From Pseudomonadota bacterium (GTDB lineage Bacteria; Pseudomonadota; Gammaproteobacteria; Pseudomonadales; Moraxellaceae), in NCBI GenBank assembly GCA_021781515.1, contig JAJXWR010000002.1, forward strand, positions 1 to 64,000: a DNA stretch of 64,000 nt, in the 5' to 3' direction. Shown in pieces: positions 1 through 64,000 of the stretch (its first letter is position 1; each line of letters begins with the position of its first letter). The notes beneath the pieces are model-generated. The model was not told the origin of the DNA. It made no database searches and saw nothing but the letters and a program-made list of their open reading frames with translations. Both the position numbers and the translations under genes were made by a program.

Positions 1-45
1 ACCAGCACTCGCGCAATCTCGCCACGCTCGATACGCTCCAGCAGA

Positions 46-402
46 TCAAGCCAGCAGATCAAAGAATCGCTTGCGCTTGAAGTTCATACCGCCGCCGACT
101 TCCTTGATCCACTCATCGACCGCAATGGCCCCGGCCAAACAGTACGCTTCCATGGCTGCAACTTGGGCTGCAACTTGCAATGCCAAATCGTCCTTTTGCC
201 CTGCGCTACTGATGCGGCAGTACACCACGGTAAGCCGCTTCTCCGGTGCGCCGCCCAACATTACCCTCACGTCCGATTCGTCAAAATAACGCTGACCGGA
301 TGGAAGGCGCTTGGCGGTCAGTCTGCCCTCCCAGCGACGAATCGTACTTGTCGCTCGACCGATACGTTGGGCGAATTCGAATATCCGATATTGCTTGCTC
401 AT
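46..402 (-). pseudogene. IS607-family serine recombinase (TnpA), N-terminal part, frameshifted
   Basis: MerR-like HTH followed by resolvase start (VVYCRISSAGQKDDLALQ...). The frame stops after KRKRFFDLLA, but the expected continuation LDLLERIERGEIARVLV is present in another frame at positions 1-50. A 13-bp near-perfect tandem duplication (38-50/51-63) explains the frameshift. Confidence 0.8.
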
Positions 403-472
403 AGGGAGTAATCATAGATAGGTATAAGCAAATATCAAGCATCAGTTAATTGCTCCGGTTTCAAATATGCAA

Positions 473-1372
473 TCAATGCACTGGATTCACCGTGACCGCC
501 ACCTGTAATTGTGGCACTCCCCCCCCCTGAATCACACCGCGCAACGGTGAAACATCCGCAAAATCCCGACCCCAGCCAACTACAATATGGCGTTGATCTG
601 CCAGACAACCGTTGGTTGGATCCATTTCCACCCACCCCCACTCCGGTGTCCAGACGGCCACCCAGGCATGTGTCGCATCCACCCCGCGCAAACGTTCGGT
701 ATCTGTAGGTGCCTCAGTGCAAAGATACCCCGCCACATAACGGGCTGGCAAGCCTAACGAACGTAAACAGGCAATCATCAGATGTGCAAAATCCTGACAA
801 ACTCCAGTCCGGCTGCGCCAGATATTCATTACTGAGGTGTGGACGTCGGTTGTATTCGGACGATAAGTAAAATGTTGCTGTATATACATAGTCAGTGCTA
901 TTGCGCCTTGCAGTACCGAGCAACCGCCTTTAAAAAAATCACGACTGAACTCTACCAGTTGTTGTTTGATCTGTACATGCGTTGACTGATAACGAAAACA
1001 CAACTGATCCAACTCTGGCTGTTGACCAAAATCCAGTGCCGCACTGACCTGTTCCCACGAACTATCCGGTGCCGGTATACGCAAACAATAGTGCCAAGGA
1101 CGTTCTTCAACTGCACAGCGGGCTTGCCAATGCACTGATAATCGATCATGCCACCCTTCATAGCTGAGCCAGGTGGCTGGATTGTTCCATACATCCAGTG
1201 CCTCGGTACGTTCTTCCGGAACAGGATCAATCAATAGCTGACAAGAACGCCAAGTTTGCCAAGCCACTCGCCGCGGATTCAAATGCAACAGATGCCGGGC
1301 ACGGCCGACCGGTTGAGCATAATCATAAATCGTACTGTGCTCGATCTGATACACAACAGGCCCTGTTTTCAT
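473..1372 (-). CDS. transglutaminase-like domain protein
   Basis: Cys-His-Asp triad context: TGVCQDFAHLMIACLRSLGLPARYVAGYL ... ATHAWVAV ... DPTNG. ATG at 1372 overlaps the stop of the upstream ORF. Confidence 0.85.
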   Translation of the reverse strand: MKTGPVVYQIEHSTIYDYAQPVGRARHLLHLNPRRVAWQTWRSCQLLIDPVPEERTEALDVWNNPATWLSYEGWHDRLSVHWQARCAVEERPWHYCLRIPAPDSSWEQVSAALDFGQQPELDQLCFRYQSTHVQIKQQLVEFSRDFFKGGCSVLQGAIALTMYIQQHFTYRPNTTDVHTSVMNIWRSRTGVCQDFAHLMIACLRSLGLPARYVAGYLCTEAPTDTERLRGVDATHAWVAVWTPEWGWVEMDPTNGCLADQRHIVVGWGRDFADVSPLRGVIQGGGVPQLQVAVTVNPVH

Positions 1373-3783
1373 TGCAGAACCTCCTCCACTGGCAACAGAC
1401 ACCAGAACATCTGCGCTGTCAGTTGCTGCGACATTTCAAGCAACTCACGATCCATGGCAATGAACAATGCCGATCCTGTACCAGTCTGGCTTAATTGTTC
1501 AATAATCTGTTGCCAGCGTTCGATCCAGGCACCTTGTACCGCAGGCTCCGGCAATAATTGCAGATTCCGAGCGATACACCGGGCCAAATACACGAGAGAC
1601 AAGGGGTTGTCTGCCTCGGCAATACTCCACTGCCAGCAACGTTCCGGAGACTGACCCCCTGTGCTAAGTTCCCGGTCATACCATAACGCATAAATTTCCG
1701 GAACAAAACGCCGTGGTTCTGCCACATGTCGCAACATCAAAGTCGCATACAACATCCGCTCCATGCACTGTCCCAGCGCAAAAAGCGGAGCAGCCCGCTG
1801 CCGTTCCAGGTCATGCGCTGCACAGGCCATCAGTGATTCACCGAGCATCTGCAATTGCTCCATGGAACGGTATTGATCAAGCGGCGTAACATCCTCTGCA
1901 TATTGCGGTTCTGATAGCTGCGCCAACGCCTGAACTACACGGTTCAGACGTTGCTGCCAGCGTTGTGGCAATTCCTGATGCAGGTGCTCCAGTTGCCATA
2001 AAGCCGCCTGCGCATTAAAGTGTCCCTGCGCACACAACGCATGCCATAAAAATTGCTGTTGCTGTTCAACAGCCTGCGTCTTTGACAACGCAAAACCAAC
2101 CGTACCCGTTTCCTGCAAATAGTAAGCAACCCACTGCATGGTCAACGAAGGTTCCAGAGACTCTGAACTGAAATCCTGAGCCAATGCCGTCAACATCTGC
2201 AATTGCGTTAACAAACGTTCAGCATAGCGCCCCAGCCAGAATAAGGATTCCGCACTGCGACTCCTGCGGCCAGGTTGCACCACCTGTAGCGTCGGGACAT
2301 TCACTTCAGGTGCTCCACCTCCGGCCACCCACAAATCTTTGCTGGCCCCGCCACGCTGCATACTGATCATGCGTTGCTCCGGTTGTACCGCCAAGCGTAC
2401 CAGTCCACCGGTCAACACCTGATAACCGTGCTCACATGCCAATGCATAAACCCTGATGCCCATCGGCCTCGGCTGCAACGTCCACCCGCTATCCTGCCAT
2501 TGCGCCAACGGACTTTGCGACAATTGCACCAATTCCTGGGCCACATAGGCCTGTGGCAAGCGTTTGATTTTATCCAGCCACACTTGTTGTTCGGCTGCCG
2601 TCAGCTGATCGCCATACACCGTCTCCATTCGCTGATTGGGAAATGCCGGTTTAAGTACGAGATATGGCAGGTTTTTCAATACATAGTCCTGCGCCGCCCT
2701 CTCTCCACACCACCAGGTAGCCACGGCCGGCATCAACAATGAATCACCCAGCCAGGCACGGGCGATTGCCGGTAAAAACGCCAGCAACCCTGCGGATTCC
2801 AGAATATCCGAGCCTAAGGGATTGGATACCAGCACTCGACCGGCACGCAACACCTGCATCAGCCCAGGAACCCCCAAGGCAGAATCCGAACGTAACTCCA
2901 GCGGATCACAATATTCCGTATCCATACGTCGCAGGACGCCATGTACCCGTTGTAAGCCTCGAACCGTTTTCAGATACAGTGTATTGTGGCGCACACACAG
3001 ATCATCCCCCTGAACCAGAGGAACCCGTAACAACCGGGCGAGGTAGAGTTGTTCGTGGTAAGTTTCATGCCAGCTTCCCGGGCTAAGAATAACCGCCAGC
3101 GGTGCTTCACCGGTGTCAAGCGGTAAACGGCGTAAAAAAAAAGCCCAGGCCTGTCGCCACTCGTTTTCTGCAGACACCACCTGCAGTGCCCGCATTTCCT
3201 CAGACCACAAGTGCCCAAGCACTCTCCGGTTTTCCAGCAGATAACCGAGTCCGGAAGGGGCCTGGGTGCGGTCCGCCATCACCCACCACTGACCATCGGC
3301 AGAGCGTGCCAGATCCGCCGCATAAATATGCAGATAACGCCCACCGACCGGCTGCACCCCACTTTGTCCCCACAAAAACCCCCGCTGCCCATAAATTAAT
3401 GCGGAAGGCAGCAATCCCTGGTGCAACAATGTCTGTGGCCCGTACAGATCGCCCAGAATCCGGTCTAACAACTGGGCACGTTGTACCATGGCGCAGCTGA
3501 TGAGTGCCCAATCCTCTGCTGACAGTAACATCGGCAATACATCCAGCGGCCAGGGACGTTGATTGGCCAACGGATCGCCATAGACGTGATAAGTCATGCC
3601 CTGTTCATGCACCAGTCGATGCAAGTGCTGGGGTAAAATCAACTGCTTTCGCTGTTGCCAACTGTCACAGAACTGTTGCCACAACGGGCGCATCTGGCCC
3701 TGCGCATCGACCAACTCATCATAAACAGCAACGGACGAGGCCTGCACTTGCTGCAGATACATCTGCAAACTCTGCGCATCCAC
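1369..3783 (-). CDS. circularly permuted ATP-grasp protein fused to alpha-E domain
   Basis: 804 aa. MTYHVYGDPLANQRPWPLDVLPMLLSAEDW ... and LARLLRVPLVQGDDLCVR ... are typical of CP_ATPgrasp; the C-terminal half (SLFWLGRYAERL...) is typical of alpha-E. Confidence 0.85.
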   Translation of the reverse strand: MDAQSLQMYLQQVQASSVAVYDELVDAQGQMRPLWQQFCDSWQQRKQLILPQHLHRLVHEQGMTYHVYGDPLANQRPWPLDVLPMLLSAEDWALISCAMVQRAQLLDRILGDLYGPQTLLHQGLLPSALIYGQRGFLWGQSGVQPVGGRYLHIYAADLARSADGQWWVMADRTQAPSGLGYLLENRRVLGHLWSEEMRALQVVSAENEWRQAWAFFLRRLPLDTGEAPLAVILSPGSWHETYHEQLYLARLLRVPLVQGDDLCVRHNTLYLKTVRGLQRVHGVLRRMDTEYCDPLELRSDSALGVPGLMQVLRAGRVLVSNPLGSDILESAGLLAFLPAIARAWLGDSLLMPAVATWWCGERAAQDYVLKNLPYLVLKPAFPNQRMETVYGDQLTAAEQQVWLDKIKRLPQAYVAQELVQLSQSPLAQWQDSGWTLQPRPMGIRVYALACEHGYQVLTGGLVRLAVQPEQRMISMQRGGASKDLWVAGGGAPEVNVPTLQVVQPGRRSRSAESLFWLGRYAERLLTQLQMLTALAQDFSSESLEPSLTMQWVAYYLQETGTVGFALSKTQAVEQQQQFLWHALCAQGHFNAQAALWQLEHLHQELPQRWQQRLNRVVQALAQLSEPQYAEDVTPLDQYRSMEQLQMLGESLMACAAHDLERQRAAPLFALGQCMERMLYATLMLRHVAEPRRFVPEIYALWYDRELSTGGQSPERCWQWSIAEADNPLSLVYLARCIARNLQLLPEPAVQGAWIERWQQIIEQLSQTGTGSALFIAMDRELLEMSQQLTAQMFWCLLPVEEVLQ

Positions 3784-3852
3784 TCACATTATCCCCACTC
3801 AGCCTTCTCTATGCACCAGAATCACAGATTCAGCACCCCCATGCCCCAATAA

Positions 3853-6800
3853 TCAGCGTAGCGGGTTATGCGCAAATCGCAGATCCAGTGTCGCGGGTGT
3901 ATCATTCTGGATAACGCTGTTGCCAACACTGAACGTGCCCGGGGTGTGGCCCAGACGGAAAAAACGCTCCAGCCGCCGGCTCTCCGCCTCGAAGGCATTC
4001 ACCGGAAAAGTTACATAATTTCTGCCTCCCGGGTGCATGACATGGTACTGACATCCACCAATCGCCCGGCCCGTCCAGGTATCGTAAAGATCAAAAACCA
4101 GTGGCGTATTGACCCCGATCGTGGGATGTAACGCTGAAGCCGGACGCCAGGCACGGTAGCGCACCCCGGCGACCTGCTCTCCAGCGATTCCACTGGCCTG
4201 CAAGGGTACCGGATACCCATTGGCCAGTAGTTGGTAACGCCCGTCGGTCATCCCGCTCAATTTCACCTGCAGACGCTCCAGCGAAGAATCCACATAACGT
4301 ACCGTGCCACCCGCCGCTCCCTCTTCACCTAAAACCGGCCATGGTTCAAGTGCCTGTCGCAATTCCACAGTAATTCCCCGACTCGTGAACTCCCCCAGCA
4401 GCGGAAAACGAAATGCAAAATGCGGTGCAAACCAGTCGGTGGTAAACGGCAAGCCCGCCCGTTGCAACACTTCAATGACTTCCCCAAAATCCTGCCAGAG
4501 ATAATGCGGCAACATCATTCGGTCATGCAACTGCGTGCCCCAACGCACCAACCGTTCCGGTGTATAGGGGGTTTCCCAGAACCTGAGCAACAGACCACGA
4601 ACCAGCAACTGCTGTACCAGTGCCATCCGGGGATGCGGCGGCATTTCAAAAGCCCGCATTTCCAGCAGACCCAGGCGCCCCTGACTGGAGTCTGGATTGA
4701 ACAGCTTGTCAATACAGAACTCGGTCCGATGCGTATTTCCCGTCACATCCGTCAGAATATTGCGTAAAATTCGATCCGTCATCCACGGTAAAACCGGTCC
4801 ATGATGGGATTGCAGCGCTGCAAAAGCCAGTTCCAATTCCTGTAAAGACTCATGCCGGGCCTCATCCACCCTCGGTGCCTGTGACGTAGGCCCGATAAAC
4901 AACCCGGAAAACAGGTAAGATAAAGAGGGGTGATGCTGCCAGAAACTCAGCATACTCTGCAACAAATCCGGCCGCCGGAAAAACGGCGAATCTTCCGGTC
5001 GGGCTGCCCCCAACACCAGATGGTTCCCACCTCCCGTTCCACTGTGCCGACCGTCCAGCATGAATTTTTCTGACTGCAACTGCGACAGATGCGCCATGTC
5101 ATACAAATGCGTGGTTTGTTCCACCAGACCCCGCCAGGAATCCACCGGATGAATATTAACCTCAAGCACTCCGGGATCTGGAGTTAAGCGCAAAGATTGC
5201 AGACGGGAATCATGGGGAGGCTCATAACCTTCCAGTATGACTCGGGTCTGTAAAGCGCTACAGGTTTGTTCCACCACCTCCACCAACGCCAGATAGTCTT
5301 CAAGGCGCTGTACAGGCGGCATAAACACATGCAGATGGCCTTGACGCGGTTCGACACACAAGGCCGTTCGCAAAACATCATCAGGCTGCCAGCCGTGCGC
5401 TTTTACTCCATCAGAGGATCCAGCAGAGGATCCAGCAGGAGATCCAGCAGAGGCTCTATGGGCCGGATTTGGGCGCTGATATAAAGGATATTGCGCCAGT
5501 GCCTTAGGTCGCACCGACGGATCAATGGGGTGAATCCAGGGAAAATCGGTAGCACGCACCCACGGCAACCCTTCCAACGGTAAGCGATACCCCATCGGAG
5601 AATCTCCCGGCAACAACTGACAACGCTCACGTCGCAAAAACCATGGCCCGGTAATCCACTCTCCCTTTATACAACCCAATGGCAGTACCCATCCAACCGC
5701 CTGTCCCAAACCTTGTTCAAACAGATGCGCCAGACGTGCCCTTTCAACAGGATCATCCAGACGAGCTTCTGCGATATCTACATTCGCCGGCAATTGTCTT
5801 TCTCGCCACAGATAGTACAACGCATCTTCATAGGCGGCAAACGCTGCAAACGGATCCACCCCGAGAAAACCTGCCAGTTGCTGAATAAACGCCTGCGCCG
5901 AATCCACGGTGCTCAACCCAGGCTGACGCTCATCTGCGTACAGTTTATGGTCATTCCAAAGTGGCTGACCGTCTTTACGCCAGTAACAGTTCAACGACCA
6001 CCGCGGCAAAGGTTCCCCCGGGTACCATTTCCCCTGTCCCAAATGCAACAACCCCTGAGGCGCATAACGTGCGGCCATTCGGTAAAATAAATCCAGTGCA
6101 CGCAACCGCTTGGTAGGCCCTAATGCCGCTGTGTTCCATTCTTCAGCATCCGGATCATCCCGACTGACAAAAGTCGGTTCTCCCCCCATGGTAAGACGCA
6201 CGTCGCCCGCCTGCAAACGTTGCTCTACCACATCACCCACCGCAAGAATATCCTGCCAGACAGTTTCTTGATACGGTAAGGTGACCCGCGGCGATTCATG
6301 GATCCGCTGAATTGTCATGGAATGAACCAATCGAGTCTCACTTTGTTCTACCGTACCACTCACCGGCGCTGCAGACTGCGGCGATGGCGAACAGGCCAAA
6401 GGAATATGCCCCTCACCAGCCAATAACCCCGAGGTGGGATCCAGTCCTACCCAACCCGCCCCCGGCAAATACACTTCACACCAGGCATGCAGATCCGTAA
6501 AGTCCTGTGCCGGACCCCCCGGCCCTTCCAAAGGCGCGACATCCGCTTTCAATTGAATCAGATACCCTGAAACAAAACGAGCAGCCAGACCCAGATGCCG
6601 TAGTAAATGCACCATCAACCACGCCGAATCCCGACAGGAACCCTTCCCCGACGCCAACGTTTCTTCAGGCGACTGCACTCCAGGTTCCAAGCGAATAATA
6701 TAGCTAACGTCCCGGGCCACCGCCTGATTTAAATCCACCAGAAAATCAACCGTCGGCGCAGACCGATGCAGCCATGGCTCCAAATAATCCACCACACTCG

Positions 6801-7221
6801 CCCCTTGACTATCCAGCACCCGATAGGGAGCCAATTCAAGGAGGGTATCCTCACTGTAATTAAATGGCAGACGTTCTGCCGCTGGTTCCAGAAAAAAATC
6901 AAAGGGATTTTGCACAGACATTTCAGCAATCAAATCAACTTCAACCCGAAAGGTATCCGTTTTTCCCGAAAACATCACCCGTGCCTGATAGTTACCCAAG
7001 GCATCCTGTTGCCAGTTGAGAAATGGCGTCTCTGGACCCACACGCAAACTATAGGATAAAATCCGTGTACGCGAGTGCTCACAAGGCCGCAGCCGGATAA
7101 TTTGCGGACCTAAGTTAATTCGCCGATCATAATGATATTCTGTAACATGTTGCAAAGCGACATGAATTGACACCGAACTCTCCTGTATCTCACCGGGGAC
7201 ACCACCTACTTCAAGGCACAC
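3853..7221 (-). CDS. large transglutaminase / DUF2126-type protein
   Basis: 1122 aa. N-terminal transglutaminase triad (GSCRDSAWLMVHLLRHLGLAARFVSGYL ... LHAWCEVY ... DPTSG) plus long C-terminal region with LTMGGEPTFVS. True start may be GTG near 7173 (VSIHVALQHVTEYHYDRR). Confidence 0.85.
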   Translation of the reverse strand: MCLEVGGVPGEIQESSVSIHVALQHVTEYHYDRRINLGPQIIRLRPCEHSRTRILSYSLRVGPETPFLNWQQDALGNYQARVMFSGKTDTFRVEVDLIAEMSVQNPFDFFLEPAAERLPFNYSEDTLLELAPYRVLDSQGASVVDYLEPWLHRSAPTVDFLVDLNQAVARDVSYIIRLEPGVQSPEETLASGKGSCRDSAWLMVHLLRHLGLAARFVSGYLIQLKADVAPLEGPGGPAQDFTDLHAWCEVYLPGAGWVGLDPTSGLLAGEGHIPLACSPSPQSAAPVSGTVEQSETRLVHSMTIQRIHESPRVTLPYQETVWQDILAVGDVVEQRLQAGDVRLTMGGEPTFVSRDDPDAEEWNTAALGPTKRLRALDLFYRMAARYAPQGLLHLGQGKWYPGEPLPRWSLNCYWRKDGQPLWNDHKLYADERQPGLSTVDSAQAFIQQLAGFLGVDPFAAFAAYEDALYYLWRERQLPANVDIAEARLDDPVERARLAHLFEQGLGQAVGWVLPLGCIKGEWITGPWFLRRERCQLLPGDSPMGYRLPLEGLPWVRATDFPWIHPIDPSVRPKALAQYPLYQRPNPAHRASAGSPAGSSAGSSDGVKAHGWQPDDVLRTALCVEPRQGHLHVFMPPVQRLEDYLALVEVVEQTCSALQTRVILEGYEPPHDSRLQSLRLTPDPGVLEVNIHPVDSWRGLVEQTTHLYDMAHLSQLQSEKFMLDGRHSGTGGGNHLVLGAARPEDSPFFRRPDLLQSMLSFWQHHPSLSYLFSGLFIGPTSQAPRVDEARHESLQELELAFAALQSHHGPVLPWMTDRILRNILTDVTGNTHRTEFCIDKLFNPDSSQGRLGLLEMRAFEMPPHPRMALVQQLLVRGLLLRFWETPYTPERLVRWGTQLHDRMMLPHYLWQDFGEVIEVLQRAGLPFTTDWFAPHFAFRFPLLGEFTSRGITVELRQALEPWPVLGEEGAAGGTVRYVDSSLERLQVKLSGMTDGRYQLLANGYPVPLQASGIAGEQVAGVRYRAWRPASALHPTIGVNTPLVFDLYDTWTGRAIGGCQYHVMHPGGRNYVTFPVNAFEAESRRLERFFRLGHTPGTFSVGNSVIQNDTPATLDLRFAHNPLR

Positions 7222-7494
7222 AAAACAAACACAACGCTGCCAAACCGCACACGGACTACCCTATCATCCAAGCACAGGACGTGCCATATATACAAAAATC
7301 ATTAATAACAACATATTATACAAAATACATACCGGTAACCCTGCACATGAACGCCATGCAACCCGGTGCAACACCGCAGCAATCGCACCAAAATAACGCA
7401 CATCAACTTTGGTCAATGGTTTTGATTCTCCCCGCCCCACAGTCGGCATTGCGGTAATTCCGGCCTATGCGGTTAAGTACAAGCTGAGCGGATT

Positions 7495-7690
7495 CCTGCT
7501 ACGCAAGAGATACCCTGCGCACAACATTTATAGTTGGGCATAGCCACGCCACATTATTTGATGTCCCGGCGGTAAGTCTGATGTGCGATCGATGTATCCA
7601 CCCCATTGAGCGACCAGTAGAACCGCAGAGCCTAATACACTCACGGGCACGATCATGGTTTCGGCCATTCTTGGACCAGGCCACATCACG
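7495..7690 (-). mobile_element. remnant of IS4-family transposase 3' end
   Basis: Minus strand reads VLGSAVLLVAQWGGYIDRTSDLPPGHQIMWRGYAQL*MLCAGYLLRS, matching the C-terminal GGxxxRKSDxxPGxxxxWRG pattern of IS4/Tn5-type transposases. A related copy lies at 63847-64000. Confidence 0.6.
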
Positions 7691-8513
7691 CACCAGATTT
7701 TTAATGCTGAATTCAAAAGAAGCTCCCAAGGGAACATCCTGGCCATAGCTAAGAATCTGCAACCAGATAATCTCATCATCCTCAGCTCTGAGCTCGATGC
7801 CGATGTACAATATAGAAGCAGCGTAAAACAGGAAAAACGGTTTGATGTAAAGCAATCAACAAACCAAGTATAGGAGAACCACCACCGATTGCTCAGGCAA
7901 TGATGACATGATGGTAAAACAGGTCAGACCGTGGACAGAACAACCCGTGGGGGCCAAAGCGTATTAATTGCGATATAGTGATTGGGAACTGTCCAGCGAA
8001 ATCCATCAGAGAGCCGAGGCACAACCTCGATCAGAATCCGGATGTATGGCGGCAATCGAACCTTGTTTAAAAAACATGAAAACATGCTTGGCAAACCGGG
8101 GGCGACCATAAATAGGCGATGGCAGTTGCTGTGTGGTTGATCATGTGCAGGCCATCCTTGCCGTTTTCGTTGGCGACTATAACAACGTTCGCCAAGATCC
8201 CCTGCTAAGCAAAAAAACGCCTGTTTTCGGGTGAGTTCACTCCTGTAAAGAAGATTCATTCAACGCTTAATGGAGACTGGAGCGGTTCATTGCAGCGTTC
8301 AACCTCAGATTATCACGAAAAACATGCCTTGATGTCGCTACCATGACTTAGGTACAATCTGCCGCATTGCCATGCACAGGCCGCTCCCCCAGACAGCCAG
8401 GGCAGACTTCAGGGGCTCATGCCGCTAACGCATTCACCCCTGGGTACTACCGACCCGTTCACCGTGCCGGTGGCTACTCTTAATTTTGATAGCTCAACCC
8501 ACAATAAGGAGGA

Positions 8514-8580
8514 TGCGAGAAAAAGGCGGCCTAATTGCCGGTGCTATCCCTCCACCCCATCATTGCGGTGGTTTCTCGCA
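8514..8580 (+). promoter_or_regulatory. putative structured RNA (three-way junction) in DAHP synthase leader
   Basis: P1 TGCGAGAAA/TTTCTCGCA (8514-8522/8572-8580), P2 CGGC/GCCG (8527-8530/8537-8540), P3 CCACC/GGTGG (8552-8556/8567-8571), junction strand GTGCTATCCCT 8541-8551. A homologous element lies upstream of metH. Confidence 0.7.
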
Positions 8581-8584
8581 AAAC

Positions 8585-9676
8585 ATGATGAATCAGCGTG
8601 CCGTCGAAGATCTGAATATATTATCTACGGAAGTGCTTGTCTCGCCCCATGATCTGAAAACAGCCCAACCCATTGGTGCAGAAGCAGAACAGACGGTCAT
8701 ACAGGGACGTCAGGCGATTCGCTCCATACTGGATGGCAGTGACCCTCGTCTCTTTATTGTCGTCGGCCCTTGTTCGATTCACGACACAACGGCTGCCATG
8801 GAATATGCCCATCGCCTGCGGGAGCTGTCTGCTGAAGTCGAGGACACGCTGCTGCTGGTGATGCGAGTTTACTTTGAAAAACCCAGAACTACAGTTGGCT
8901 GGAAAGGGTTAATCAACGACCCCTACATGGACGACACCTTCCAGATCGCCGATGGCCTCTCCATCGGCCGCAAATTACTCAATGATCTGAACAGTATGGG
9001 TCTCCCCTGTGCCACAGAAGCACTGGATCCCATATCCCCACAATACATGCAGGACCTGATCGCCTGGTCAGCCATTGGTGCCCGAACCACTGAATCACAG
9101 ACCCACCGGGAAATGTCGAGTGGCCTGTCCTGCCCTGTCGGATTCAAGAACGGTACTGACGGGGGATTGAAAGTCGCCATTAACGCACTGTTGTCAGTCA
9201 GTCACCCGCACAGTTTTCTCGGCATCAATCAGGAAGGCCAGGTCGCCGTTGTTAAAACCCGAGGCAATGCCTATAGCCACATTGTGCTGCGGGGTGGCGA
9301 TGGCAAACCAAACTACGACTCCGTCAGCGTGGCACTCGCTGAACGTGAACTTGGTAAAGCCAAACTGCCGCTCAATATCATGATTGATACATCACATGCC
9401 AATTCCAACAAGGATCCGGGACTGCAACCACTGGTTCTGGAAAACATCGGAAATCAGATTATTGAAGGCAACCAGTCCGTGGTGGGCATCATGATGGAAA
9501 GCAATCTTTTCTTTGGCCGACAGGACATCCCCGCCAATCGCAACGAACTTCGTTATGGCGTTTCCGTGACCGACGGCTGTCTGGACTGGGATTCCACGGC
9601 ACAATCCCTGCGTCGGTTGCGAAACAAGATCAAACCCAGTCTACTGCACCGCCGTTCATTCCCCAGGAACACCTGA
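8585..9676 (+). CDS. aroG: 3-deoxy-7-phosphoheptulonate synthase (class I, AroF/G/H type)
   Basis: LFIVVGPCSIHDTTAAMEYA, MRVYFEKPRTTVGWKGLINDP, GARTTESQTHREMSSGLSCPVGFKNGTDG, DTSHANSNKDP, SVTDGCLDW. Start at ATG 8585 or 8588. The isozyme symbol is not certain. Confidence 0.95.
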   Translation: MMNQRAVEDLNILSTEVLVSPHDLKTAQPIGAEAEQTVIQGRQAIRSILDGSDPRLFIVVGPCSIHDTTAAMEYAHRLRELSAEVEDTLLLVMRVYFEKPRTTVGWKGLINDPYMDDTFQIADGLSIGRKLLNDLNSMGLPCATEALDPISPQYMQDLIAWSAIGARTTESQTHREMSSGLSCPVGFKNGTDGGLKVAINALLSVSHPHSFLGINQEGQVAVVKTRGNAYSHIVLRGGDGKPNYDSVSVALAERELGKAKLPLNIMIDTSHANSNKDPGLQPLVLENIGNQIIEGNQSVVGIMMESNLFFGRQDIPANRNELRYGVSVTDGCLDWDSTAQSLRRLRNKIKPSLLHRRSFPRNT

Positions 9677-9767
9677 AAAGTGCTTCACTTGCCTGAACTA
9701 CAACGCCGGCGCACGTTCTGCGACCGGTGTTGTACAGGATTTCTTGCATCAAATCCACTATAGTGAT

Positions 9768-9982
9768 CGTGATTTTTTGAAAAAGACCGGTGTATTGTTT
9801 TCACTGGATGACTTCGGAACCGGATGCTCGTCATTGCCAAAGGCGTAGAAACCGCAGTACAAAAAACATTTCTGCTCAATAACGGCTGTTCCCTCTACCA
9901 GGGTTTCCTGTTTTCCCGACCGGTACATGCTGAGCAGATCTCCGCTGTACTCGCCACTTATCCTCCGGTAGCACCGAAGTAA
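9768..9982 (+). pseudogene. degraded EAL-domain (c-di-GMP phosphodiesterase) remnant
   Basis: FLKKTGVLFSLDDFGTGCSSL in one frame, then (from 9830) VIAKGVETAVQKTFLLNNGCSLYQGFLFSRPVHAEQISAVLATYPPVAPK* in another. The stretch between DDFGTG and the AEGVET-like motif is deleted. Confidence 0.8.
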
Positions 9983-11217
9983 TTAAACAGCGACAGGCTA
10001 CTGATTTTCATAAAACTCTGCTCAGAGGCCTGCAATACGGTCTGTTGCATGCTCAACTGGGTAGATGCTTGGGCATAATCCACCGAAGTCAGGGAACTCA
10101 AGGTGGTGGTCACACTCAGGTTAATGCTGGTATCCACCGACTGTGCCTGTGTGACGGCATTTTGCGCCGCCCCAACTTGCGCCTGGGCCGTATTGACCGA
10201 TCCAATGGCATTGTCCAGATTACCCAGGGTATTACTCAGCAACGAAGTCAAGGTTGACTGGTCGGCCGCCGACCCCGTCAGGTTATTCAGTCCGTTCACC
10301 ACGTTCTGTAGCGTAGACAACAGACTCTGGTTCGGACTTGAATCAACAAAAAAAGTATCGCCCACCTGTGGAGCCCCGTTAACGGTCACCGACAATCCAT
10401 TAAATTGAATCGCTGTTCCCGAACTGTACACCACGTTTTGTAGCACTGGCTTTCCGGACTGTGTATTGATGACACTGTAGTTCTGTTTGCCCGGAGGGGA
10501 ACTGCTACTGATCGGATTAAAAACAATTTTGTAATCCGCTGGATAATTACTGTCAAAAGTAGCCTGATCTGTCACCGACCCCCCATCAATACTGGCCGGC
10601 GGAATACTGGTATTCAGTGGACTGGTGGACGTTTGCAGTGTTTTATTGACCGAAGGAATCGTATCAAAAATGCCCTGGCCGGGTAATGTGGTAAATATCT
10701 GGGTGTTGGAAGTTGTCAGTACACTATTTTGCCCCTGATCCCCGTTGTACTGATACTGTCCGTTGGTACCCAACTGATACGGGGCATTATTGGTCTGAAA
10801 ACCACCGAACATGAACTGGCCCAATACGTTCTTACTGTTCATCAGCCCCACCAGGCCATTCATCTGCTGGTTGATCTGAGCGGCAATGGCCTGGCGGTTG
10901 GCCTGGGTCAACGTGCCATCACCGGCCTGAACCACCATTGAACGAATGGACTGGACCGTACTCGTTATGCTGGTCAATGTCGACCCCATCGCCGACAGTT
11001 GACCCGCCGCTGTGCTGACATTTTTCTGGTATTGGCCCAACTGACTCTGCGTCGATTGCAGGCTCATGACATTGGAGGCAATTCCCGGATCATCCGCCGG
11101 TGTATTGTATTTGAGGCCAGAAGACAGTTGGGCTTGCGTCTGATCCAGATTTAACTGGTTCTGATCCATCGCCTGCGTCGCTGAGGTATAGTAATAGGAA
11201 CTGCCTATTCGGGTCAT
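9958..11217 (-). CDS. flgL: flagellar hook-associated protein 3 FlgL
   Basis: N-terminal MTRIGSSYYYTSATQAMDQNQLNLDQTQAQLSSGLKYNTPADDPGIAS; position after flgK. Confidence 0.92.
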   Translation of the reverse strand: MTRIGSSYYYTSATQAMDQNQLNLDQTQAQLSSGLKYNTPADDPGIASNVMSLQSTQSQLGQYQKNVSTAAGQLSAMGSTLTSITSTVQSIRSMVVQAGDGTLTQANRQAIAAQINQQMNGLVGLMNSKNVLGQFMFGGFQTNNAPYQLGTNGQYQYNGDQGQNSVLTTSNTQIFTTLPGQGIFDTIPSVNKTLQTSTSPLNTSIPPASIDGGSVTDQATFDSNYPADYKIVFNPISSSSPPGKQNYSVINTQSGKPVLQNVVYSSGTAIQFNGLSVTVNGAPQVGDTFFVDSSPNQSLLSTLQNVVNGLNNLTGSAADQSTLTSLLSNTLGNLDNAIGSVNTAQAQVGAAQNAVTQAQSVDTSINLSVTTTLSSLTSVDYAQASTQLSMQQTVLQASEQSFMKISSLSLFNYFGATGG

Positions 11218-11237
11218 CTCAAACTCCTTCGCACTGT

Positions 11238-13841
11238 TCAGGCACCAATTGAGGTCAACAGGGAATTGAACAGCGTACGCGCCGTATTAATCACCTGCGC
11301 CGAGGCGGTATAAGCCTGTTGATATTGCACCAGATTGGCGGCTTCTTCATTCAGATTCACACCGGACACCTGACTCACCAGTTTGGTGGTATTTTGCAGC
11401 AGGGCGGTGGCTGCCTGCTGACTATTACTGGCCTGTACCGACTGGGTACCGATACCCTGTACCATCGAGCCATAAAGGGTCGTGATGCTCATCGTACTGT
11501 TATTGATATTGTTAACGTTCTGCAATCCCATCATTACCTGGGCATTACGGGCATCCCCCGCCACATTGGTATTGTACCCTACGGTGAAGGTATCCCCGGT
11601 CACTGGGGAACCGGTCAGGCTCAAGGTATAGCCCTGATAGATGGATTGTGCAGTCGGACTACTGGTGAACAGTCCATTGCCCGATGTAGTCAGGCTGGAA
11701 CTGCCCGGCAACTGCACATAGACCACGCCACCCACAGTGGCCGAACCAGCATTGGCCACCGTTTGCGGCGCCCCTTGGGATCCCTGGACAGAAACACTAT
11801 TGCCCACTCCCCCAGACACAGCGAATGACAGATCCGCCCCAACCAGTGAACGTACCGACAGCGACGTCCCATTGGATGTCGCTGTAATACCCGACTGCGC
11901 CAGAATCCCACTGGCATTAATACTGGCGGCCAACGCATCCGGGGTACTGCCAGTAAGTGTCTGGCCATTGAGACTGATACTCAACGACCCCGTACTGACA
12001 AAGTTACTTAAGGTCGCCCTGCTATCGGCTACGGCTTTCACCGTCGCCACACTATTAATGGCCTGGGCGATCGCCTGGGCGCTCTCATTGGCGGTGGTGG
12101 TTACCGTCGAGGGGGTAATGGAACCCGTACTGCTGTTGTAAATGTTAAAATTCAGATTTTCCGCCGGATACCCATTGCTGCTCCCCGATGCCGCTACACC
12201 CGCATTAGCTCCACTGCTGCTCACCTGCGTCTGACCCGCATCGGTTGAAAATAACGTATTGGTACCGCCGGGGCTATAAGTCTGATCCACCAGTGGAGGT
12301 ACCAGTGCCTTCGGATTGGCCGGATCGCTGTTATCCAGCACATCATAGGTGGTGGCCGAAGTGAACCGGATCAGTAACGGTGGTGACATGGCCCCTTTCT
12401 TCGTCGTAAATGCCGGGGTGGAGGCGCTCGTCATCCCCGCTACCGTTATCGTCGTCTGACTCTGATTGGTGGTTGCTGCCGCTGCATTCACCGGCCAGGC
12501 CATGGCCAACTGGGCTGGTGAGTTGATATTCATGGCCAGGTTATTCGCCCCCTGCCGGGTAGGAGCAATATAAAATCGTGAACCCGGGGCATAATTCCCC
12601 CCTTGCAGATTGACCGAGAATCCATCGGCATTGATACTGGCCGGAAAGGTCGTGGGTAAGGTCCCCTGCACCACCACTTTACTGTCACTCAGACGAGTCA
12701 ACGTATAGCTACCAGGGGGCCCACTAAAACTTAACTCGTAGTCACTATTGGTTAACTGGTTGGTAGAGGTAATATTGACATTCATTACATACCCCTGCGG
12801 CATGGGATTAGCGGCATCTGAAGTAATACGCGATCCGGTCGCACTGGGACTGTTGATATCAGCAAACAGATTCTGACCTGCCGTTCCCGTCATATCCAGA
12901 CCCAGTTTATTCTGCTGATTCATGCTATTGGCAAAGACCATCGCCATCTGCCCCAGGGTATTCGCTACGGTTCCCAGAACATTATGCTGATAGTTCAGTA
13001 AGCCACCCACATCGCCGCCATTGACAGATGAGGTAATGATCTGTGGCCCCGTATTGCCATTAACCGCAATATCCGTCTGAGAGGAATTACCTGCCGCCGG
13101 CTGGGTAACCAAGGCAGTGGCCTTACTCCCTACCACCAGTGCCTGTCCACTGCCAATAAAAATATTATCCACCCCTGTACCGTCAGGCACAACCGACACG
13201 GATACCAGTTTCGACAATTGCTGGATCAGATTCTGTCGGTTATCCAACAAGGAATTGGGCTGCTGCGTCATCGGAGCGTTGGCACTGCCCGCCAGTTGGG
13301 CATTCAACTGTGCAATATTCCCGGCCAACGAATTGATCTGCTGCACATCCGAGGTCAACGAGTTATTCACTGTCTGATTTTCACTGGCCACTTCACCATA
13401 CGAGGCATTAAACGTATTGACCACCGACTGCATATCGGAAAACACCACATTGCGGCTGGCCACTGACGAGGGGTTCGTCATGGCGGTCTGCATGTCATTG
13501 TACAGATTCTGTATCTGGGTGCTGACACTGGTTGCTGAGCCAGCGACATAATTGTTAATCCGGGTAATGGCATCGGAAAAGGCAGTCAATTGACTGGATT
13601 GTGCGGTATCTGTCAACATCTGCGTCTGGGCAAAACTATTGACCTGTCGCACCACCCCCTGAATGGAGACGCCAGAACCCAGATAAAATCCACCGGTCTG
13701 ATCCACCGCACTCGTCGTTAGCAGCGTCGATTCACGGCTGTAATTGGGCGTATTGGCATTCGTGATATTGTTACCGGTCGTGGTCAATGCCGCCATATTG
13801 GCATTGAGTCCACTCAGGCCAATGGCCATCAGATTACTCAT
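11238..13841 (-). CDS. flgK: flagellar hook-associated protein 1 FlgK
   Basis: [39 protein letters not shown]-term GVNLNEEAANLVQYQQAYTASAQVINTARTLFNSLL. Confidence 0.95.
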   Translation of the reverse strand: MSNLMAIGLSGLNANMAALTTTGNNITNANTPNYSRESTLLTTSAVDQTGGFYLGSGVSIQGVVRQVNSFAQTQMLTDTAQSSQLTAFSDAITRINNYVAGSATSVSTQIQNLYNDMQTAMTNPSSVASRNVVFSDMQSVVNTFNASYGEVASENQTVNNSLTSDVQQINSLAGNIAQLNAQLAGSANAPMTQQPNSLLDNRQNLIQQLSKLVSVSVVPDGTGVDNIFIGSGQALVVGSKATALVTQPAAGNSSQTDIAVNGNTGPQIITSSVNGGDVGGLLNYQHNVLGTVANTLGQMAMVFANSMNQQNKLGLDMTGTAGQNLFADINSPSATGSRITSDAANPMPQGYVMNVNITSTNQLTNSDYELSFSGPPGSYTLTRLSDSKVVVQGTLPTTFPASINADGFSVNLQGGNYAPGSRFYIAPTRQGANNLAMNINSPAQLAMAWPVNAAAATTNQSQTTITVAGMTSASTPAFTTKKGAMSPPLLIRFTSATTYDVLDNSDPANPKALVPPLVDQTYSPGGTNTLFSTDAGQTQVSSSGANAGVAASGSSNGYPAENLNFNIYNSSTGSITPSTVTTTANESAQAIAQAINSVATVKAVADSRATLSNFVSTGSLSISLNGQTLTGSTPDALAASINASGILAQSGITATSNGTSLSVRSLVGADLSFAVSGGVGNSVSVQGSQGAPQTVANAGSATVGGVVYVQLPGSSSLTTSGNGLFTSSPTAQSIYQGYTLSLTGSPVTGDTFTVGYNTNVAGDARNAQVMMGLQNVNNINNSTMSITTLYGSMVQGIGTQSVQASNSQQAATALLQNTTKLVSQVSGVNLNEEAANLVQYQQAYTASAQVINTARTLFNSLLTSIGA

Positions 13842-14791
13842 GAGTCTGGACCTCCCCCACTGACGTGATCTGACAGTTTTCGATCACCGTGTGGTAAAAC
13901 ATCCAGAATTCGTGCCAACTTAAGCGCATAATGCGGATCCGTCGCATACCCGGAGTGCCCCAAGTGCTGAATAAACGCCTGTTCATCCTTCCCGGACTGG
14001 ATGACCTTGCTGAATTGGGGGTGGCTGCGCATAAAGTGCACATAGTCGCGCATACTGTCGGCAATGGTGGTGTAATTACGAAAGCTGGCATGCGTGCGTT
14101 GCAACTGCCCTTGCGGCGAGACTTCCAGGGTTGGCACATGCATGCTCTCCCCCGACCAGGCCGCATCCGCCTTGATCCCGAACAAGTTGTTCAACCCCCG
14201 GCGCAGACTCTGTCCCCAGCCAGTTTCAAGTACCGCTTGCGCCAGGATAACCCGAGCACTAATACCCAGTTCAGCAGCGGCCTGACGGGCATAGGGCCAG
14301 ATACGGTCAATGAAAGATTGCCGGTCGGTGGTATGCGGCGCTGATGCGGAACGGTGTTCTGTCGATTTTACGGCTTGGATTGCAGGGGCTTGGATTGCAG
14401 GGGCTGCCCGCTCCGGTAGCAAGGGGGTCCGTGCGGCTGCATGTGCTGCACTTTTCGCCAATGGTGTCGAAGGGGTTGCTGGATTACCGCCCAGTTGCCG
14501 CTCCAGCACCTGCCTTAAACCCACACCTCCACGTTCAGAAAGGTAGACCGACATCTGGCTATCGAACATATCTTCATAAAACTTCGACTGTTGCGAGTTC
14601 ATTGGATCATTCGGATTCAATGAACGTGTCGCTTCGCGCATGGATTTCATCATCATGCCGACGTACAGCGATTCAAACTGCGCCGCCACTTTGTGAATCG
14701 TTGCCGGATCCCGACCCGGAGATTTTCCCGATTTCAGGGTCTGCAACGCATTCAGGTTGGTGTAATCATCCAGGCCGGTGGTTTGCATCAA
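13838..14791 (-). CDS. flgJ: flagellar rod assembly / peptidoglycan hydrolase FlgJ
   Basis: N-terminal rod-binding domain ([18 protein letters not shown]) plus glucosaminidase domain ([36 protein letters not shown]). Confidence 0.95.
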
Positions 14792-15909
14792 ATCACCTGT
14801 ATCTCAGCTTGCAGGGCACCAGCGGCCTTCAGCGCCTCAAGAATGGCCATCAGATCCCCAGGAGCCACACCCACCCGGTTCACCGCCCGGACAATATCAT
14901 CCAGCGTGGTGCCGGCCTTGAACAAAAACATCCGGTTATTGTCCTGGGTAATCTGGATGCCTGACTTGGGCACAACCGCCGTCTGTCCACCCGACAAGGG
15001 GCCAGGCTGGCTCACCTCGGGATTTTCCGAGATGGAAACAGTCAGATTGCCATGACTCACTGCCGCCGGAGAAACCCGTACATCCTGACCGATAACAATC
15101 GTTCCGGTGCGGGAATTGATAATCACCCGTGCCGGCGCACGTCCCGGACTGACCTCCAGGTTTTCCAGTGTGGAAATGAACACAACCCGATCGGTAACAT
15201 TAGTCGGAGGCATGACCTGTATCGAATCCCCATCCAACGTAGTCGCCGTGTGGGCACCAAAGGTTTTGTTAATCACATCGGTCATCCGCATGGCCGTGGT
15301 AAAATCATATCGATGCAGGTTAAAGGTCAAGGTCGGTGCCGTGGCAAAAGGATTATTCACCGAACGTTCGACAATCGCTCCCCCGGCAATTGTTCCCACA
15401 GTGGGTACATTGACGATAATCTTCGAGCCATCGGCCCCTGCTGCCCCAAATCCACTCACGACAAGATTGCCTTGCGCCACCGCATAAACCAGGCTATCTG
15501 CGCCTTTGAGCGGGGCCATCAGCAACGTACCCCCACGCAGGCTTTTGGCATTGCCGAGACTGGATACCGTGACATCGATCGCTTGACCCGGTTTGGCAAA
15601 AGCCGGCAGATCCGCATGCAAGGCAACAGCCGCCACATTTTTCAGTTGGGGATTCATGGTGGTGGGCACCGCAATACCAAAACCCGCCAGCATGTTCTTG
15701 AAACTCTGCACGGTAAAAGGGGTTTGATTGGTCGTATCCCCGGTTCCGTTCAACCCCACGACCAATCCATACCCCACCAGTTGGTTGGGGCGTACTCCGG
15801 ATATTTCCGTCAGGTCCTTGATGCGCTCGGCCCATGCCGTCTGCAGCAGCATCAGTGCGAGCAGACAGACCCGTAATCCGTTGGACCACTGATTGTGAAT
15901 TTTGTTCAT
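14788..15909 (-). CDS. flgI: flagellar P-ring protein FlgI
   Basis: [51 protein letters not shown]; signal peptide. Confidence 0.97.
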
Positions 15910-15936
15910 GCTCGTTGCTCCACTCGTTTGTACCCC

Positions 15937-16638
15937 TTAAAAGGGCCAGTAGACACTACTCAACAACTTGGAGAACCACCCTTTTTCACTGGAATCTTCC
16001 AGCTCGCCCCGGGCAGTATACGTCACCCGGGCATCTGCCAGTCGAGTCGATAATACAGTGTTATCCGGATTAATATCCTCCGGCCGTACATCACCCACCA
16101 CCCGGACTATCTCTGATCCGTGCGATAAATGCACCCACTTTTCCCCCCGCACCACTAAAATCCCGTTAGGCAATACATCCACCACATTCACCGTCACATC
16201 ACCCGTCAATGTGTTGCTCTGGCCCGCCACGGCATTGCCCATGAAATTGCGTTGCGCATTGGTATTGGCGGAAAAATTACTGCCGAATGGTTTAAACCCC
16301 CCTAAATTCACGCCCAACGTACCCGTATTCGTATCGTTTTTCATGATCAATGCATTATTCGAATCACTGGAAGAGGTGTTTTCCTGTAATACAATGGTAA
16401 TTGTGTCGCCGATACGCCGTGCCAAGTGGTCTTCATACAAACCTACCCCGTAACCGGCCTGAAACAACGAGCCACTGTTATTCTCCGGGTTCACCCGGGG
16501 CAAGGGCAATACGGGCGCAAAGGAAGGATCATTTTGATGGGGCAGCGGAGCAATGCAACCCGTCAACAGCCCGAAACTGGCCAGCATAATCCAGTGAAAT
16601 CTGTAGTGGTTGCTTTTCATGTCATTGATGATTTTCAT
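15937..16638 (-). CDS. flgH: flagellar L-ring lipoprotein FlgH
   Basis: Lipobox LLTGC; ARRIGDTITIVLQENTSSS; GNLVVRGEK-like LPNGILVVRGEKWV. Confidence 0.95.
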   Translation of the reverse strand: MKIINDMKSNHYRFHWIMLASFGLLTGCIAPLPHQNDPSFAPVLPLPRVNPENNSGSLFQAGYGVGLYEDHLARRIGDTITIVLQENTSSSDSNNALIMKNDTNTGTLGVNLGGFKPFGSNFSANTNAQRNFMGNAVAGQSNTLTGDVTVNVVDVLPNGILVVRGEKWVHLSHGSEIVRVVGDVRPEDINPDNTVLSTRLADARVTYTARGELEDSSEKGWFSKLLSSVYWPF

Positions 16639-16676
16639 GGTTTAATCCCGTTTATCCTCGAAGTCACCCTCGCTGA

Positions 16677-17462
16677 TTACATGTTCTGGGTCACAAACTG
16701 CATCATTTGATCGGCCGTGGAAATCACTTTGGAGTTCATCTCATACGCCCGCTGCGCCGTAATCATGTCCACCATCTCGGTGACAATATTGACATTTGAG
16801 GTTTCGAGTGCCCCCTGCTGCAAGCTCCCCATCCCATTGATGGCGGCAGGCGACACCACAGGACTGCCGCTGGAACCGGATTCCTGATAGAGATTAGTGC
16901 CAATTGCCTGCAAGCCCTGGGGGTTAATGAAATCGGCAAGGGTGATTTGCCCGACCTGTGTCGGCAGATTCGTGGTGGCGTTGTTATAGGAAATGGTTCC
17001 ATCGGCACCAATGGTGATCTGCGACACCCCGGCCGGAATCGTAACGGCCGGCTGCACCGGATACCCCTGCGCCGTCACAATTTGTCCTTGGTTGTTAATC
17101 TGTAAACTGCCATCCCTGGTGTAGGCCGTGGTTCCATCGGGCATCAGCACCTGGAGAAATCCCCGACCGTTAATCGCTACATCCAGTGGCTGACCGGTTA
17201 CAGAAATTGAGCCTTCAGTAAACTGTTTCATGGTCGAGCCAATACGCACACCCGTACCCATATTCAGGCCGGAGGGTAAAGCGGTACTGGAAGAGGTCGG
17301 GCCACCGGGAGACTGTTGTGTCTGATAAAGCAAATCCTGGAAAGTCGCCCGGTCGCGTTTGAATCCATTGGTCGACACATTCGCCAGATTGTTGGCGATG
17401 GTCGCCAGTTTGAAATCCTGGGCACTCAGGCCGGTTTTGGCAATCCATAAGGCAGGTTGCAT
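16677..17462 (-). CDS. flgG: flagellar distal rod protein FlgG
   Basis: MQPALWIAKTGLSAQDFKLATIANNLANVSTNGFKRDRATFQDLLYQ; C-term NVNIVTEMVDMITAQRAYEMNSKVISTADQM. Confidence 0.96.
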   Translation of the reverse strand: MQPALWIAKTGLSAQDFKLATIANNLANVSTNGFKRDRATFQDLLYQTQQSPGGPTSSSTALPSGLNMGTGVRIGSTMKQFTEGSISVTGQPLDVAINGRGFLQVLMPDGTTAYTRDGSLQINNQGQIVTAQGYPVQPAVTIPAGVSQITIGADGTISYNNATTNLPTQVGQITLADFINPQGLQAIGTNLYQESGSSGSPVVSPAAINGMGSLQQGALETSNVNIVTEMVDMITAQRAYEMNSKVISTADQMMQFVTQNM

Positions 17463-17496
17463 GACTGGTTCTCCTCGTCAGGAATCGGACACCCTG

Positions 17497-18246
17497 TCAA
17501 GCAGTCTGCAAGATACGCGCCATGTATTGATCGTTGCTTTGAGCATCCTGCATGAACTTGACCTGCATTTCAAACTGCCGGGAAAGTTCAATAATCCGGG
17601 AAAGTTCACCGACGGCACTGACATTACTGGTTTCCACCGCACCACTGACTACCCGTACCGTTGGGTCCGTAGCCGGTAATTTACTGCCGCCCGGCAAGCG
17701 CATCAACCCATCGGTTCCTTTGTGTAAGTCATTATTCTTGAGTTGCACCAACTTCAAACTGTCAGCAATCGATGTGCCTGCCAAACCCGAATCCGGCGTC
17801 TGGTAACTCACAGTGCCATCACCACCGACCGCCACATTGATTGCATTTCCCGGCAGCACCAGTGGCTTGCCATTGGCAGCCAATGCCACAAACCCACCGC
17901 CATTGCGTAATAACCCGTCGGTTCCCAGACTGAAATCACCGGCACGGGTATACGCTTCACTGCCATCAGCTGCTTGCACGGCCAGCCAGCCGGGTCCGTT
18001 AATCGCCACATCCAGCGGATTCCCGGTGGTGTTCAGAACCCCGGCACTGGTATCGGTGGAGGGCTCCTCGATCATGGCATAAACACGGCTGGGAAAGGTG
18101 CTGCCAAACACCTGCATCGAACGCGCCTGTTCCAGATCTGTTTTAAAACCCGTCGTCGACACATTGGCCAGATTATTGGCATGCACCGCCTGGGCATTCA
18201 TGGTCTGCACGGCCCCAGACAGGGCCAAAAACAGCGATTTATCCAT
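17497..18246 (-). CDS. flgF: flagellar proximal rod protein FlgF
   Basis: MDKSLFLALSGAVQTMNAQAVHANNLANVSTTGFKTDLEQARSM. Confidence 0.95.
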   Translation of the reverse strand: MDKSLFLALSGAVQTMNAQAVHANNLANVSTTGFKTDLEQARSMQVFGSTFPSRVYAMIEEPSTDTSAGVLNTTGNPLDVAINGPGWLAVQAADGSEAYTRAGDFSLGTDGLLRNGGGFVALAANGKPLVLPGNAINVAVGGDGTVSYQTPDSGLAGTSIADSLKLVQLKNNDLHKGTDGLMRLPGGSKLPATDPTVRVVSGAVETSNVSAVGELSRIIELSRQFEMQVKFMQDAQSNDQYMARILQTA

Positions 18247-18311
18247 GGGTGATCTCCTCTCTAGATAGCCCGATCCGATCCAACCACACTTTCAGCTTAT
18301 CTTAGCGCCGC

Positions 18312-20276
18312 TTATGGAGCACCACCGATATTAATGACTGCCTGCAACACCGTCGATTCCGTCTGAATGGTCTTGGCATTGGCCTGATAATTACTTTGAG
18401 CAGTAATCAGATTGACCAGTTCATTAGACAGATTGATGTTGGATTCTTCCAGAGACCCTGAGTTTAACAGGCCCATGGAAGAACTGCCGGGAACCCCATA
18501 CGTTGGTTGTCCCGAAGGGAATGTCTGTTCCCAAGACGACTGGCCGATGGCTTTCAGTCCTTGTTGATCCGGAAAATTGGCTAATACAATAATCCCTAAG
18601 GTCTTTGATTGACCGTTGGTATAATTGGCCTGTAGCTGGCCAGTATTATTGATATTCAATCCACTCAACTGCCCGGTGGTGTAGCCGTTCTGCGTCAGTG
18701 CATTGACCGAAAACGGGCTGCCGTATTGGGTGGTGCCGGTCAGATCCACCTGAAAATTTGAACTGGTGGGTGGATTGGCAATCGGTAAACTGCCACCGTT
18801 GGCCACGGTCTGTCCACCAATGGCACCGTTGGGTTGCCCATTGGCGTTCAATGGTGTCCAGTTGGAAATCAACACTGAGCCAGTCGCCGTGGTATTCAGA
18901 GACCCATCGTTATTAAACACCAGATTATGCGAATACATTGTCGGCTGAGTATTCTGCGGAACAGGCAATGCCAGATTGGGGTCACCAATATTCTTGCCAT
19001 CAATCTGTACATACATCGTCCAGGTATTGGGGGACGCATCCTTCACAAAATAAGTGTTCATCTGGTGCGCATTGCCCATACTATCGAACATGGTGGTACC
19101 GGTGACCGAGTTATACGTCGTTGGATTGGTGGGATCAAAGGTATTGGATATATAGGGCGCTCCTACAGGAGACGCTGCAAAAATCCCGCCGCCGCCCCCG
19201 GTCAAGGTAAAACCCTGTTGCAGGTTGAGGCTGACGACCCCGCCAACGGTCGTTGATCCCGACGCCGCACCGCTTAAAGTGACCGGATTACCTGCGGTTT
19301 GTGTGGCGCTCAGTTGACCCTGAACCGTCAGTGTGTCGGCGGCATTGCCGCTGGCATTGATCCCAAAACTTAAATCCTGTCCGGTGGTCGACGTCACCGT
19401 GACCGTACTGCCACTGACAGAGGCCGTAATCCCATTCAGCGTCGTATTGCTTAAGGCATTGATGTTCGATGCAAACTGCGCTGGCGTTGTCCCCACCACC
19501 GTCACGCCGTTCAGCGTAACCGTAGAACCGGCATTATTAAACCCAGTGACCGTCGCTATCGTTTTCGCCGTTGCCGCCACACCTTGTTGCAACTGTAGCT
19601 GCTGAGCAATAGCCAGGGCTGAGGAATTTGCGGGGAAATTCAGCACCGAGGTATTACCGGTCGATGTATTATTGATCGTGACACTTTCCGCCGGATACCC
19701 ATTGGTCGTGCCCCCCACGGCATTGGCAATCTTGCTCCCCATGCTTTGGTAAGTATTCCCCTGCACCACCAGCACTGAAGCGGCCGAATTCAGATTAAAG
19801 TTACCCTTGACGTCGGTCGTCCGTGCAGGGGCCTGATTGGCCGTAGAAACCTGCAAGGAGGTCAGTGCATTACCAATCACATTGCCATTGGCATCCACCG
19901 CATAGCCTTGCAACTGCGCATTTGACGAATTGACGATATAGCCGTTTTTATCCAGCCCAAACTGACCGGCCCGGGTATAGCTGATAGCCCCCTCGTTATT
20001 CATGGTAAAAAACCCGGCACCACTGATAGCCACATCCAGACTGTTTCCCGTATTCTGCAAATTACCTTGGGTAAACATCTGCCGGACATTTTCCAGGTTG
20101 ACCCCGGAACCGATAGCATTCGATCCCGTCCCCAATACCGAGGCCGCATAGACATCACCGAATTCTGCCCGCGATGCCTTGTAACCTATGGTATTGGAAT
20201 TGGCAATATTATTACTGATCACATCCAGACTGGAACTCGCGGCACTCAATCCGCTTAATGCTGTATTGAACGACAT
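18312..20276 (-). CDS. flgE: flagellar hook protein FlgE (long, with insert domain)
   Basis: MSFNTALSGLSAASSSLDVISNNIANSNTIGYKASRAEFGDVYA; C-term ESNINLSNELVNLITAQSNYQANAKTIQTESTVLQ. Confidence 0.95.
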   Translation of the reverse strand: MSFNTALSGLSAASSSLDVISNNIANSNTIGYKASRAEFGDVYAASVLGTGSNAIGSGVNLENVRQMFTQGNLQNTGNSLDVAISGAGFFTMNNEGAISYTRAGQFGLDKNGYIVNSSNAQLQGYAVDANGNVIGNALTSLQVSTANQAPARTTDVKGNFNLNSAASVLVVQGNTYQSMGSKIANAVGGTTNGYPAESVTINNTSTGNTSVLNFPANSSALAIAQQLQLQQGVAATAKTIATVTGFNNAGSTVTLNGVTVVGTTPAQFASNINALSNTTLNGITASVSGSTVTVTSTTGQDLSFGINASGNAADTLTVQGQLSATQTAGNPVTLSGAASGSTTVGGVVSLNLQQGFTLTGGGGGIFAASPVGAPYISNTFDPTNPTTYNSVTGTTMFDSMGNAHQMNTYFVKDASPNTWTMYVQIDGKNIGDPNLALPVPQNTQPTMYSHNLVFNNDGSLNTTATGSVLISNWTPLNANGQPNGAIGGQTVANGGSLPIANPPTSSNFQVDLTGTTQYGSPFSVNALTQNGYTTGQLSGLNINNTGQLQANYTNGQSKTLGIIVLANFPDQQGLKAIGQSSWEQTFPSGQPTYGVPGSSSMGLLNSGSLEESNINLSNELVNLITAQSNYQANAKTIQTESTVLQAVINIGGAP

Positions 20277-20300
20277 GACCGCACCCTCTTGAACTAAAGT

Positions 20301-21044
20301 TTACTGAGCAATCTGAGTAACTGAACTTAATGCCACTGACCCGAGACCTTGCAGATTCAGTTGCACGGCACCGCCACTGCCACTAAAACTGACACTATTG
20401 ACATTGGCAGGCAACGAAGTCGGCACCTGCGTCGTCTGTCCACCAATCGGTGCGGTCACCGCCACACTATAGGTACCCGCCGGTTGCTGGACGCCCTGGT
20501 TGTTGCTGCCATCCCAGGTAAAGGTGCCATTGCCGGAAGCCTGTGACCCCAACTGCATATTTTTGATGACATTGCCCGACGCATCAGAAATCGCTACATT
20601 CACACTGTTGGTGGCCTGCGACAAGCTAAACTGGCCTACAATGGGACCTGTGCCCGAATACACCGCCGAAGCACTGGGTACATACACCTGTTTTCCAATC
20701 AGGCTAGAGGCCTGTAACGCCTGATTGGAGGTCATATTCTGACTCAGCGACGTCATGGTGGTATTAAGATTCTGAATCCCCTGCACCTGGGAAAATTGCG
20801 CCAACTGCGCCACAAAGGCCGAATTGTCCATGGGATTCAGTGGATCCTGGCTTTTCAGTTGCGCCATCATCATCGTCAGAAAATCATTTTCTCCCAAGGT
20901 CTGGGTCGCTGACGAGACTGCTTGCGCCGCACTGGATGCCGAAGCACTGGAAGTAGCGGCACTACTGGCCGTCTGATTGCCAATTGCATATTGACTCAGC
21001 ACGGAAGAAGAACTGTTCTGGGTACTGGATATAGTGCTCATCAA
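20301..21044 (-). CDS. flgD: flagellar hook assembly scaffold FlgD
   Basis: LGENDFLTMMMAQLKSQDPLNPMDNSAFVAQLAQFSQVQGIQNLN. Confidence 0.95.
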   Translation of the reverse strand: MMSTISSTQNSSSSVLSQYAIGNQTASSAATSSASASSAAQAVSSATQTLGENDFLTMMMAQLKSQDPLNPMDNSAFVAQLAQFSQVQGIQNLNTTMTSLSQNMTSNQALQASSLIGKQVYVPSASAVYSGTGPIVGQFSLSQATNSVNVAISDASGNVIKNMQLGSQASGNGTFTWDGSNNQGVQQPAGTYSVAVTAPIGGQTTQVPTSLPANVNSVSFSGSGGAVQLNLQGLGSVALSSVTQIAQ

Positions 21045-21051
21045 TGGCTCC

Positions 21052-21495
21052 TTATTGTCCCAGCGTCAAAGTTTTTTGCATCAACGTTTTGGCGGTGTTC
21101 ATCACATCAACATTCGTCTGAAACGACCGGGACGCCGAAATCATGTTGGCCATTTCTTCAACCACATTGACATTGGGATAAGACACATAACCATTTTTAT
21201 CAGCATACGGATTACTGGGTTCATATTTCATTTGCAGCGGTGCCTTGCTTTCGATAATTCCAGCCACCTGCACACTCGCCGCCTCCGGTCCCAGATTTTC
21301 CAGTGAACCCGACCCATTCCCCGTCATCACCGCCTGTTGCACCGCCCGAAATACCGGTTCACGTGCTCTATAGGTTTGTCCCACTGAAGACGTCACCGAA
21401 TCCGCATTGGCAATATTGCTCGACACCGTATTAAGACGCACCGTCTGTGCACTCATGCCACTGCCGGCAATACTGAAAATATCTGCCATAGACAT
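21052..21495 (-). CDS. flgC: flagellar rod protein FlgC
   Basis: IFSIAGSGMSAQTVRLNTVSSNIANADSVTSSVGQTYRAREPVF; C-term YPNVNVVEEMANMISASRSFQTNVDVMNTAK. Confidence 0.96.
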   Translation of the reverse strand: MSMADIFSIAGSGMSAQTVRLNTVSSNIANADSVTSSVGQTYRAREPVFRAVQQAVMTGNGSGSLENLGPEAASVQVAGIIESKAPLQMKYEPSNPYADKNGYVSYPNVNVVEEMANMISASRSFQTNVDVMNTAKTLMQKTLTLGQ

Positions 21496-21505
21496 AATCG
21501 TCTCC

Positions 21506-21907
21506 TTATGTACCCTTCACTGCAGTCATCAGGTTCTTGATGGAATTGGTAAGAAACGTCAACGTCGCCTGATAGTGCATGGTATTGTCTGAAAATGCTG
21601 CTTCTTCCATCTGCGCATCGACCGTATTACCGTCCAGCGAAGGTTGCGTCGGAATGCGATACTGAACCACCCCTTGCGCCGCCATTGGCGGCAGGCCCGA
21701 AAGATGCTGTGCATTGGTGGTCTGCAGATAGGGTTGATTTAACTGCTGCTCCTGCGCCTGCATCGCCGCTGCAAAGTTGAGATCCTTCGCCTTGTAGTGC
21801 GGCGTATCGCTATTGGCCAGATTAGACGCCAGAATCTGCATACGTTGTGAGGCAATCGAGAGTGCGCGGCTATCAAACCCAAGCACCGAATTAAAATCCA
21901 GAGGCAT
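21506..21907 (-). CDS. flgB: flagellar rod protein FlgB
   Basis: MPLDFNSVLGFDSRALSIASQRMQILASNLANSDTPHYKAKDLNF; start moved to ATG 21907. Confidence 0.94.
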   Translation of the reverse strand: MPLDFNSVLGFDSRALSIASQRMQILASNLANSDTPHYKAKDLNFAAAMQAQEQQLNQPYLQTTNAQHLSGLPPMAAQGVVQYRIPTQPSLDGNTVDAQMEEAAFSDNTMHYQATLTFLTNSIKNLMTAVKGT

Positions 21908-22148
21908 GTCTGCGGCTCCATAACATCGTGATGTGTTATTGAAAGCAATATTCATACCATGAAAAAAAACAATATAATCCGCTTGAATTACTGACGGTTT
22001 CGGTACCATACCTCAGGGAACCGGCAATTGATCACCGGCAGTGGAAACCGTGGACTCTCTCCGGAACCCGCCGCCTTTTATCTACCGGAAAATACCTGCC
22101 AAAGCGCTTGAAGCGTTATTTTTCAGGAAAAATGACTGACAGAATTAT

Positions 22149-22420
22149 GTCACTGCAAGTGCTGATTGCCAAGCAACTACCCAATCAACCCCACCCTCCT
22201 GATTTACCCCCCGCTCACCCAGCAGTTGTACTACTCGGGGCCAACTGCCACAACCGCTGCAACGCCTGGAAAATTTCCGCCCATAGAGCGGCAAAATCAA
22301 GCCGCAGAAATCCGCACCCATTTTTACCGAAACCGGGTCCTGCACTCAATCCCGGCCAGGGGATTTCTTGTTGCAAAAAAGCACAGAATGCATCCGTAAA
22401 CGCCAGTCAAGCGAATAACT
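22149..22420 (-). pseudogene. decayed partial duplicate of patB 3' region
   Basis: Nucleotide similarity to 23867-24300, same orientation (e.g. CAGTTGTACTACTCGGGGCCAACTGCC.CAACCGCTGCAA.GCCTGGAAAATTTCCGCCC), with about 100 bp and about 60 bp internally missing. Confidence 0.85.
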
Positions 22421-22540
22421 TCGTGGCGGTGCTTAACTCTGGGGGAATTTTATCAGTTTGTGCAAAACTGGGTGCCACTGTCACCGCCTGTTCTTGCATT
22501 GCCTTTAAAAAACCAGTCTATATACTGGTCGCTAAAAGGC

Positions 22541-22663
22541 ATGGAGTCTGCTATTAATATCGAAGTTGGATCATATGAAGCGAAGACAAAGTTGCCCGAA
22601 CTACTCTGGGGTGTTCAGGAAGGCAATCGGAACGAAGCACGAGAAAATGACGATGGCAGTTGA
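22541..22663 (+). pseudogene. truncated Phd/YefM-like antitoxin N-terminus
   Basis: MESAINIEVGSYEAKTKLPELLWGVQEGN... resembles the conserved N-terminal vGxyEAKtrLsELLxxVexGe; the expected RGKPVA part is absent. Confidence 0.5.
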
Positions 22664-22697
22664 TTCAATAGATCTACATGATGCATTGTGTGATCGC

Positions 22698-22730
22698 AAG
22701 CCCCTCGCTTTAGCCATGGGGGAGTGTCAG
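22698..22730 (+). mobile_element. possible solitary IS200/IS605-type (TnpB-associated) right-end hairpin
   Basis: AAGCCCCTCGCTTTAGCCATGGGGGAGTGTCA resembles the GAAGCCCC..TTTAG..GGGGG(T)AGTGTCA right-end hairpin common to IS605-group elements; no tnpB nearby. Confidence 0.4.
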
Positions 22731-23179
22731 TAACGCTTAGGTTCTTCGATCGTTGTTCTTTTTCGAGGGCGACCCCCAAGTTTGCCGTTTTCTTTGGCAG
22801 CTGCGGTTTTTGTTGGTGTCGCTGCCTGTCCTCCCTTAATACCCAATTGCTGTGCCATCCATTGGCGAGAGCCCAAGGCACCTTCCAGAAGTGCTGGCAG
22901 ATAGAGGTCAACATCAAGGGTAGGGAAATGAATTCCCAACCCCGATGGAGTAATTTCTATGTCATTCAACTGATCTGGTTTGGCAGTTTCCAGCCCCTGT
23001 GCCCAATGTGGTGAGAAAGCCAGTTCAACGCCGGTAGAAAGGGAGATAACGATACGGCCGATACGGCGGTCATATTTGGCGGCCGTTGCATATGTCGTGT
23101 TTTTCTGTCGATCTGCCGCTCTTCGGTTGGCAATTTCAAATTCTTCTTTTAAGACGATGGAGTCATTTGTAGTTGCCAT
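22727..23179 (-). CDS. DUF2442 domain protein
   Basis: YDRRIGRIVISLSTGVELAFSPHWAQGLETAKPDQLNDIEITPSGLGIHFPTLDVDLYLPALLEGALGS..., C-terminal GKLGGRPRK. Confidence 0.75.
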   Translation of the reverse strand: MATTNDSIVLKEEFEIANRRAADRQKNTTYATAAKYDRRIGRIVISLSTGVELAFSPHWAQGLETAKPDQLNDIEITPSGLGIHFPTLDVDLYLPALLEGALGSRQWMAQQLGIKGGQAATPTKTAAAKENGKLGGRPRKRTTIEEPKRY

Positions 23180-23414
23180 GTGTTGTACTCCAGCTTTGAC
23201 ATAGCTTCTTGAGCACGTCCGTCAGGTTGGCCTTGATGCGGCTTACTTCTCGTATAGAAAATCTGTAGTTTTCTCTCAATTCCGGTGGCCCTTCCGGGCA
23301 ATGCAGGTCGAATACCGCTTCACAGTCACTCCCAATGACGTGGACATGAGCCGGACGGTGATCATTGGTGTAAATCACCACCCTCAGACCTTCGATTTTG
23401 ATGATTGTTGACAT
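23163..23414 (-). CDS. DUF4160 domain protein
   Basis: STIIKIEGLRVVIYTNDHRPAHVHVIGSDCEAVFDL...; overlaps the DUF2442 ORF start, a common pairing. Confidence 0.8.
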   Translation of the reverse strand: MSTIIKIEGLRVVIYTNDHRPAHVHVIGSDCEAVFDLHCPEGPPELRENYRFSIREVSRIKANLTDVLKKLCQSWSTTHGNYK

Positions 23415-23933
23415 CGTAGCATAAACCTAAGCGGTTGGGTTTGTAGGTGGCAAATTTTTGTAAGCGGCCACTTGCTACACCATTCATCGATGCAGGAGCA
23501 GCGAAAAAATGGCAAACACCAGGAGAACGATGGCCAAGTTATCCAGCCAAATAATTTTTGAGAAGGCCCGTGCGATCTTACTCCTCATTTTTTGCACTCG
23601 CCAGCGGCAACACACTTGACCCAGATTGCCTGCCTCGCTATACGATCTGCCTCCTGTGCCTTTCAATTCCAGGTATTTTTGGAACTTTATAAGCGATGAA
23701 GATATGACCCATGTTGTCTTCTCTGTAAATGGTACGGCTATTGAGACGCAGGAGCGCCCGAACAAGGCTAGCCCTATGACCGGTGGAGCTGAACAATTAC
23801 CAACCACGAGGGCGTATTAGATTCGTGTATTGCTGGATTGATTGAAAAAACAACCAACAGAACTCTGTCACTGCAAATTCTGATTACCAAGCAACTACCC
23901 AATCAGCCCCACCCCCCCTAATTTACCCCCCGA

Positions 23934-25100
23934 TCACTCCGCAGTTGTACTACTCGGGGCCAACTGCCGCAACCGCTGCAAGGCCTGGAAAATTTCCGCC
24001 CGCGGGGCGGCAAAATTTAGCCGCATAAATCCGCAACCATTTTTACCGAAACTAGATCCTGCACTCAATCCCAGTCCAGCCTGCACCAATCGGCGCTCCA
24101 GGAGAGATTCCGGCAAACACAGTGCTGAAAAATCCAGCCAGAACAGATAAGTCGCCTGCGGCGGATGTAATTTCAGCCAGGGGAGTTCTTGTTGCAAAAA
24201 AACACAGGAGGCATCCCGGGTTTGCGTCAGGTAGATCAACAACTGATCCAGCCATTCCTTACCGGAGGTATAAGCCACCGTAAACGCCAGTAAGGCGAAA
24301 GGATTGCTGACACTGACCGGACAGCAACGCCAATACGCCTGCCAGCGTCGCTTTAACTCCGCCTCACTCATGATCACTGCCGATAATCCCATGCCTGGAA
24401 TATTAAAGGTTTTGCTCGGAGCCACGCCGGTAATTACCCGGTCACTGTCAAACGCTGCCAAAGAAAAATGCCGATGTTCAGCCAATAGTAAATCCGCATG
24501 AATTTCATCGGAAAAAACATAGACACCGTGGCGTTGGCAAAGCGTCAGCAACCGCAACAGTTCCTCTTGCGTCCAGACTCTACCCACCGGATTGTGTGGA
24601 GAACACAGTAAAAAAAGACGACAACGCTGCACGCACTCCTCAAAATGCGCCCAGTCAATCGCATAACCCGCCGAGGTGCGTTGCAAAGGATTTTCCACCA
24701 CCCGACGGTTCTGATCGGTGATCGCCGAAAAAAAAGGCGGATATACCGGTGTCTGCACCAGTACTCCCTCCCCTTCCTGAGTCAGTGTCGCCACCGCTGC
24801 GTACAGACAGGGTACCATTCCTGGGGCCAACAAAATATTTTCCACCTTGAGCCTGCAGGCATGCCTCTGCTCCCACCACGTAGCTACTGCCTGTTGCGCC
24901 TGGCCATCCGCCTGAGTATACCCATAGACTGGATGCTGCGCCCGTTGTTGCAGTGCCAGCACCACCGGTTCCGGACAGGCAAAATCCATATCCGCCACCC
25001 ACAGCGGTTGCACATCCGCACGGCCAAACAGACGTAATCTGGCCTCGTATTTCAGTGCCAAAGTACCGTTACGTGACAGCGGAAGATCAAAATCAACCAT
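23934..25100 (-). CDS. patB: MalY/PatB-type PLP-dependent aminotransferase (cystathionine beta-lyase family)
   Basis: LPLSRNGTLALKYEARLRLFGRADVQPLWVADMDF; LLCSPHNPVGRVWTQEEL; FSDEIHADLLL; PSKTFNIPGM. Confidence 0.88.
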   Translation of the reverse strand: MVDFDLPLSRNGTLALKYEARLRLFGRADVQPLWVADMDFACPEPVVLALQQRAQHPVYGYTQADGQAQQAVATWWEQRHACRLKVENILLAPGMVPCLYAAVATLTQEGEGVLVQTPVYPPFFSAITDQNRRVVENPLQRTSAGYAIDWAHFEECVQRCRLFLLCSPHNPVGRVWTQEELLRLLTLCQRHGVYVFSDEIHADLLLAEHRHFSLAAFDSDRVITGVAPSKTFNIPGMGLSAVIMSEAELKRRWQAYWRCCPVSVSNPFALLAFTVAYTSGKEWLDQLLIYLTQTRDASCVFLQQELPWLKLHPPQATYLFWLDFSALCLPESLLERRLVQAGLGLSAGSSFGKNGCGFMRLNFAAPRAEIFQALQRLRQLAPSSTTAE

Positions 25101-25297
25101 AAGTCCCCGTACTATCAAGTTCGTTCCATATCATCGGATGGCTGACCATGTTTGCTTACTGGTATACAACAAAGCGTTTTTGGCGCACACCTTGCGGGCG
25201 CTGAACAACGCCTGCCCAAGCCCATAATAACACCTGTTTCCGACAGACGAAGATCTGTACGTTCCCGGCCAGTGCCTAAAGGTGAACCATTCCAATG

Positions 25298-26224
<927 letters not shown>

Positions 26225-26228
26225 TCAC

Positions 26229-28856
26229 TCAGAACGGCAATTGCAGACTGGCATCCGCATTAGTAATCAATTCCCGGAAACGTGATTTCACCGCTTGCAG
26301 ATCGGCATCCGTCTTGCCTTCAAAGCGTGCCACCAATACCGGCGTCGTATTTGATGCCCGAATCAGTCCCCATCCCTGCGGAAAATCGACTCTCAGTCCA
26401 TCCAGCGTACTGATCTGACCGTCCGGGAAATGTGCCATGGTTTTAATCGTCTCAATCAGCAAAAACTTGTTCTCTTCTGCCACCGGAATGTTCAGCTCCG
26501 GAGTGCTGACATTTTCCGGAAACTCTGCAAAAACCGCATCTGCATCAGCACCTTCCAGAGAGAGAATTTCCAGCAACCGGGCACCGGCATATAATCCGTC
26601 ATCAAAACCGTACCAACGGTCATTGAAAAATATATGCCCACTCATTTCCCCCGCCAATGCGGCACCGGTTTCCCTGAGTTTAGCCTTGATAAATGAATGC
26701 CCGGTACGCGCCATCAGCGGACGACCGCCATGCGCTGCAATCAGACTGCGCAAATCCCGGGTACATTTGACATCATAAATAATATCCGCACCGGGAGAAC
26801 TAATCAGGACGTGTTTGGCAAACAACATCAACAACCGATCGGCATAGATATTTTTACCCGCTGGCGTAATCACCCCCACCCGATCACCATCTCCGTCAAA
26901 CGCCAGACCCAGATCGGCCTGATGGGTCTCCACCGCCCGACGCAAATCCTCTAGATTTTCCGGTTTGGAAGGATCCGGATGGTGATTGGGAAAATTCCCG
27001 TCCACTTCACAAAAAAGCGGTATGATTTCACAGCCCAATGCCTGAAACAACTGTGGAGCGATGTCCCCCGTAATGCCATTGCCCGCATCCAGCACCACTT
27101 TCATGGGAGCGGCCAGGGCGACATCTGCAGTCATCGCATCCAGGTAGGCCTGCACTATATTTTTTTTCTGGAGTTTTCCTTGTCCCTGACGCAAACGTCC
27201 GCTGACGATTCGCTCATACAGATCGGTAATCGCCTGCCCTGAGAGCGTTTCCCCGGCCACCACCATTTTAAGGCCATTGTAATCGGGCGGGTTATGGCTG
27301 CCGGTTAACATGACCCCTGATTCCGTGCCCATGGTTTTGGTGGCAAAATACAGCACGGGGGTCGGCACTCGCCCCACATCCAGTACGTCGATTCCGGACT
27401 GACGCAACCCTTCAATCAATGCCTCAGACAACATCGGGCCGGATAATCGACCATCTCTGCCGGTAGCAATCAGCGTCTGGCCTCGGTCCAAGGCTTCACT
27501 TCCCAGCGCCTGACCAATCAGCCGCACGACAGTGATGTTCAATTGCCGATCAACAATACCACGGATATCGTAGGCCCGAAAAATGGAAGCATCAATCGCT
27601 ATCTCGGCTATATCGTTCATTTTACCGGTCGATCCGGCAGCGGACGCTCTGGTTGATGGCTCGGCGGGCGTAGGTGTTGGCTTGGCAGGCGTAAACATTG
27701 GTGATTCCCTGGTGGCTGTAGGTGGTTGTGTCTCTGGAGAAACCCGCACAGGTGCCGGGTGTTGCATCAGCAACTGACTGTCATGGTCACTGATCGCCAT
27801 ATTGTCCACCATATCCTGTACATCTACAACTCCCACACCGGATTTTCGTTCAGAACTGCGTAATCGGGCAGCGATCTGTGGCCGGGCAAAAAGCCCTTTG
27901 ATCTGCTCCAGCAACAGTTGCATGATTCGCAGCCGGGGCGGCTGATCCTTAATTTCACTGCCACTGAGCCAGGCATCGACATGCAGGCTGACCTTATGGA
28001 TATCTGCAATCAGATACGCCCGATAACGCTTGAACATCATCCCAATGACAAAAATAAAGACAATCATTTCTCCGACCAATACCAACAAAAATGTACGCAC
28101 AAAATCCTTATCCGGTGCAAGACCCGGTCCTGGAGAAAACTCCAGGGTCAGATTAGCACTATGCGTCGGCAAACGAATGGGCGTGCTCGACACCCAGTCT
28201 TTGGATCCCGTTTCAAGGGCCACCACCGGTTCTGCACCAGCCACCCTTTCTTTCAACACCACATAACCGTCATCAGCAGCAAAGGTAGAAAATTCACCAC
28301 TGAATTCAGGCATCAGAAAACTGGCAGCCAGCACCGCCAGAGTCTGCCCATTCTGTTTGACAGGCCGCACCAGATTCAGCAGCCGTTGTCCATTCACCCG
28401 ACTGATCTCCGGCGCAGCGGTGTTCCCGGCAAAAACCCGGTTAACCATATCCTGCGTGGAAAACGGCAAATCCTTCGTCTCAGGCAACACCGAATAGTTC
28501 GGTGGCAGCAGCGCAAAATGCTGCAGACGAGGATTGTCTGCCAGGGTCTGTTGACAGAGTAACTGGATTCCCGCCCAGTCTCCCGCCACCACCCGTTGCA
28601 AGAATTCCGGGCGGTTCAGGCTGTCCAGTTCATGTTGCGTATCGCGAATGGTGTTATTGGTGATCGTCAGGTAATGCCGGGCATATAACATCGATAACCG
28701 TTGTGTCTGCTGCCAGCCTTCCCGCACCACGACCAACTGATACAGCAACACATCGGCCAGTACCACGGCCAGCAGAAAGATCAACAAGGAAGACAGAATA
28801 TCCTTGGTTCCCGGATCCAGCGTCTCCGCTCCGGTCGTATTTTTTCGTCCAAACAT
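26229..28856 (-). CDS. algC: phosphomannomutase/phosphoglucomutase (AlgC-type) with long membrane-anchored N-terminal extension
   Basis: FRAYDIRGIVDRQLNITVVRLIGQALGSEA; GVMLTGSHNPPDYNGLKMV; FDGDGDRVGVI; N-terminal half has two predicted TM segments (LLIFLLAVVLADVLLYQLVVV and TFLLVLVGEMIVFIFVIGMMF). Confidence 0.92.
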   Translation of the reverse strand: MFGRKNTTGAETLDPGTKDILSSLLIFLLAVVLADVLLYQLVVVREGWQQTQRLSMLYARHYLTITNNTIRDTQHELDSLNRPEFLQRVVAGDWAGIQLLCQQTLADNPRLQHFALLPPNYSVLPETKDLPFSTQDMVNRVFAGNTAAPEISRVNGQRLLNLVRPVKQNGQTLAVLAASFLMPEFSGEFSTFAADDGYVVLKERVAGAEPVVALETGSKDWVSSTPIRLPTHSANLTLEFSPGPGLAPDKDFVRTFLLVLVGEMIVFIFVIGMMFKRYRAYLIADIHKVSLHVDAWLSGSEIKDQPPRLRIMQLLLEQIKGLFARPQIAARLRSSERKSGVGVVDVQDMVDNMAISDHDSQLLMQHPAPVRVSPETQPPTATRESPMFTPAKPTPTPAEPSTRASAAGSTGKMNDIAEIAIDASIFRAYDIRGIVDRQLNITVVRLIGQALGSEALDRGQTLIATGRDGRLSGPMLSEALIEGLRQSGIDVLDVGRVPTPVLYFATKTMGTESGVMLTGSHNPPDYNGLKMVVAGETLSGQAITDLYERIVSGRLRQGQGKLQKKNIVQAYLDAMTADVALAAPMKVVLDAGNGITGDIAPQLFQALGCEIIPLFCEVDGNFPNHHPDPSKPENLEDLRRAVETHQADLGLAFDGDGDRVGVITPAGKNIYADRLLMLFAKHVLISSPGADIIYDVKCTRDLRSLIAAHGGRPLMARTGHSFIKAKLRETGAALAGEMSGHIFFNDRWYGFDDGLYAGARLLEILSLEGADADAVFAEFPENVSTPELNIPVAEENKFLLIETIKTMAHFPDGQISTLDGLRVDFPQGWGLIRASNTTPVLVARFEGKTDADLQAVKSRFRELITNADASLQLPF

Positions 28857-28859
28857 GCC

Positions 28860-29315
28860 TCAGACACTCCCGCTATGACCAAAACCCTGTGAGGCCCGGT
28901 GGGTCGGGCTAAACTCTTCAACCACCTGCCAGTGCATCTGTTGTACAGGCACCACTATCAGTTGTGCAATACGTTCTCCTGGTTGCACGGTAAACCGTTG
29001 CGTACTGCGATTCCAGCAGGAAATCAGCAATTCCCCCTGATAATCTGAATCAATCAACCCCACCAGATTGCCGAGCACAATGCCCTGTTTATGCCCCAGA
29101 CCCGAACGTGGAAGAATTAATGCGGCATAGCCCGGATCGGCCAGATAGATAGCAATCCCCGTGGGAATCAATTGCGTTGTATTTGCTTCAAGACACAGCG
29201 GCTCGCTTAAACAAGCCCGCAAATCCATTCCGGCCGAACCGTCAGTGGCCTGTGCCGGTAAAGGAATCGTCTGACCGATCAACGGATTCAGTATTTTCAG
29301 CTCAATGTGCATCAT
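28860..29315 (-). CDS. dut: dUTP diphosphatase
   Basis: [70 protein letters not shown]. Confidence 0.97.
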
Positions 29316-30610
29316 GAAACCACCCCATTCGTGAGCCATTCATCGCTACCGCCACTCCCTTGCTCCTGAGATTTCTTTTTTTCTTTCCAGCGTTTACTGA
29401 TCATTTCCACCAGTTGCTGGGCAATCACCGTTTTGCTCGCCCGCGGCAACAGATGTTCAGCGACACGCTCCCCTTCTTCCCAGTATAACTGTAAAATATT
29501 TTCATCACTGGCAAAACCAGTCCCCGGTTGCGACACGTCATTACAGGCAATCATATCCAGTTTTTTTCGTTTTAATTTATCTTGGGCATAAACAGCTGCA
29601 TTTTCTGTTTCCGCCGCAAAGCCGACGACAAACGGACGGTCTGCCACTGCAGCCACCGTGGCGAGAATATCTGTTGTTTTTTCCAGTTCGAGGCACAATG
29701 CTTCTGTGTTTTTTGCTTGCGTGTTTTTTTTGATTTTCTGTGGGTTGATTTTCTTTGGCCGATAATCAGCCACGGCAGCGGTTCCCACGAAAATCGCACA
29801 TCCTGGCAACACCGACAGCGTCGCCTGTAGCATTTCCTCCGCCGATTCAACCGCCAGCAGACGCACCCCTTCTGGAACAGGCAAATGCACCGGGCCACTG
29901 ACCAAGGTAACGCAGGCACCTGCACTGACAAAAGCCTGCGCCAACGCATAACCCATTTTACCGCTGGAAAAATTACTGAGATAGCGTACCGGATCCAGAC
30001 GCTCCCGGGTCGGGCCTGCCGTCACCACCACAGCCACCCCAGCCAACTGCGCCACGGGCCGCCCCTGCACCAGGGTTTCCAGTGCTATCAGCAGTTCCGC
30101 CGGTTCCAGCAGGCGACCCCATCCATTATCTCCACAGGCCTGTTCTCCCTGCCCCGGACCAAATACCTGTACCCCATCCTGCCGCAATAGTGCCATGTTA
30201 CGTTGGGTCGCCGCCTGCGCCCACATCTGCTGGTTCATTGCCGGTGCCACACACCGTACCGCCGAGGTGGCCAGCCAGAGTGCGCCCAACAGATCCGCCG
30301 CCCATCCATGCGCCAGATGCGCCAGGGTATTGGCCGTGGCCGGTGCCACCAACAGATAGTCTGCCCAACGCGCCAGTTCAATATGCCCCATGCCCATTTC
30401 GGCTGCTGGATCCAGCAACGAGGTGTGTACGGGTTGCCCTGATAATGCCTGCAACGTCAACGGGGTAATAAACGCACAGGCCGAGGCGGTCATCACCACC
30501 CGCACCTCCGCCCCCCGGTCTTTCAGACGCCGGATCAGTTCTGCGATCTTGTATGCGGCGATGCCTCCGGTGACGGCCAGAATAATTCGTCGGTTTGCCA
30601 GTACATTCAT
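29312..30610 (-). CDS. coaBC: bifunctional phosphopantothenoylcysteine decarboxylase / phosphopantothenate-cysteine ligase
   Basis: [58 protein letters not shown]-like [29 protein letters not shown]. Confidence 0.97.
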
Positions 30611-30702
30611 TACCATTCGCCATAAAAGTTTAACAATTGCCAGTTTACTATAACGGCCCGCCACTTAAGGATAGTTGCGAATACGCTAAACAGGGAGATC
30701 TA

Positions 30703-31377
30703 ATGAGTATCAAGAGCATGCGACATGAGGAACAACCACGCGAAAAACTGCTGAATGAGGGCGCTCAGGCACTGACCGATGTGGAATTACTGGCACTGTT
30801 GTTGCGTACCGGTCGACAAGGACTGGGGGTATTGGAATTCAGTCGTTTTCTGCTCAACGAGTTTGGCAGTCTGGGGGGGCTGATGACGGCACCTCGCAGT
30901 GAACTGCTGAATATTGCCGGCATGGGCCCTGCCCGTTATGCCGAACTGCAGGCCGTCCTGGAACTGGGGCGACGACACCTGAAAGAAGAAGTCCAGCGGC
31001 AGGGCGTGCTGCATAATCCCCAGGCCACCCGTCAGTTCTTGTCTGTCTGGTTACGCCATCGTCAGCAGGAAGTGTTTGCCTGTCTGTTTCTGGATGCCCA
31101 ACACCGCATTATCAGTGCCAAAGAAATGTTTTACGGCACCATTGACAGCGCCAGTGTGCATCCCCGGGAAATTGTTCGCCAGTCCCTGCAATACAATGCC
31201 GCCGCTGTCATTCTGGCCCACAATCATCCCTCAGGCATCGCCGAACCGTCTCAGGCCGACCGTCAAATCACGGATGTGGTGAAAAACGCACTGCAACTGA
31301 TTGACGTGCGCGTGATCGACCATATCGTTATCGGCGGGCATCAGACGACCTCTTTGGCCGAAAAAGGCTGGATTTAA
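30703..31377 (+). CDS. radC: DNA repair protein RadC (JAB/MPN domain)
   Basis: REKLLNEGAQALTDVELLALLLRTG; HNHPSGIAEPSQADRQIT; start ATG 30703. Confidence 0.96.
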   Translation: MSIKSMRHEEQPREKLLNEGAQALTDVELLALLLRTGRQGLGVLEFSRFLLNEFGSLGGLMTAPRSELLNIAGMGPARYAELQAVLELGRRHLKEEVQRQGVLHNPQATRQFLSVWLRHRQQEVFACLFLDAQHRIISAKEMFYGTIDSASVHPREIVRQSLQYNAAAVILAHNHPSGIAEPSQADRQITDVVKNALQLIDVRVIDHIVIGGHQTTSLAEKGWI

Positions 31378-31522
31378 AGAATTTTCGTTTGTCCCTGAAT
31401 CTGTTATGATGACCAGATTATCCGGTTACAGTGCTATGACGGAGTACGGCTCCGGTTCCATTTTCTGAACGACCTAACCGGCAACTTAAATTACTCAAGA
31501 TAGCCATTTGCTTTGAGGAGAA

Positions 31523-31595
31523 AGCGAGAAACAGGCTGCTGCAGGGCAGGTGCTATCCCTTGCCTCCTCCCTGGGAACAGGGGGAGGTTCTCGCT
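31523..31595 (+). promoter_or_regulatory. putative structured RNA (three-way junction) in metH leader
   Basis: P1 AGCGAGAA/TTCTCGCT (31523-31530/31588-31595), P2 CTGC/GCAG (31536-31539/31546-31549), P3 CCTCC(T)CCCT/AGGGGGAGG (31563-31572/31579-31587), junction strand GTGCTATCCCT 31550-31560 identical to the DAHP synthase leader element. Confidence 0.7.
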
Positions 31596-31605
31596 GATCA
31601 CACTG

Positions 31606-34600
31606 ATGAATCATTCCGCTGCCGCCTTGCGTCAGCTGCTCCGGCAGCGTATTGTCATTCTTGATGGTGCCATGGGGACCATGATTCAACAACATGATCT
31701 GGATGACAGTGATTACCGGGGAACCCGCTTTGGGGAACATCCGCATGAACTGAAAGGCAACAATGACCTGCTGACCCTGACACAACCGGCACTGATTGCT
31801 GATATTCACCGGGCCTATCTGCGTGTTGGGGCAGATATAATAGAAACCAATACCTTTAACAGTACCCGAGTCTCCCAGGCCGATTACCATCTGGAAGATC
31901 TGGTGCCTGAACTTAACCGGCAGGGGGCTGCCCTGGCACGCCGTTGTTGTGATGAGTTCACCGCACAGGATGGACGACCACGCTTTGTCGCTGGCGTACT
32001 TGGCCCTACTTCGCGCACCTGCTCATTGTCTCCGGATGTCAATAATCCGGCGTTTCGCAATATCCGTTTCATGGAACTGGTGCAACAGTACCGTGAAGCG
32101 GTGAGTGCACTGGTCGCCGGTGGCGCGGACATTCTGCTCATTGAAACCATTTTTGATACCCTGAATGCGAAAGCCGCCGTATTTGCGGTGCGCCAGTGGC
32201 TGGATGAACAACGACTGGATCTGCCCATTATGCTGTCAGGCACCATTGTCGATCAATCGGGCCGAACCCTGTCCGGACAAACCACCGAAGCATTTTATAA
32301 TTCCCTGCGCCACTCCCGCGCACTCTCCGTCGGCCTGAACTGTGCCCTAGGCCCGGATCTTCTGCGCCCCCATGTCGAAGATCTGGCACAGATTGCGGAA
32401 ATTCATGTCTCCGTGCACCCCAATGCCGGCTTGCCTAACGCCTTTGGTGGCTATGATCTGAGTGCCACCGAGATGGCTCGCTCTATTGGAGAGTGGGCCC
32501 AGTCCGGCTTGGTGAATATTGTTGGGGGCTGCTGCGGCACCACCCCTGAACATATTGCGGCCATTGCGGACGCCGTACGTTCCTGTGCACCACGTCGCCC
32601 CCAGCCACATGACCACCGCACACGGCTCAGCGGTCTGGAACCGTTCAATATCCGGCGTGACAGCCTGTTTATCAACATCGGCGAACGTACCAATGTCACC
32701 GGTAGTGCCCGTTTTCGTCGGTTGATCCGTGATGAAAATTATGCGGAGGCCACCGAAGTGGCGCTGCAACAGGTACAATCCGGAGCCCAGATCATCGACA
32801 TCAATATGGACGAGGGGATGCTGGACTCCGAATCAGCGATGGTCACCTTTTTGCACCGCCTCGCCACCGAACCCGACATCTGCCGGGTCCCCTTCATGAT
32901 TGATTCGTCGCGCTGGGAAATTCTTGAAGCCGGTCTGCAATGTATTCAAGGCAAAGGTCTGGTGAATTCCATCTCGCTGAAAGAAGGCCCCGATGAGTTT
33001 CTCCGCCGGGCACGCCTCTGTCAGCTCTATGGAGCCGCCGTCGTTGTCATGGCCTTTGATGAACAGGGACAGGCCGACACCCTGGAACGTAAAAAACAGA
33101 TTTGTGCCCGCTCTTACCACTTACTGGTCAATGACGGTTTCTTGCCGGAAGATATTATTTTTGATGCCAACATTTTTGCCATCGCAACCGGCATGGATGA
33201 ACATAATCACTATGCCGTTGATTTTATTGAGGCATGCCAGTTTATCCGTGATGAATTACCTTATGCACTGTCCTCCGGTGGTGTGTCCAATGTCAGTTTC
33301 TCATTTCGTGGCAATGAACCGGTGCGTGAAGCCATCCACTCGGTCTTTCTCTACCACGCCTTTCAACACGGCCTGAACATGGGTATCGTCAATGCCGGTC
33401 AACTCGCCGTTTATGACGATCTGCCCGCCGTCCTGAAAGAACGGGTTGAAGAGGTCGTCCTGGACCTCCGGCCGGATGCCACTGAACGTTTGCTGGCCAT
33501 TGCCGACCAATACCGTCAACAAGGCAGCAGTAGCGTCGCCAGTACACAGGACTTGGCCTGGAGAGACTGGCCTGTCGGTAAACGCATTGAACATGCCCTG
33601 ATCAAAGGCATCACGACCTATATCGAAGCCGATACCGAAGAAGCCCGTTTATCCAGCCAACGTCCCCTGGACGTAATTGAAGGCCCGCTCATGGCCGGCA
33701 TGAATGTGGTGGGCGACCTGTTTGGTGCCGGTAAAATGTTCTTGCCGCAGGTGGTCAAATCTGCCCGGGTCATGAAACAGTCCGTGGCTTGGCTGATCCC
33801 CTGGATTGAACAGGAAAAAACTGCCGCCACCAGTAAAGGCCGGATATTGCTCGCCACGGTCAAAGGCGACGTGCATGATATTGGTAAAAATATCGTGGGT
33901 GTGGTCCTGGGATGCAATGGCTACGACATCATCGATTTGGGGGTCATGGTCTCCGCCGACCGGATTTTGCAGACCGCCCGTGAACAACAGGTGGATATTA
34001 TCGGACTGTCTGGCCTGATTACCCCATCCCTGGATGAGATGGTGCATGTCGCCAAAGAAATGCGGCGTCTGAATTTCAGTCTCCCCTTGCTCATAGGCGG
34101 TGCCACCACGTCCAAAGCGCATACGGCCCTGAAAATTGAACCTAATTATACGGCGGATGCTGTCGTTTATGTCACGGATGCATCCAGAGCCGTTGGTGTG
34201 GTGTCGACCCTGCTTTCTGCTGAATTGAAACCGGGTTTTATCGCTCAGCGCCGCCAGGAATATGCGGAAATTCGCCAGCGTCTGGCAGAACGACGTCCCA
34301 AAGCCGAACGTCTGGGGTATGCACAGGCGCAGGCACAGAAGTTTTTAGGGCACTGGGAAAACTACCGCCCCGAAGCACCGAATAAACTCGGTATCCAAGT
34401 TCTCCGTCATTACCCGCTACGTGACCTGATTGATTACATCGACTGGACGCCGTTTTTTATCTCGTGGAATCTGGCAGGAAAATATCCGAAAATCCTTGAC
34501 GATACCACCATCGGTGAAGCGGCACGGTCATTGCTCACTGACGCACAGCAGCTGCTGGATACACTGATCCGCAATAACTCACTGACAGCACACGCCGTCT

Positions 34601-35289
34601 ATGGACTCTGGCCCGCCTACAGTCGGGGAGATGATATCGTGGTCCTTGATCCCCAGTGTCCCGAGCAGCAACTGGCTGTCCTGCACCAGTTACGCCAACA
34701 AAGCGATAAGGTCAGTGGCAAACCCAATTACTGTCTGGCTGATTTTATCGCCCCTCAGGGCAGCGTTCCGGATTATATCGGCGCTTTTGCCGTCACAGCC
34801 GGTCATGGTGTAGAGGAGTTAGCGGAATCTTTCAGCAAAAAAGGCGATGATTACAGTGCCATTTTGTTAAAAAGCTTAGCCGACCGTCTGGCCGAAGCAC
34901 TGGCAGAACGGTTACACGCACAGGTTCGCCGGGAATTCTGGGGCTATGCGCCCCAAGAACAGTTAAGCACAGCCGAGCTAATCAAGGAAAAATACCGGGG
35001 TATCCGTCCCGCACCCGGTTATCCCTCTTGCCCGGATCACAGCGAAAAAGCCACTATTTTCACACTACTGCAGGCAGAAGCGCAGGCAGGTATCCGTCTG
35101 ACCGAACATTTTGCCATGTGGCCTGCCGCTTCAGTCAGCGGCCTGTATTTTGCGCACCCAGACGCCTGTTATTTCAATATCGGCAAACTGGAACAGGATC
35201 AGGTCATGGATTACGCTGCCCGCAAAGGCTGGTCGCTGAAAGAAGCCGAACGTTGGCTCTCTCCGAATCTAGGCTATGAACCGGACTGA
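31606..35289 (+). CDS. metH: cobalamin-dependent methionine synthase
   Basis: [54 protein letters not shown]; cobalamin-binding [26 protein letters not shown]; start set to ATG 31606 ([12 protein letters not shown]). Confidence 0.98.
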
Positions 35290-36378
35290 GCCCAACAGGC
35301 GCAACAGCGTGCTTTCCAGGGCATGCATCAGCGAATGTGACAGTCTTTGTAAAAACGGCTCAGGAAGATGATAGGTCACCTCATACAAACTGGCCTCCTT
35401 GGCCAGTTGACCCAGGTGATCATCACTGGTGGCAATTTCATCAATCAGCCGCAACGCCAATGCCGTCTGACCATACCAGTGCTCCCCCGTCGCCACCTGC
35501 TCAATATCCAGTGCAGGTCGGGCCTCTTTGACCCATTGCTTGAACAACAGATGCGTTTCTTCCAGTTCTTCACGAAATTTTTGCCGACCTGCTTCGGTGT
35601 TCTCTCCCAGCATGGTCAACGTCCGTTTGTAGGCACCGGCGGTATGCAGTTCAATATCAATATCGTATTTTTTCAGCAGCCGGTTAAAATTGGGCAACTG
35701 CGCCACTACCCCAATGGATCCGACAATGGCGAAAGGTGCCGCAATAATCCGGTCTGCCAGTGCCGCCATCAAATAGCCACCGCTCGCCGCCACCTTGTCA
35801 ACACAAATATCTAAGGACACTTTGGCCTGGCGTAAGCGACGTAATTGCGAGGCGGCCAGGCCATAGCCATGCACCACCCCTCCCGGACTCTCCAGACACA
35901 ACACTACCCGATCCGCCTCGGGACGAACGATCTGTAAAATCGCCGTTATTTCTTCACGCAGCGCCTCGACCGCCGAGGCTTTGATATCGCCATCAAATTT
36001 CAGGACATAAACCCGTTTATCCGTGGGATCAACCGGGTCGGCAATACCCGATTCCGACGCTGATTTCGACTGTTGCTGCTGGATTTTCATCGCCTTTTCC
36101 TGCGCCTTTTCTTTTTCTTCTTCCGCCTTCTTTTCCTGCTTGAGTAGCGCCTTCATCGCCTTGTGCGGTAAGACCTGCATCTGCATCTGCATCTGGTAGT
36201 CGCGAAATTTATCATTCAAATCTTTCAGTTCCAGAACCCCTGCAGGCCGCGCTTTACGGCCAAAGACCGACAGACTGAGCAGCACAGCGACGACCGCCAA
36301 AACCAGTGTGACACTTTTTGCCAAAAACAAAAGATACTCTGCGACCATATGCCAAAACATGCCTTCCCCTTCACTCAA
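35269..36378 (-). CDS. sohB: protease SohB (S49 family)
   Basis: [94 protein letters not shown]. Confidence 0.95.
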
Positions 36379-36403
36379 TTTTAATCAAGAATATCTGTCC
36401 AAT

Positions 36404-37249
36404 TTAATCCGTGTGTGCAAAACGTAAACGGTGTCGTTCAATCAGCCGGTGTGCAATACTGCCAGGCGGAGCGGTATCCACCACGGCCTGCGCATGTACC
36501 CATTCCGCCCTGACAATTTCCCTACCATCCGGTTGCAGATCCCCTGAAAGATACTCCGCTTCAAAACCCAGCATCAGGGAATGCGGAAACGGCCATGGCT
36601 GACTGTCGACATAATACAGGTTTTGTACGTAAATCCCTACCTCTTCATGTATTTCACGGTGAATCGCTTCTTCAACCGACTCGCCAGCTTCCACAAAACC
36701 GGCCAAACAGCTTAAAAACGGCCGGGGGAAACGCTGACCTTGAGCCAGTAACATATAAGGCCCGCGATGCACCAGCACAATCACGCAGGGATTAATACGC
36801 GGATAAAAATCCAGATGACAGGCATGACAGCAGCGCAATCGTTCCGTGGCACTGTCTTGCAACGGCGCACCACAACGTGAACAGAAGCGATGGTCCTGCG
36901 CCCAACGCAACAGTTGAGCCGCCCGTGCCAACAGGCCCTGCAACAAGGCATCACTGCCCAACAACGCCTGACGCAACGGCAAGTGTTGCACCCCGGAGAG
37001 TTCCTGGCCCTCTGCCAAACGCAGTACCTGAATGGGCACGCCTTGCCAGTAACCCAACATCATTGTTTCCTGCACCTGTGAGTCCAGTGCATACGCCTGT
37101 ATTTGCGATGGCGTCCACAGGCAGGTCACCGTCCCAGCCATCAACACTGCCTGATCGCCACTAAATACCAGAAACCGTCCAGAATCCGCTAGCCGATCCG
37201 GTCGCTCTACCGCAGGCACAAACTCCAACGCCTTGGTGAACCGGCTCAC
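36404..37249 (-). CDS. nudC: NAD(+) diphosphatase (Nudix)
   Basis: Zn ribbon FCSRCGAPLQ..RCCHACHLDFYPRINPCVIVLV; Nudix box GFVEAGESVEEAIHREIHEEVG; SQPWPFPHSLMLGF. Confidence 0.95.
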   Translation of the reverse strand: MSRFTKALEFVPAVERPDRLADSGRFLVFSGDQAVLMAGTVTCLWTPSQIQAYALDSQVQETMMLGYWQGVPIQVLRLAEGQELSGVQHLPLRQALLGSDALLQGLLARAAQLLRWAQDHRFCSRCGAPLQDSATERLRCCHACHLDFYPRINPCVIVLVHRGPYMLLAQGQRFPRPFLSCLAGFVEAGESVEEAIHREIHEEVGIYVQNLYYVDSQPWPFPHSLMLGFEAEYLSGDLQPDGREIVRAEWVHAQAVVDTAPPGSIAHRLIERHRLRFAHTD

Positions 37250-38889
37250 AGGTTCAAACCCATCTCCGCTACACTCTGTTCTGCCAGAATGAACAACGAC
37301 TCACCCACGGGTTTATTGGCCTCCAGGCTTTCCAGGTAGTAATCCACACTGGTCAGTGCATCCGCCAGCAAATCCATTTCGTGCATGGGGGGTTCACCCT
37401 GCCACTTCATCAGACGTTCAGCCACATAACGGGCCACTGCTTTTAACACTTCAGCGCCACGAACCACTCCAAGAAACGCCAGGCCTCCGGCCACCGAATT
37501 CAGGGTTTCCGGTACATTTTCCAGATGTTGCGTTGCAAAATCTGTTTCAAGGTAGGAGGTAATGCCGCGTTTCGCTATGGACAAACCAGAACGCGACTCT
37601 GACACCAGCATGGTGCGTGCCTGATCCAACTGGTGAATAGAAATATTCTGATTGATGATCGGGGTATACATGCCCGGAGTGACTTCTTTGAGCAACCGGG
37701 TCATGGAGTTTTCCACTCCCAACAACATATCCACCAGACCATTCAGATCATCTTCATCCGGTTCACCAGTCCATCGGGCCACTACATCCGCCCAGTAAGA
37801 AGCCCGCTGGCTGATTTCATGCTGCCCCAACATTAACAAGGTACGGGAAAGCCGACGAATCTGCTGATCCATCGGTTCTGTTTCCCCCATGCGGGAAACA
37901 CCCCGCGCCATCAGATCGAGCGAGTCACGAATCTGTGCCATTTCCTCGGAAATCACCGAGGATACCGTCTTTATCACCGAACTTCCCGGGCCACACATCA
38001 GATCAAATTCCGTGGTCAACCGTTCCTGATCCAGGAAGCGCTCTGCGAGTGCGTAGCTTAGCTTGACCCGTGCCACCCATGAACCCGCCGATCCCAACGC
38101 CGCCAGATAGAGCGCCGTTGGCAGCCATTGCTCCGCCACCGGCGGCTGCGACAACATCAATGCCTTTAACATCCGCTCAATCTGCGCCAGCCATTTTTTG
38201 CGAGACATGGTAATGGCAACACCGGTCGCCAGCGCCTCCACCGCCGCCAGCACCACCACCACCAATTCCGCCGTCTCCGCCTGCTCCGCCACCAGCACAA
38301 TTTTTTTCAGCGCCATCTGCATCATCATGATATGCCCGGGATCATCGCTGTCACGCAGCACCCCCACCAGACCCATCTGATAAACCTGACGTGCCCGCCG
38401 CAACACGTACTGACGGTCTACACTGCGCATCGTACGCCGTGCAGGTGCCACCCCTGATTGCAACTCAGCATGTCGCAAAAACACATCATCACCCAGCAAG
38501 GTCTGTCCAATGGATCCCCGCAGGCGATTCAGCGCTGGGATCAATAGCTGCGGCCAGGCCATGTCTTTAATCTGCACATAATCGAGATAGCACCCCAAAA
38601 TGGTCAGCGCATAACCGATGGCTTCCGCTTTAGGCATATCCGCCTCGGTGATCCCCCCCTGAAACTGTTGCAGGATTTCCCGACTCCAGAGCACCAGTTT
38701 GTCAGCCCAGTCCAGCCCCAGCATATGCAGGGCACCCCAGACCTGACGCAACAGATCCATCGCATTAATCCGTCGCTCTTCCGCCGGATGCTCCAGAAAG
38801 GATTCGAGATCACTTTGCACCTGAGCCAACGCCTGATCAATTTCAGCCTTGACCAGATTTAAAATAGTCCAACGGGTACCTGAAGCCAT
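37246..38889 (-). CDS. FimL-like / ChpA N-terminal-like Hpt-related protein
   Basis: NAMDLLRQVWGALHMLGLDWADKLVLWSREILQQF...; ATG 38889 start (MASGTRWTILNLVKAEIDQALAQVQSDLESFLEHP). Confidence 0.65.
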   Translation of the reverse strand: MASGTRWTILNLVKAEIDQALAQVQSDLESFLEHPAEERRINAMDLLRQVWGALHMLGLDWADKLVLWSREILQQFQGGITEADMPKAEAIGYALTILGCYLDYVQIKDMAWPQLLIPALNRLRGSIGQTLLGDDVFLRHAELQSGVAPARRTMRSVDRQYVLRRARQVYQMGLVGVLRDSDDPGHIMMMQMALKKIVLVAEQAETAELVVVVLAAVEALATGVAITMSRKKWLAQIERMLKALMLSQPPVAEQWLPTALYLAALGSAGSWVARVKLSYALAERFLDQERLTTEFDLMCGPGSSVIKTVSSVISEEMAQIRDSLDLMARGVSRMGETEPMDQQIRRLSRTLLMLGQHEISQRASYWADVVARWTGEPDEDDLNGLVDMLLGVENSMTRLLKEVTPGMYTPIINQNISIHQLDQARTMLVSESRSGLSIAKRGITSYLETDFATQHLENVPETLNSVAGGLAFLGVVRGAEVLKAVARYVAERLMKWQGEPPMHEMDLLADALTSVDYYLESLEANKPVGESLFILAEQSVAEMGLNL

Positions 38890-39003
38890 AGTTTTTCCTG
38901 TCGTATGCGGTTGCAACCCTATACAAATATTAGTGCATCTGGCCAATTTAACACAGGCCGCACTAAAGCACGCTGCACTGCATTTTCGCTGATCACTGCT
39001 CAC

Positions 39004-39849
39004 TCAGGGGCAATGCGGCTGGATCCTCTCCGGATAATAAAGTTTATAAAACCAGGAACAGGCCGTCTCAATCTGCCCCTGAATTCTCGGGGGAATTTCA
39101 TGGAACACTGGTCTGGTTATAGCCTCCTGTTGTGTATGCAAATACTTCATATGATAATGACTGTCACTTTCAGGAACCAGATTCTTACTCAGCCGCAGTG
39201 GATCCAGGTTTAGCGGTGCCACCCCCAGCCACTGCCAGAGGTGCTGCATACAGGCCGTTGGTTTGTCAATTAAATCTTCAAAACGTACAAAATAAAGACG
39301 ATCCCGGACGCCCTTGGGCAAATCCTGCACCGCATGAATGGAGATTAAAGGCGCACCAATGACTTTATCTTTGGCAAACAGCATGTCAGCACGGCCCATC
39401 CGGTCAAAATCAGCCAGATGATCAATAAAATCCAGCAAGATGGTTTTTTGATGTTGTGCTTCTATGGAGCCATACACCTGACCCAATTCCCGGAGACAAA
39501 CAATCATCCGGGTTTCCGGGGCCAGCTCCAACACTAATTCAATGCAATGTAACCAGGCACGGTTCTTGTCGATCACTATTTTTTTAGGGGTAGTTTCCGT
39601 CCACCCCCGCAAAAAACCGGTCATGGCCTGACGCAAATGACTATAACTGTCCGCAAAAGCATTATCCAACCGGGACAACATAAACTGATCATCACTGGCC
39701 ATTCGCCGCAAGCCAAGCAACAGATTACACAAAGGTGAGCTTTGACCTTCACAGTAAATATCCGGATGTTGCGCCAATAATTGGCACAACAACGTCGAAC
39801 CTGCTCTGGGCAAGCCCGTTACTGTTACCAGATTGGCATTTTCTCTCAT
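39004..39849 (-). CDS. sulfotransferase family protein
   Basis: LVTVTGLPRAGSTLLCQLLAQHPDIYCEGQSSPL, P-loop-like PAPS-binding N-terminus. Confidence 0.8.
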   Translation of the reverse strand: MRENANLVTVTGLPRAGSTLLCQLLAQHPDIYCEGQSSPLCNLLLGLRRMASDDQFMLSRLDNAFADSYSHLRQAMTGFLRGWTETTPKKIVIDKNRAWLHCIELVLELAPETRMIVCLRELGQVYGSIEAQHQKTILLDFIDHLADFDRMGRADMLFAKDKVIGAPLISIHAVQDLPKGVRDRLYFVRFEDLIDKPTACMQHLWQWLGVAPLNLDPLRLSKNLVPESDSHYHMKYLHTQQEAITRPVFHEIPPRIQGQIETACSWFYKLYYPERIQPHCP

Positions 39850-40031
39850 GTGTTACTGAATCCCCTTTATTCTATACCCGATTCGCCTTGGCCCCTGACC
39901 CGCTATCACTATAGCCCGAAACAGCACAACTGCCGCACGTCTGCTAACATTCCACCACCACGGTTCGCTGGGCTGCCTTGAATGCCAGCGGGTCAGCGAC
40001 ACCCAATTAATTCTACCGGATCGGAGAGACC

Positions 40032-40724
40032 ATGCAACTTTCTCATATGAAACTGGACCGACAAGGACCTGTATGGATCCTCTGCCTGCAGCACCCTGAA
40101 AAAGACATCACACTGACACCACCCGTTCTAGCGGAATGGATGCACTGTCTGGATCAGATTGAAAGCCACGCCGACCAGGCCAGCCTGCTGATTCACAGCA
40201 CGCACCCAAAAACCTGGTGCAACGGCATAGACCTCAGTTGGTTCATGACTCAGGAAGAACCTGCCATTTTGCGCTTTATGGCCGATTTTGAAGATTTGTT
40301 ACTACGACTCTCGCTGCTTTCCGTTCCTACCCTGGCCAGTATTACCGGCAACTGTTACGCTGGAGGCGCATTACTGGCTGCCGCCTGTGATTTCCGTTTC
40401 ATGCGTCAAGATCGCGGAAGATTCTGTTTTTCGGAAATCAAAGTCAAGATCCCCTTCACTCCCTGCATGTTTACCGTACTTCAACAATTACCCCATCCCC
40501 AGGCGATCTGGCAACTGGCACTGACTGGCAATGCCCTCAGCGCCCTGGATGCGCAGGAATTAAAACTGCTGGACCGCGTGTATCCTGAGGAAATTCTATT
40601 TCATGAAAGCCTGAAATTTGCCGAAACCATGGCAGAAAAACACCGTGCGACCTATACCATCATCAAACAGGGACTACGACAAAAGACCCATGACCTCTGG
40701 AAAACCCGCCAGGCGCAACAATAA
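40032..40724 (+). CDS. enoyl-CoA hydratase/isomerase family protein
   Basis: LLIHSTHPKTWCNGIDLSWF; SVPTLASITGNCYAGGALLAAACDFRFM. Confidence 0.85.
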   Translation: MQLSHMKLDRQGPVWILCLQHPEKDITLTPPVLAEWMHCLDQIESHADQASLLIHSTHPKTWCNGIDLSWFMTQEEPAILRFMADFEDLLLRLSLLSVPTLASITGNCYAGGALLAAACDFRFMRQDRGRFCFSEIKVKIPFTPCMFTVLQQLPHPQAIWQLALTGNALSALDAQELKLLDRVYPEEILFHESLKFAETMAEKHRATYTIIKQGLRQKTHDLWKTRQAQQ

Positions 40725-40748
40725 CAACACCTGACTGACCGTAACGGT

Positions 40749-41120
40749 TCATGGGACTGGCCGCAATGTCCGTTCAAGCACCAGTGCCACTTGGGTGGGT
40801 GCTGCAAAGATGTGTGGCTTGACAAGTTCCAGACGAATCCATGGTAATGCAACCTCATGCAGCAGGTAATCGGCCAGTTGTTCTGCCAGTGTTTCCAGCA
40901 AGCGGACGCGGGAAGCTGCAATTTTTTGTTGAAGCTGATGCACCAGCGCCTGGTAATCAGTGGTCGCTGACAGCTGATCGGTTGCTGCTGCCGCTGCCGT
41001 GTTCACACCAAAGCGTAAATGCACCAGTAACCGTTGCCCTGCCTGACGTTCATAATCGTGGACGCCGATCTGCACAGTAGCCTCAATATTGCGAATCTCG
41101 ATATAATCACCCGTCTGCAT
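40749..41120 (-). CDS. folB: dihydroneopterin aldolase
   Basis: DYIEIRNIEATVQIGVHDYERQAGQRLLVHLRF; TDYQALVHQLQQ; LLETLAEQLADYLL; ELVKPHIFAAPTQVALVLER. Confidence 0.93.
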   Translation of the reverse strand: MQTGDYIEIRNIEATVQIGVHDYERQAGQRLLVHLRFGVNTAAAAATDQLSATTDYQALVHQLQQKIAASRVRLLETLAEQLADYLLHEVALPWIRLELVKPHIFAAPTQVALVLERTLRPVP

Positions 41121-41200
41121 GTGCTACATTCTCTTTGGCTGTTTGCTGTCTTTTTACTGAAAATTTTCGTAGAACCTACTGTCAAGGACCCGGTTCACTG

Positions 41201-41827
41201 ATGAATATCTACCACAACTACCACAACTACCACACCGTTCTGATAGATCTGTCAGGACTCTTGGTCGCCTACCTGCTGGGTTCCGTCTGTACGGCAATCC
41301 CGGTGTGCCATCTGTTGGGACTCCCGGATCCACGTACTCAGGGATCGGGTAACCCAGGAGCCACCAATGTGCTGCGCGTCGGCGGCAAAGGTCCGGCATT
41401 ACTCACCTTGAGCGGAGACATGCTCAAAGCAGTGATTCCTGTACTCATCGCCCGCCTGCTGCATGCTACTCCGTTAATGGCTGCCCTGGTCGGACTGGCC
41501 GCTTTTCTCGGACATCTGTTTCCGCTATTTTATCATTTTCAGGGAGGAAAAGGGGTCGCCACCGCCTTTGGCGTCATCTGGACCTTGCATCCCTTGTTGG
41601 GACTGGGCACCACGCTAATCTGGCTATTGGTATTTTATTTCACCCGCACCTCCTCACTAGCGGCGTTACTGGCCTTTGGGACGCTGCCACTGGCGGCATG
41701 GTTTGCAGACGGCACCAATTTTCCAGTGCTGCTCCTCATGGCACTGCTGCTATTTTTTCGACACCATCGAAACATTCGCGCCTTGCTGCGGGGTGAAGAA
41801 CGCCCGTTCAAACGCTCGACCCTCTAG
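41201..41827 (+). CDS. plsY: glycerol-3-phosphate acyltransferase PlsY
   Basis: [69 protein letters not shown]. Confidence 0.95.
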
Positions 41828-41888
41828 CAAAACTGATATACTCCAAAACAGTAACAATCGATCCCAGTTCAACCGCAACAGGTGCTGC

Positions 41889-43271
41889 ATGCAATCATTT
41901 GATACTATCATTCTGGGTTCAGGCCCCGCCGGTGAAGGTGCCGCCATGAAACTGGCCAAAGAAGGCCAGAAAGTCGCTGTACTGGAAAACCGCAACACTG
42001 TCGGCGGCTCCTGTGCACACGCCGGTACGATCCCTTCTAAAACCCTCAGACAGACTGTCTGGCAATTGATGCGTTATAACCGTGATCCTTTTTTTCACCG
42101 CAGTGGCGATTCCCGACACATCAGTTTCGAGCAGGTGCTGAACCGGACGCAAAGAGTGATTGATCAACAGGTGGAATTACGCACACGCTTCTATACACGC
42201 AACGAGGTGGATCTCGTCTTTTCTCCGGGACGTTTTCTTGATGAACACCGTGTCGAAATATTGTCAGGGGATCGTGCCGGCGAAACCCTGGAGTTCACCC
42301 ATGCGATCATTGCCACCGGTGCCCGTCCCTATCATCCCGACGATATTGATTTTAATCACTCCCGGGTCTTTGATTCCGACAGCATTCTCAACCTGAAAAT
42401 CCCGGTACGAAAAATCATTATTTATGGAGCCGGGGTTATTGGTTGCGAATATGCCTCGATTTTTGAGGGCATGGGCGTCAAGGTTGATCTGATCAACACC
42501 CAACAGGCACTACTGTCTTTTCTCGACGATGAGATTTCCGATGCCTTGAGTCACTATCTGCGTGAATTGGGGGTGCTGATCCGCCATCACGAACAATATG
42601 CCCATCTGGAAACTCATGCCGACCACGTCATTCTGTCACTGAAATCCGGTAAAAAAATCCGGGCAGATGCCATTCTCTGGTGTAATGGGCGCACCGGCAA
42701 CACCCAGGAACTGGGACTGGAACGTTTGGGTCTGTCCGTCAACCAGCGCGGGCAACTGGCAGTCAATGAATACTATCAAACCCCCCTGCCGCATATTTAT
42801 GCAGCGGGTGATGTCATTGGCTGGCCATCGCTGGCTTCAGCCGCTTACGATCAGGGGCGTTGTGCGGCAGCGCACATTGTGGGTTCTGTTGATGTTCCCC
42901 GCGTTTCGGAAGTGCCTAACGGAATTTATACCATTCCCGAAATCAGCTCACTGGGCAAAACCGAGGCAGAACTCACCCGGGATCATGTTCCTTATGAAGT
43001 CGGTCAGGCCTTTTTCCGGCATCTGGCCCGGGCACAAATTACCGGTGAAACCGTAGGCATGCTGAAAATCCTGTTTAATCGCGATACCCTGGAAATATTG
43101 GGGATCCACTGTTTTGGCGATGGTGCCTCAGAAATTGTCCATATCGGCCAGGCTGTCATGCATGGCGGGCAGAACAGTCTGCGTTATTTTGCCAATACGA
43201 CCTTTAACTATCCCACCATGGCAGAGGCCTACCGGGTCGCCGCACTCAACGGCTTAAACCGTCTGTTCTGA
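41889..43271 (+). CDS. sthA: soluble NAD(P)(+) transhydrogenase
   Basis: [55 protein letters not shown]; lacks the second redox Cys as in Sth[22 protein letters not shown]. Confidence 0.96.
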
Positions 43272-44226
43272 AAAAACAGAGCGCCGGTGAAGCGCCGTTG
43301 TGTGTCTGATCCCCCTGCCGGGCACCCAACGCCGCCATCCGTTGGGTAATCCCATTGATGATCGGCCATTTATGTTCACACCACGAAGGAGCCAGCAGAA
43401 TATCCCGGCTAGCCGTCCCGGTAATCCGGTGAAACACCACCTCGGCAGGGGTTTGCCGGATCATTTCAACGGCACAATCAATATATTGCTCCTGCGTCCA
43501 TGGCAGGTATTGCCCCTGGCGCCATTCATAGGCCAACCGGGTATTTTTCACGACGTGCAGTGGATGAATTTTCAGGCCTTCGACCCCAAGATGCACGACT
43601 TGTTGCAAACTTCGCAGCGCATGCGCCGGGGTTTCGCCGGGCAAGCCCACAATCAGGTGCGTACATACCTTGAGTTGTCGTTGATGTGCCCGCTCAATAG
43701 CCTCTTGGTAACTGGCAAAACCATGCCCGCGATTGATCGCCTGCAACGTGCTATCAAAGGCCGACTGTAATCCCAGTTCCAGCCACACCAGATATCCGTT
43801 ATTCTGGATTTCCTGTAATAAATCGAGAACCTGATCTGGCACACAATCCGGTCGCGTACCGACGGAAATACCCACCACCGCCGGCAACGTCAATGCCTCT
43901 TCATACAGTTGCCGCAATAAGGCGGTTTCTGCATAGGTATTGGTATAGGCCTGAAAATAAGCCAGTACCTTGCGGGCACCCGTCACCCGTACCACTGCCT
44001 CCAGACCGGTATGCACCTGCGCCTGGACACTCGGTTCTTCTCCATGTTCCGGGACAAAGGAATCATTATTACAAAAAGAACAACCGCCTGTCCCCAGTGT
44101 CCCATCACGGTTCGGGCAACTGAATCCCGCATCAATAGAGACTTTATGAATCCGTTCTCCAAAGCGCCGCAACAGATCCTGCCCCAGTGTATTGACATAT
44201 TGTGCCAGATGCTGATTATCTTTCAT
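43246..44226 (-). CDS. TIGR01212-type (YhcC) radical SAM protein
   Basis: [71 protein letters not shown]. Confidence 0.93.
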
Positions 44227-44486
44227 GAACTTTTACGTGAATTCCCGGAAACAGACACAGGAAGGTAAAACGACGAATCCTTGCCCCGGTGGCACGGGTC
44301 TCATAAAACACCGCTGCCCCCCGACAGATTCACCGCTTTGTGGCTTACCCGTTCACTCTCCTTAACATATGCCACTAAAAATCACTCAAACCCGGCATGA
44401 CCGCCGGCTGTTTCGTTTTTTTTTGACCTGGAACAGGTTTTAAAACGCTATTGTACCTAAACTTTTGCACCTCTGCTCAGGAGTTG

Positions 44487-45986
44487 ATGTTCATGCCTTA
44501 CTTGGATTTACGTTCCTTTCTCGACGATCTGCACCATCATAATGATCTGCTGACCGTCACGGCACCGGTCAGCGCCCACCTGGAAACGACCGCACTGGCG
44601 CAACACAGCCTCAAAGAACAAGGCCCTGCCCTCTTAATGACTCAGGTCACACCCAGTTCACATCCTTGTCTGGCCAATCTGTTTGGCCATGAACGACGCA
44701 TTCAGCGGGCCCTGCGTTACCGTGCTTTTCAATCGTTTCGGGAGATTGGCCAACTGCTGGCGCAGCTCAAGGAACCACAAATGCCACGTTCGCTGGGTGC
44801 CTTGCTCAAATCCTGGCCTGAATACGGACAACTGGTGCATGCCCGTACCCAGGTACTCGATCAGTATATTGAACCCCATCAGGTACTCGAAGGTGATGCC
44901 ATTGATCTGAGTCAGTTACCGATACAGCAATGCTGGCCCGAAGACGCCGGGCGTCTGATTACTCTGGGCATGGTCGTGACCCGCGGCTGTCAGCAGGATC
45001 GCCAGAATATCGCCATTTACCGGCAGCAAGTGCTGGGGCCACGCCGCGTCATCATGCGTTGGCTGGCGCATCGGGGAGGTGCCCAGGACTACCGTTCCTG
45101 GGTGCAACAGTACCCGGAAAAACCATTTCCTGTACTCGTGGTCATTGGTGCGGATCCCTGCACCCTGCTGGCGGCGGTAACCCCCATTCCAGACAGCCTC
45201 TCGGAATATGATTTTGCCGGGTTATTGCGTGGCCATCCCAGTCAGGTAGTACGCAGTTCACTCACCGGACTCTATGCGCCAGCGGGGGCTGAAATCGTGC
45301 TGGAAGGCTTTATCCATCCCAATGACACCGCCCTCGAAGGCCCCTTTGGCGACCACACCGGTTATTATAATGCAACGGATCATTTTCCGGTGGTCACGTT
45401 TGAGCGAATGAGCCTACGGCCTGCCGCCATCTATCACGCCAGCTATATGGGACGTTCGCCTTTCGATGAACCGTCGGTCATGGCGCATGCCCTCAATGAT
45501 GTCTTTGTTCCCATCCTGCAAAAAGTATTTCCTGAAGTCCAGGATTTTTATCTGCCGCCTGAAGCCTGTTCCTACCGTATCGCCGTGGTCAGCATCCGTA
45601 AACAGTACCCCGGGCATGCCCGACGTATGATGATGGGCGTGTGGTCCTGGCTACGGCAGTTTACCTACACCAAATGGGTCATCGTCGTCGATGAAGATAT
45701 TGATGCCCGCAATTGGAGTGAAGTAATCTGGGCGATCACCACCCGCATGGATCCGGTACGCGATACCTTGCTGGTCGATCGCTCACCCATCGATTATCTG
45801 GACTTTGCCAGCCCGGAACCTGGCTGGGGTGGCAAAATAGGAATGGACGCCACCAATAAATGGCCAGGAGAAGTGCATCGTCCCTGGGGCCGCTGCATTG
45901 TGCCAGATGCCCAAGTACAACGTAAAACTGAAGCGCTGTGGGAACAACTTAAAAATTCAGCCAGCTTCGGGCGTAATTCAAAGTGA
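44487..45986 (+). CDS. ubiD: UbiD family decarboxylase
   Basis: YLDLRSFLDDLHHHNDLLTVTAPV; GMVVTRGCQQDRQNIAIYRQQVLGPRRVIMRWLAHRGGAQDY; EGPFGDHTGYYN; WVIVVDEDIDARNWSEVIWAITTRMDPVRD. Confidence 0.96.
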   Translation: MFMPYLDLRSFLDDLHHHNDLLTVTAPVSAHLETTALAQHSLKEQGPALLMTQVTPSSHPCLANLFGHERRIQRALRYRAFQSFREIGQLLAQLKEPQMPRSLGALLKSWPEYGQLVHARTQVLDQYIEPHQVLEGDAIDLSQLPIQQCWPEDAGRLITLGMVVTRGCQQDRQNIAIYRQQVLGPRRVIMRWLAHRGGAQDYRSWVQQYPEKPFPVLVVIGADPCTLLAAVTPIPDSLSEYDFAGLLRGHPSQVVRSSLTGLYAPAGAEIVLEGFIHPNDTALEGPFGDHTGYYNATDHFPVVTFERMSLRPAAIYHASYMGRSPFDEPSVMAHALNDVFVPILQKVFPEVQDFYLPPEACSYRIAVVSIRKQYPGHARRMMMGVWSWLRQFTYTKWVIVVDEDIDARNWSEVIWAITTRMDPVRDTLLVDRSPIDYLDFASPEPGWGGKIGMDATNKWPGEVHRPWGRCIVPDAQVQRKTEALWEQLKNSASFGRNSK

Positions 45987-46283
45987 TGTACCCAGATCAC
46001 AACAGGCTGTTTGCAGTCTATGATTGAATACAGCCATGTATTGCACAAACTGTATAAACCCAAGCATATCATCGGGGTTAGCCACTGCGCCGCTCGCCTG
46101 ATACGGGCGGGAAGCGACACCGTGGATAACCCGATTGTGGCACGGATAATTGGCAAGGGAATTACCGTCAATTTACAATAAATGAATGATCGTAACGCTA
46201 CGATCATATGCAATACGGGGAAGCGCCGATTGGCTGCGGCAAGAGACCCTCTTAAACTTGATGTAAATTTGTCTTCACCAATG

Positions 46284-46304
46284 GATCCACTTCAGAAGTG
46301 GATC
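46284..46304. repeat. perfect 10-bp-arm inverted repeat
   Basis: GATCCACTTC-A-GAAGTGGATC. Confidence 0.8.
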
Positions 46305-46643
46305 AACGGACAAAAGTATTTCAAAATACATGAGTTATGAATAAAAATATGAGCAAAGGCAAACCCGGCAAATCTGCTACACTCAAGCCATATGCTGTTG
46401 TCTGCCTGAGATAAATGGATAAAATCCTGGTATTACAATCTGACCTATTGATGATAGGTGTGGTACATTCAATAGTTTATTGCGCAAACATCGTATTTCT
46501 GCAAAAAATGGCACACATCATGCATATAATTCCCTGATTTTGCCTGAGCAGCAACAGTTATCCAGAGTTTGTGTTTTCTAAAAAATTCGATAAATCAATG
46601 CATATTACTTGCATTTAAAAATCAACCAAAATGAGTAAACACC

Positions 46644-47708
46644 ATGTTTGATGTGCCCTTAAAGAATTCACAAGAGTTTTACTCGACAATATTAAGTCAG
46701 TCTATTGCCGCACTTAAAATAAATACGTTTATGGATAATTTTGACGAAAAACACTTTAACACTGATGGAGTTGATCGCTCAAAAACATTCAACTCGGATT
46801 CATGCGCATTTTACTTTGACTGGTTCTTTAAAAATCATCCCCAACTGTGGAATGTTTATAGCATTCTTGATGATGAGACATCAAAATCCCTGTATGCCAA
46901 TTTAATTGCATTCAGACTCGCCAGCCATTTTTCTATTCGCATTCCCGTTGGTTTTTTTAACAAACCTGAGGCATTGGCAAAATATCGAGAAGCCGTTAAA
47001 TATACTGAAGGAAAAATAGAAACCAACGGCATGTATGGAAAACTCAAACATTATGATTTTATCTATAATGATCATCATTATAGATATGATGGTGTCGACT
47101 TGGAAAGTTATCTGTTCAGAAACCAGTATTTCTTCGATAGAAACGGAAAGAAAATCCAACCTGAACCAGGTGATTATGTTATTGATGGAGGTGCCTGTCT
47201 CGGAGATACTGCTCTGGTATTTTCCAATGCAGTAGGTCTGGAAGGAAAAGTGTTTTCTTTTGATCCTGTACGTGAAAACCTCGAAATCTTAAGATTCAAC
47301 ATAGAACAATTGCCTATAAGTAATGCAACCGCAATTCCCTACGGACTCTCTAATAAAGAATTTATCTGCAATCCTACACCGCTAGGCAGCTATGACCCTG
47401 GCTTCAGGGCCTTTAATGCACCAACACCATTACAAAAACTCGATAACCTGGTTAAGCAGGGTTCGATACCTCGAATTAATTTTATAAAACTTGATGTGGA
47501 AGGATCTGAGCTGGATGCTCTAGAAGGTGCCAAACAAAGCATTCAGGATTTTAAACCAAAACTCGCCATATCTCTTTATCATAACCCCGATGATCTTTTT
47601 TCAATTCCTTTGTACGTCAAGAAAACATTTCCATTTTATGATCTACATGTAGATCATTATACAATTCATAACGATGAAACCGTTTTATACTGCTCTCCAC
47701 GAGCATAA
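46644..47708 (+). CDS. FkbM family methyltransferase
   Basis: PEPGDYVIDGGACLGDTALVFSNAVGLEGKVFSFDPVRENLEILRFNIEQ; INFIKLDVEGSELDALEGAKQSIQDFKPKLAISLYH. Confidence 0.92.
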   Translation: MFDVPLKNSQEFYSTILSQSIAALKINTFMDNFDEKHFNTDGVDRSKTFNSDSCAFYFDWFFKNHPQLWNVYSILDDETSKSLYANLIAFRLASHFSIRIPVGFFNKPEALAKYREAVKYTEGKIETNGMYGKLKHYDFIYNDHHYRYDGVDLESYLFRNQYFFDRNGKKIQPEPGDYVIDGGACLGDTALVFSNAVGLEGKVFSFDPVRENLEILRFNIEQLPISNATAIPYGLSNKEFICNPTPLGSYDPGFRAFNAPTPLQKLDNLVKQGSIPRINFIKLDVEGSELDALEGAKQSIQDFKPKLAISLYHNPDDLFSIPLYVKKTFPFYDLHVDHYTIHNDETVLYCSPRA

Positions 47709-47763
47709 CATGCTGGACATGCTGCAATATCGCTGAGTTCAAAATTCATTCTGGAGTATTTTA

Positions 47764-49233
47764 ATGATTGAAAACTACAATATTCATGAAACCCTGGTTC
47801 AATCTGCCAATGGAAAAAGCCCTCTGATTCAGTTACTAAGAGACTCTTTTGATGAAGAATTCTATAAAAAGGCATTCCCGGAATGCCTCACAAAAGATGT
47901 TGAACCATTTCTCCATTATTTAATCTGGGGATTTAATGAACAAAAACTGCCAAACCCGCATAGAAATGTCATTAAAGAACTCATGAACAACCCTGAGGTT
48001 TCAAAATACTGTGGTTTTTCATTTAAAAACTACATTAATAATGATTATTCAAATGACAAAGCTGCCACCTATAATATCTATATCAAATTCCATGCGGCAT
48101 TTTACGAACGTATGCTGACTCATCGCATACAGGAAATCTATTTCCCAACAGAATGCCAGACCGCAAAAAAAATCATGGTGATTGTAGTCCCGGAAATTAA
48201 TTTTATGGGTGGTGGGGTTTATTCCCTTTTTTCTATTGCTAATACCATGCATACTCTTCGCCATCAACATGACTACAAAATACTTGTCATGACCCGGCCT
48301 AATTTCGTTTGTCAATCATTCTTCCGACAGATACACTTCAGGACTCAGGAAAATGTATTTCGTTTTGAACAAATTATCCACTGCGAATCAGCCGAAACAC
48401 TCTATATCCATATTCCTGAAGTTTTTGCCTCGACATTTATTCAAAGTCTGCATGCTGACGTTCTTGAGTACCTTAAAAAACGAAAAAATCTTTTCATCAA
48501 CATTGCAAATCAAAATATTCAGTTGATGCCTGAAAAAGAACAGTTCCAGAACCTGAGAGATATTGCAACGGAAATCACACAATCGGTTGCTCATCATGCC
48601 TACTTTAATCAAGAGTGTTCAAATCATTATAATTTACCCACAACGCTACTTCCAGCATACGTAGATATAAGCTCATATCCATCATCTAATTTTGATGAAA
48701 AAGAAAATCTGATTATTTACTCGCCTGATTACATGCCATGCAAACCCATAGTCCTTGAAAAATTAAAAGAACACCTTCCCCATTATAAGCTCGTTGAAAT
48801 CAACGGAATCACATTTGATCACTGTATCGAGCTTTCTACCCGCTGCCGTTTTGTGATTTCCTTTGGAGAAGGCTTTGACGGGTATTTACTCAATGGACTC
48901 CTGAAAAATGGCTGTGGGTTTGGCATATATAATGACCAGTTTTTTCCTGATCCCACCATGAAAGATTTCTACATTTTTTTTGACTCAGGCGAATCAATGA
49001 CTCAGCATATTGTTGAGAAAATCAAGCGATTAGAATCAGATCGGAATCTTTACGAAGAAATCAATAAAAAAGTTCTCGATATTTATAACCGTTTTTACAA
49101 TAAGGAAGAATACATTAAACGAATATCCAACCTGGTAAAACGTCAATTTGAACTGCGTCCCGCCTTGGCGCTCACCAAAATTGACACACCTTTGCTCACG
49201 GAAACGGCCCCACCGCATACCTGCGGGGTGTAG
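47764..49233 (+). CDS. probable glycosyltransferase
   Basis: IMVIVVPEINFMGGGVYSLFSIANTMHTLRHQHDYKILVMTRPN; C-terminal RFVISFGEGFDGYLLNGLLKNGCGFGIYND typical of GT-B donor-site region. Confidence 0.65.
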   Translation: MIENYNIHETLVQSANGKSPLIQLLRDSFDEEFYKKAFPECLTKDVEPFLHYLIWGFNEQKLPNPHRNVIKELMNNPEVSKYCGFSFKNYINNDYSNDKAATYNIYIKFHAAFYERMLTHRIQEIYFPTECQTAKKIMVIVVPEINFMGGGVYSLFSIANTMHTLRHQHDYKILVMTRPNFVCQSFFRQIHFRTQENVFRFEQIIHCESAETLYIHIPEVFASTFIQSLHADVLEYLKKRKNLFINIANQNIQLMPEKEQFQNLRDIATEITQSVAHHAYFNQECSNHYNLPTTLLPAYVDISSYPSSNFDEKENLIIYSPDYMPCKPIVLEKLKEHLPHYKLVEINGITFDHCIELSTRCRFVISFGEGFDGYLLNGLLKNGCGFGIYNDQFFPDPTMKDFYIFFDSGESMTQHIVEKIKRLESDRNLYEEINKKVLDIYNRFYNKEEYIKRISNLVKRQFELRPALALTKIDTPLLTETAPPHTCGV

Positions 49234-49802
49234 GCGTCAGTGAAAGGCACAAGGAAGTCGCCGGCGTGAAGCATGCGGTGCATTGTTTTCAAGATGGAAC
49301 CAAGGATTGCCGCTAATCGACTCCTCCGCAATTCGCTATGCCTGCAGGTGAGAATCACATCCTTCCCTTCCAGCGCTTTGCGATAACTTGCAACGGTTTT
49401 GGCTTGTGGTCGAAGGACTAGTGGTTCCGGAACTGTTTTAATCCCTTTTAGATCAGGGATCGATTCCGACGGTAACGGTGCGAACTCAATCGCACACCGT
49501 TATTGATATCCAATCGAAGCCTCATGAATTGGACGGCACAACTTCGAGAAGAAGGAGCTTCAGTCTTTTTACCGAGCTCCTGCGCCGACAAAACCTCGAA
49601 TCATGACTCAGAACTGCCGACCAATCACCGGTTACAACGCCGTGCCAGCAACCTCGCATGAAAACAGGGAATCGCCTTGCGCACACTCGCGAGGCCAGCA
49701 GAGAGAATGGCGAGTAGAGAGATAAAAAACACCCAGAGAACGGCAACTATGGGGTGAGCATGTTCAAGAGGCATCCCCGAAACAGCGCCAAATCTGGCGT
49801 TT

Positions 49803-49838
49803 CGCAGGCAATAAAAAAGGCCGGAGAGGTATCCGGTC
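49803..49838 (-). terminator. possible rho-independent terminator
   Basis: Minus strand AAGACCGGATACCTCTCCGGCCTTTTTT: GACCGGA/TCCGGCC stem (one mismatch) followed by T6; downstream of 50032-51566. Confidence 0.4.
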
Positions 49839-50031
49839 TTCGTTAATTGGTGATGCAATCGCCCCCTCACCTGCTGCTCCAACTTATTCTCTCAAAACAT
49901 GCGGATTCAAGTCAATGGGTTAGGATAATTTGTCCAATTCACACATCACAGCTTATAGAACCAAGAAGCTCAAAAACCCGTTGATCAGCAAGAATAGTAT
50001 TGCGGACTGGCAGGGCAACGGATTGTTCAAC

Positions 50032-50976
50032 TTACTGCGTACCGGCCTGACCTGCTTTCGCTCCATTATTCCACTGAGGCAAATCCAGTAACAAGTACCG
50101 TGGACGGCCATCACCAACACGGGTAACCATTGTTCGAATTTCTACTTGCTGATGAAGGTGCTGATTGATCAGATTAGCATCCTCAATGGCAGGTGACACC
50201 TTTCCAGCGACAACTTGACCTGTTCCAGTGATCTTGAATTCAAAGGTTCGCCGCTTCGGAAGAACACCTTGAAACTCTCCATGAAGCAGTTGCTCATCTT
50301 CGTGAAGGTTATCCTTGCTGATTCTTTCAAGACTCCGGCGAACCTGTCCGACATCAGTGAACCGGAATACTTGATTGCGATATTGCAAGGCACAAATAGC
50401 TTCGTTATCTGCCAGAGTACTAATGAAGGCTCGGACCTTGTCCAGTGCCCGCTGATTTAATTCAGACGCAGTGTCAGCAAGCAATTCATCGTTATCGTCG
50501 ATAGACCCCTGAAGCAAACTCTGAGTTCGCTCGATTGCGAGTTCTAGTGTCGTCTTTTCATCTATCGACAACTGCCCAGTGCGATATTCCTCAAATTCGA
50601 AACCGAACGAACCCATCGCTGTATTTGTAATCAGTAATTGATGCTGCTCCCTATTTGGAATAGGGCCTGTGGCCGCTAAACCACCGGAAAGCGAAGCAGC
50701 CACCGATGTCACGGTTTCGTTGAATGCACCAATAATCTTTATCCCAAAGTCTGCGAAGATTCCATAGCTGCCAACGACCGGACGTCCATTGAACGTTATG
50801 CGAGCACGTGCGGGTTCGCGCTCATTTATTTTCGCTTCAGAAATTCTGTGCTCGATCTCTTCCAATCTTGCAGTCAGACTGCCCAGATCAAGGACTTCGT
50901 CAATAGGTGTGCTCTCGATCATGCGCTGAAGAGCAGTTCGCTCGCCCAATAGCTGTACGAAATCTTGCCGAATCAT
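50032..50976 (-). CDS. uncharacterised protein, coiled-coil N-terminus, partner of DUF6932-like gene
   Basis: 314-aa ORF overlapping the next gene by ATGA; no family confidently recognised. Confidence 0.7.
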   Translation of the reverse strand: MIRQDFVQLLGERTALQRMIESTPIDEVLDLGSLTARLEEIEHRISEAKINEREPARARITFNGRPVVGSYGIFADFGIKIIGAFNETVTSVAASLSGGLAATGPIPNREQHQLLITNTAMGSFGFEFEEYRTGQLSIDEKTTLELAIERTQSLLQGSIDDNDELLADTASELNQRALDKVRAFISTLADNEAICALQYRNQVFRFTDVGQVRRSLERISKDNLHEDEQLLHGEFQGVLPKRRTFEFKITGTGQVVAGKVSPAIEDANLINQHLHQQVEIRTMVTRVGDGRPRYLLLDLPQWNNGAKAGQAGTQ

Positions 50977-51566
50977 ACAGGGACTCCTTGGCCGACCGAA
51001 TTGCCCAACTGTGCTCTTGCCAATGCCTCATTAACAGGTGCGAGATCAATCTGTACGTAGCCCTTCCATGCTTGGTTGCGCCGGTGACTCCACATGCTGT
51101 ACCAGTAGCTCGCTTGCCTCACCAATCGACTCGGAGCTTTGCCGAGATGTTCATAGTAAACATCAACAAAGTACGTATCCTTAAGTTCCTTATGCGAATC
51201 ACGACTAATCGGAAATAATTCTGGGAACGCCCGCTGGATATCCGTTTGGCTCTTGCCTGCAGGTAAATCGAAAAATGTCACAACATCAATATCATTTGGG
51301 GTGCGACCTTCGAGGATTTCAATGTTTTCAAGAAAACTCCCGTCCAACCACTGAAACCCACTAACCAATCCTGCGGTGTGGAGTGCAGCTCGATATTTCA
51401 AAAATCCCTCAAGAACTATTTTTCTTGGCGAGGTTTGCCCAAAGCGAAGGACAAAGTCCGTCAGCGAAACTGTGTATGGTGAACGTTCGGCAGAAGCTGG
51501 CAACTGCTCATCAATTGGAGGGATGAGGCCGAGTGAATTCCAAGACGGTAGCGCAACAGTATTCAT
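50973..51566 (-). CDS. DUF6932-like nucleotidyltransferase-fold protein
   Basis: FQWLDGSFLENIEILEGRTPNDIDVVTFFDLP matches a GSFxxN...RxPxDIDVVxF NTase signature; TYFVDVYYE; ATGA overlap with the downstream gene. Confidence 0.65.
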   Translation of the reverse strand: MNTVALPSWNSLGLIPPIDEQLPASAERSPYTVSLTDFVLRFGQTSPRKIVLEGFLKYRAALHTAGLVSGFQWLDGSFLENIEILEGRTPNDIDVVTFFDLPAGKSQTDIQRAFPELFPISRDSHKELKDTYFVDVYYEHLGKAPSRLVRQASYWYSMWSHRRNQAWKGYVQIDLAPVNEALARAQLGNSVGQGVPV

Positions 51567-51973
51567 TTGGTTGGATTGACTCGATCCCTATTTTGCAACC
51601 ACGATTTCGTATTATACCCTGCGAGTTCTGATCTGAAAACAACGAAAAAATTCGCCACCGTATTCTCCACTCTCCGAATCAATACAGTTTACTCTACCTA
51701 CCGGTACTGTCAGGTTAACTTTTTCAGGTGCACTTTATCGGACGCTTACTCTGATCTTTCCTTGAGGCATCGACAAGTGAATGAACCGGTTTTAGCTGTC
51801 TGAATGTAACATTATGCACGGATGATTTCCGAGCAAATAGAGAAAAATCCACTAGGGATCAGGAAATCTGAGATTGGTTCAAATTCCGTGATATTGCACA
51901 CGCCTATGCGTGTCAGCGCACTTTGCGAGTCTTTTTTTGAGCGTTGAGGTTGATTGTTTTTATTTCTATAGGA

Positions 51974-52447
51974 TTATCGAATCGATACAGGCAAAAACTG
52001 CTCCAGGATATCAGGAATGGTGATCAGCATATCTGCCTCACAAGCGATCTCACCGTTCACTAAACCAACACCATTGCCTTTACATATCCCCCTTTTCCAG
52101 GAAATGACTTCAGTCTTAATATCAAGGCGGTGGCCCGGTAACACTTCTTTACGAAAGCGTATTGTATGTTGTAACGCATGTGTAACTTTCCCTTTCAAGC
52201 CAGGCAGCGTTGTAATAGCTACGGTCAACATTTGCGCCATCGCTTCGAGCTGCAAAACACCCGGCATATTGGGATGACCCGGAAAATGCATTGGGAAATA
52301 CCATTCATTCAGAGACAGATTTTTATATCCATGCGCATAACGCCCAGGTAAAACCGCTTCAACATAATCAATCATCAAAAACGGATAACGATTAGGCTGA
52401 AATTCCTGCAGTTGTTGACCATTTAAACTAAATACACCCTCTGCCAT
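51974..52447 (-). CDS. FabZ-like 3-hydroxyacyl-ACP dehydratase
   Basis: RYPFLMIDYVEAVLPGRYAHGYKNLSLNEWYFPMHFPGHPNMPGVLQLEAMAQ. Confidence 0.92.
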   Translation of the reverse strand: MAEGVFSLNGQQLQEFQPNRYPFLMIDYVEAVLPGRYAHGYKNLSLNEWYFPMHFPGHPNMPGVLQLEAMAQMLTVAITTLPGLKGKVTHALQHTIRFRKEVLPGHRLDIKTEVISWKRGICKGNGVGLVNGEIACEADMLITIPDILEQFLPVSIR

Positions 52448-52458
52448 TTTTAACCTCG

Positions 52459-53679
52459 CTAACGAATATCAACCACCCGGGACAGTTCTGAAATCAACAA
52501 ATAGCCATCCCACACCAGATCCATATCAAGCGCCGAGCCTATCGATACAATTCGATCAATACCAACCACTCGATGTTTGAGCAGAATGTTGCGCCAAAAA
52601 TCATGACTGTAGCCAAAACAGGTCAATGTTTGAACCCGTGTTGTCACAGACTTTAATATCGAAACCAGTTGATCTTCATCAGCCATACATTCATAGAAAT
52701 AACCATAACGTCCTCTAAGCTCCACCCATCGTATCGGTAATTGACGCAGTTGCGCCCTAAAAACCAGAGGTTCATCATACCAATCTACTGAATCAAGCTC
52801 ATCCAGTAATACGGCATCCTTGCACGCCTGAAGTAATTTTTCTGAACCATGCAAAGGTTCACGAGGATAGCGCCGTAAAACAACAACTTTCAACGCATTC
52901 CAGAAATATTGCTGCGCATCGGCAATCAATGCTTGGCTCGAACCCGTCCAACAGATCACATGCGGTGATGAGCAAGCATTCTGATCCATCAAATAGGTAT
53001 CATTATAAAAACCTTCCGCAATCCGAGCCAGTGACTCTTGATCTTGAAGAAGCAGGGAATCTGCATGCACAACACAAAAGGAAGTTCGATCAGCAAAATG
53101 GATTTCACGAGCACGAACAGGGATCGGAAATTGACGAAAGCTTTGAATCGTATCATCCCCCCCCCAAACAATACGAGCATCGCAGAGGTCGGATAATCTA
53201 CGATTGATCGTTGCATCATGAGCATATTGAATACAGAGAATTCTTGAACGTAATGGAATAAAAACAGCCTGACAAAGCAGATCATTCAAAATTTCACAAG
53301 CCAGGTTCAACTGAGCAAAAAACGTTGAGGGCAATCGAACAACATTAGCATTCCCCGCAAGAAGCCCAAAAGCAAGCGAGTACAAACTATTAACAGGTAC
53401 ATTGCCTGGCGTGACATGAAACACTAACCCAAGACCTAGGCGAAGCAAGGAATCCTGATATTGTTTTTGTAAACGCTGAAGATTCGCACGACGCAGCCAA
53501 AATGCAAACGTTACCAGATCGGGATAACGCTTTGCTGATAAACTCTGCATAATCTGTTGGGAAAAGCATTCCAAAAACAAGCAGACAATTGCATCAAAGG
53601 GTACGGAAATACCGGGCTCATCAAGAACAGCGATATCGCCGCAAAGAATCGTTATGGCGTCAAAAGGTAGCATGGACAT
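52459..53679 (-). CDS. LuxC-like acyl-CoA/acyl reductase
   Basis: GLVFHVTPGNVPVNSLYSLAFGLLAGNANVVRLPS; FYNDTYLMDQNACSSPHVICW. Confidence 0.88.
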   Translation of the reverse strand: MSMLPFDAITILCGDIAVLDEPGISVPFDAIVCLFLECFSQQIMQSLSAKRYPDLVTFAFWLRRANLQRLQKQYQDSLLRLGLGLVFHVTPGNVPVNSLYSLAFGLLAGNANVVRLPSTFFAQLNLACEILNDLLCQAVFIPLRSRILCIQYAHDATINRRLSDLCDARIVWGGDDTIQSFRQFPIPVRAREIHFADRTSFCVVHADSLLLQDQESLARIAEGFYNDTYLMDQNACSSPHVICWTGSSQALIADAQQYFWNALKVVVLRRYPREPLHGSEKLLQACKDAVLLDELDSVDWYDEPLVFRAQLRQLPIRWVELRGRYGYFYECMADEDQLVSILKSVTTRVQTLTCFGYSHDFWRNILLKHRVVGIDRIVSIGSALDMDLVWDGYLLISELSRVVDIR

Positions 53680-54754
53680 CACTACACCCTCGCAACTCAG
53701 CTCTAGGGACACGGCCAAGAACCTGAAAGTAGGTTCCCTTTAATCCACAGGAACAGTCATCTTCACCAACGATGCAACCTAAGTCTTCAGTAAGAATTGC
53801 GAAACCTGGATAACTGCGCGGCAACAAGGATATCAGTTGAATAAGTCCCGTGCCTCCTTTTGGCAATATCGAAAAGTCTTGATCATTGCGAATGAGAATT
53901 TCTGAAAAACTTGAAGCATGTAAATATCCTTCATGGCATTCAACAAAAATCGAACCCGTTTGTTCAACCATTCCGTAGTAGTTATGAATAGAGTGTAATC
54001 CTGTCAGTTCACGCAATACTTCCTTAAACTGCCTATGTTCTACCGCTTCATCCTGCATTTTTTTCCAACCACCACCATGCAAAAGAATGCCTTGATTCAT
54101 CGAAACCCTCAGACCTTGCTTAAGCATTGGCTGAACCCAGTATTTCCATATCATAAAAGTAAAACCAAATAAAAAAATCCTCTGCCCCTCATATTTCTTA
54201 AGAAAGCGCTGTACACGATCGAAAGACAACTTCATATCCGCATCCAATGCAAACTCAATCGGCCGACCAAAAAGTTGAAACCCCCGAATAGCCGCTGCTC
54301 GGGCAGAAAACATGTGCGGATTTTCCAGGACATCTGCCGAATCAATGATCAACATGGGTAAACGGCTTTTACCAATCAATGCGCCCATGATATGATTCAG
54401 AACCTTAGTTTGCAGCAACGCCGTTTCTCGATCGAGAAAAATTTTTGACACTTGCTGGCCTGTGGTTCCAGAAGAGGTCATCGTCTTGACAATCTGTCCA
54501 CGGTCAATGCTCATAAGTTCCATTTCTTTGAACATGCGTACGGGGATAAATGGAATCCGCTCCAATGTTGCCGCATCAAACGATGCATCTGTAAATACTT
54601 TATCCACAACCAGACGATAAGCACGACATGCCAACATATGATGTGCATGCAACTCCTGACAAACCGCAGTCATTATCTGACGCTTTTCTTGTCGACCTAG
54701 TGCAAAGGCTGGCAGCGAAAAAAGAGGCGACCAATCTATTGGATTCGTGTTCAT
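53660..54754 (-). CDS. LuxE-like acyl-protein synthetase
   Basis: FKEMELMSIDRGQIVKTMTSSGTTGQQVSKIFLDRETALLQTKVL; IHNYYGMVEQTGSIFVECHEGYLH; LGRVPRAELRGCSD. Confidence 0.9.
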   Translation of the reverse strand: MNTNPIDWSPLFSLPAFALGRQEKRQIMTAVCQELHAHHMLACRAYRLVVDKVFTDASFDAATLERIPFIPVRMFKEMELMSIDRGQIVKTMTSSGTTGQQVSKIFLDRETALLQTKVLNHIMGALIGKSRLPMLIIDSADVLENPHMFSARAAAIRGFQLFGRPIEFALDADMKLSFDRVQRFLKKYEGQRIFLFGFTFMIWKYWVQPMLKQGLRVSMNQGILLHGGGWKKMQDEAVEHRQFKEVLRELTGLHSIHNYYGMVEQTGSIFVECHEGYLHASSFSEILIRNDQDFSILPKGGTGLIQLISLLPRSYPGFAILTEDLGCIVGEDDCSCGLKGTYFQVLGRVPRAELRGCSDVHATF

Positions 54755-56196
54755 CAGCTCCTATCCGTGCTTAATTCTGCATAAAGAATCTTTCCGGACT
54801 CATTCCGTGGAATAGCATTAATGTGAATTACCTGAAAAACCGAGTTATGGATAGCGAGATGTTCTGCAACGTTAATCAGCATCTGTCTATGTTCATGCGC
54901 CAACGCCGTCGTATAAATCTGAATCTGATTATCATTGCCCACAGTAGCACATTCATATCCTAGAGAACCCAGGAGCGCATCAATATCCGCAAGATTAATT
55001 CGGTTACCAAAAATTTTAACAAATCTTTTTTTGCGACCGACAATAAAATAAAAGCCATCCTCGTCTCGATAAGCCATATCCCCCGTTCTCAGGTGACCTA
55101 GGTTAAGATCCGGGAGATTGAGATCGTCAACACTTGCTGCCGTGCCTAGTGAGACATTCGCTCCAGAATAACAAAGTTCGCCCTTAACATGCGCACTCTC
55201 AATACAATGCCCTTCTTCATCTTCAAGCCAGAAACTTCCACCTGGTATAGCCAAACCGATACTACCAGCCTTTGTTAAAACAGCATCACACGGCAAAACA
55301 GCCATACGTGCAGTCGCTTCAACTTGACCGTACATGCAGTAGAAGCGAATATTCCGATCCCGACACAACAAGGCAAATTTTTTTACCAAATCAATGTGCA
55401 GAGCCCCTCCCGCCTGGGTCATCACACGCAAAGAAGGAAGCGTCATTCGCTCAAAGCGTAATCGATCTAACATCTCATAGGTATAGGGCACTCCGGCAAA
55501 GGAAGTCACTGCTGCATTTTTCATAAGTGCCCAAAAAGATTTTTCCATGAGCGAAGCTTCATTTAAGACAATCGAACAACCCTGACTTAAATGAGTATTC
55601 AAAACAGACAAACCATAAGTATAGTGCATGGGTAAGGTTGTGACAGGACGATCCGAAGGCTGAATATTCAGAATATCGCAAATGGCAGCCGTATTGGCAT
55701 GGAGATTCTCGTATGACTGTCTCACAAATACGGGACTGCCTGTGCTGCCTGAGGTGGTCATTAACAAGGCCAGTTCTTCGGCGATTGGGTAGCTTGCCAC
55801 TTCCTCTGAAACCAACAATTGATAGCCATGAATCCCCACAGATAACCTATGAAATCCATGAGGACAATCATTACTATCAGGCAGCCATATATACTTTGGT
55901 CTATATGCAAAGAGCAATCGAAAAAAATACTCTTTTTGAATCCTGTCGCTTAATAAAACAGGAACACAACGAGCACGTAGAGCTGCAATATAACCAATGA
56001 CTGAAGCTATTGAGTTACGGCATGATAAAAATACCAGAGTTCTTTTAGAAAGGACATTTTTCAAGCTGTCAGAAAGGTGCAATAATTGTCTATAGGTTAT
56101 ATTTTCTACACCATCCAATAACGCAATTCTTGCATCAAACTTATCTAACTCATCAAAAAAAAAAGAACCGCTAAAATTACTCATTGATAAAAACAT
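54754..56196 (-). CDS. AMP-dependent acyl/aryl synthetase-ligase
   Basis: ELALLMTTSGSTGSPVFVRQSYENLHANTAAI; FYCMYGQVEATARMA; YRDEDGFYFIVGRKKRFVKIFGNRINLADID. Confidence 0.93.
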   Translation of the reverse strand: MFLSMSNFSGSFFFDELDKFDARIALLDGVENITYRQLLHLSDSLKNVLSKRTLVFLSCRNSIASVIGYIAALRARCVPVLLSDRIQKEYFFRLLFAYRPKYIWLPDSNDCPHGFHRLSVGIHGYQLLVSEEVASYPIAEELALLMTTSGSTGSPVFVRQSYENLHANTAAICDILNIQPSDRPVTTLPMHYTYGLSVLNTHLSQGCSIVLNEASLMEKSFWALMKNAAVTSFAGVPYTYEMLDRLRFERMTLPSLRVMTQAGGALHIDLVKKFALLCRDRNIRFYCMYGQVEATARMAVLPCDAVLTKAGSIGLAIPGGSFWLEDEEGHCIESAHVKGELCYSGANVSLGTAASVDDLNLPDLNLGHLRTGDMAYRDEDGFYFIVGRKKRFVKIFGNRINLADIDALLGSLGYECATVGNDNQIQIYTTALAHEHRQMLINVAEHLAIHNSVFQVIHINAIPRNESGKILYAELSTDRS

Positions 56197-56425
56197 TATA
56201 TTTCCTGAGTATATCAATGCCTTTTGTATAAGAACCAAAATCTACAATATCGTCAGTTTCAAGCACAATATTAAAAGAGTCTTCAATTGCTGTAATCATC
56301 CCCATATGGCCCACAGAATCCCACTGAGGAACACATTGATACACAAACTGATCCGTGAGTTGTTCCTGGCCAACTCCAAAACAATCCATAAAAACACGGT
56401 TGTAAACCTGTAATTTATTCATCAT
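56177..56425 (-). CDS. acyl carrier protein
   Basis: 82 aa; QCVPQWDSVGHMGMITAIEDSFNIVLETDDIVDFGSYTKGIDIL contains the DSxGHM phosphopantetheine serine context. Confidence 0.9.
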   Translation of the reverse strand: MMNKLQVYNRVFMDCFGVGQEQLTDQFVYQCVPQWDSVGHMGMITAIEDSFNIVLETDDIVDFGSYTKGIDILRKYNVFINE

Positions 56426-56960
56426 GTTTCCTTATGATTTATTTACAAAATAACCCGTTTATCCATACCAGCCCTCATTGGTCGCCCAGGGCAATCATAC
56501 CAAGATGTCTATCATGTAAGGATTTAAACTCTTCCAACCCATTGAGTCAATTCCAATTGACATCCATTCTTCAATCTATGCCCCCATGCCTGCATAGCAA
56601 ATATTTCCTATTTTAACCTCAGTAATAGAATTACATGTAAACACTAGATTCTCATCAAGATAATTGCGATCCGTAACGACAACATGCGTCGTTATGGCAC
56701 ACCATTGACTCAATTAATCTAAAATAAAGTAATACTAACCAGCATAAAAGACAGACAATATTCATTTTTGCCTGATCTTGACTGCATCGCCTTAATATTT
56801 TTCAGAGTGCCTGTGCAAAAAATATTGTGCAAATATTCAAAATCAAAATAATAAAATTCACTCAAACAACCAGAAACATTTGTTTCAACACAAACCGACT
56901 CAATAATATTTATAATAATTTCAAAAACAATTTTACCTAACAGAAGAAATGGTCGTCAAA

Positions 56961-57956
56961 TCAAGACAGTACCGTATTCGTTTTACTACCATCCAGAAAG
57001 CTCAGCACAGCACTTCCAATCCCACTACCTACTAAACCATAATATTCAAGCAAATACCGATAATCCGCAGTAACACCATACTGATCAGGCAACCCCAATC
57101 TGAGTAATGGTGGGGCCGCAGCATACAGGGATCGATGCTCTGCAACAGCGCTTCCAAGTCCGCCAATCACGCTATGCTCCTCCACAGTCACTACAAGCTT
57201 TGAATGAGAATAACACTGTTCTAGTGCGTTACCATCTAATGGCTTTACTGTATGCATATTCCAAACTGAAACAGACACATTTTTCTCTTCAAGCAACTTT
57301 GCCGCAAGCAGTGCTTCATGCACCATGGAACCATGTGCAATAATAGAAACATCCGTACCTGTCCTTAGTTGTATGGCTTGACCAATGCTGAAATCATAAT
57401 CTGCACTATAGACGATTGGTGTATTGATGCTACCTGTCAAGCGAATATACACAGGCCCTTCGTGCGCAGCCGCTGCATAAACCACTTTCAGGATTTCAGC
57501 ACAGTCAGCTGGTGCAATCACCGTCAGATTAGGGATTGAACGTATGACGGCCAAATCTTCAGTCCCATAATGCGAGTTTCCAAGAAAACCCATGGCCAGG
57601 CCGGAGCCAATAGCAACCGCCTTGACATTCATCTGCATATAACCCATGTTCATACGAATCTGTTCACAGGCGCGCATCGCAATAAATGGGGCAAATGAAG
57701 TTGCAAATGGGACGAAACCTTCCTTAGCCAATCCCGCCGCCACACCGATCATATTCTGCTCGGCAATTCCTGTGTTTATAAACTGTTCAGGATAGGCCGC
57801 AGCAAACCGGTCTAACCCTGAGGACTTACCCAGATCTGCTGATAACACCATCAAATTGGATAAATTTTCTGCCAATGCCAGAATGGACTGTCCAAACATC
57901 GCCCGCGAACCCAAGCGAGACCACTGTCGCACACTGCTTGGGTTTATGTCGAGCAT
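56961..57956 (-). CDS. transketolase, C-terminal subunit
   Basis: MVLSADLGKSSGLDRFAAAYPEQFINTGIAEQNMIGVAAGLAKEGFVPFATSFAPFIAMRACEQIR. Confidence 0.95.
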   Translation of the reverse strand: MLDINPSSVRQWSRLGSRAMFGQSILALAENLSNLMVLSADLGKSSGLDRFAAAYPEQFINTGIAEQNMIGVAAGLAKEGFVPFATSFAPFIAMRACEQIRMNMGYMQMNVKAVAIGSGLAMGFLGNSHYGTEDLAVIRSIPNLTVIAPADCAEILKVVYAAAAHEGPVYIRLTGSINTPIVYSADYDFSIGQAIQLRTGTDVSIIAHGSMVHEALLAAKLLEEKNVSVSVWNMHTVKPLDGNALEQCYSHSKLVVTVEEHSVIGGLGSAVAEHRSLYAAAPPLLRLGLPDQYGVTADYRYLLEYYGLVGSGIGSAVLSFLDGSKTNTVLS

Positions 57957-58774
57957 GAGGTTTTTCCATCTAATTCCATCACAGCCTGTTCATACCAATT
58001 TTTGGTCAACCGAGCATGATGCCAATCATTATTGTTCTCCATAAATGAAATTCCTTTTCCCTTAACAGTGCGTGCGATCACCACATGTGGCTGATCTGCC
58101 AATGTACATGAACAAAATGCCTGATACAAATTATCAATGTCGTGACCATCCACTTCCTGGACGTGCCAACCAAATTGTCGCCACCGATCGGCCATGTTTT
58201 TCAAATTAATGACACGTTCGGTTTTGCCGTCGCTTTGATAGCCATTCATATCAACAATGGCCGTTAAATTATCGAGTTGGTATTGAGCTGCAAGCATCAT
58301 TGCCTCCCATACCGCTCCCTCGTTACACTCACCATCGCCCAGCAAAACATAAATATGGTACGCTTGCCTGTGGCGTTTTGCCGCCAGTGCCACGCCAACG
58401 GCCATTGAAAGCCCATGCCCCAGACTGCCATTTGAGGACTCAATACCAAACTCCATATTCATCACGGGATGAGCGATTAGATCACTTTCATTCTGTAAAA
58501 ATGTCTTGAGTTTTTCAGCCGAGATAAAGCCCACTGCATGCAAGGCAGAAAAGTACCCCAAAACTCCGTGCCCCTTGCTCAAAATATATCGATCACGATC
58601 TGTCCAGCGTGGGTTTTTCGGATCCAGCCGCATAATAGCGCCAAAGAGAATCGCATTAATTTCAACCATCGATAATCCGCCACCCAAATGCGCACTCATG
58701 TTGCATTGATGGCTCATCTCGATAATCATGCGTCGCATCCGCAAAGCAAATGCCCTGATTTTTTGTGCATCCAT
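57944..58774 (-). CDS. transketolase, N-terminal (ThDP-binding) subunit
   Basis: YILSKGHGVLGYFSALHAVGFIS; GSLGHGLSMAVGVALAAKRHRQAYHIYVLLGDGECNEGAVWEAMMLAAQYQLDNLTAIVDMNGYQSDG. Confidence 0.95.
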   Translation of the reverse strand: MDAQKIRAFALRMRRMIIEMSHQCNMSAHLGGGLSMVEINAILFGAIMRLDPKNPRWTDRDRYILSKGHGVLGYFSALHAVGFISAEKLKTFLQNESDLIAHPVMNMEFGIESSNGSLGHGLSMAVGVALAAKRHRQAYHIYVLLGDGECNEGAVWEAMMLAAQYQLDNLTAIVDMNGYQSDGKTERVINLKNMADRWRQFGWHVQEVDGHDIDNLYQAFCSCTLADQPHVVIARTVKGKGISFMENNNDWHHARLTKNWYEQAVMELDGKTSCST

Positions 58775-58783
58775 CGCTATTCC

Positions 58784-59536
58784 TTAAAAGAATTGCCCAC
58801 CATCCACCCGTATAATCTGCCCGTTTATATATGAAGACAGATCGCTTGCCAGAAAAAGCGCTACTTTCGCAATTTCTTCAGGCTGAGCACACCGATGCAC
58901 GGAAGTTCGAGCCACTATCTTTTCAATAACCGTTGGATCCATATGATCCAGCATTTTCGTGTCTGTGACATTTGGGGCAATCGCATTCACGCGAATATTG
59001 AAACTGGCCAGTTCAGCTGCAATAACCCGTGTTGCATGATTCAATGCCGCTTTGCTTGCACCATAAGCCAAGGAACCAGGATCTGCACATAAACCTGCCA
59101 TCGAACTGATATTAATAATACTTCCCGAGCGACGTCGAGCCATCTGTCTCGAAACATTCTGAATAAGCGCAATTTGGGCAAAAAAATTAACATCAAAAAC
59201 CATCCTCAGTTCCTTTAACGAGGTCATATGTAATAAAGAACCTTGGGCAACAGCGGCATTGTTAACCAGAATATCAATGGGCGTTTGACGTACGTTAATT
59301 TCCTGTAAAGCCAACTTGCACGCCTCAGAGTCCGTTAAATCAAAACAAACTGAACGAATGGATCGACCCGTTCGATCTGACAACTCCCGAATCCATTGTT
59401 CAAAGGCCTCATCCGTCTGACGCACACACGCATAAATATCAGCACCCTGCTCCGCAAAAACCTGCACGAGCGAACGTCCGATCCCTCCATGACTCCCGGT
59501 AATCATGGCCACCTTACGGTTCAACATGAGTTGCAT
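58784..59536 (-). CDS. short-chain dehydrogenase/reductase
   Basis: RKVAMITGSHGGIGRSLVQVFAEQGADIYACVRQ; YGASKAALNHATRVIAAELASFNIRVNAIAPNVTDT; YINGQIIRVDGG. Confidence 0.94.
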   Translation of the reverse strand: MQLMLNRKVAMITGSHGGIGRSLVQVFAEQGADIYACVRQTDEAFEQWIRELSDRTGRSIRSVCFDLTDSEACKLALQEINVRQTPIDILVNNAAVAQGSLLHMTSLKELRMVFDVNFFAQIALIQNVSRQMARRRSGSIINISSMAGLCADPGSLAYGASKAALNHATRVIAAELASFNIRVNAIAPNVTDTKMLDHMDPTVIEKIVARTSVHRCAQPEEIAKVALFLASDLSSYINGQIIRVDGGQFF

Positions 59537-59993
59537 CTTTTTCTCCATCATAAAGACGATCGATGGGCCCACGGCTGAGGACCTCTTCAAGAAGACTCAG
59601 ATCCCCGGGAAATACATCATTCCCCGTTGGAAACAAGGGCAACCCAGTTAACCCAAGCCTTTGCAAAACTTCAGTTTTTCCGTAATACCAACACAACAGA
59701 TTTTGCACAAACAAGGCACTGAGCCGCACATGTTTTATGCTGACTTTTCGAAATACAGCCATCGAATCCGCTTGGTCCAACTCAACAAAGGGGCATGTGT
59801 ATTGCAGATTCGCAACCTCATCAAGAGCGTCCACAAACTTCAAGAGTTCACTTATCCACTGAATGTAAGAAGCATATTCGATCCATTCCCGGACAACCGC
59901 AGAATTTTCAACTGCAGTCTCGGGAAGAAGCATAGCGATCAACCTGGAAAACACACGCTGTTCATGGATTGAAATCTGATACTCCATACGCAA
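59514..59993 (-). CDS. possible gluconate 2-dehydrogenase subunit 3-like small subunit of GMC oxidoreductase
   Basis: Immediately upstream-paired with the GMC gene; CPFVELDQADSMAVFRKV...LFVQNLLCWYYGKTEVLQRLGLTGLPLFPTGNDV fits the small-subunit pattern. Confidence 0.5.
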   Translation of the reverse strand: MRMEYQISIHEQRVFSRLIAMLLPETAVENSAVVREWIEYASYIQWISELLKFVDALDEVANLQYTCPFVELDQADSMAVFRKVSIKHVRLSALFVQNLLCWYYGKTEVLQRLGLTGLPLFPTGNDVFPGDLSLLEEVLSRGPIDRLYDGEKDATHVEP

Positions 59994-59999
59994 ATTGCC

Positions 60000-61616
60000 C
60001 TATAAGATTTTATTCAGGTGTTTTTTAATCGCATCGGCAAGATACAGACTGATTGCCTGCAAGGTTGATGCCGGGTTCACCGCTCCAGAGGTTACAAAGA
60101 CACTACTGTCCACCACAAACAGATTGGGAACATCATGCGTTTGTCCGATCACGTTAACAACCGATGCCTGTGGATCCATACCCATGCGTGTCGTGCCCAT
60201 CAAATGCCAACCCGAATTTCGAACCGGACCTTGGGCAAATACTTTATATGCTCCAGCAGCATTCAACACTTCTTTGGCTCGCTCCAATCCATGAGCTAGC
60301 ATTTTCTTCGTGTTTTCGCTTAGCCGATAATGAATTTCAGGAACAGGAATACCAAAAGCATCCACCTGCTGCTTATCCAGGGTCACCCGATTATTTTCAT
60401 CTGGAAGATCTTCGGTAATCACCGCAATTCCGAAATTGTGTCCCAGACGTTGTTGAATCGACTGAAGTTGATTTTGTCCCCAGGGAATCTCACGCCGATA
60501 CACCCCTGACAGCGCAATTTCAACCGGATTCGAACCACGAAGCACATGCAGGGTATAACCGCGTACAAAATCTCTGGCCGTATCCGTTTCATAAAACTGA
60601 TGGCTATAGATGCAACATCCCTGAGGGCCACGATGTCCTTGTAGATCCGGCTCAAAGAGCCCTTCGACATACCCTAAAGGATGGAGCATCAAATTCTTGC
60701 CGACCAGACCTGAACGGTTCGCCAGTCCCTCCGGAAACTGAGAAGACACTGAATTTAACAACAATCGTGGTGTACCCACTCCATTGCACGCCAAAACGAC
60801 CATTCGTGCACGTTGGTGATGTTCCACACCTTGATCATCAAAATATAATACCCCATTCACTCGACCCTGTTTATTCAAAGTAATCTGATGCACCCGAGCA
60901 TGCGTCCTGAGTTGCACGCCACGCTGCAACGCTGTTGGCCAATAACTGATATCCACACTGGATTTAGCCCCTTGCGGACACCCCGTATTACAAGGACCTA
61001 AATTAATACATGGGGATCGACCTCGATAAGGTCGAGTAATGATCGCCGAATACGATGGCCACCAATGCCACCCCAATTGATTGAATGCGTGCGCCAGCAA
61101 TTCCCCCCCTCTTCCCAACGGAATCGGAGGTAATAAATCCTGAATTAATGGATAGGCAGGGTCACCGGAAAGACCCGACACACCCATCATACGGTCATTG
61201 ATCGAAAAATAGGGTTCCAGATCGTCGTAACCTAAGGGCCAGTCTTCAGCGACTCCATCCAAAGAACGTACTTTAAAATCCGAAGGGTGGAAGCGAGGAA
61301 AATGGCCACTGAATAAAATGGTGCTACCTCCCACGGCATTGAAATTAGCAATTGCAATCGGCGAATCCTGATCATTAATTGGGTAATCCGCCCGCAACTG
61401 ACGCACATTCGGCGAAGGATGCGCATGGTGCCACTTGGATCGTTCCCAGTCGGACCGGGTGGATGGATAGCGAGTCGCATCCATCCAATCCCCTTGCTCC
61501 ATACACAAAATATTCAGGCCTGAATCACTCATTCTCCACGCAAACGCCGCCCCCGCCGCTCCAGCACCGACAATGAGCACATCAACTTCATCTGTCATAA
61601 GCGCACAATGTGCCAT
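60000..61616 (-). CDS. GMC family oxidoreductase
   Basis: DEVDVLIVGAGAAGAAFAWRMSDSGLNILCMEQG; FNAVGGSTILFSGHFPRF; NSGWHLMGTTRMGMDPQASVVNVIGQTHDVPNLFVVDSSVFVTSGAVNPASTLQAISLYLAD. Confidence 0.94.
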   Translation of the reverse strand: MAHCALMTDEVDVLIVGAGAAGAAFAWRMSDSGLNILCMEQGDWMDATRYPSTRSDWERSKWHHAHPSPNVRQLRADYPINDQDSPIAIANFNAVGGSTILFSGHFPRFHPSDFKVRSLDGVAEDWPLGYDDLEPYFSINDRMMGVSGLSGDPAYPLIQDLLPPIPLGRGGELLAHAFNQLGWHWWPSYSAIITRPYRGRSPCINLGPCNTGCPQGAKSSVDISYWPTALQRGVQLRTHARVHQITLNKQGRVNGVLYFDDQGVEHHQRARMVVLACNGVGTPRLLLNSVSSQFPEGLANRSGLVGKNLMLHPLGYVEGLFEPDLQGHRGPQGCCIYSHQFYETDTARDFVRGYTLHVLRGSNPVEIALSGVYRREIPWGQNQLQSIQQRLGHNFGIAVITEDLPDENNRVTLDKQQVDAFGIPVPEIHYRLSENTKKMLAHGLERAKEVLNAAGAYKVFAQGPVRNSGWHLMGTTRMGMDPQASVVNVIGQTHDVPNLFVVDSSVFVTSGAVNPASTLQAISLYLADAIKKHLNKIL

Positions 61617-61652
61617 GGCATGTAAAAAACTCCAATTTTATTATTCGACTAA

Positions 61653-62105
61653 CTAACCCACCAGCTAAAGCTGGTGGGTTAGTATTACGGAATGATAGTC
61701 CGGATACGCATCGGCTAAACGACGCATCCTACTCAGGTTCCAGCTTGAATTCATCATTCGGATTCGATTCAAAGTAAGGATCCAAATATTCCCGGATCAT
61801 CTCCCCCATCATCTGACCTACCGTCGCACAAAAATACCCCTTGGCCCAAAAGTGCCACCCCCTGTACCTTTTCTTTATGTGCGGTATCTTAATCCTGCGG
61901 ACAACTCAGCAAAATATGCAGGGGATCCTTGGGCTCATTACCCCTTTCTCAATCCTGAATCTCACACGTCTCACGGACCAACTCCCTTATCCGCTCCGCA
62001 ACCTCGCCCCTCAAAACTTCTTAACGATACTTCGTTACCCACACAAAACGGTACTCAAGCTGAAACACCGATCGCCGCTAAAGCCGGTGGTTTAACCCTT
62101 ATGTT
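61653..62105 (-). mobile_element. degenerate IS200/IS605-type element (TnpA Y1 transposase remnant)
   Basis: Perfect 13-bp hairpin CTAACCCACCAGC-TAAA-GCTGGTGGGTTAG (61653-61682); minus-strand fragments HFWAKGYFCATVGQMMGEMIREYLDPYFESNPNDEFKLEPE* (stop near 61729) and FQLEYRFVWVTKYR*EVLRGEVAERIRELVRET with stops/frameshifts; second TTTAGC hairpin-like end near 62070-62095. Confidence 0.8.
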
Positions 62106-62209
62106 GGAAAATCACTACGCAACAGACAGATCAACCGATTAAACAAACAATCCTCATTAATTTCCTGATTTCAATTAATGTCACCAGCAAGACATCGCAA
62201 TATAATCAA

Positions 62210-63439
62210 TTAAGAAAGATCAGCAATACATGCACTAATCCGATCAATCACATCCAATTCAAGATCAGGATATATCGGTAAACACAGAACTTTTCTTGAT
62301 GCTTCCATGGCAACCGGAAGCAGATCCAGACGAGCAGAAGGAAGCCCCCGGTACATGGAAAATTCCGGAATCAATGGATAAAAATAGCGCCGGGGGTGTA
62401 TTTTTCTGTTTTTAAGCTGATGATATAATTCATCTCGACTTAAAGAATAAGCCTCTTCGACCAGGATTGGAAAATAGGAATAATTTGGAGTTCGCTCTCC
62501 AACACCTTTCAGACACGTTATGCCCTGAATTGCAGCCAGTCTCTGCCGATAGCGCTGATCAATAGTCCTACGTTTTTCAATGTAGGAATCAATATATTTT
62601 AATTGCATTAACCCCAGCGCTGCATTGAATTCGCTCATTTTTCCGTTGATCCCAGGAGCCACGACCGTTGTTTCATTCACAAAGCCAAAGTTTTTTAACT
62701 GATCAATACGATTTTTGGTTTTTCGGTCTGGACAAACAATCGCCCCCCCTTCAAAGGTATTAAAGATCTTAGTCGCATGAAAACTCAAAACAGACAGATC
62801 ACCATAGTTCAGAATACTTCCATGCGCATTATTCACGGCAAACGCATGAGCAGCATCATAGATTAAACGAAGATTATAAGTATCAGCGATCGTCTGCAAG
62901 GCATCAACATCACAAGGATGTCCATAGCAATGAACTGGCAAGATTGCCGTGGTCTGTGGCGTAATGGCCGCCTCAATTTTCCCGGGATCAAGATTCAAGG
63001 TATGTTGATCAATATCCACAAAAACGGGTTTAATTCCATTCCAGAGTAAAGCATGCGATGTTGCCACAAAAGAATAGGGCGTAGTAATCACTTCACCAGT
63101 AATGCGTAGTGCCTGCAGCGCAGTTACCAAGGCCAAAGTGCCGTTGGCAAAAAGACAGATATGTTCGACACCTAAATAAGAACACAAAGCCTCTTCAAAC
63201 TGCTGATGGAATGGCCCGGCATTAGTTAATTGGCGATTGTTCCAAATGGTTTCCAGCATGGGCAAAAATTCAGAAAATGGTGGCAATACCGGCTTTGTCA
63301 CGAGAATTTCTTCCTCGTTGACACTGTCAGTATATGAAATTGATCGATGCTGCTTCATGGGTATCACCCCTTCAGACTGGACGCGGATCACCGAAACAGG
63401 ATTGCCATTAAAAGTTTTATATTTCATACTGACTGACAT
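62210..63439 (-). CDS. DegT/DnrJ/EryC1/StrS-type PLP aminotransferase
   Basis: AGPFHQQFEEALCSYLGVEHICLFANGTLALVTALQAL; PVHCYGHPCDVDALQTIADTYNLRLIYDAAHAF; LSFHATKIFNTFEGGAIVC. Start probably downstream, at MKQHRSISYTDS or nearby. Confidence 0.92.
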   Translation of the reverse strand: MSVSMKYKTFNGNPVSVIRVQSEGVIPMKQHRSISYTDSVNEEEILVTKPVLPPFSEFLPMLETIWNNRQLTNAGPFHQQFEEALCSYLGVEHICLFANGTLALVTALQALRITGEVITTPYSFVATSHALLWNGIKPVFVDIDQHTLNLDPGKIEAAITPQTTAILPVHCYGHPCDVDALQTIADTYNLRLIYDAAHAFAVNNAHGSILNYGDLSVLSFHATKIFNTFEGGAIVCPDRKTKNRIDQLKNFGFVNETTVVAPGINGKMSEFNAALGLMQLKYIDSYIEKRRTIDQRYRQRLAAIQGITCLKGVGERTPNYSYFPILVEEAYSLSRDELYHQLKNRKIHPRRYFYPLIPEFSMYRGLPSARLDLLPVAMEASRKVLCLPIYPDLELDVIDRISACIADLS

Positions 63440-63846
63440 TTAGTGTACCCTCGCAGTTGGCAGCGATAACGGCCTTGACCAGTTTATCTGCAAAAAAAAT
63501 GCCACAATGCGAACCGTACATCTCGAATATACACCCTATTCCCTGAGTATAGCTTTAATTCTATACGTTGCCTTGTTCAATACCTCTACACCCATGAACA
63601 AAACCGATGACCGTGGACGCCATTTATCTGCAACTGATTCATTCTTCAGGTGAAAATCCCACGGTATCGACTGGAACAGCGGACATTTTTCTAAATGATG
63701 CACCCCGAATCAGGGTTTTCAGGGTGGCACGGCAGCGTGCTCACTCCGACAGAGGCAGACGATCAACCATGTAAAGCGCAAAGAGCAAAAACTTATGCAG
63801 AGCTAACCCTGCCATTTACCCACAAAATGGCTATTCCAGCAGCCTA

Positions 63847-64000
63847 CTACGCAAGAGATACCCTGCGCACAACATTTGTAGTTGGACGTAGCCACGCCAC
63901 ATAATTTGATGTTCCGGCGGTAAGTCCGATTTGCGACCGAGGCATCCACCCCATTGAGAGACTCGTAGAACCAAGTATTATAGGCTCATCAATTTTTTTG
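63847..64000 (-). mobile_element. second remnant of IS4-family transposase 3' end (runs to window edge)
   Basis: Minus strand VLRVSQWGGCLGRKSDLPPEHQIMWRGYVQLQMLCAGYLLRS; about 85% nucleotide identity by eye to 7499-7630, same orientation. Confidence 0.65.

Follow-up and report, generated by a model that had tools for sequence, protein, structure and literature searches.

The kinds of system closest to the ten-gene set described here are the tetronate genes of Vibrio cholerae O1 and a flagellar LuxC/LuxE/FadD/TktAB/FabG/ACP cluster of Dickeya. In V. cholerae O1, the best-studied relative, the tetronate genes include RfbL, an iron alcohol dehydrogenase, RfbN (with a LuxE domain), and an acetyltransferase, and RfbKLMNO lead to a C4 hydroxy acid. 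Both this system and the present operon have an ACP, an AMP ligase, a LuxE plus LuxC reductase, and an oxidoreductase, and both are associated with a surface glycan and a 4-amino sugar acceptor, the latter putative here; however, in V. cholerae LuxE and LuxC are fused, the transketolase, GMC pair, and FabZ are absent, and an iron alcohol dehydrogenase, missing from the operon, stands in place of its SDR. Clusters of the rfbKLMNO type also have a dedicated acyltransferase, whereas none was seen in the island that holds the operon, although several related loci have one. In a treponeme, genes for ACP, AMP ligase, Fe-ADH, and a LuxE-LuxC fusion stand one after another in this sequence.

The Dickeya cluster shares LuxC, LuxE, AMP ligase, split transketolase, SDR/FabG, and ACP with the operon, and its low-GC flagellar insert also holds an FkbM and a VioA-type aminotransferase, as found beside the operon. 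It lacks GMC, the small subunit, and FabZ, has been reported as a gene list only, and, unlike the operon, lies in a flagellar cluster beside fliC. The group II flagellar glycosylation islands of Aeromonas encode ACP, 3-oxoacyl-ACP reductase, AMP synthetase, LuxE, and LuxC as the operon does, but no transketolase, GMC, or FabZ. The LuxC-LuxE fatty-acid reductase of luciferase systems (PDB 7xc6) is homologous to the operon pair and has the same catalytic cysteines, but it acts on a fatty acid, whereas the predicted substrate of the operon is probably a small acid; luxA, luxB, and luxD of the lux bioluminescence system have no counterparts among the operon ORFs, in agreement with the preliminary description, which had reported no luxAB. 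The dihydroxyhexanoyl pathway of Flavobacterium psychrophilum was considered as a precedent and rejected, since 3-ketoacyl-ACP synthases are used there. As to whether these genes represent a known O-antigen sugar pathway, the surface-glycan context is indeed known, but no pathway has been characterized for the version with transketolase.

Gene content and genomic setting

All ten genes previously listed were confirmed as minus-strand ORFs within positions 51974-61616 of the window (the whole 64,000-nucleotide stretch analyzed). They lie in an island with a GC content of 38-49%, compared with 49-56% across the remaining window; in two congeners the island is missing and ubiD and dksA are ∼1.2 kb apart. 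The features are as follows:

46000-64000, no strand: genomic island of low GC content, with ubiD and dksA on either side, right edge just past the window end
46644-47708, plus: FkbM methyltransferase, probable partner (TIGR01444, 68.4 bits, above cut-off)
47764-49233, plus: 489-aa protein, glycosyltransferase-like by eye only (no Pfam family)
51974-52447, minus: FabZ-like dehydratase, dedicated to the set (PF07977, FabA/FabZ)
52459-53718, minus: LuxC-like acyl reductase (PF05893, 8e-28; start probably ATG 53679 or 53673)
53660-54754, minus: LuxE-like acyl-protein synthetase (PF04443, 6e-49)
54754-56238, minus: AMP ligase, putatively of acyl-ACP ligase type (PF00501, 2.9e-39; likely start ATG 56196)
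56177-56425, minus: acyl carrier protein, 82 aa (WDSVGH motif; orthologues 40-64% identical)
56426-56960, no strand: AT-rich gap of 535 bp separating TK-C from ACP and dividing two gene blocks
56961-57956, minus: transketolase C half (TK-C), LuxE-linked clade (PF02779/PF02780, Transket_pyr and Transketolase_C; tree)
57944-58774, minus: transketolase N half (TK-N), ThDP-binding (PF00456; top PDB match 6yak, a split transketolase)
58784-59551, minus: SDR (FabG-like), transketolase-linked SDR clade (Pfam and tree; likely start ATG 59551 or 59548)
59514-59993, minus: small subunit, gluconate 2-dehydrogenase subunit 3 type (assigned via orthologues)
60000-61616, minus: GMC oxidoreductase, fructose/glucose FAD-dehydrogenase large-subunit type (PF05199/PF00732)
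62210-63439, minus: DegT aminotransferase, DesI/VioA type (top PDB match 2po3), probable amino-sugar partner

The gap between TK-C and ACP means that the ten-gene run may form two transcription units instead of one; a promoter-like match lies at the edge of the gap, and the frequency of such matches in the region was not above that in shuffles. The flg genes are ∼30 kb from the operon, and the flagellins of this genome are on a different contig.

Within the acyl module, the LuxE C-terminal cysteine motif (RGCSD) and the LuxC motif DQNAC (DQ-AC) align with LuxE and LuxC of PDB 7xc6, respectively, and both proteins fall below the cut-offs of the NCBIfam equivalog models (LuxE, 72.5 bits vs. 550; LuxC, 41.1 vs. 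750). The ACP had no significant Pfam match; all seven ten-gene loci nevertheless retain its WDSxGH motif. FabZ retains its catalytic His and Glu (HFPxxP...E) and is 71-79% identical to its counterparts in the six other ten-gene loci. The GMC protein contains the GWH...VNP motif, is 56-68% identical to its orthologues in ten-gene loci, and has fructose and glucose dehydrogenase large subunits as its top PDB matches (6.5e-63). The small subunit itself had no Pfam match, but its orthologues match PF13618, gluconate 2-dehydrogenase subunit 3 (29.8 bits for L121, above cut-off), and its gene adjoins GMC in every ten-gene locus. The operon has in common with FAD fructose/glucose dehydrogenase complexes a GMC large subunit and a subunit-3-type small subunit, whereas their cytochrome c subunit has no counterpart ORF beside the operon GMC. 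GMC was also considered as a marker of the set and set aside: none of 274 sampled genomes of the class had an orthologue above 38%, and those relatives at 52-56% that were inspected on plasmids were mostly in sugar-uptake or catabolic loci.

Distribution of the set and phylogeny of the split transketolase

The survey covered 84 LuxE loci from several phyla. The full ten-gene set was recovered in six other loci (alpha- and betaproteobacteria and Bacteroidota) with one cyclic gene order. This order is far beyond chance, as it reappears in cyclic permutation in six genomes besides the present one; Rhizobium beringeri also carries all ten genes, arranged in another layout. Carriers of the full set include Azonexus hydrophilus DSM 23864 and Curvibacter lanceolatus ATCC 14669, neither of which is known to be pathogenic. 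On plasmids, the ten best TK-C matches and the Rhizobium LuxE matches came from an identical group of ten Rhizobium plasmids. The ten-gene set is mobile and was probably acquired horizontally. A LuxE search of Treponematales (n = 294) yielded a single transketolase-linked locus (G500).

Of the 84 LuxE loci, 34 encode a split transketolase that falls in a single, well-supported clade, a count that leaves out G273 (L020) and L078, rejected as examples of linkage since their transketolases group with controls. In the tree, the LuxE-linked transketolases from across phyla formed one starred clade (100/99), apart from other split transketolases and containing none of the control split transketolases, with those of the ten-gene loci in a starred subclade. 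All 34 are on the strand of the nearest LuxE, mostly <7 kb away, and usually sit inside the order SDR-TK-TK-ACP-ligase-LuxE-LuxC. The SDRs linked to transketolases likewise branch apart from the SDRs of most modules that lack one. The notion that LuxC, LuxE, ACP, and AMP ligase travel together with a split transketolase was therefore upheld by this single same-strand clade and by the six additional full sets, yet over half of the surveyed LuxE loci have no transketolase.

The TK-N and TK-C ORFs of the window overlap by 13 bp, and the GDG and IAEQN motifs are present. This is not the only transketolase of the genome, as a full-length one is encoded on contig 12. The acceptor-site residues H461 and D469 of the housekeeping enzyme (E. 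coli numbering) are replaced by G and L in TK-C, which is consistent with an unusual acceptor. Both residues are lost in all module TK-Cs; this loss was rejected as proof of a special substrate, being mostly common to control split transketolases without a LuxE link.

Association with surface-glycan genes

Most genes around the ten-gene loci are of flagellar, pseudaminic-acid, or capsule type, in line with the surface-glycan role suggested previously. In Curvibacter, the set lies between motB and flhB. In a Methylocystaceae MAG, it adjoins genes for a flagellin, a PseB-like dehydratase, and a Maf glycosyltransferase, and in an Emcibacteraceae MAG it comes immediately after a NeuB/PseI gene. 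PglD-like acyltransferases were found in 17 of the 84 LuxE loci, and PglD_N/hexapeptide ORFs accompany the Rhizobium set.

DegT and FkbM of the window are 68 and 55% identical, respectively, to those adjoining the Curvibacter set. A fold predicted for the 489-aa protein was rejected at a pLDDT of 37. DegT had been suggested to aminate the product; however, its best matches are DesI/VioA-type dTDP-4-keto-6-deoxyhexose aminotransferases (295.7 bits against the DesI model, under the cut-off of 650), and the genome encodes RmlB, which could feed it. On these grounds, the suggestion is not supported, and the enzyme more likely forms the amino sugar to which the product is attached.

A putative pathway and its alternatives

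We consider it somewhat probable that the ten genes form a horizontally acquired pathway that supplies a surface glycan, of the flagellin or O-antigen/capsule type, with an acyl group that is small and polyhydroxylated. The acid-to-aldehyde-to-ketol route proposed previously is plausible. The substrate would be a small acid, probably dicarboxylic or hydroxylated, of which one carboxyl would be activated on the cysteine of LuxE and passed to LuxC for reduction to an aldehyde. The dedicated split transketolase would then lengthen this aldehyde by two carbons, with a ketose of central metabolism as the donor of the ketol unit. The SDR would reduce the new ketone, and GMC with its small subunit, as an FAD sugar-dehydrogenase pair, would oxidize one hydroxyl. 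The acid would be loaded on ACP by the AMP ligase, where FabZ could dehydrate a beta-hydroxyacyl form. The final acceptor of the acyl group would be an amino sugar, which in this genome the DegT enzyme probably provides as a 4-amino-4,6-dideoxyhexose. LuxE and the AMP ligase are two activating enzymes in one set, which counts against this pathway, as do the lack of an island acyltransferase, the TonB setting in Rhizobium, the distance to flg, the flagellins elsewhere, and the LuxE loci that lack transketolase.

Papers on the flagellar islands of Enterobacteriaceae, Aeromonas, and Dickeya have suggested instead a "liposugar," in which a fatty acid loaded by AMP ligase and ACP is converted by LuxE/LuxC to a fatty aldehyde and the glycan bears a lipid, and the single genes are indeed homologous to fatty-acid enzymes. 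Such a long-chain or lipid-like product, the latter also entertained in the preliminary description, is quite unlikely: RfbN of V. cholerae yields a C4 acid precursor, the transketolase and the sugar-dehydrogenase-like GMC would be left without a role, and the 1491-Da glycan of Aeromonas AH-3, whose module lacks transketolase, is fully accounted for (376 + 2 × 162 + 2 × 203 + 283 + 102 Da), so that no mass is left over for a fatty acyl. This glycan contains an unknown 102-Da moiety and a 376.14-Da Pse derivative, the latter close to the 376.148 computed for Pse5Ac7Ac with one acetyl replaced by C4H6O3. The flagellin of Treponema denticola reportedly carries a 2-methoxy-4,5,6-trihydroxyhexanoyl group on a 450.2-Da glycan; replacing one acetyl of Pse5Ac7Ac by C7H12O5 gives a computed 450.185, equal to that mass.

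The set might also serve two separate functions in the same glycan, with transketolase, SDR, and GMC making a ketose-derived sugar and ACP, AMP ligase, LuxE, LuxC, and FabZ making an acyl group. The 535-bp interval between the blocks is in keeping with this, as are the many genomes in which LuxE modules or split transketolases occur without the other and the other-clade transketolase 8 kb from the LuxE genes in G273 (L020), but the single LuxE-linked clade, absent among controls, and its usual place within one gene order make it unlikely. Finally, in R. beringeri the copies lie outside a glycan island, adjoining a TonB siderophore receptor, one glycosyltransferase, and one methyltransferase, as might suit a diffusible signal, siderophore-like molecule, or alpha-hydroxyketone; given the flagellar, Pse, or capsule neighbors of most ten-gene loci and the surface-sugar marker or DegT in 51 of 67 long loci, we regard such a product as very improbable.

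Implications

Surface-glycan islands commonly hold LuxC/LuxE-like genes without luciferase, which are by default labeled "fatty acid" genes. A small polyhydroxylated acyl product could explain odd groups found on bacterial surface sugars. It is possible, though doubtful, that the set is an undescribed route to chain-extended polyhydroxy acyls on amino sugars, with LuxE/LuxC providing a semialdehyde, transketolase adding two carbons, and SDR, GMC, and FabZ setting the final pattern; if so, the transketolase form would explain groups such as that of T. denticola. If the pathway favored above is correct, luciferase-free LuxC/LuxE-like genes would serve generally as tools for decorating glycans with small hydroxy-acyl groups. 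A separate lineage of transketolases would be joining carbon to carbon on aldehydes of a non-standard kind, and it would become possible to test several glycan masses that have had no explanation.

Gene Content and Distribution of the Ten-Gene Set

All ten minus-strand genes named in the preliminary description (51974-61616) were recovered as open reading frames at those positions, in a run divided into two halves by a gap of ∼535 bp. Pfam and NCBIfam matches comprised GMC oxidoreductase, SDR, Transketolase_N, Transket_pyr/Transketolase_C, AMP-binding, LuxE, LuxC, and FabZ; a 159-aa protein, without a domain match of its own, is tied to gluconate 2-dehydrogenase subunit 3 by the matches of its orthologues. 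The acyl carrier protein (ACP) motif WDSxGH of the 82-aa protein was kept in seven loci, and active-site motifs were all present in LuxE, LuxC, FabZ, GMC, and both transketolase halves (TKN and TKC).

A five-sequence LuxE alignment used against genome contigs recruited at least 572 relatives. The best 80 of these, plus four loci found previously, gave 84 loci in which relatives of the window's proteins were sought. LuxC (82/84), AMP ligase (81/84), and ACP (72/84) were found most often, followed by SDR (58/84), both transketolase halves (36/84), FabZ (26/84), and GMC with its small subunit (6/84); because these loci are the best LuxE matches and many come from MAGs, the fractions are not population estimates. 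Six loci contained all ten genes, with protein identities to the window ranging from 29% (small subunit) to 79% (FabZ, 71-79%).

Loci carrying all ten genes
L069, Sphingobacteriia MAG
L070, Azonexus hydrophilus
L079, betaproteobacterial MAG
L102, Emcibacteraceae MAG
L121, Curvibacter lanceolatus
L123, Methylocystaceae MAG

The window and these six loci share one circular gene order, opened at differing points: ACP-ligase-LuxE-LuxC-FabZ-GMC-small-SDR-TKN-TKC in five of the six, SDR-TKN-TKC-ACP-...-GMC-small in L069, and GMC-...-TKC-ACP-...-FabZ in the window, as might be expected had the set existed at some stage as tandem copies or as a circle. The components of the set also occur on Rhizobium beringeri plasmid pRlX3, in a different layout. 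Five other loci (L066, L081, L105, L119, and L138) carry two LuxE/LuxC pairs with one or two transketolase pairs, and such doubling could correspond to two extension rounds.

An Acquired Island

GC content is 49-56% left of 46 kb and 38-49% from ∼46 kb onward. A distance of ∼1.2 kb separates ubiD from dksA in two congeners, and in the window's genome the low-GC region sits between them; a LuxE search of 36 genomes sampled from this genus and family gave no match. Because of this GC drop, the adjacency of ubiD and dksA in congeners, and the missing LuxE, the region carrying the ten-gene set is concluded to be an acquired island. Inside it (50032-51566, minus strand), a DUF6932 protein matched the PADLOC candidate PDC-M63A (1.3e-11) and is followed by a 314-aa protein with a weak PDC-M32A match, possibly a defence or toxin-antitoxin-like pair.

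Transketolase and SDR Phylogenies

In a tree of 61 TKC rows, the LuxE-linked sequences formed one starred group (100/99) separate from 19 control split transketolases, the Carboxydothermus split transketolase, and human transketolase, and the seven TKCs from ten-gene sets formed a starred subclade within it. The TKCs of two further loci, L020 and L078, fell among the controls, leaving 34 linked loci. Transketolase-adjacent SDRs likewise lay inside one starred group of 46 rows, with 17 of the 30 remaining SDRs on the opposite side of the tree. The window's genome encodes a second, full-length transketolase elsewhere. H461 and D469 (E. coli numbering), the latter a known acceptor-specificity position, are missing from every LuxE-linked TKC; since most controls lack both as well, this loss is compatible with an unusual acceptor but no proof of one.

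Surface-Glycan Neighbourhoods and Related Systems

Several full sets adjoin surface-glycan genes. In the Curvibacter locus, flhB and motB flank the cluster on one side; next come FkbM, a PglD-like acyltransferase, the ten-gene set, and a DegT aminotransferase 68% identical to that of the window (62210-63439). The Methylocystaceae set adjoins flagellin, a Maf glycosyltransferase, a PseB-like dehydratase, a DUF4910 protein, and an AAC(3)-type N-acyltransferase; the Emcibacteraceae set immediately follows NeuB/PseI, and the neighbours of the Sphingobacteriia set are, judged by eye, capsule-type sugar genes. The DegT protein had been proposed to aminate the pathway's product. Since its matches are best to DesI-type 4-aminotransferases (below the DesI cut-off) and RmlB is present in the genome, synthesis of a 4-amino sugar is the likelier role.

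Cj1295 of C. jejuni, a DUF4910-like protein, is tied to swapping an acetyl for a dimethylglyceryl group on pseudaminic acid, which sets a precedent for exchanging acyl groups there. In V. cholerae O1, the N-acyl group of perosamine is 3-deoxy-L-glycero-tetronate, and O1 antigen is lost on wbeL deletion; VC0249-0252 encode RfbL, an iron alcohol dehydrogenase, RfbN, which contains a LuxE domain, and an acetyltransferase. A treponeme locus has consecutive genes for ACP, AMP ligase, an iron alcohol dehydrogenase, and a LuxE-LuxC fusion. Other treponeme loci (L189-L192) have no transketolase; they encode ACP, an MBL-fold hydrolase, LuxE, and in most cases LuxC, next to a CoA-transferase-like gene. 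On Salmonella enterica plasmid CP053580, an HlyD/peptidase ABC transporter has as its neighbours an acyl-protein synthase together with an AMP-binding protein and a PaaK-like ligase. ACP, LuxE, LuxC, and ligase genes occur in Aeromonas group II and Enterobacteriaceae islands, and in Dickeya zeae a form with transketolase lies between fliA and fliC. No characterised pathway with the transketolase or with the GMC/FabZ extension was found in the literature searched, which consisted mostly of open-access papers.

The Aeromonas AH-3 glycan (1491 Da) is fully accounted for by 376 + 2x162 + 2x203 + 283 + 102 and thus has no fatty chain. Replacing one acetyl of Pse5Ac7Ac (316.127) with C4H6O3 gives a computed 376.148 vs. 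the reported 376.14, which fits a dihydroxybutyryl-type acyl group, though any other C2H4O2 change would produce that mass too. A mass of 450.2 Da is reported for the flagellin glycan of T. denticola. The window's genome encodes two flagellins of ∼700 aa on another contig (contig 105), where they adjoin FleQ and a TPR-GT41 glycosyltransferase, and flagellin may therefore be one acceptor for the predicted acyl product.
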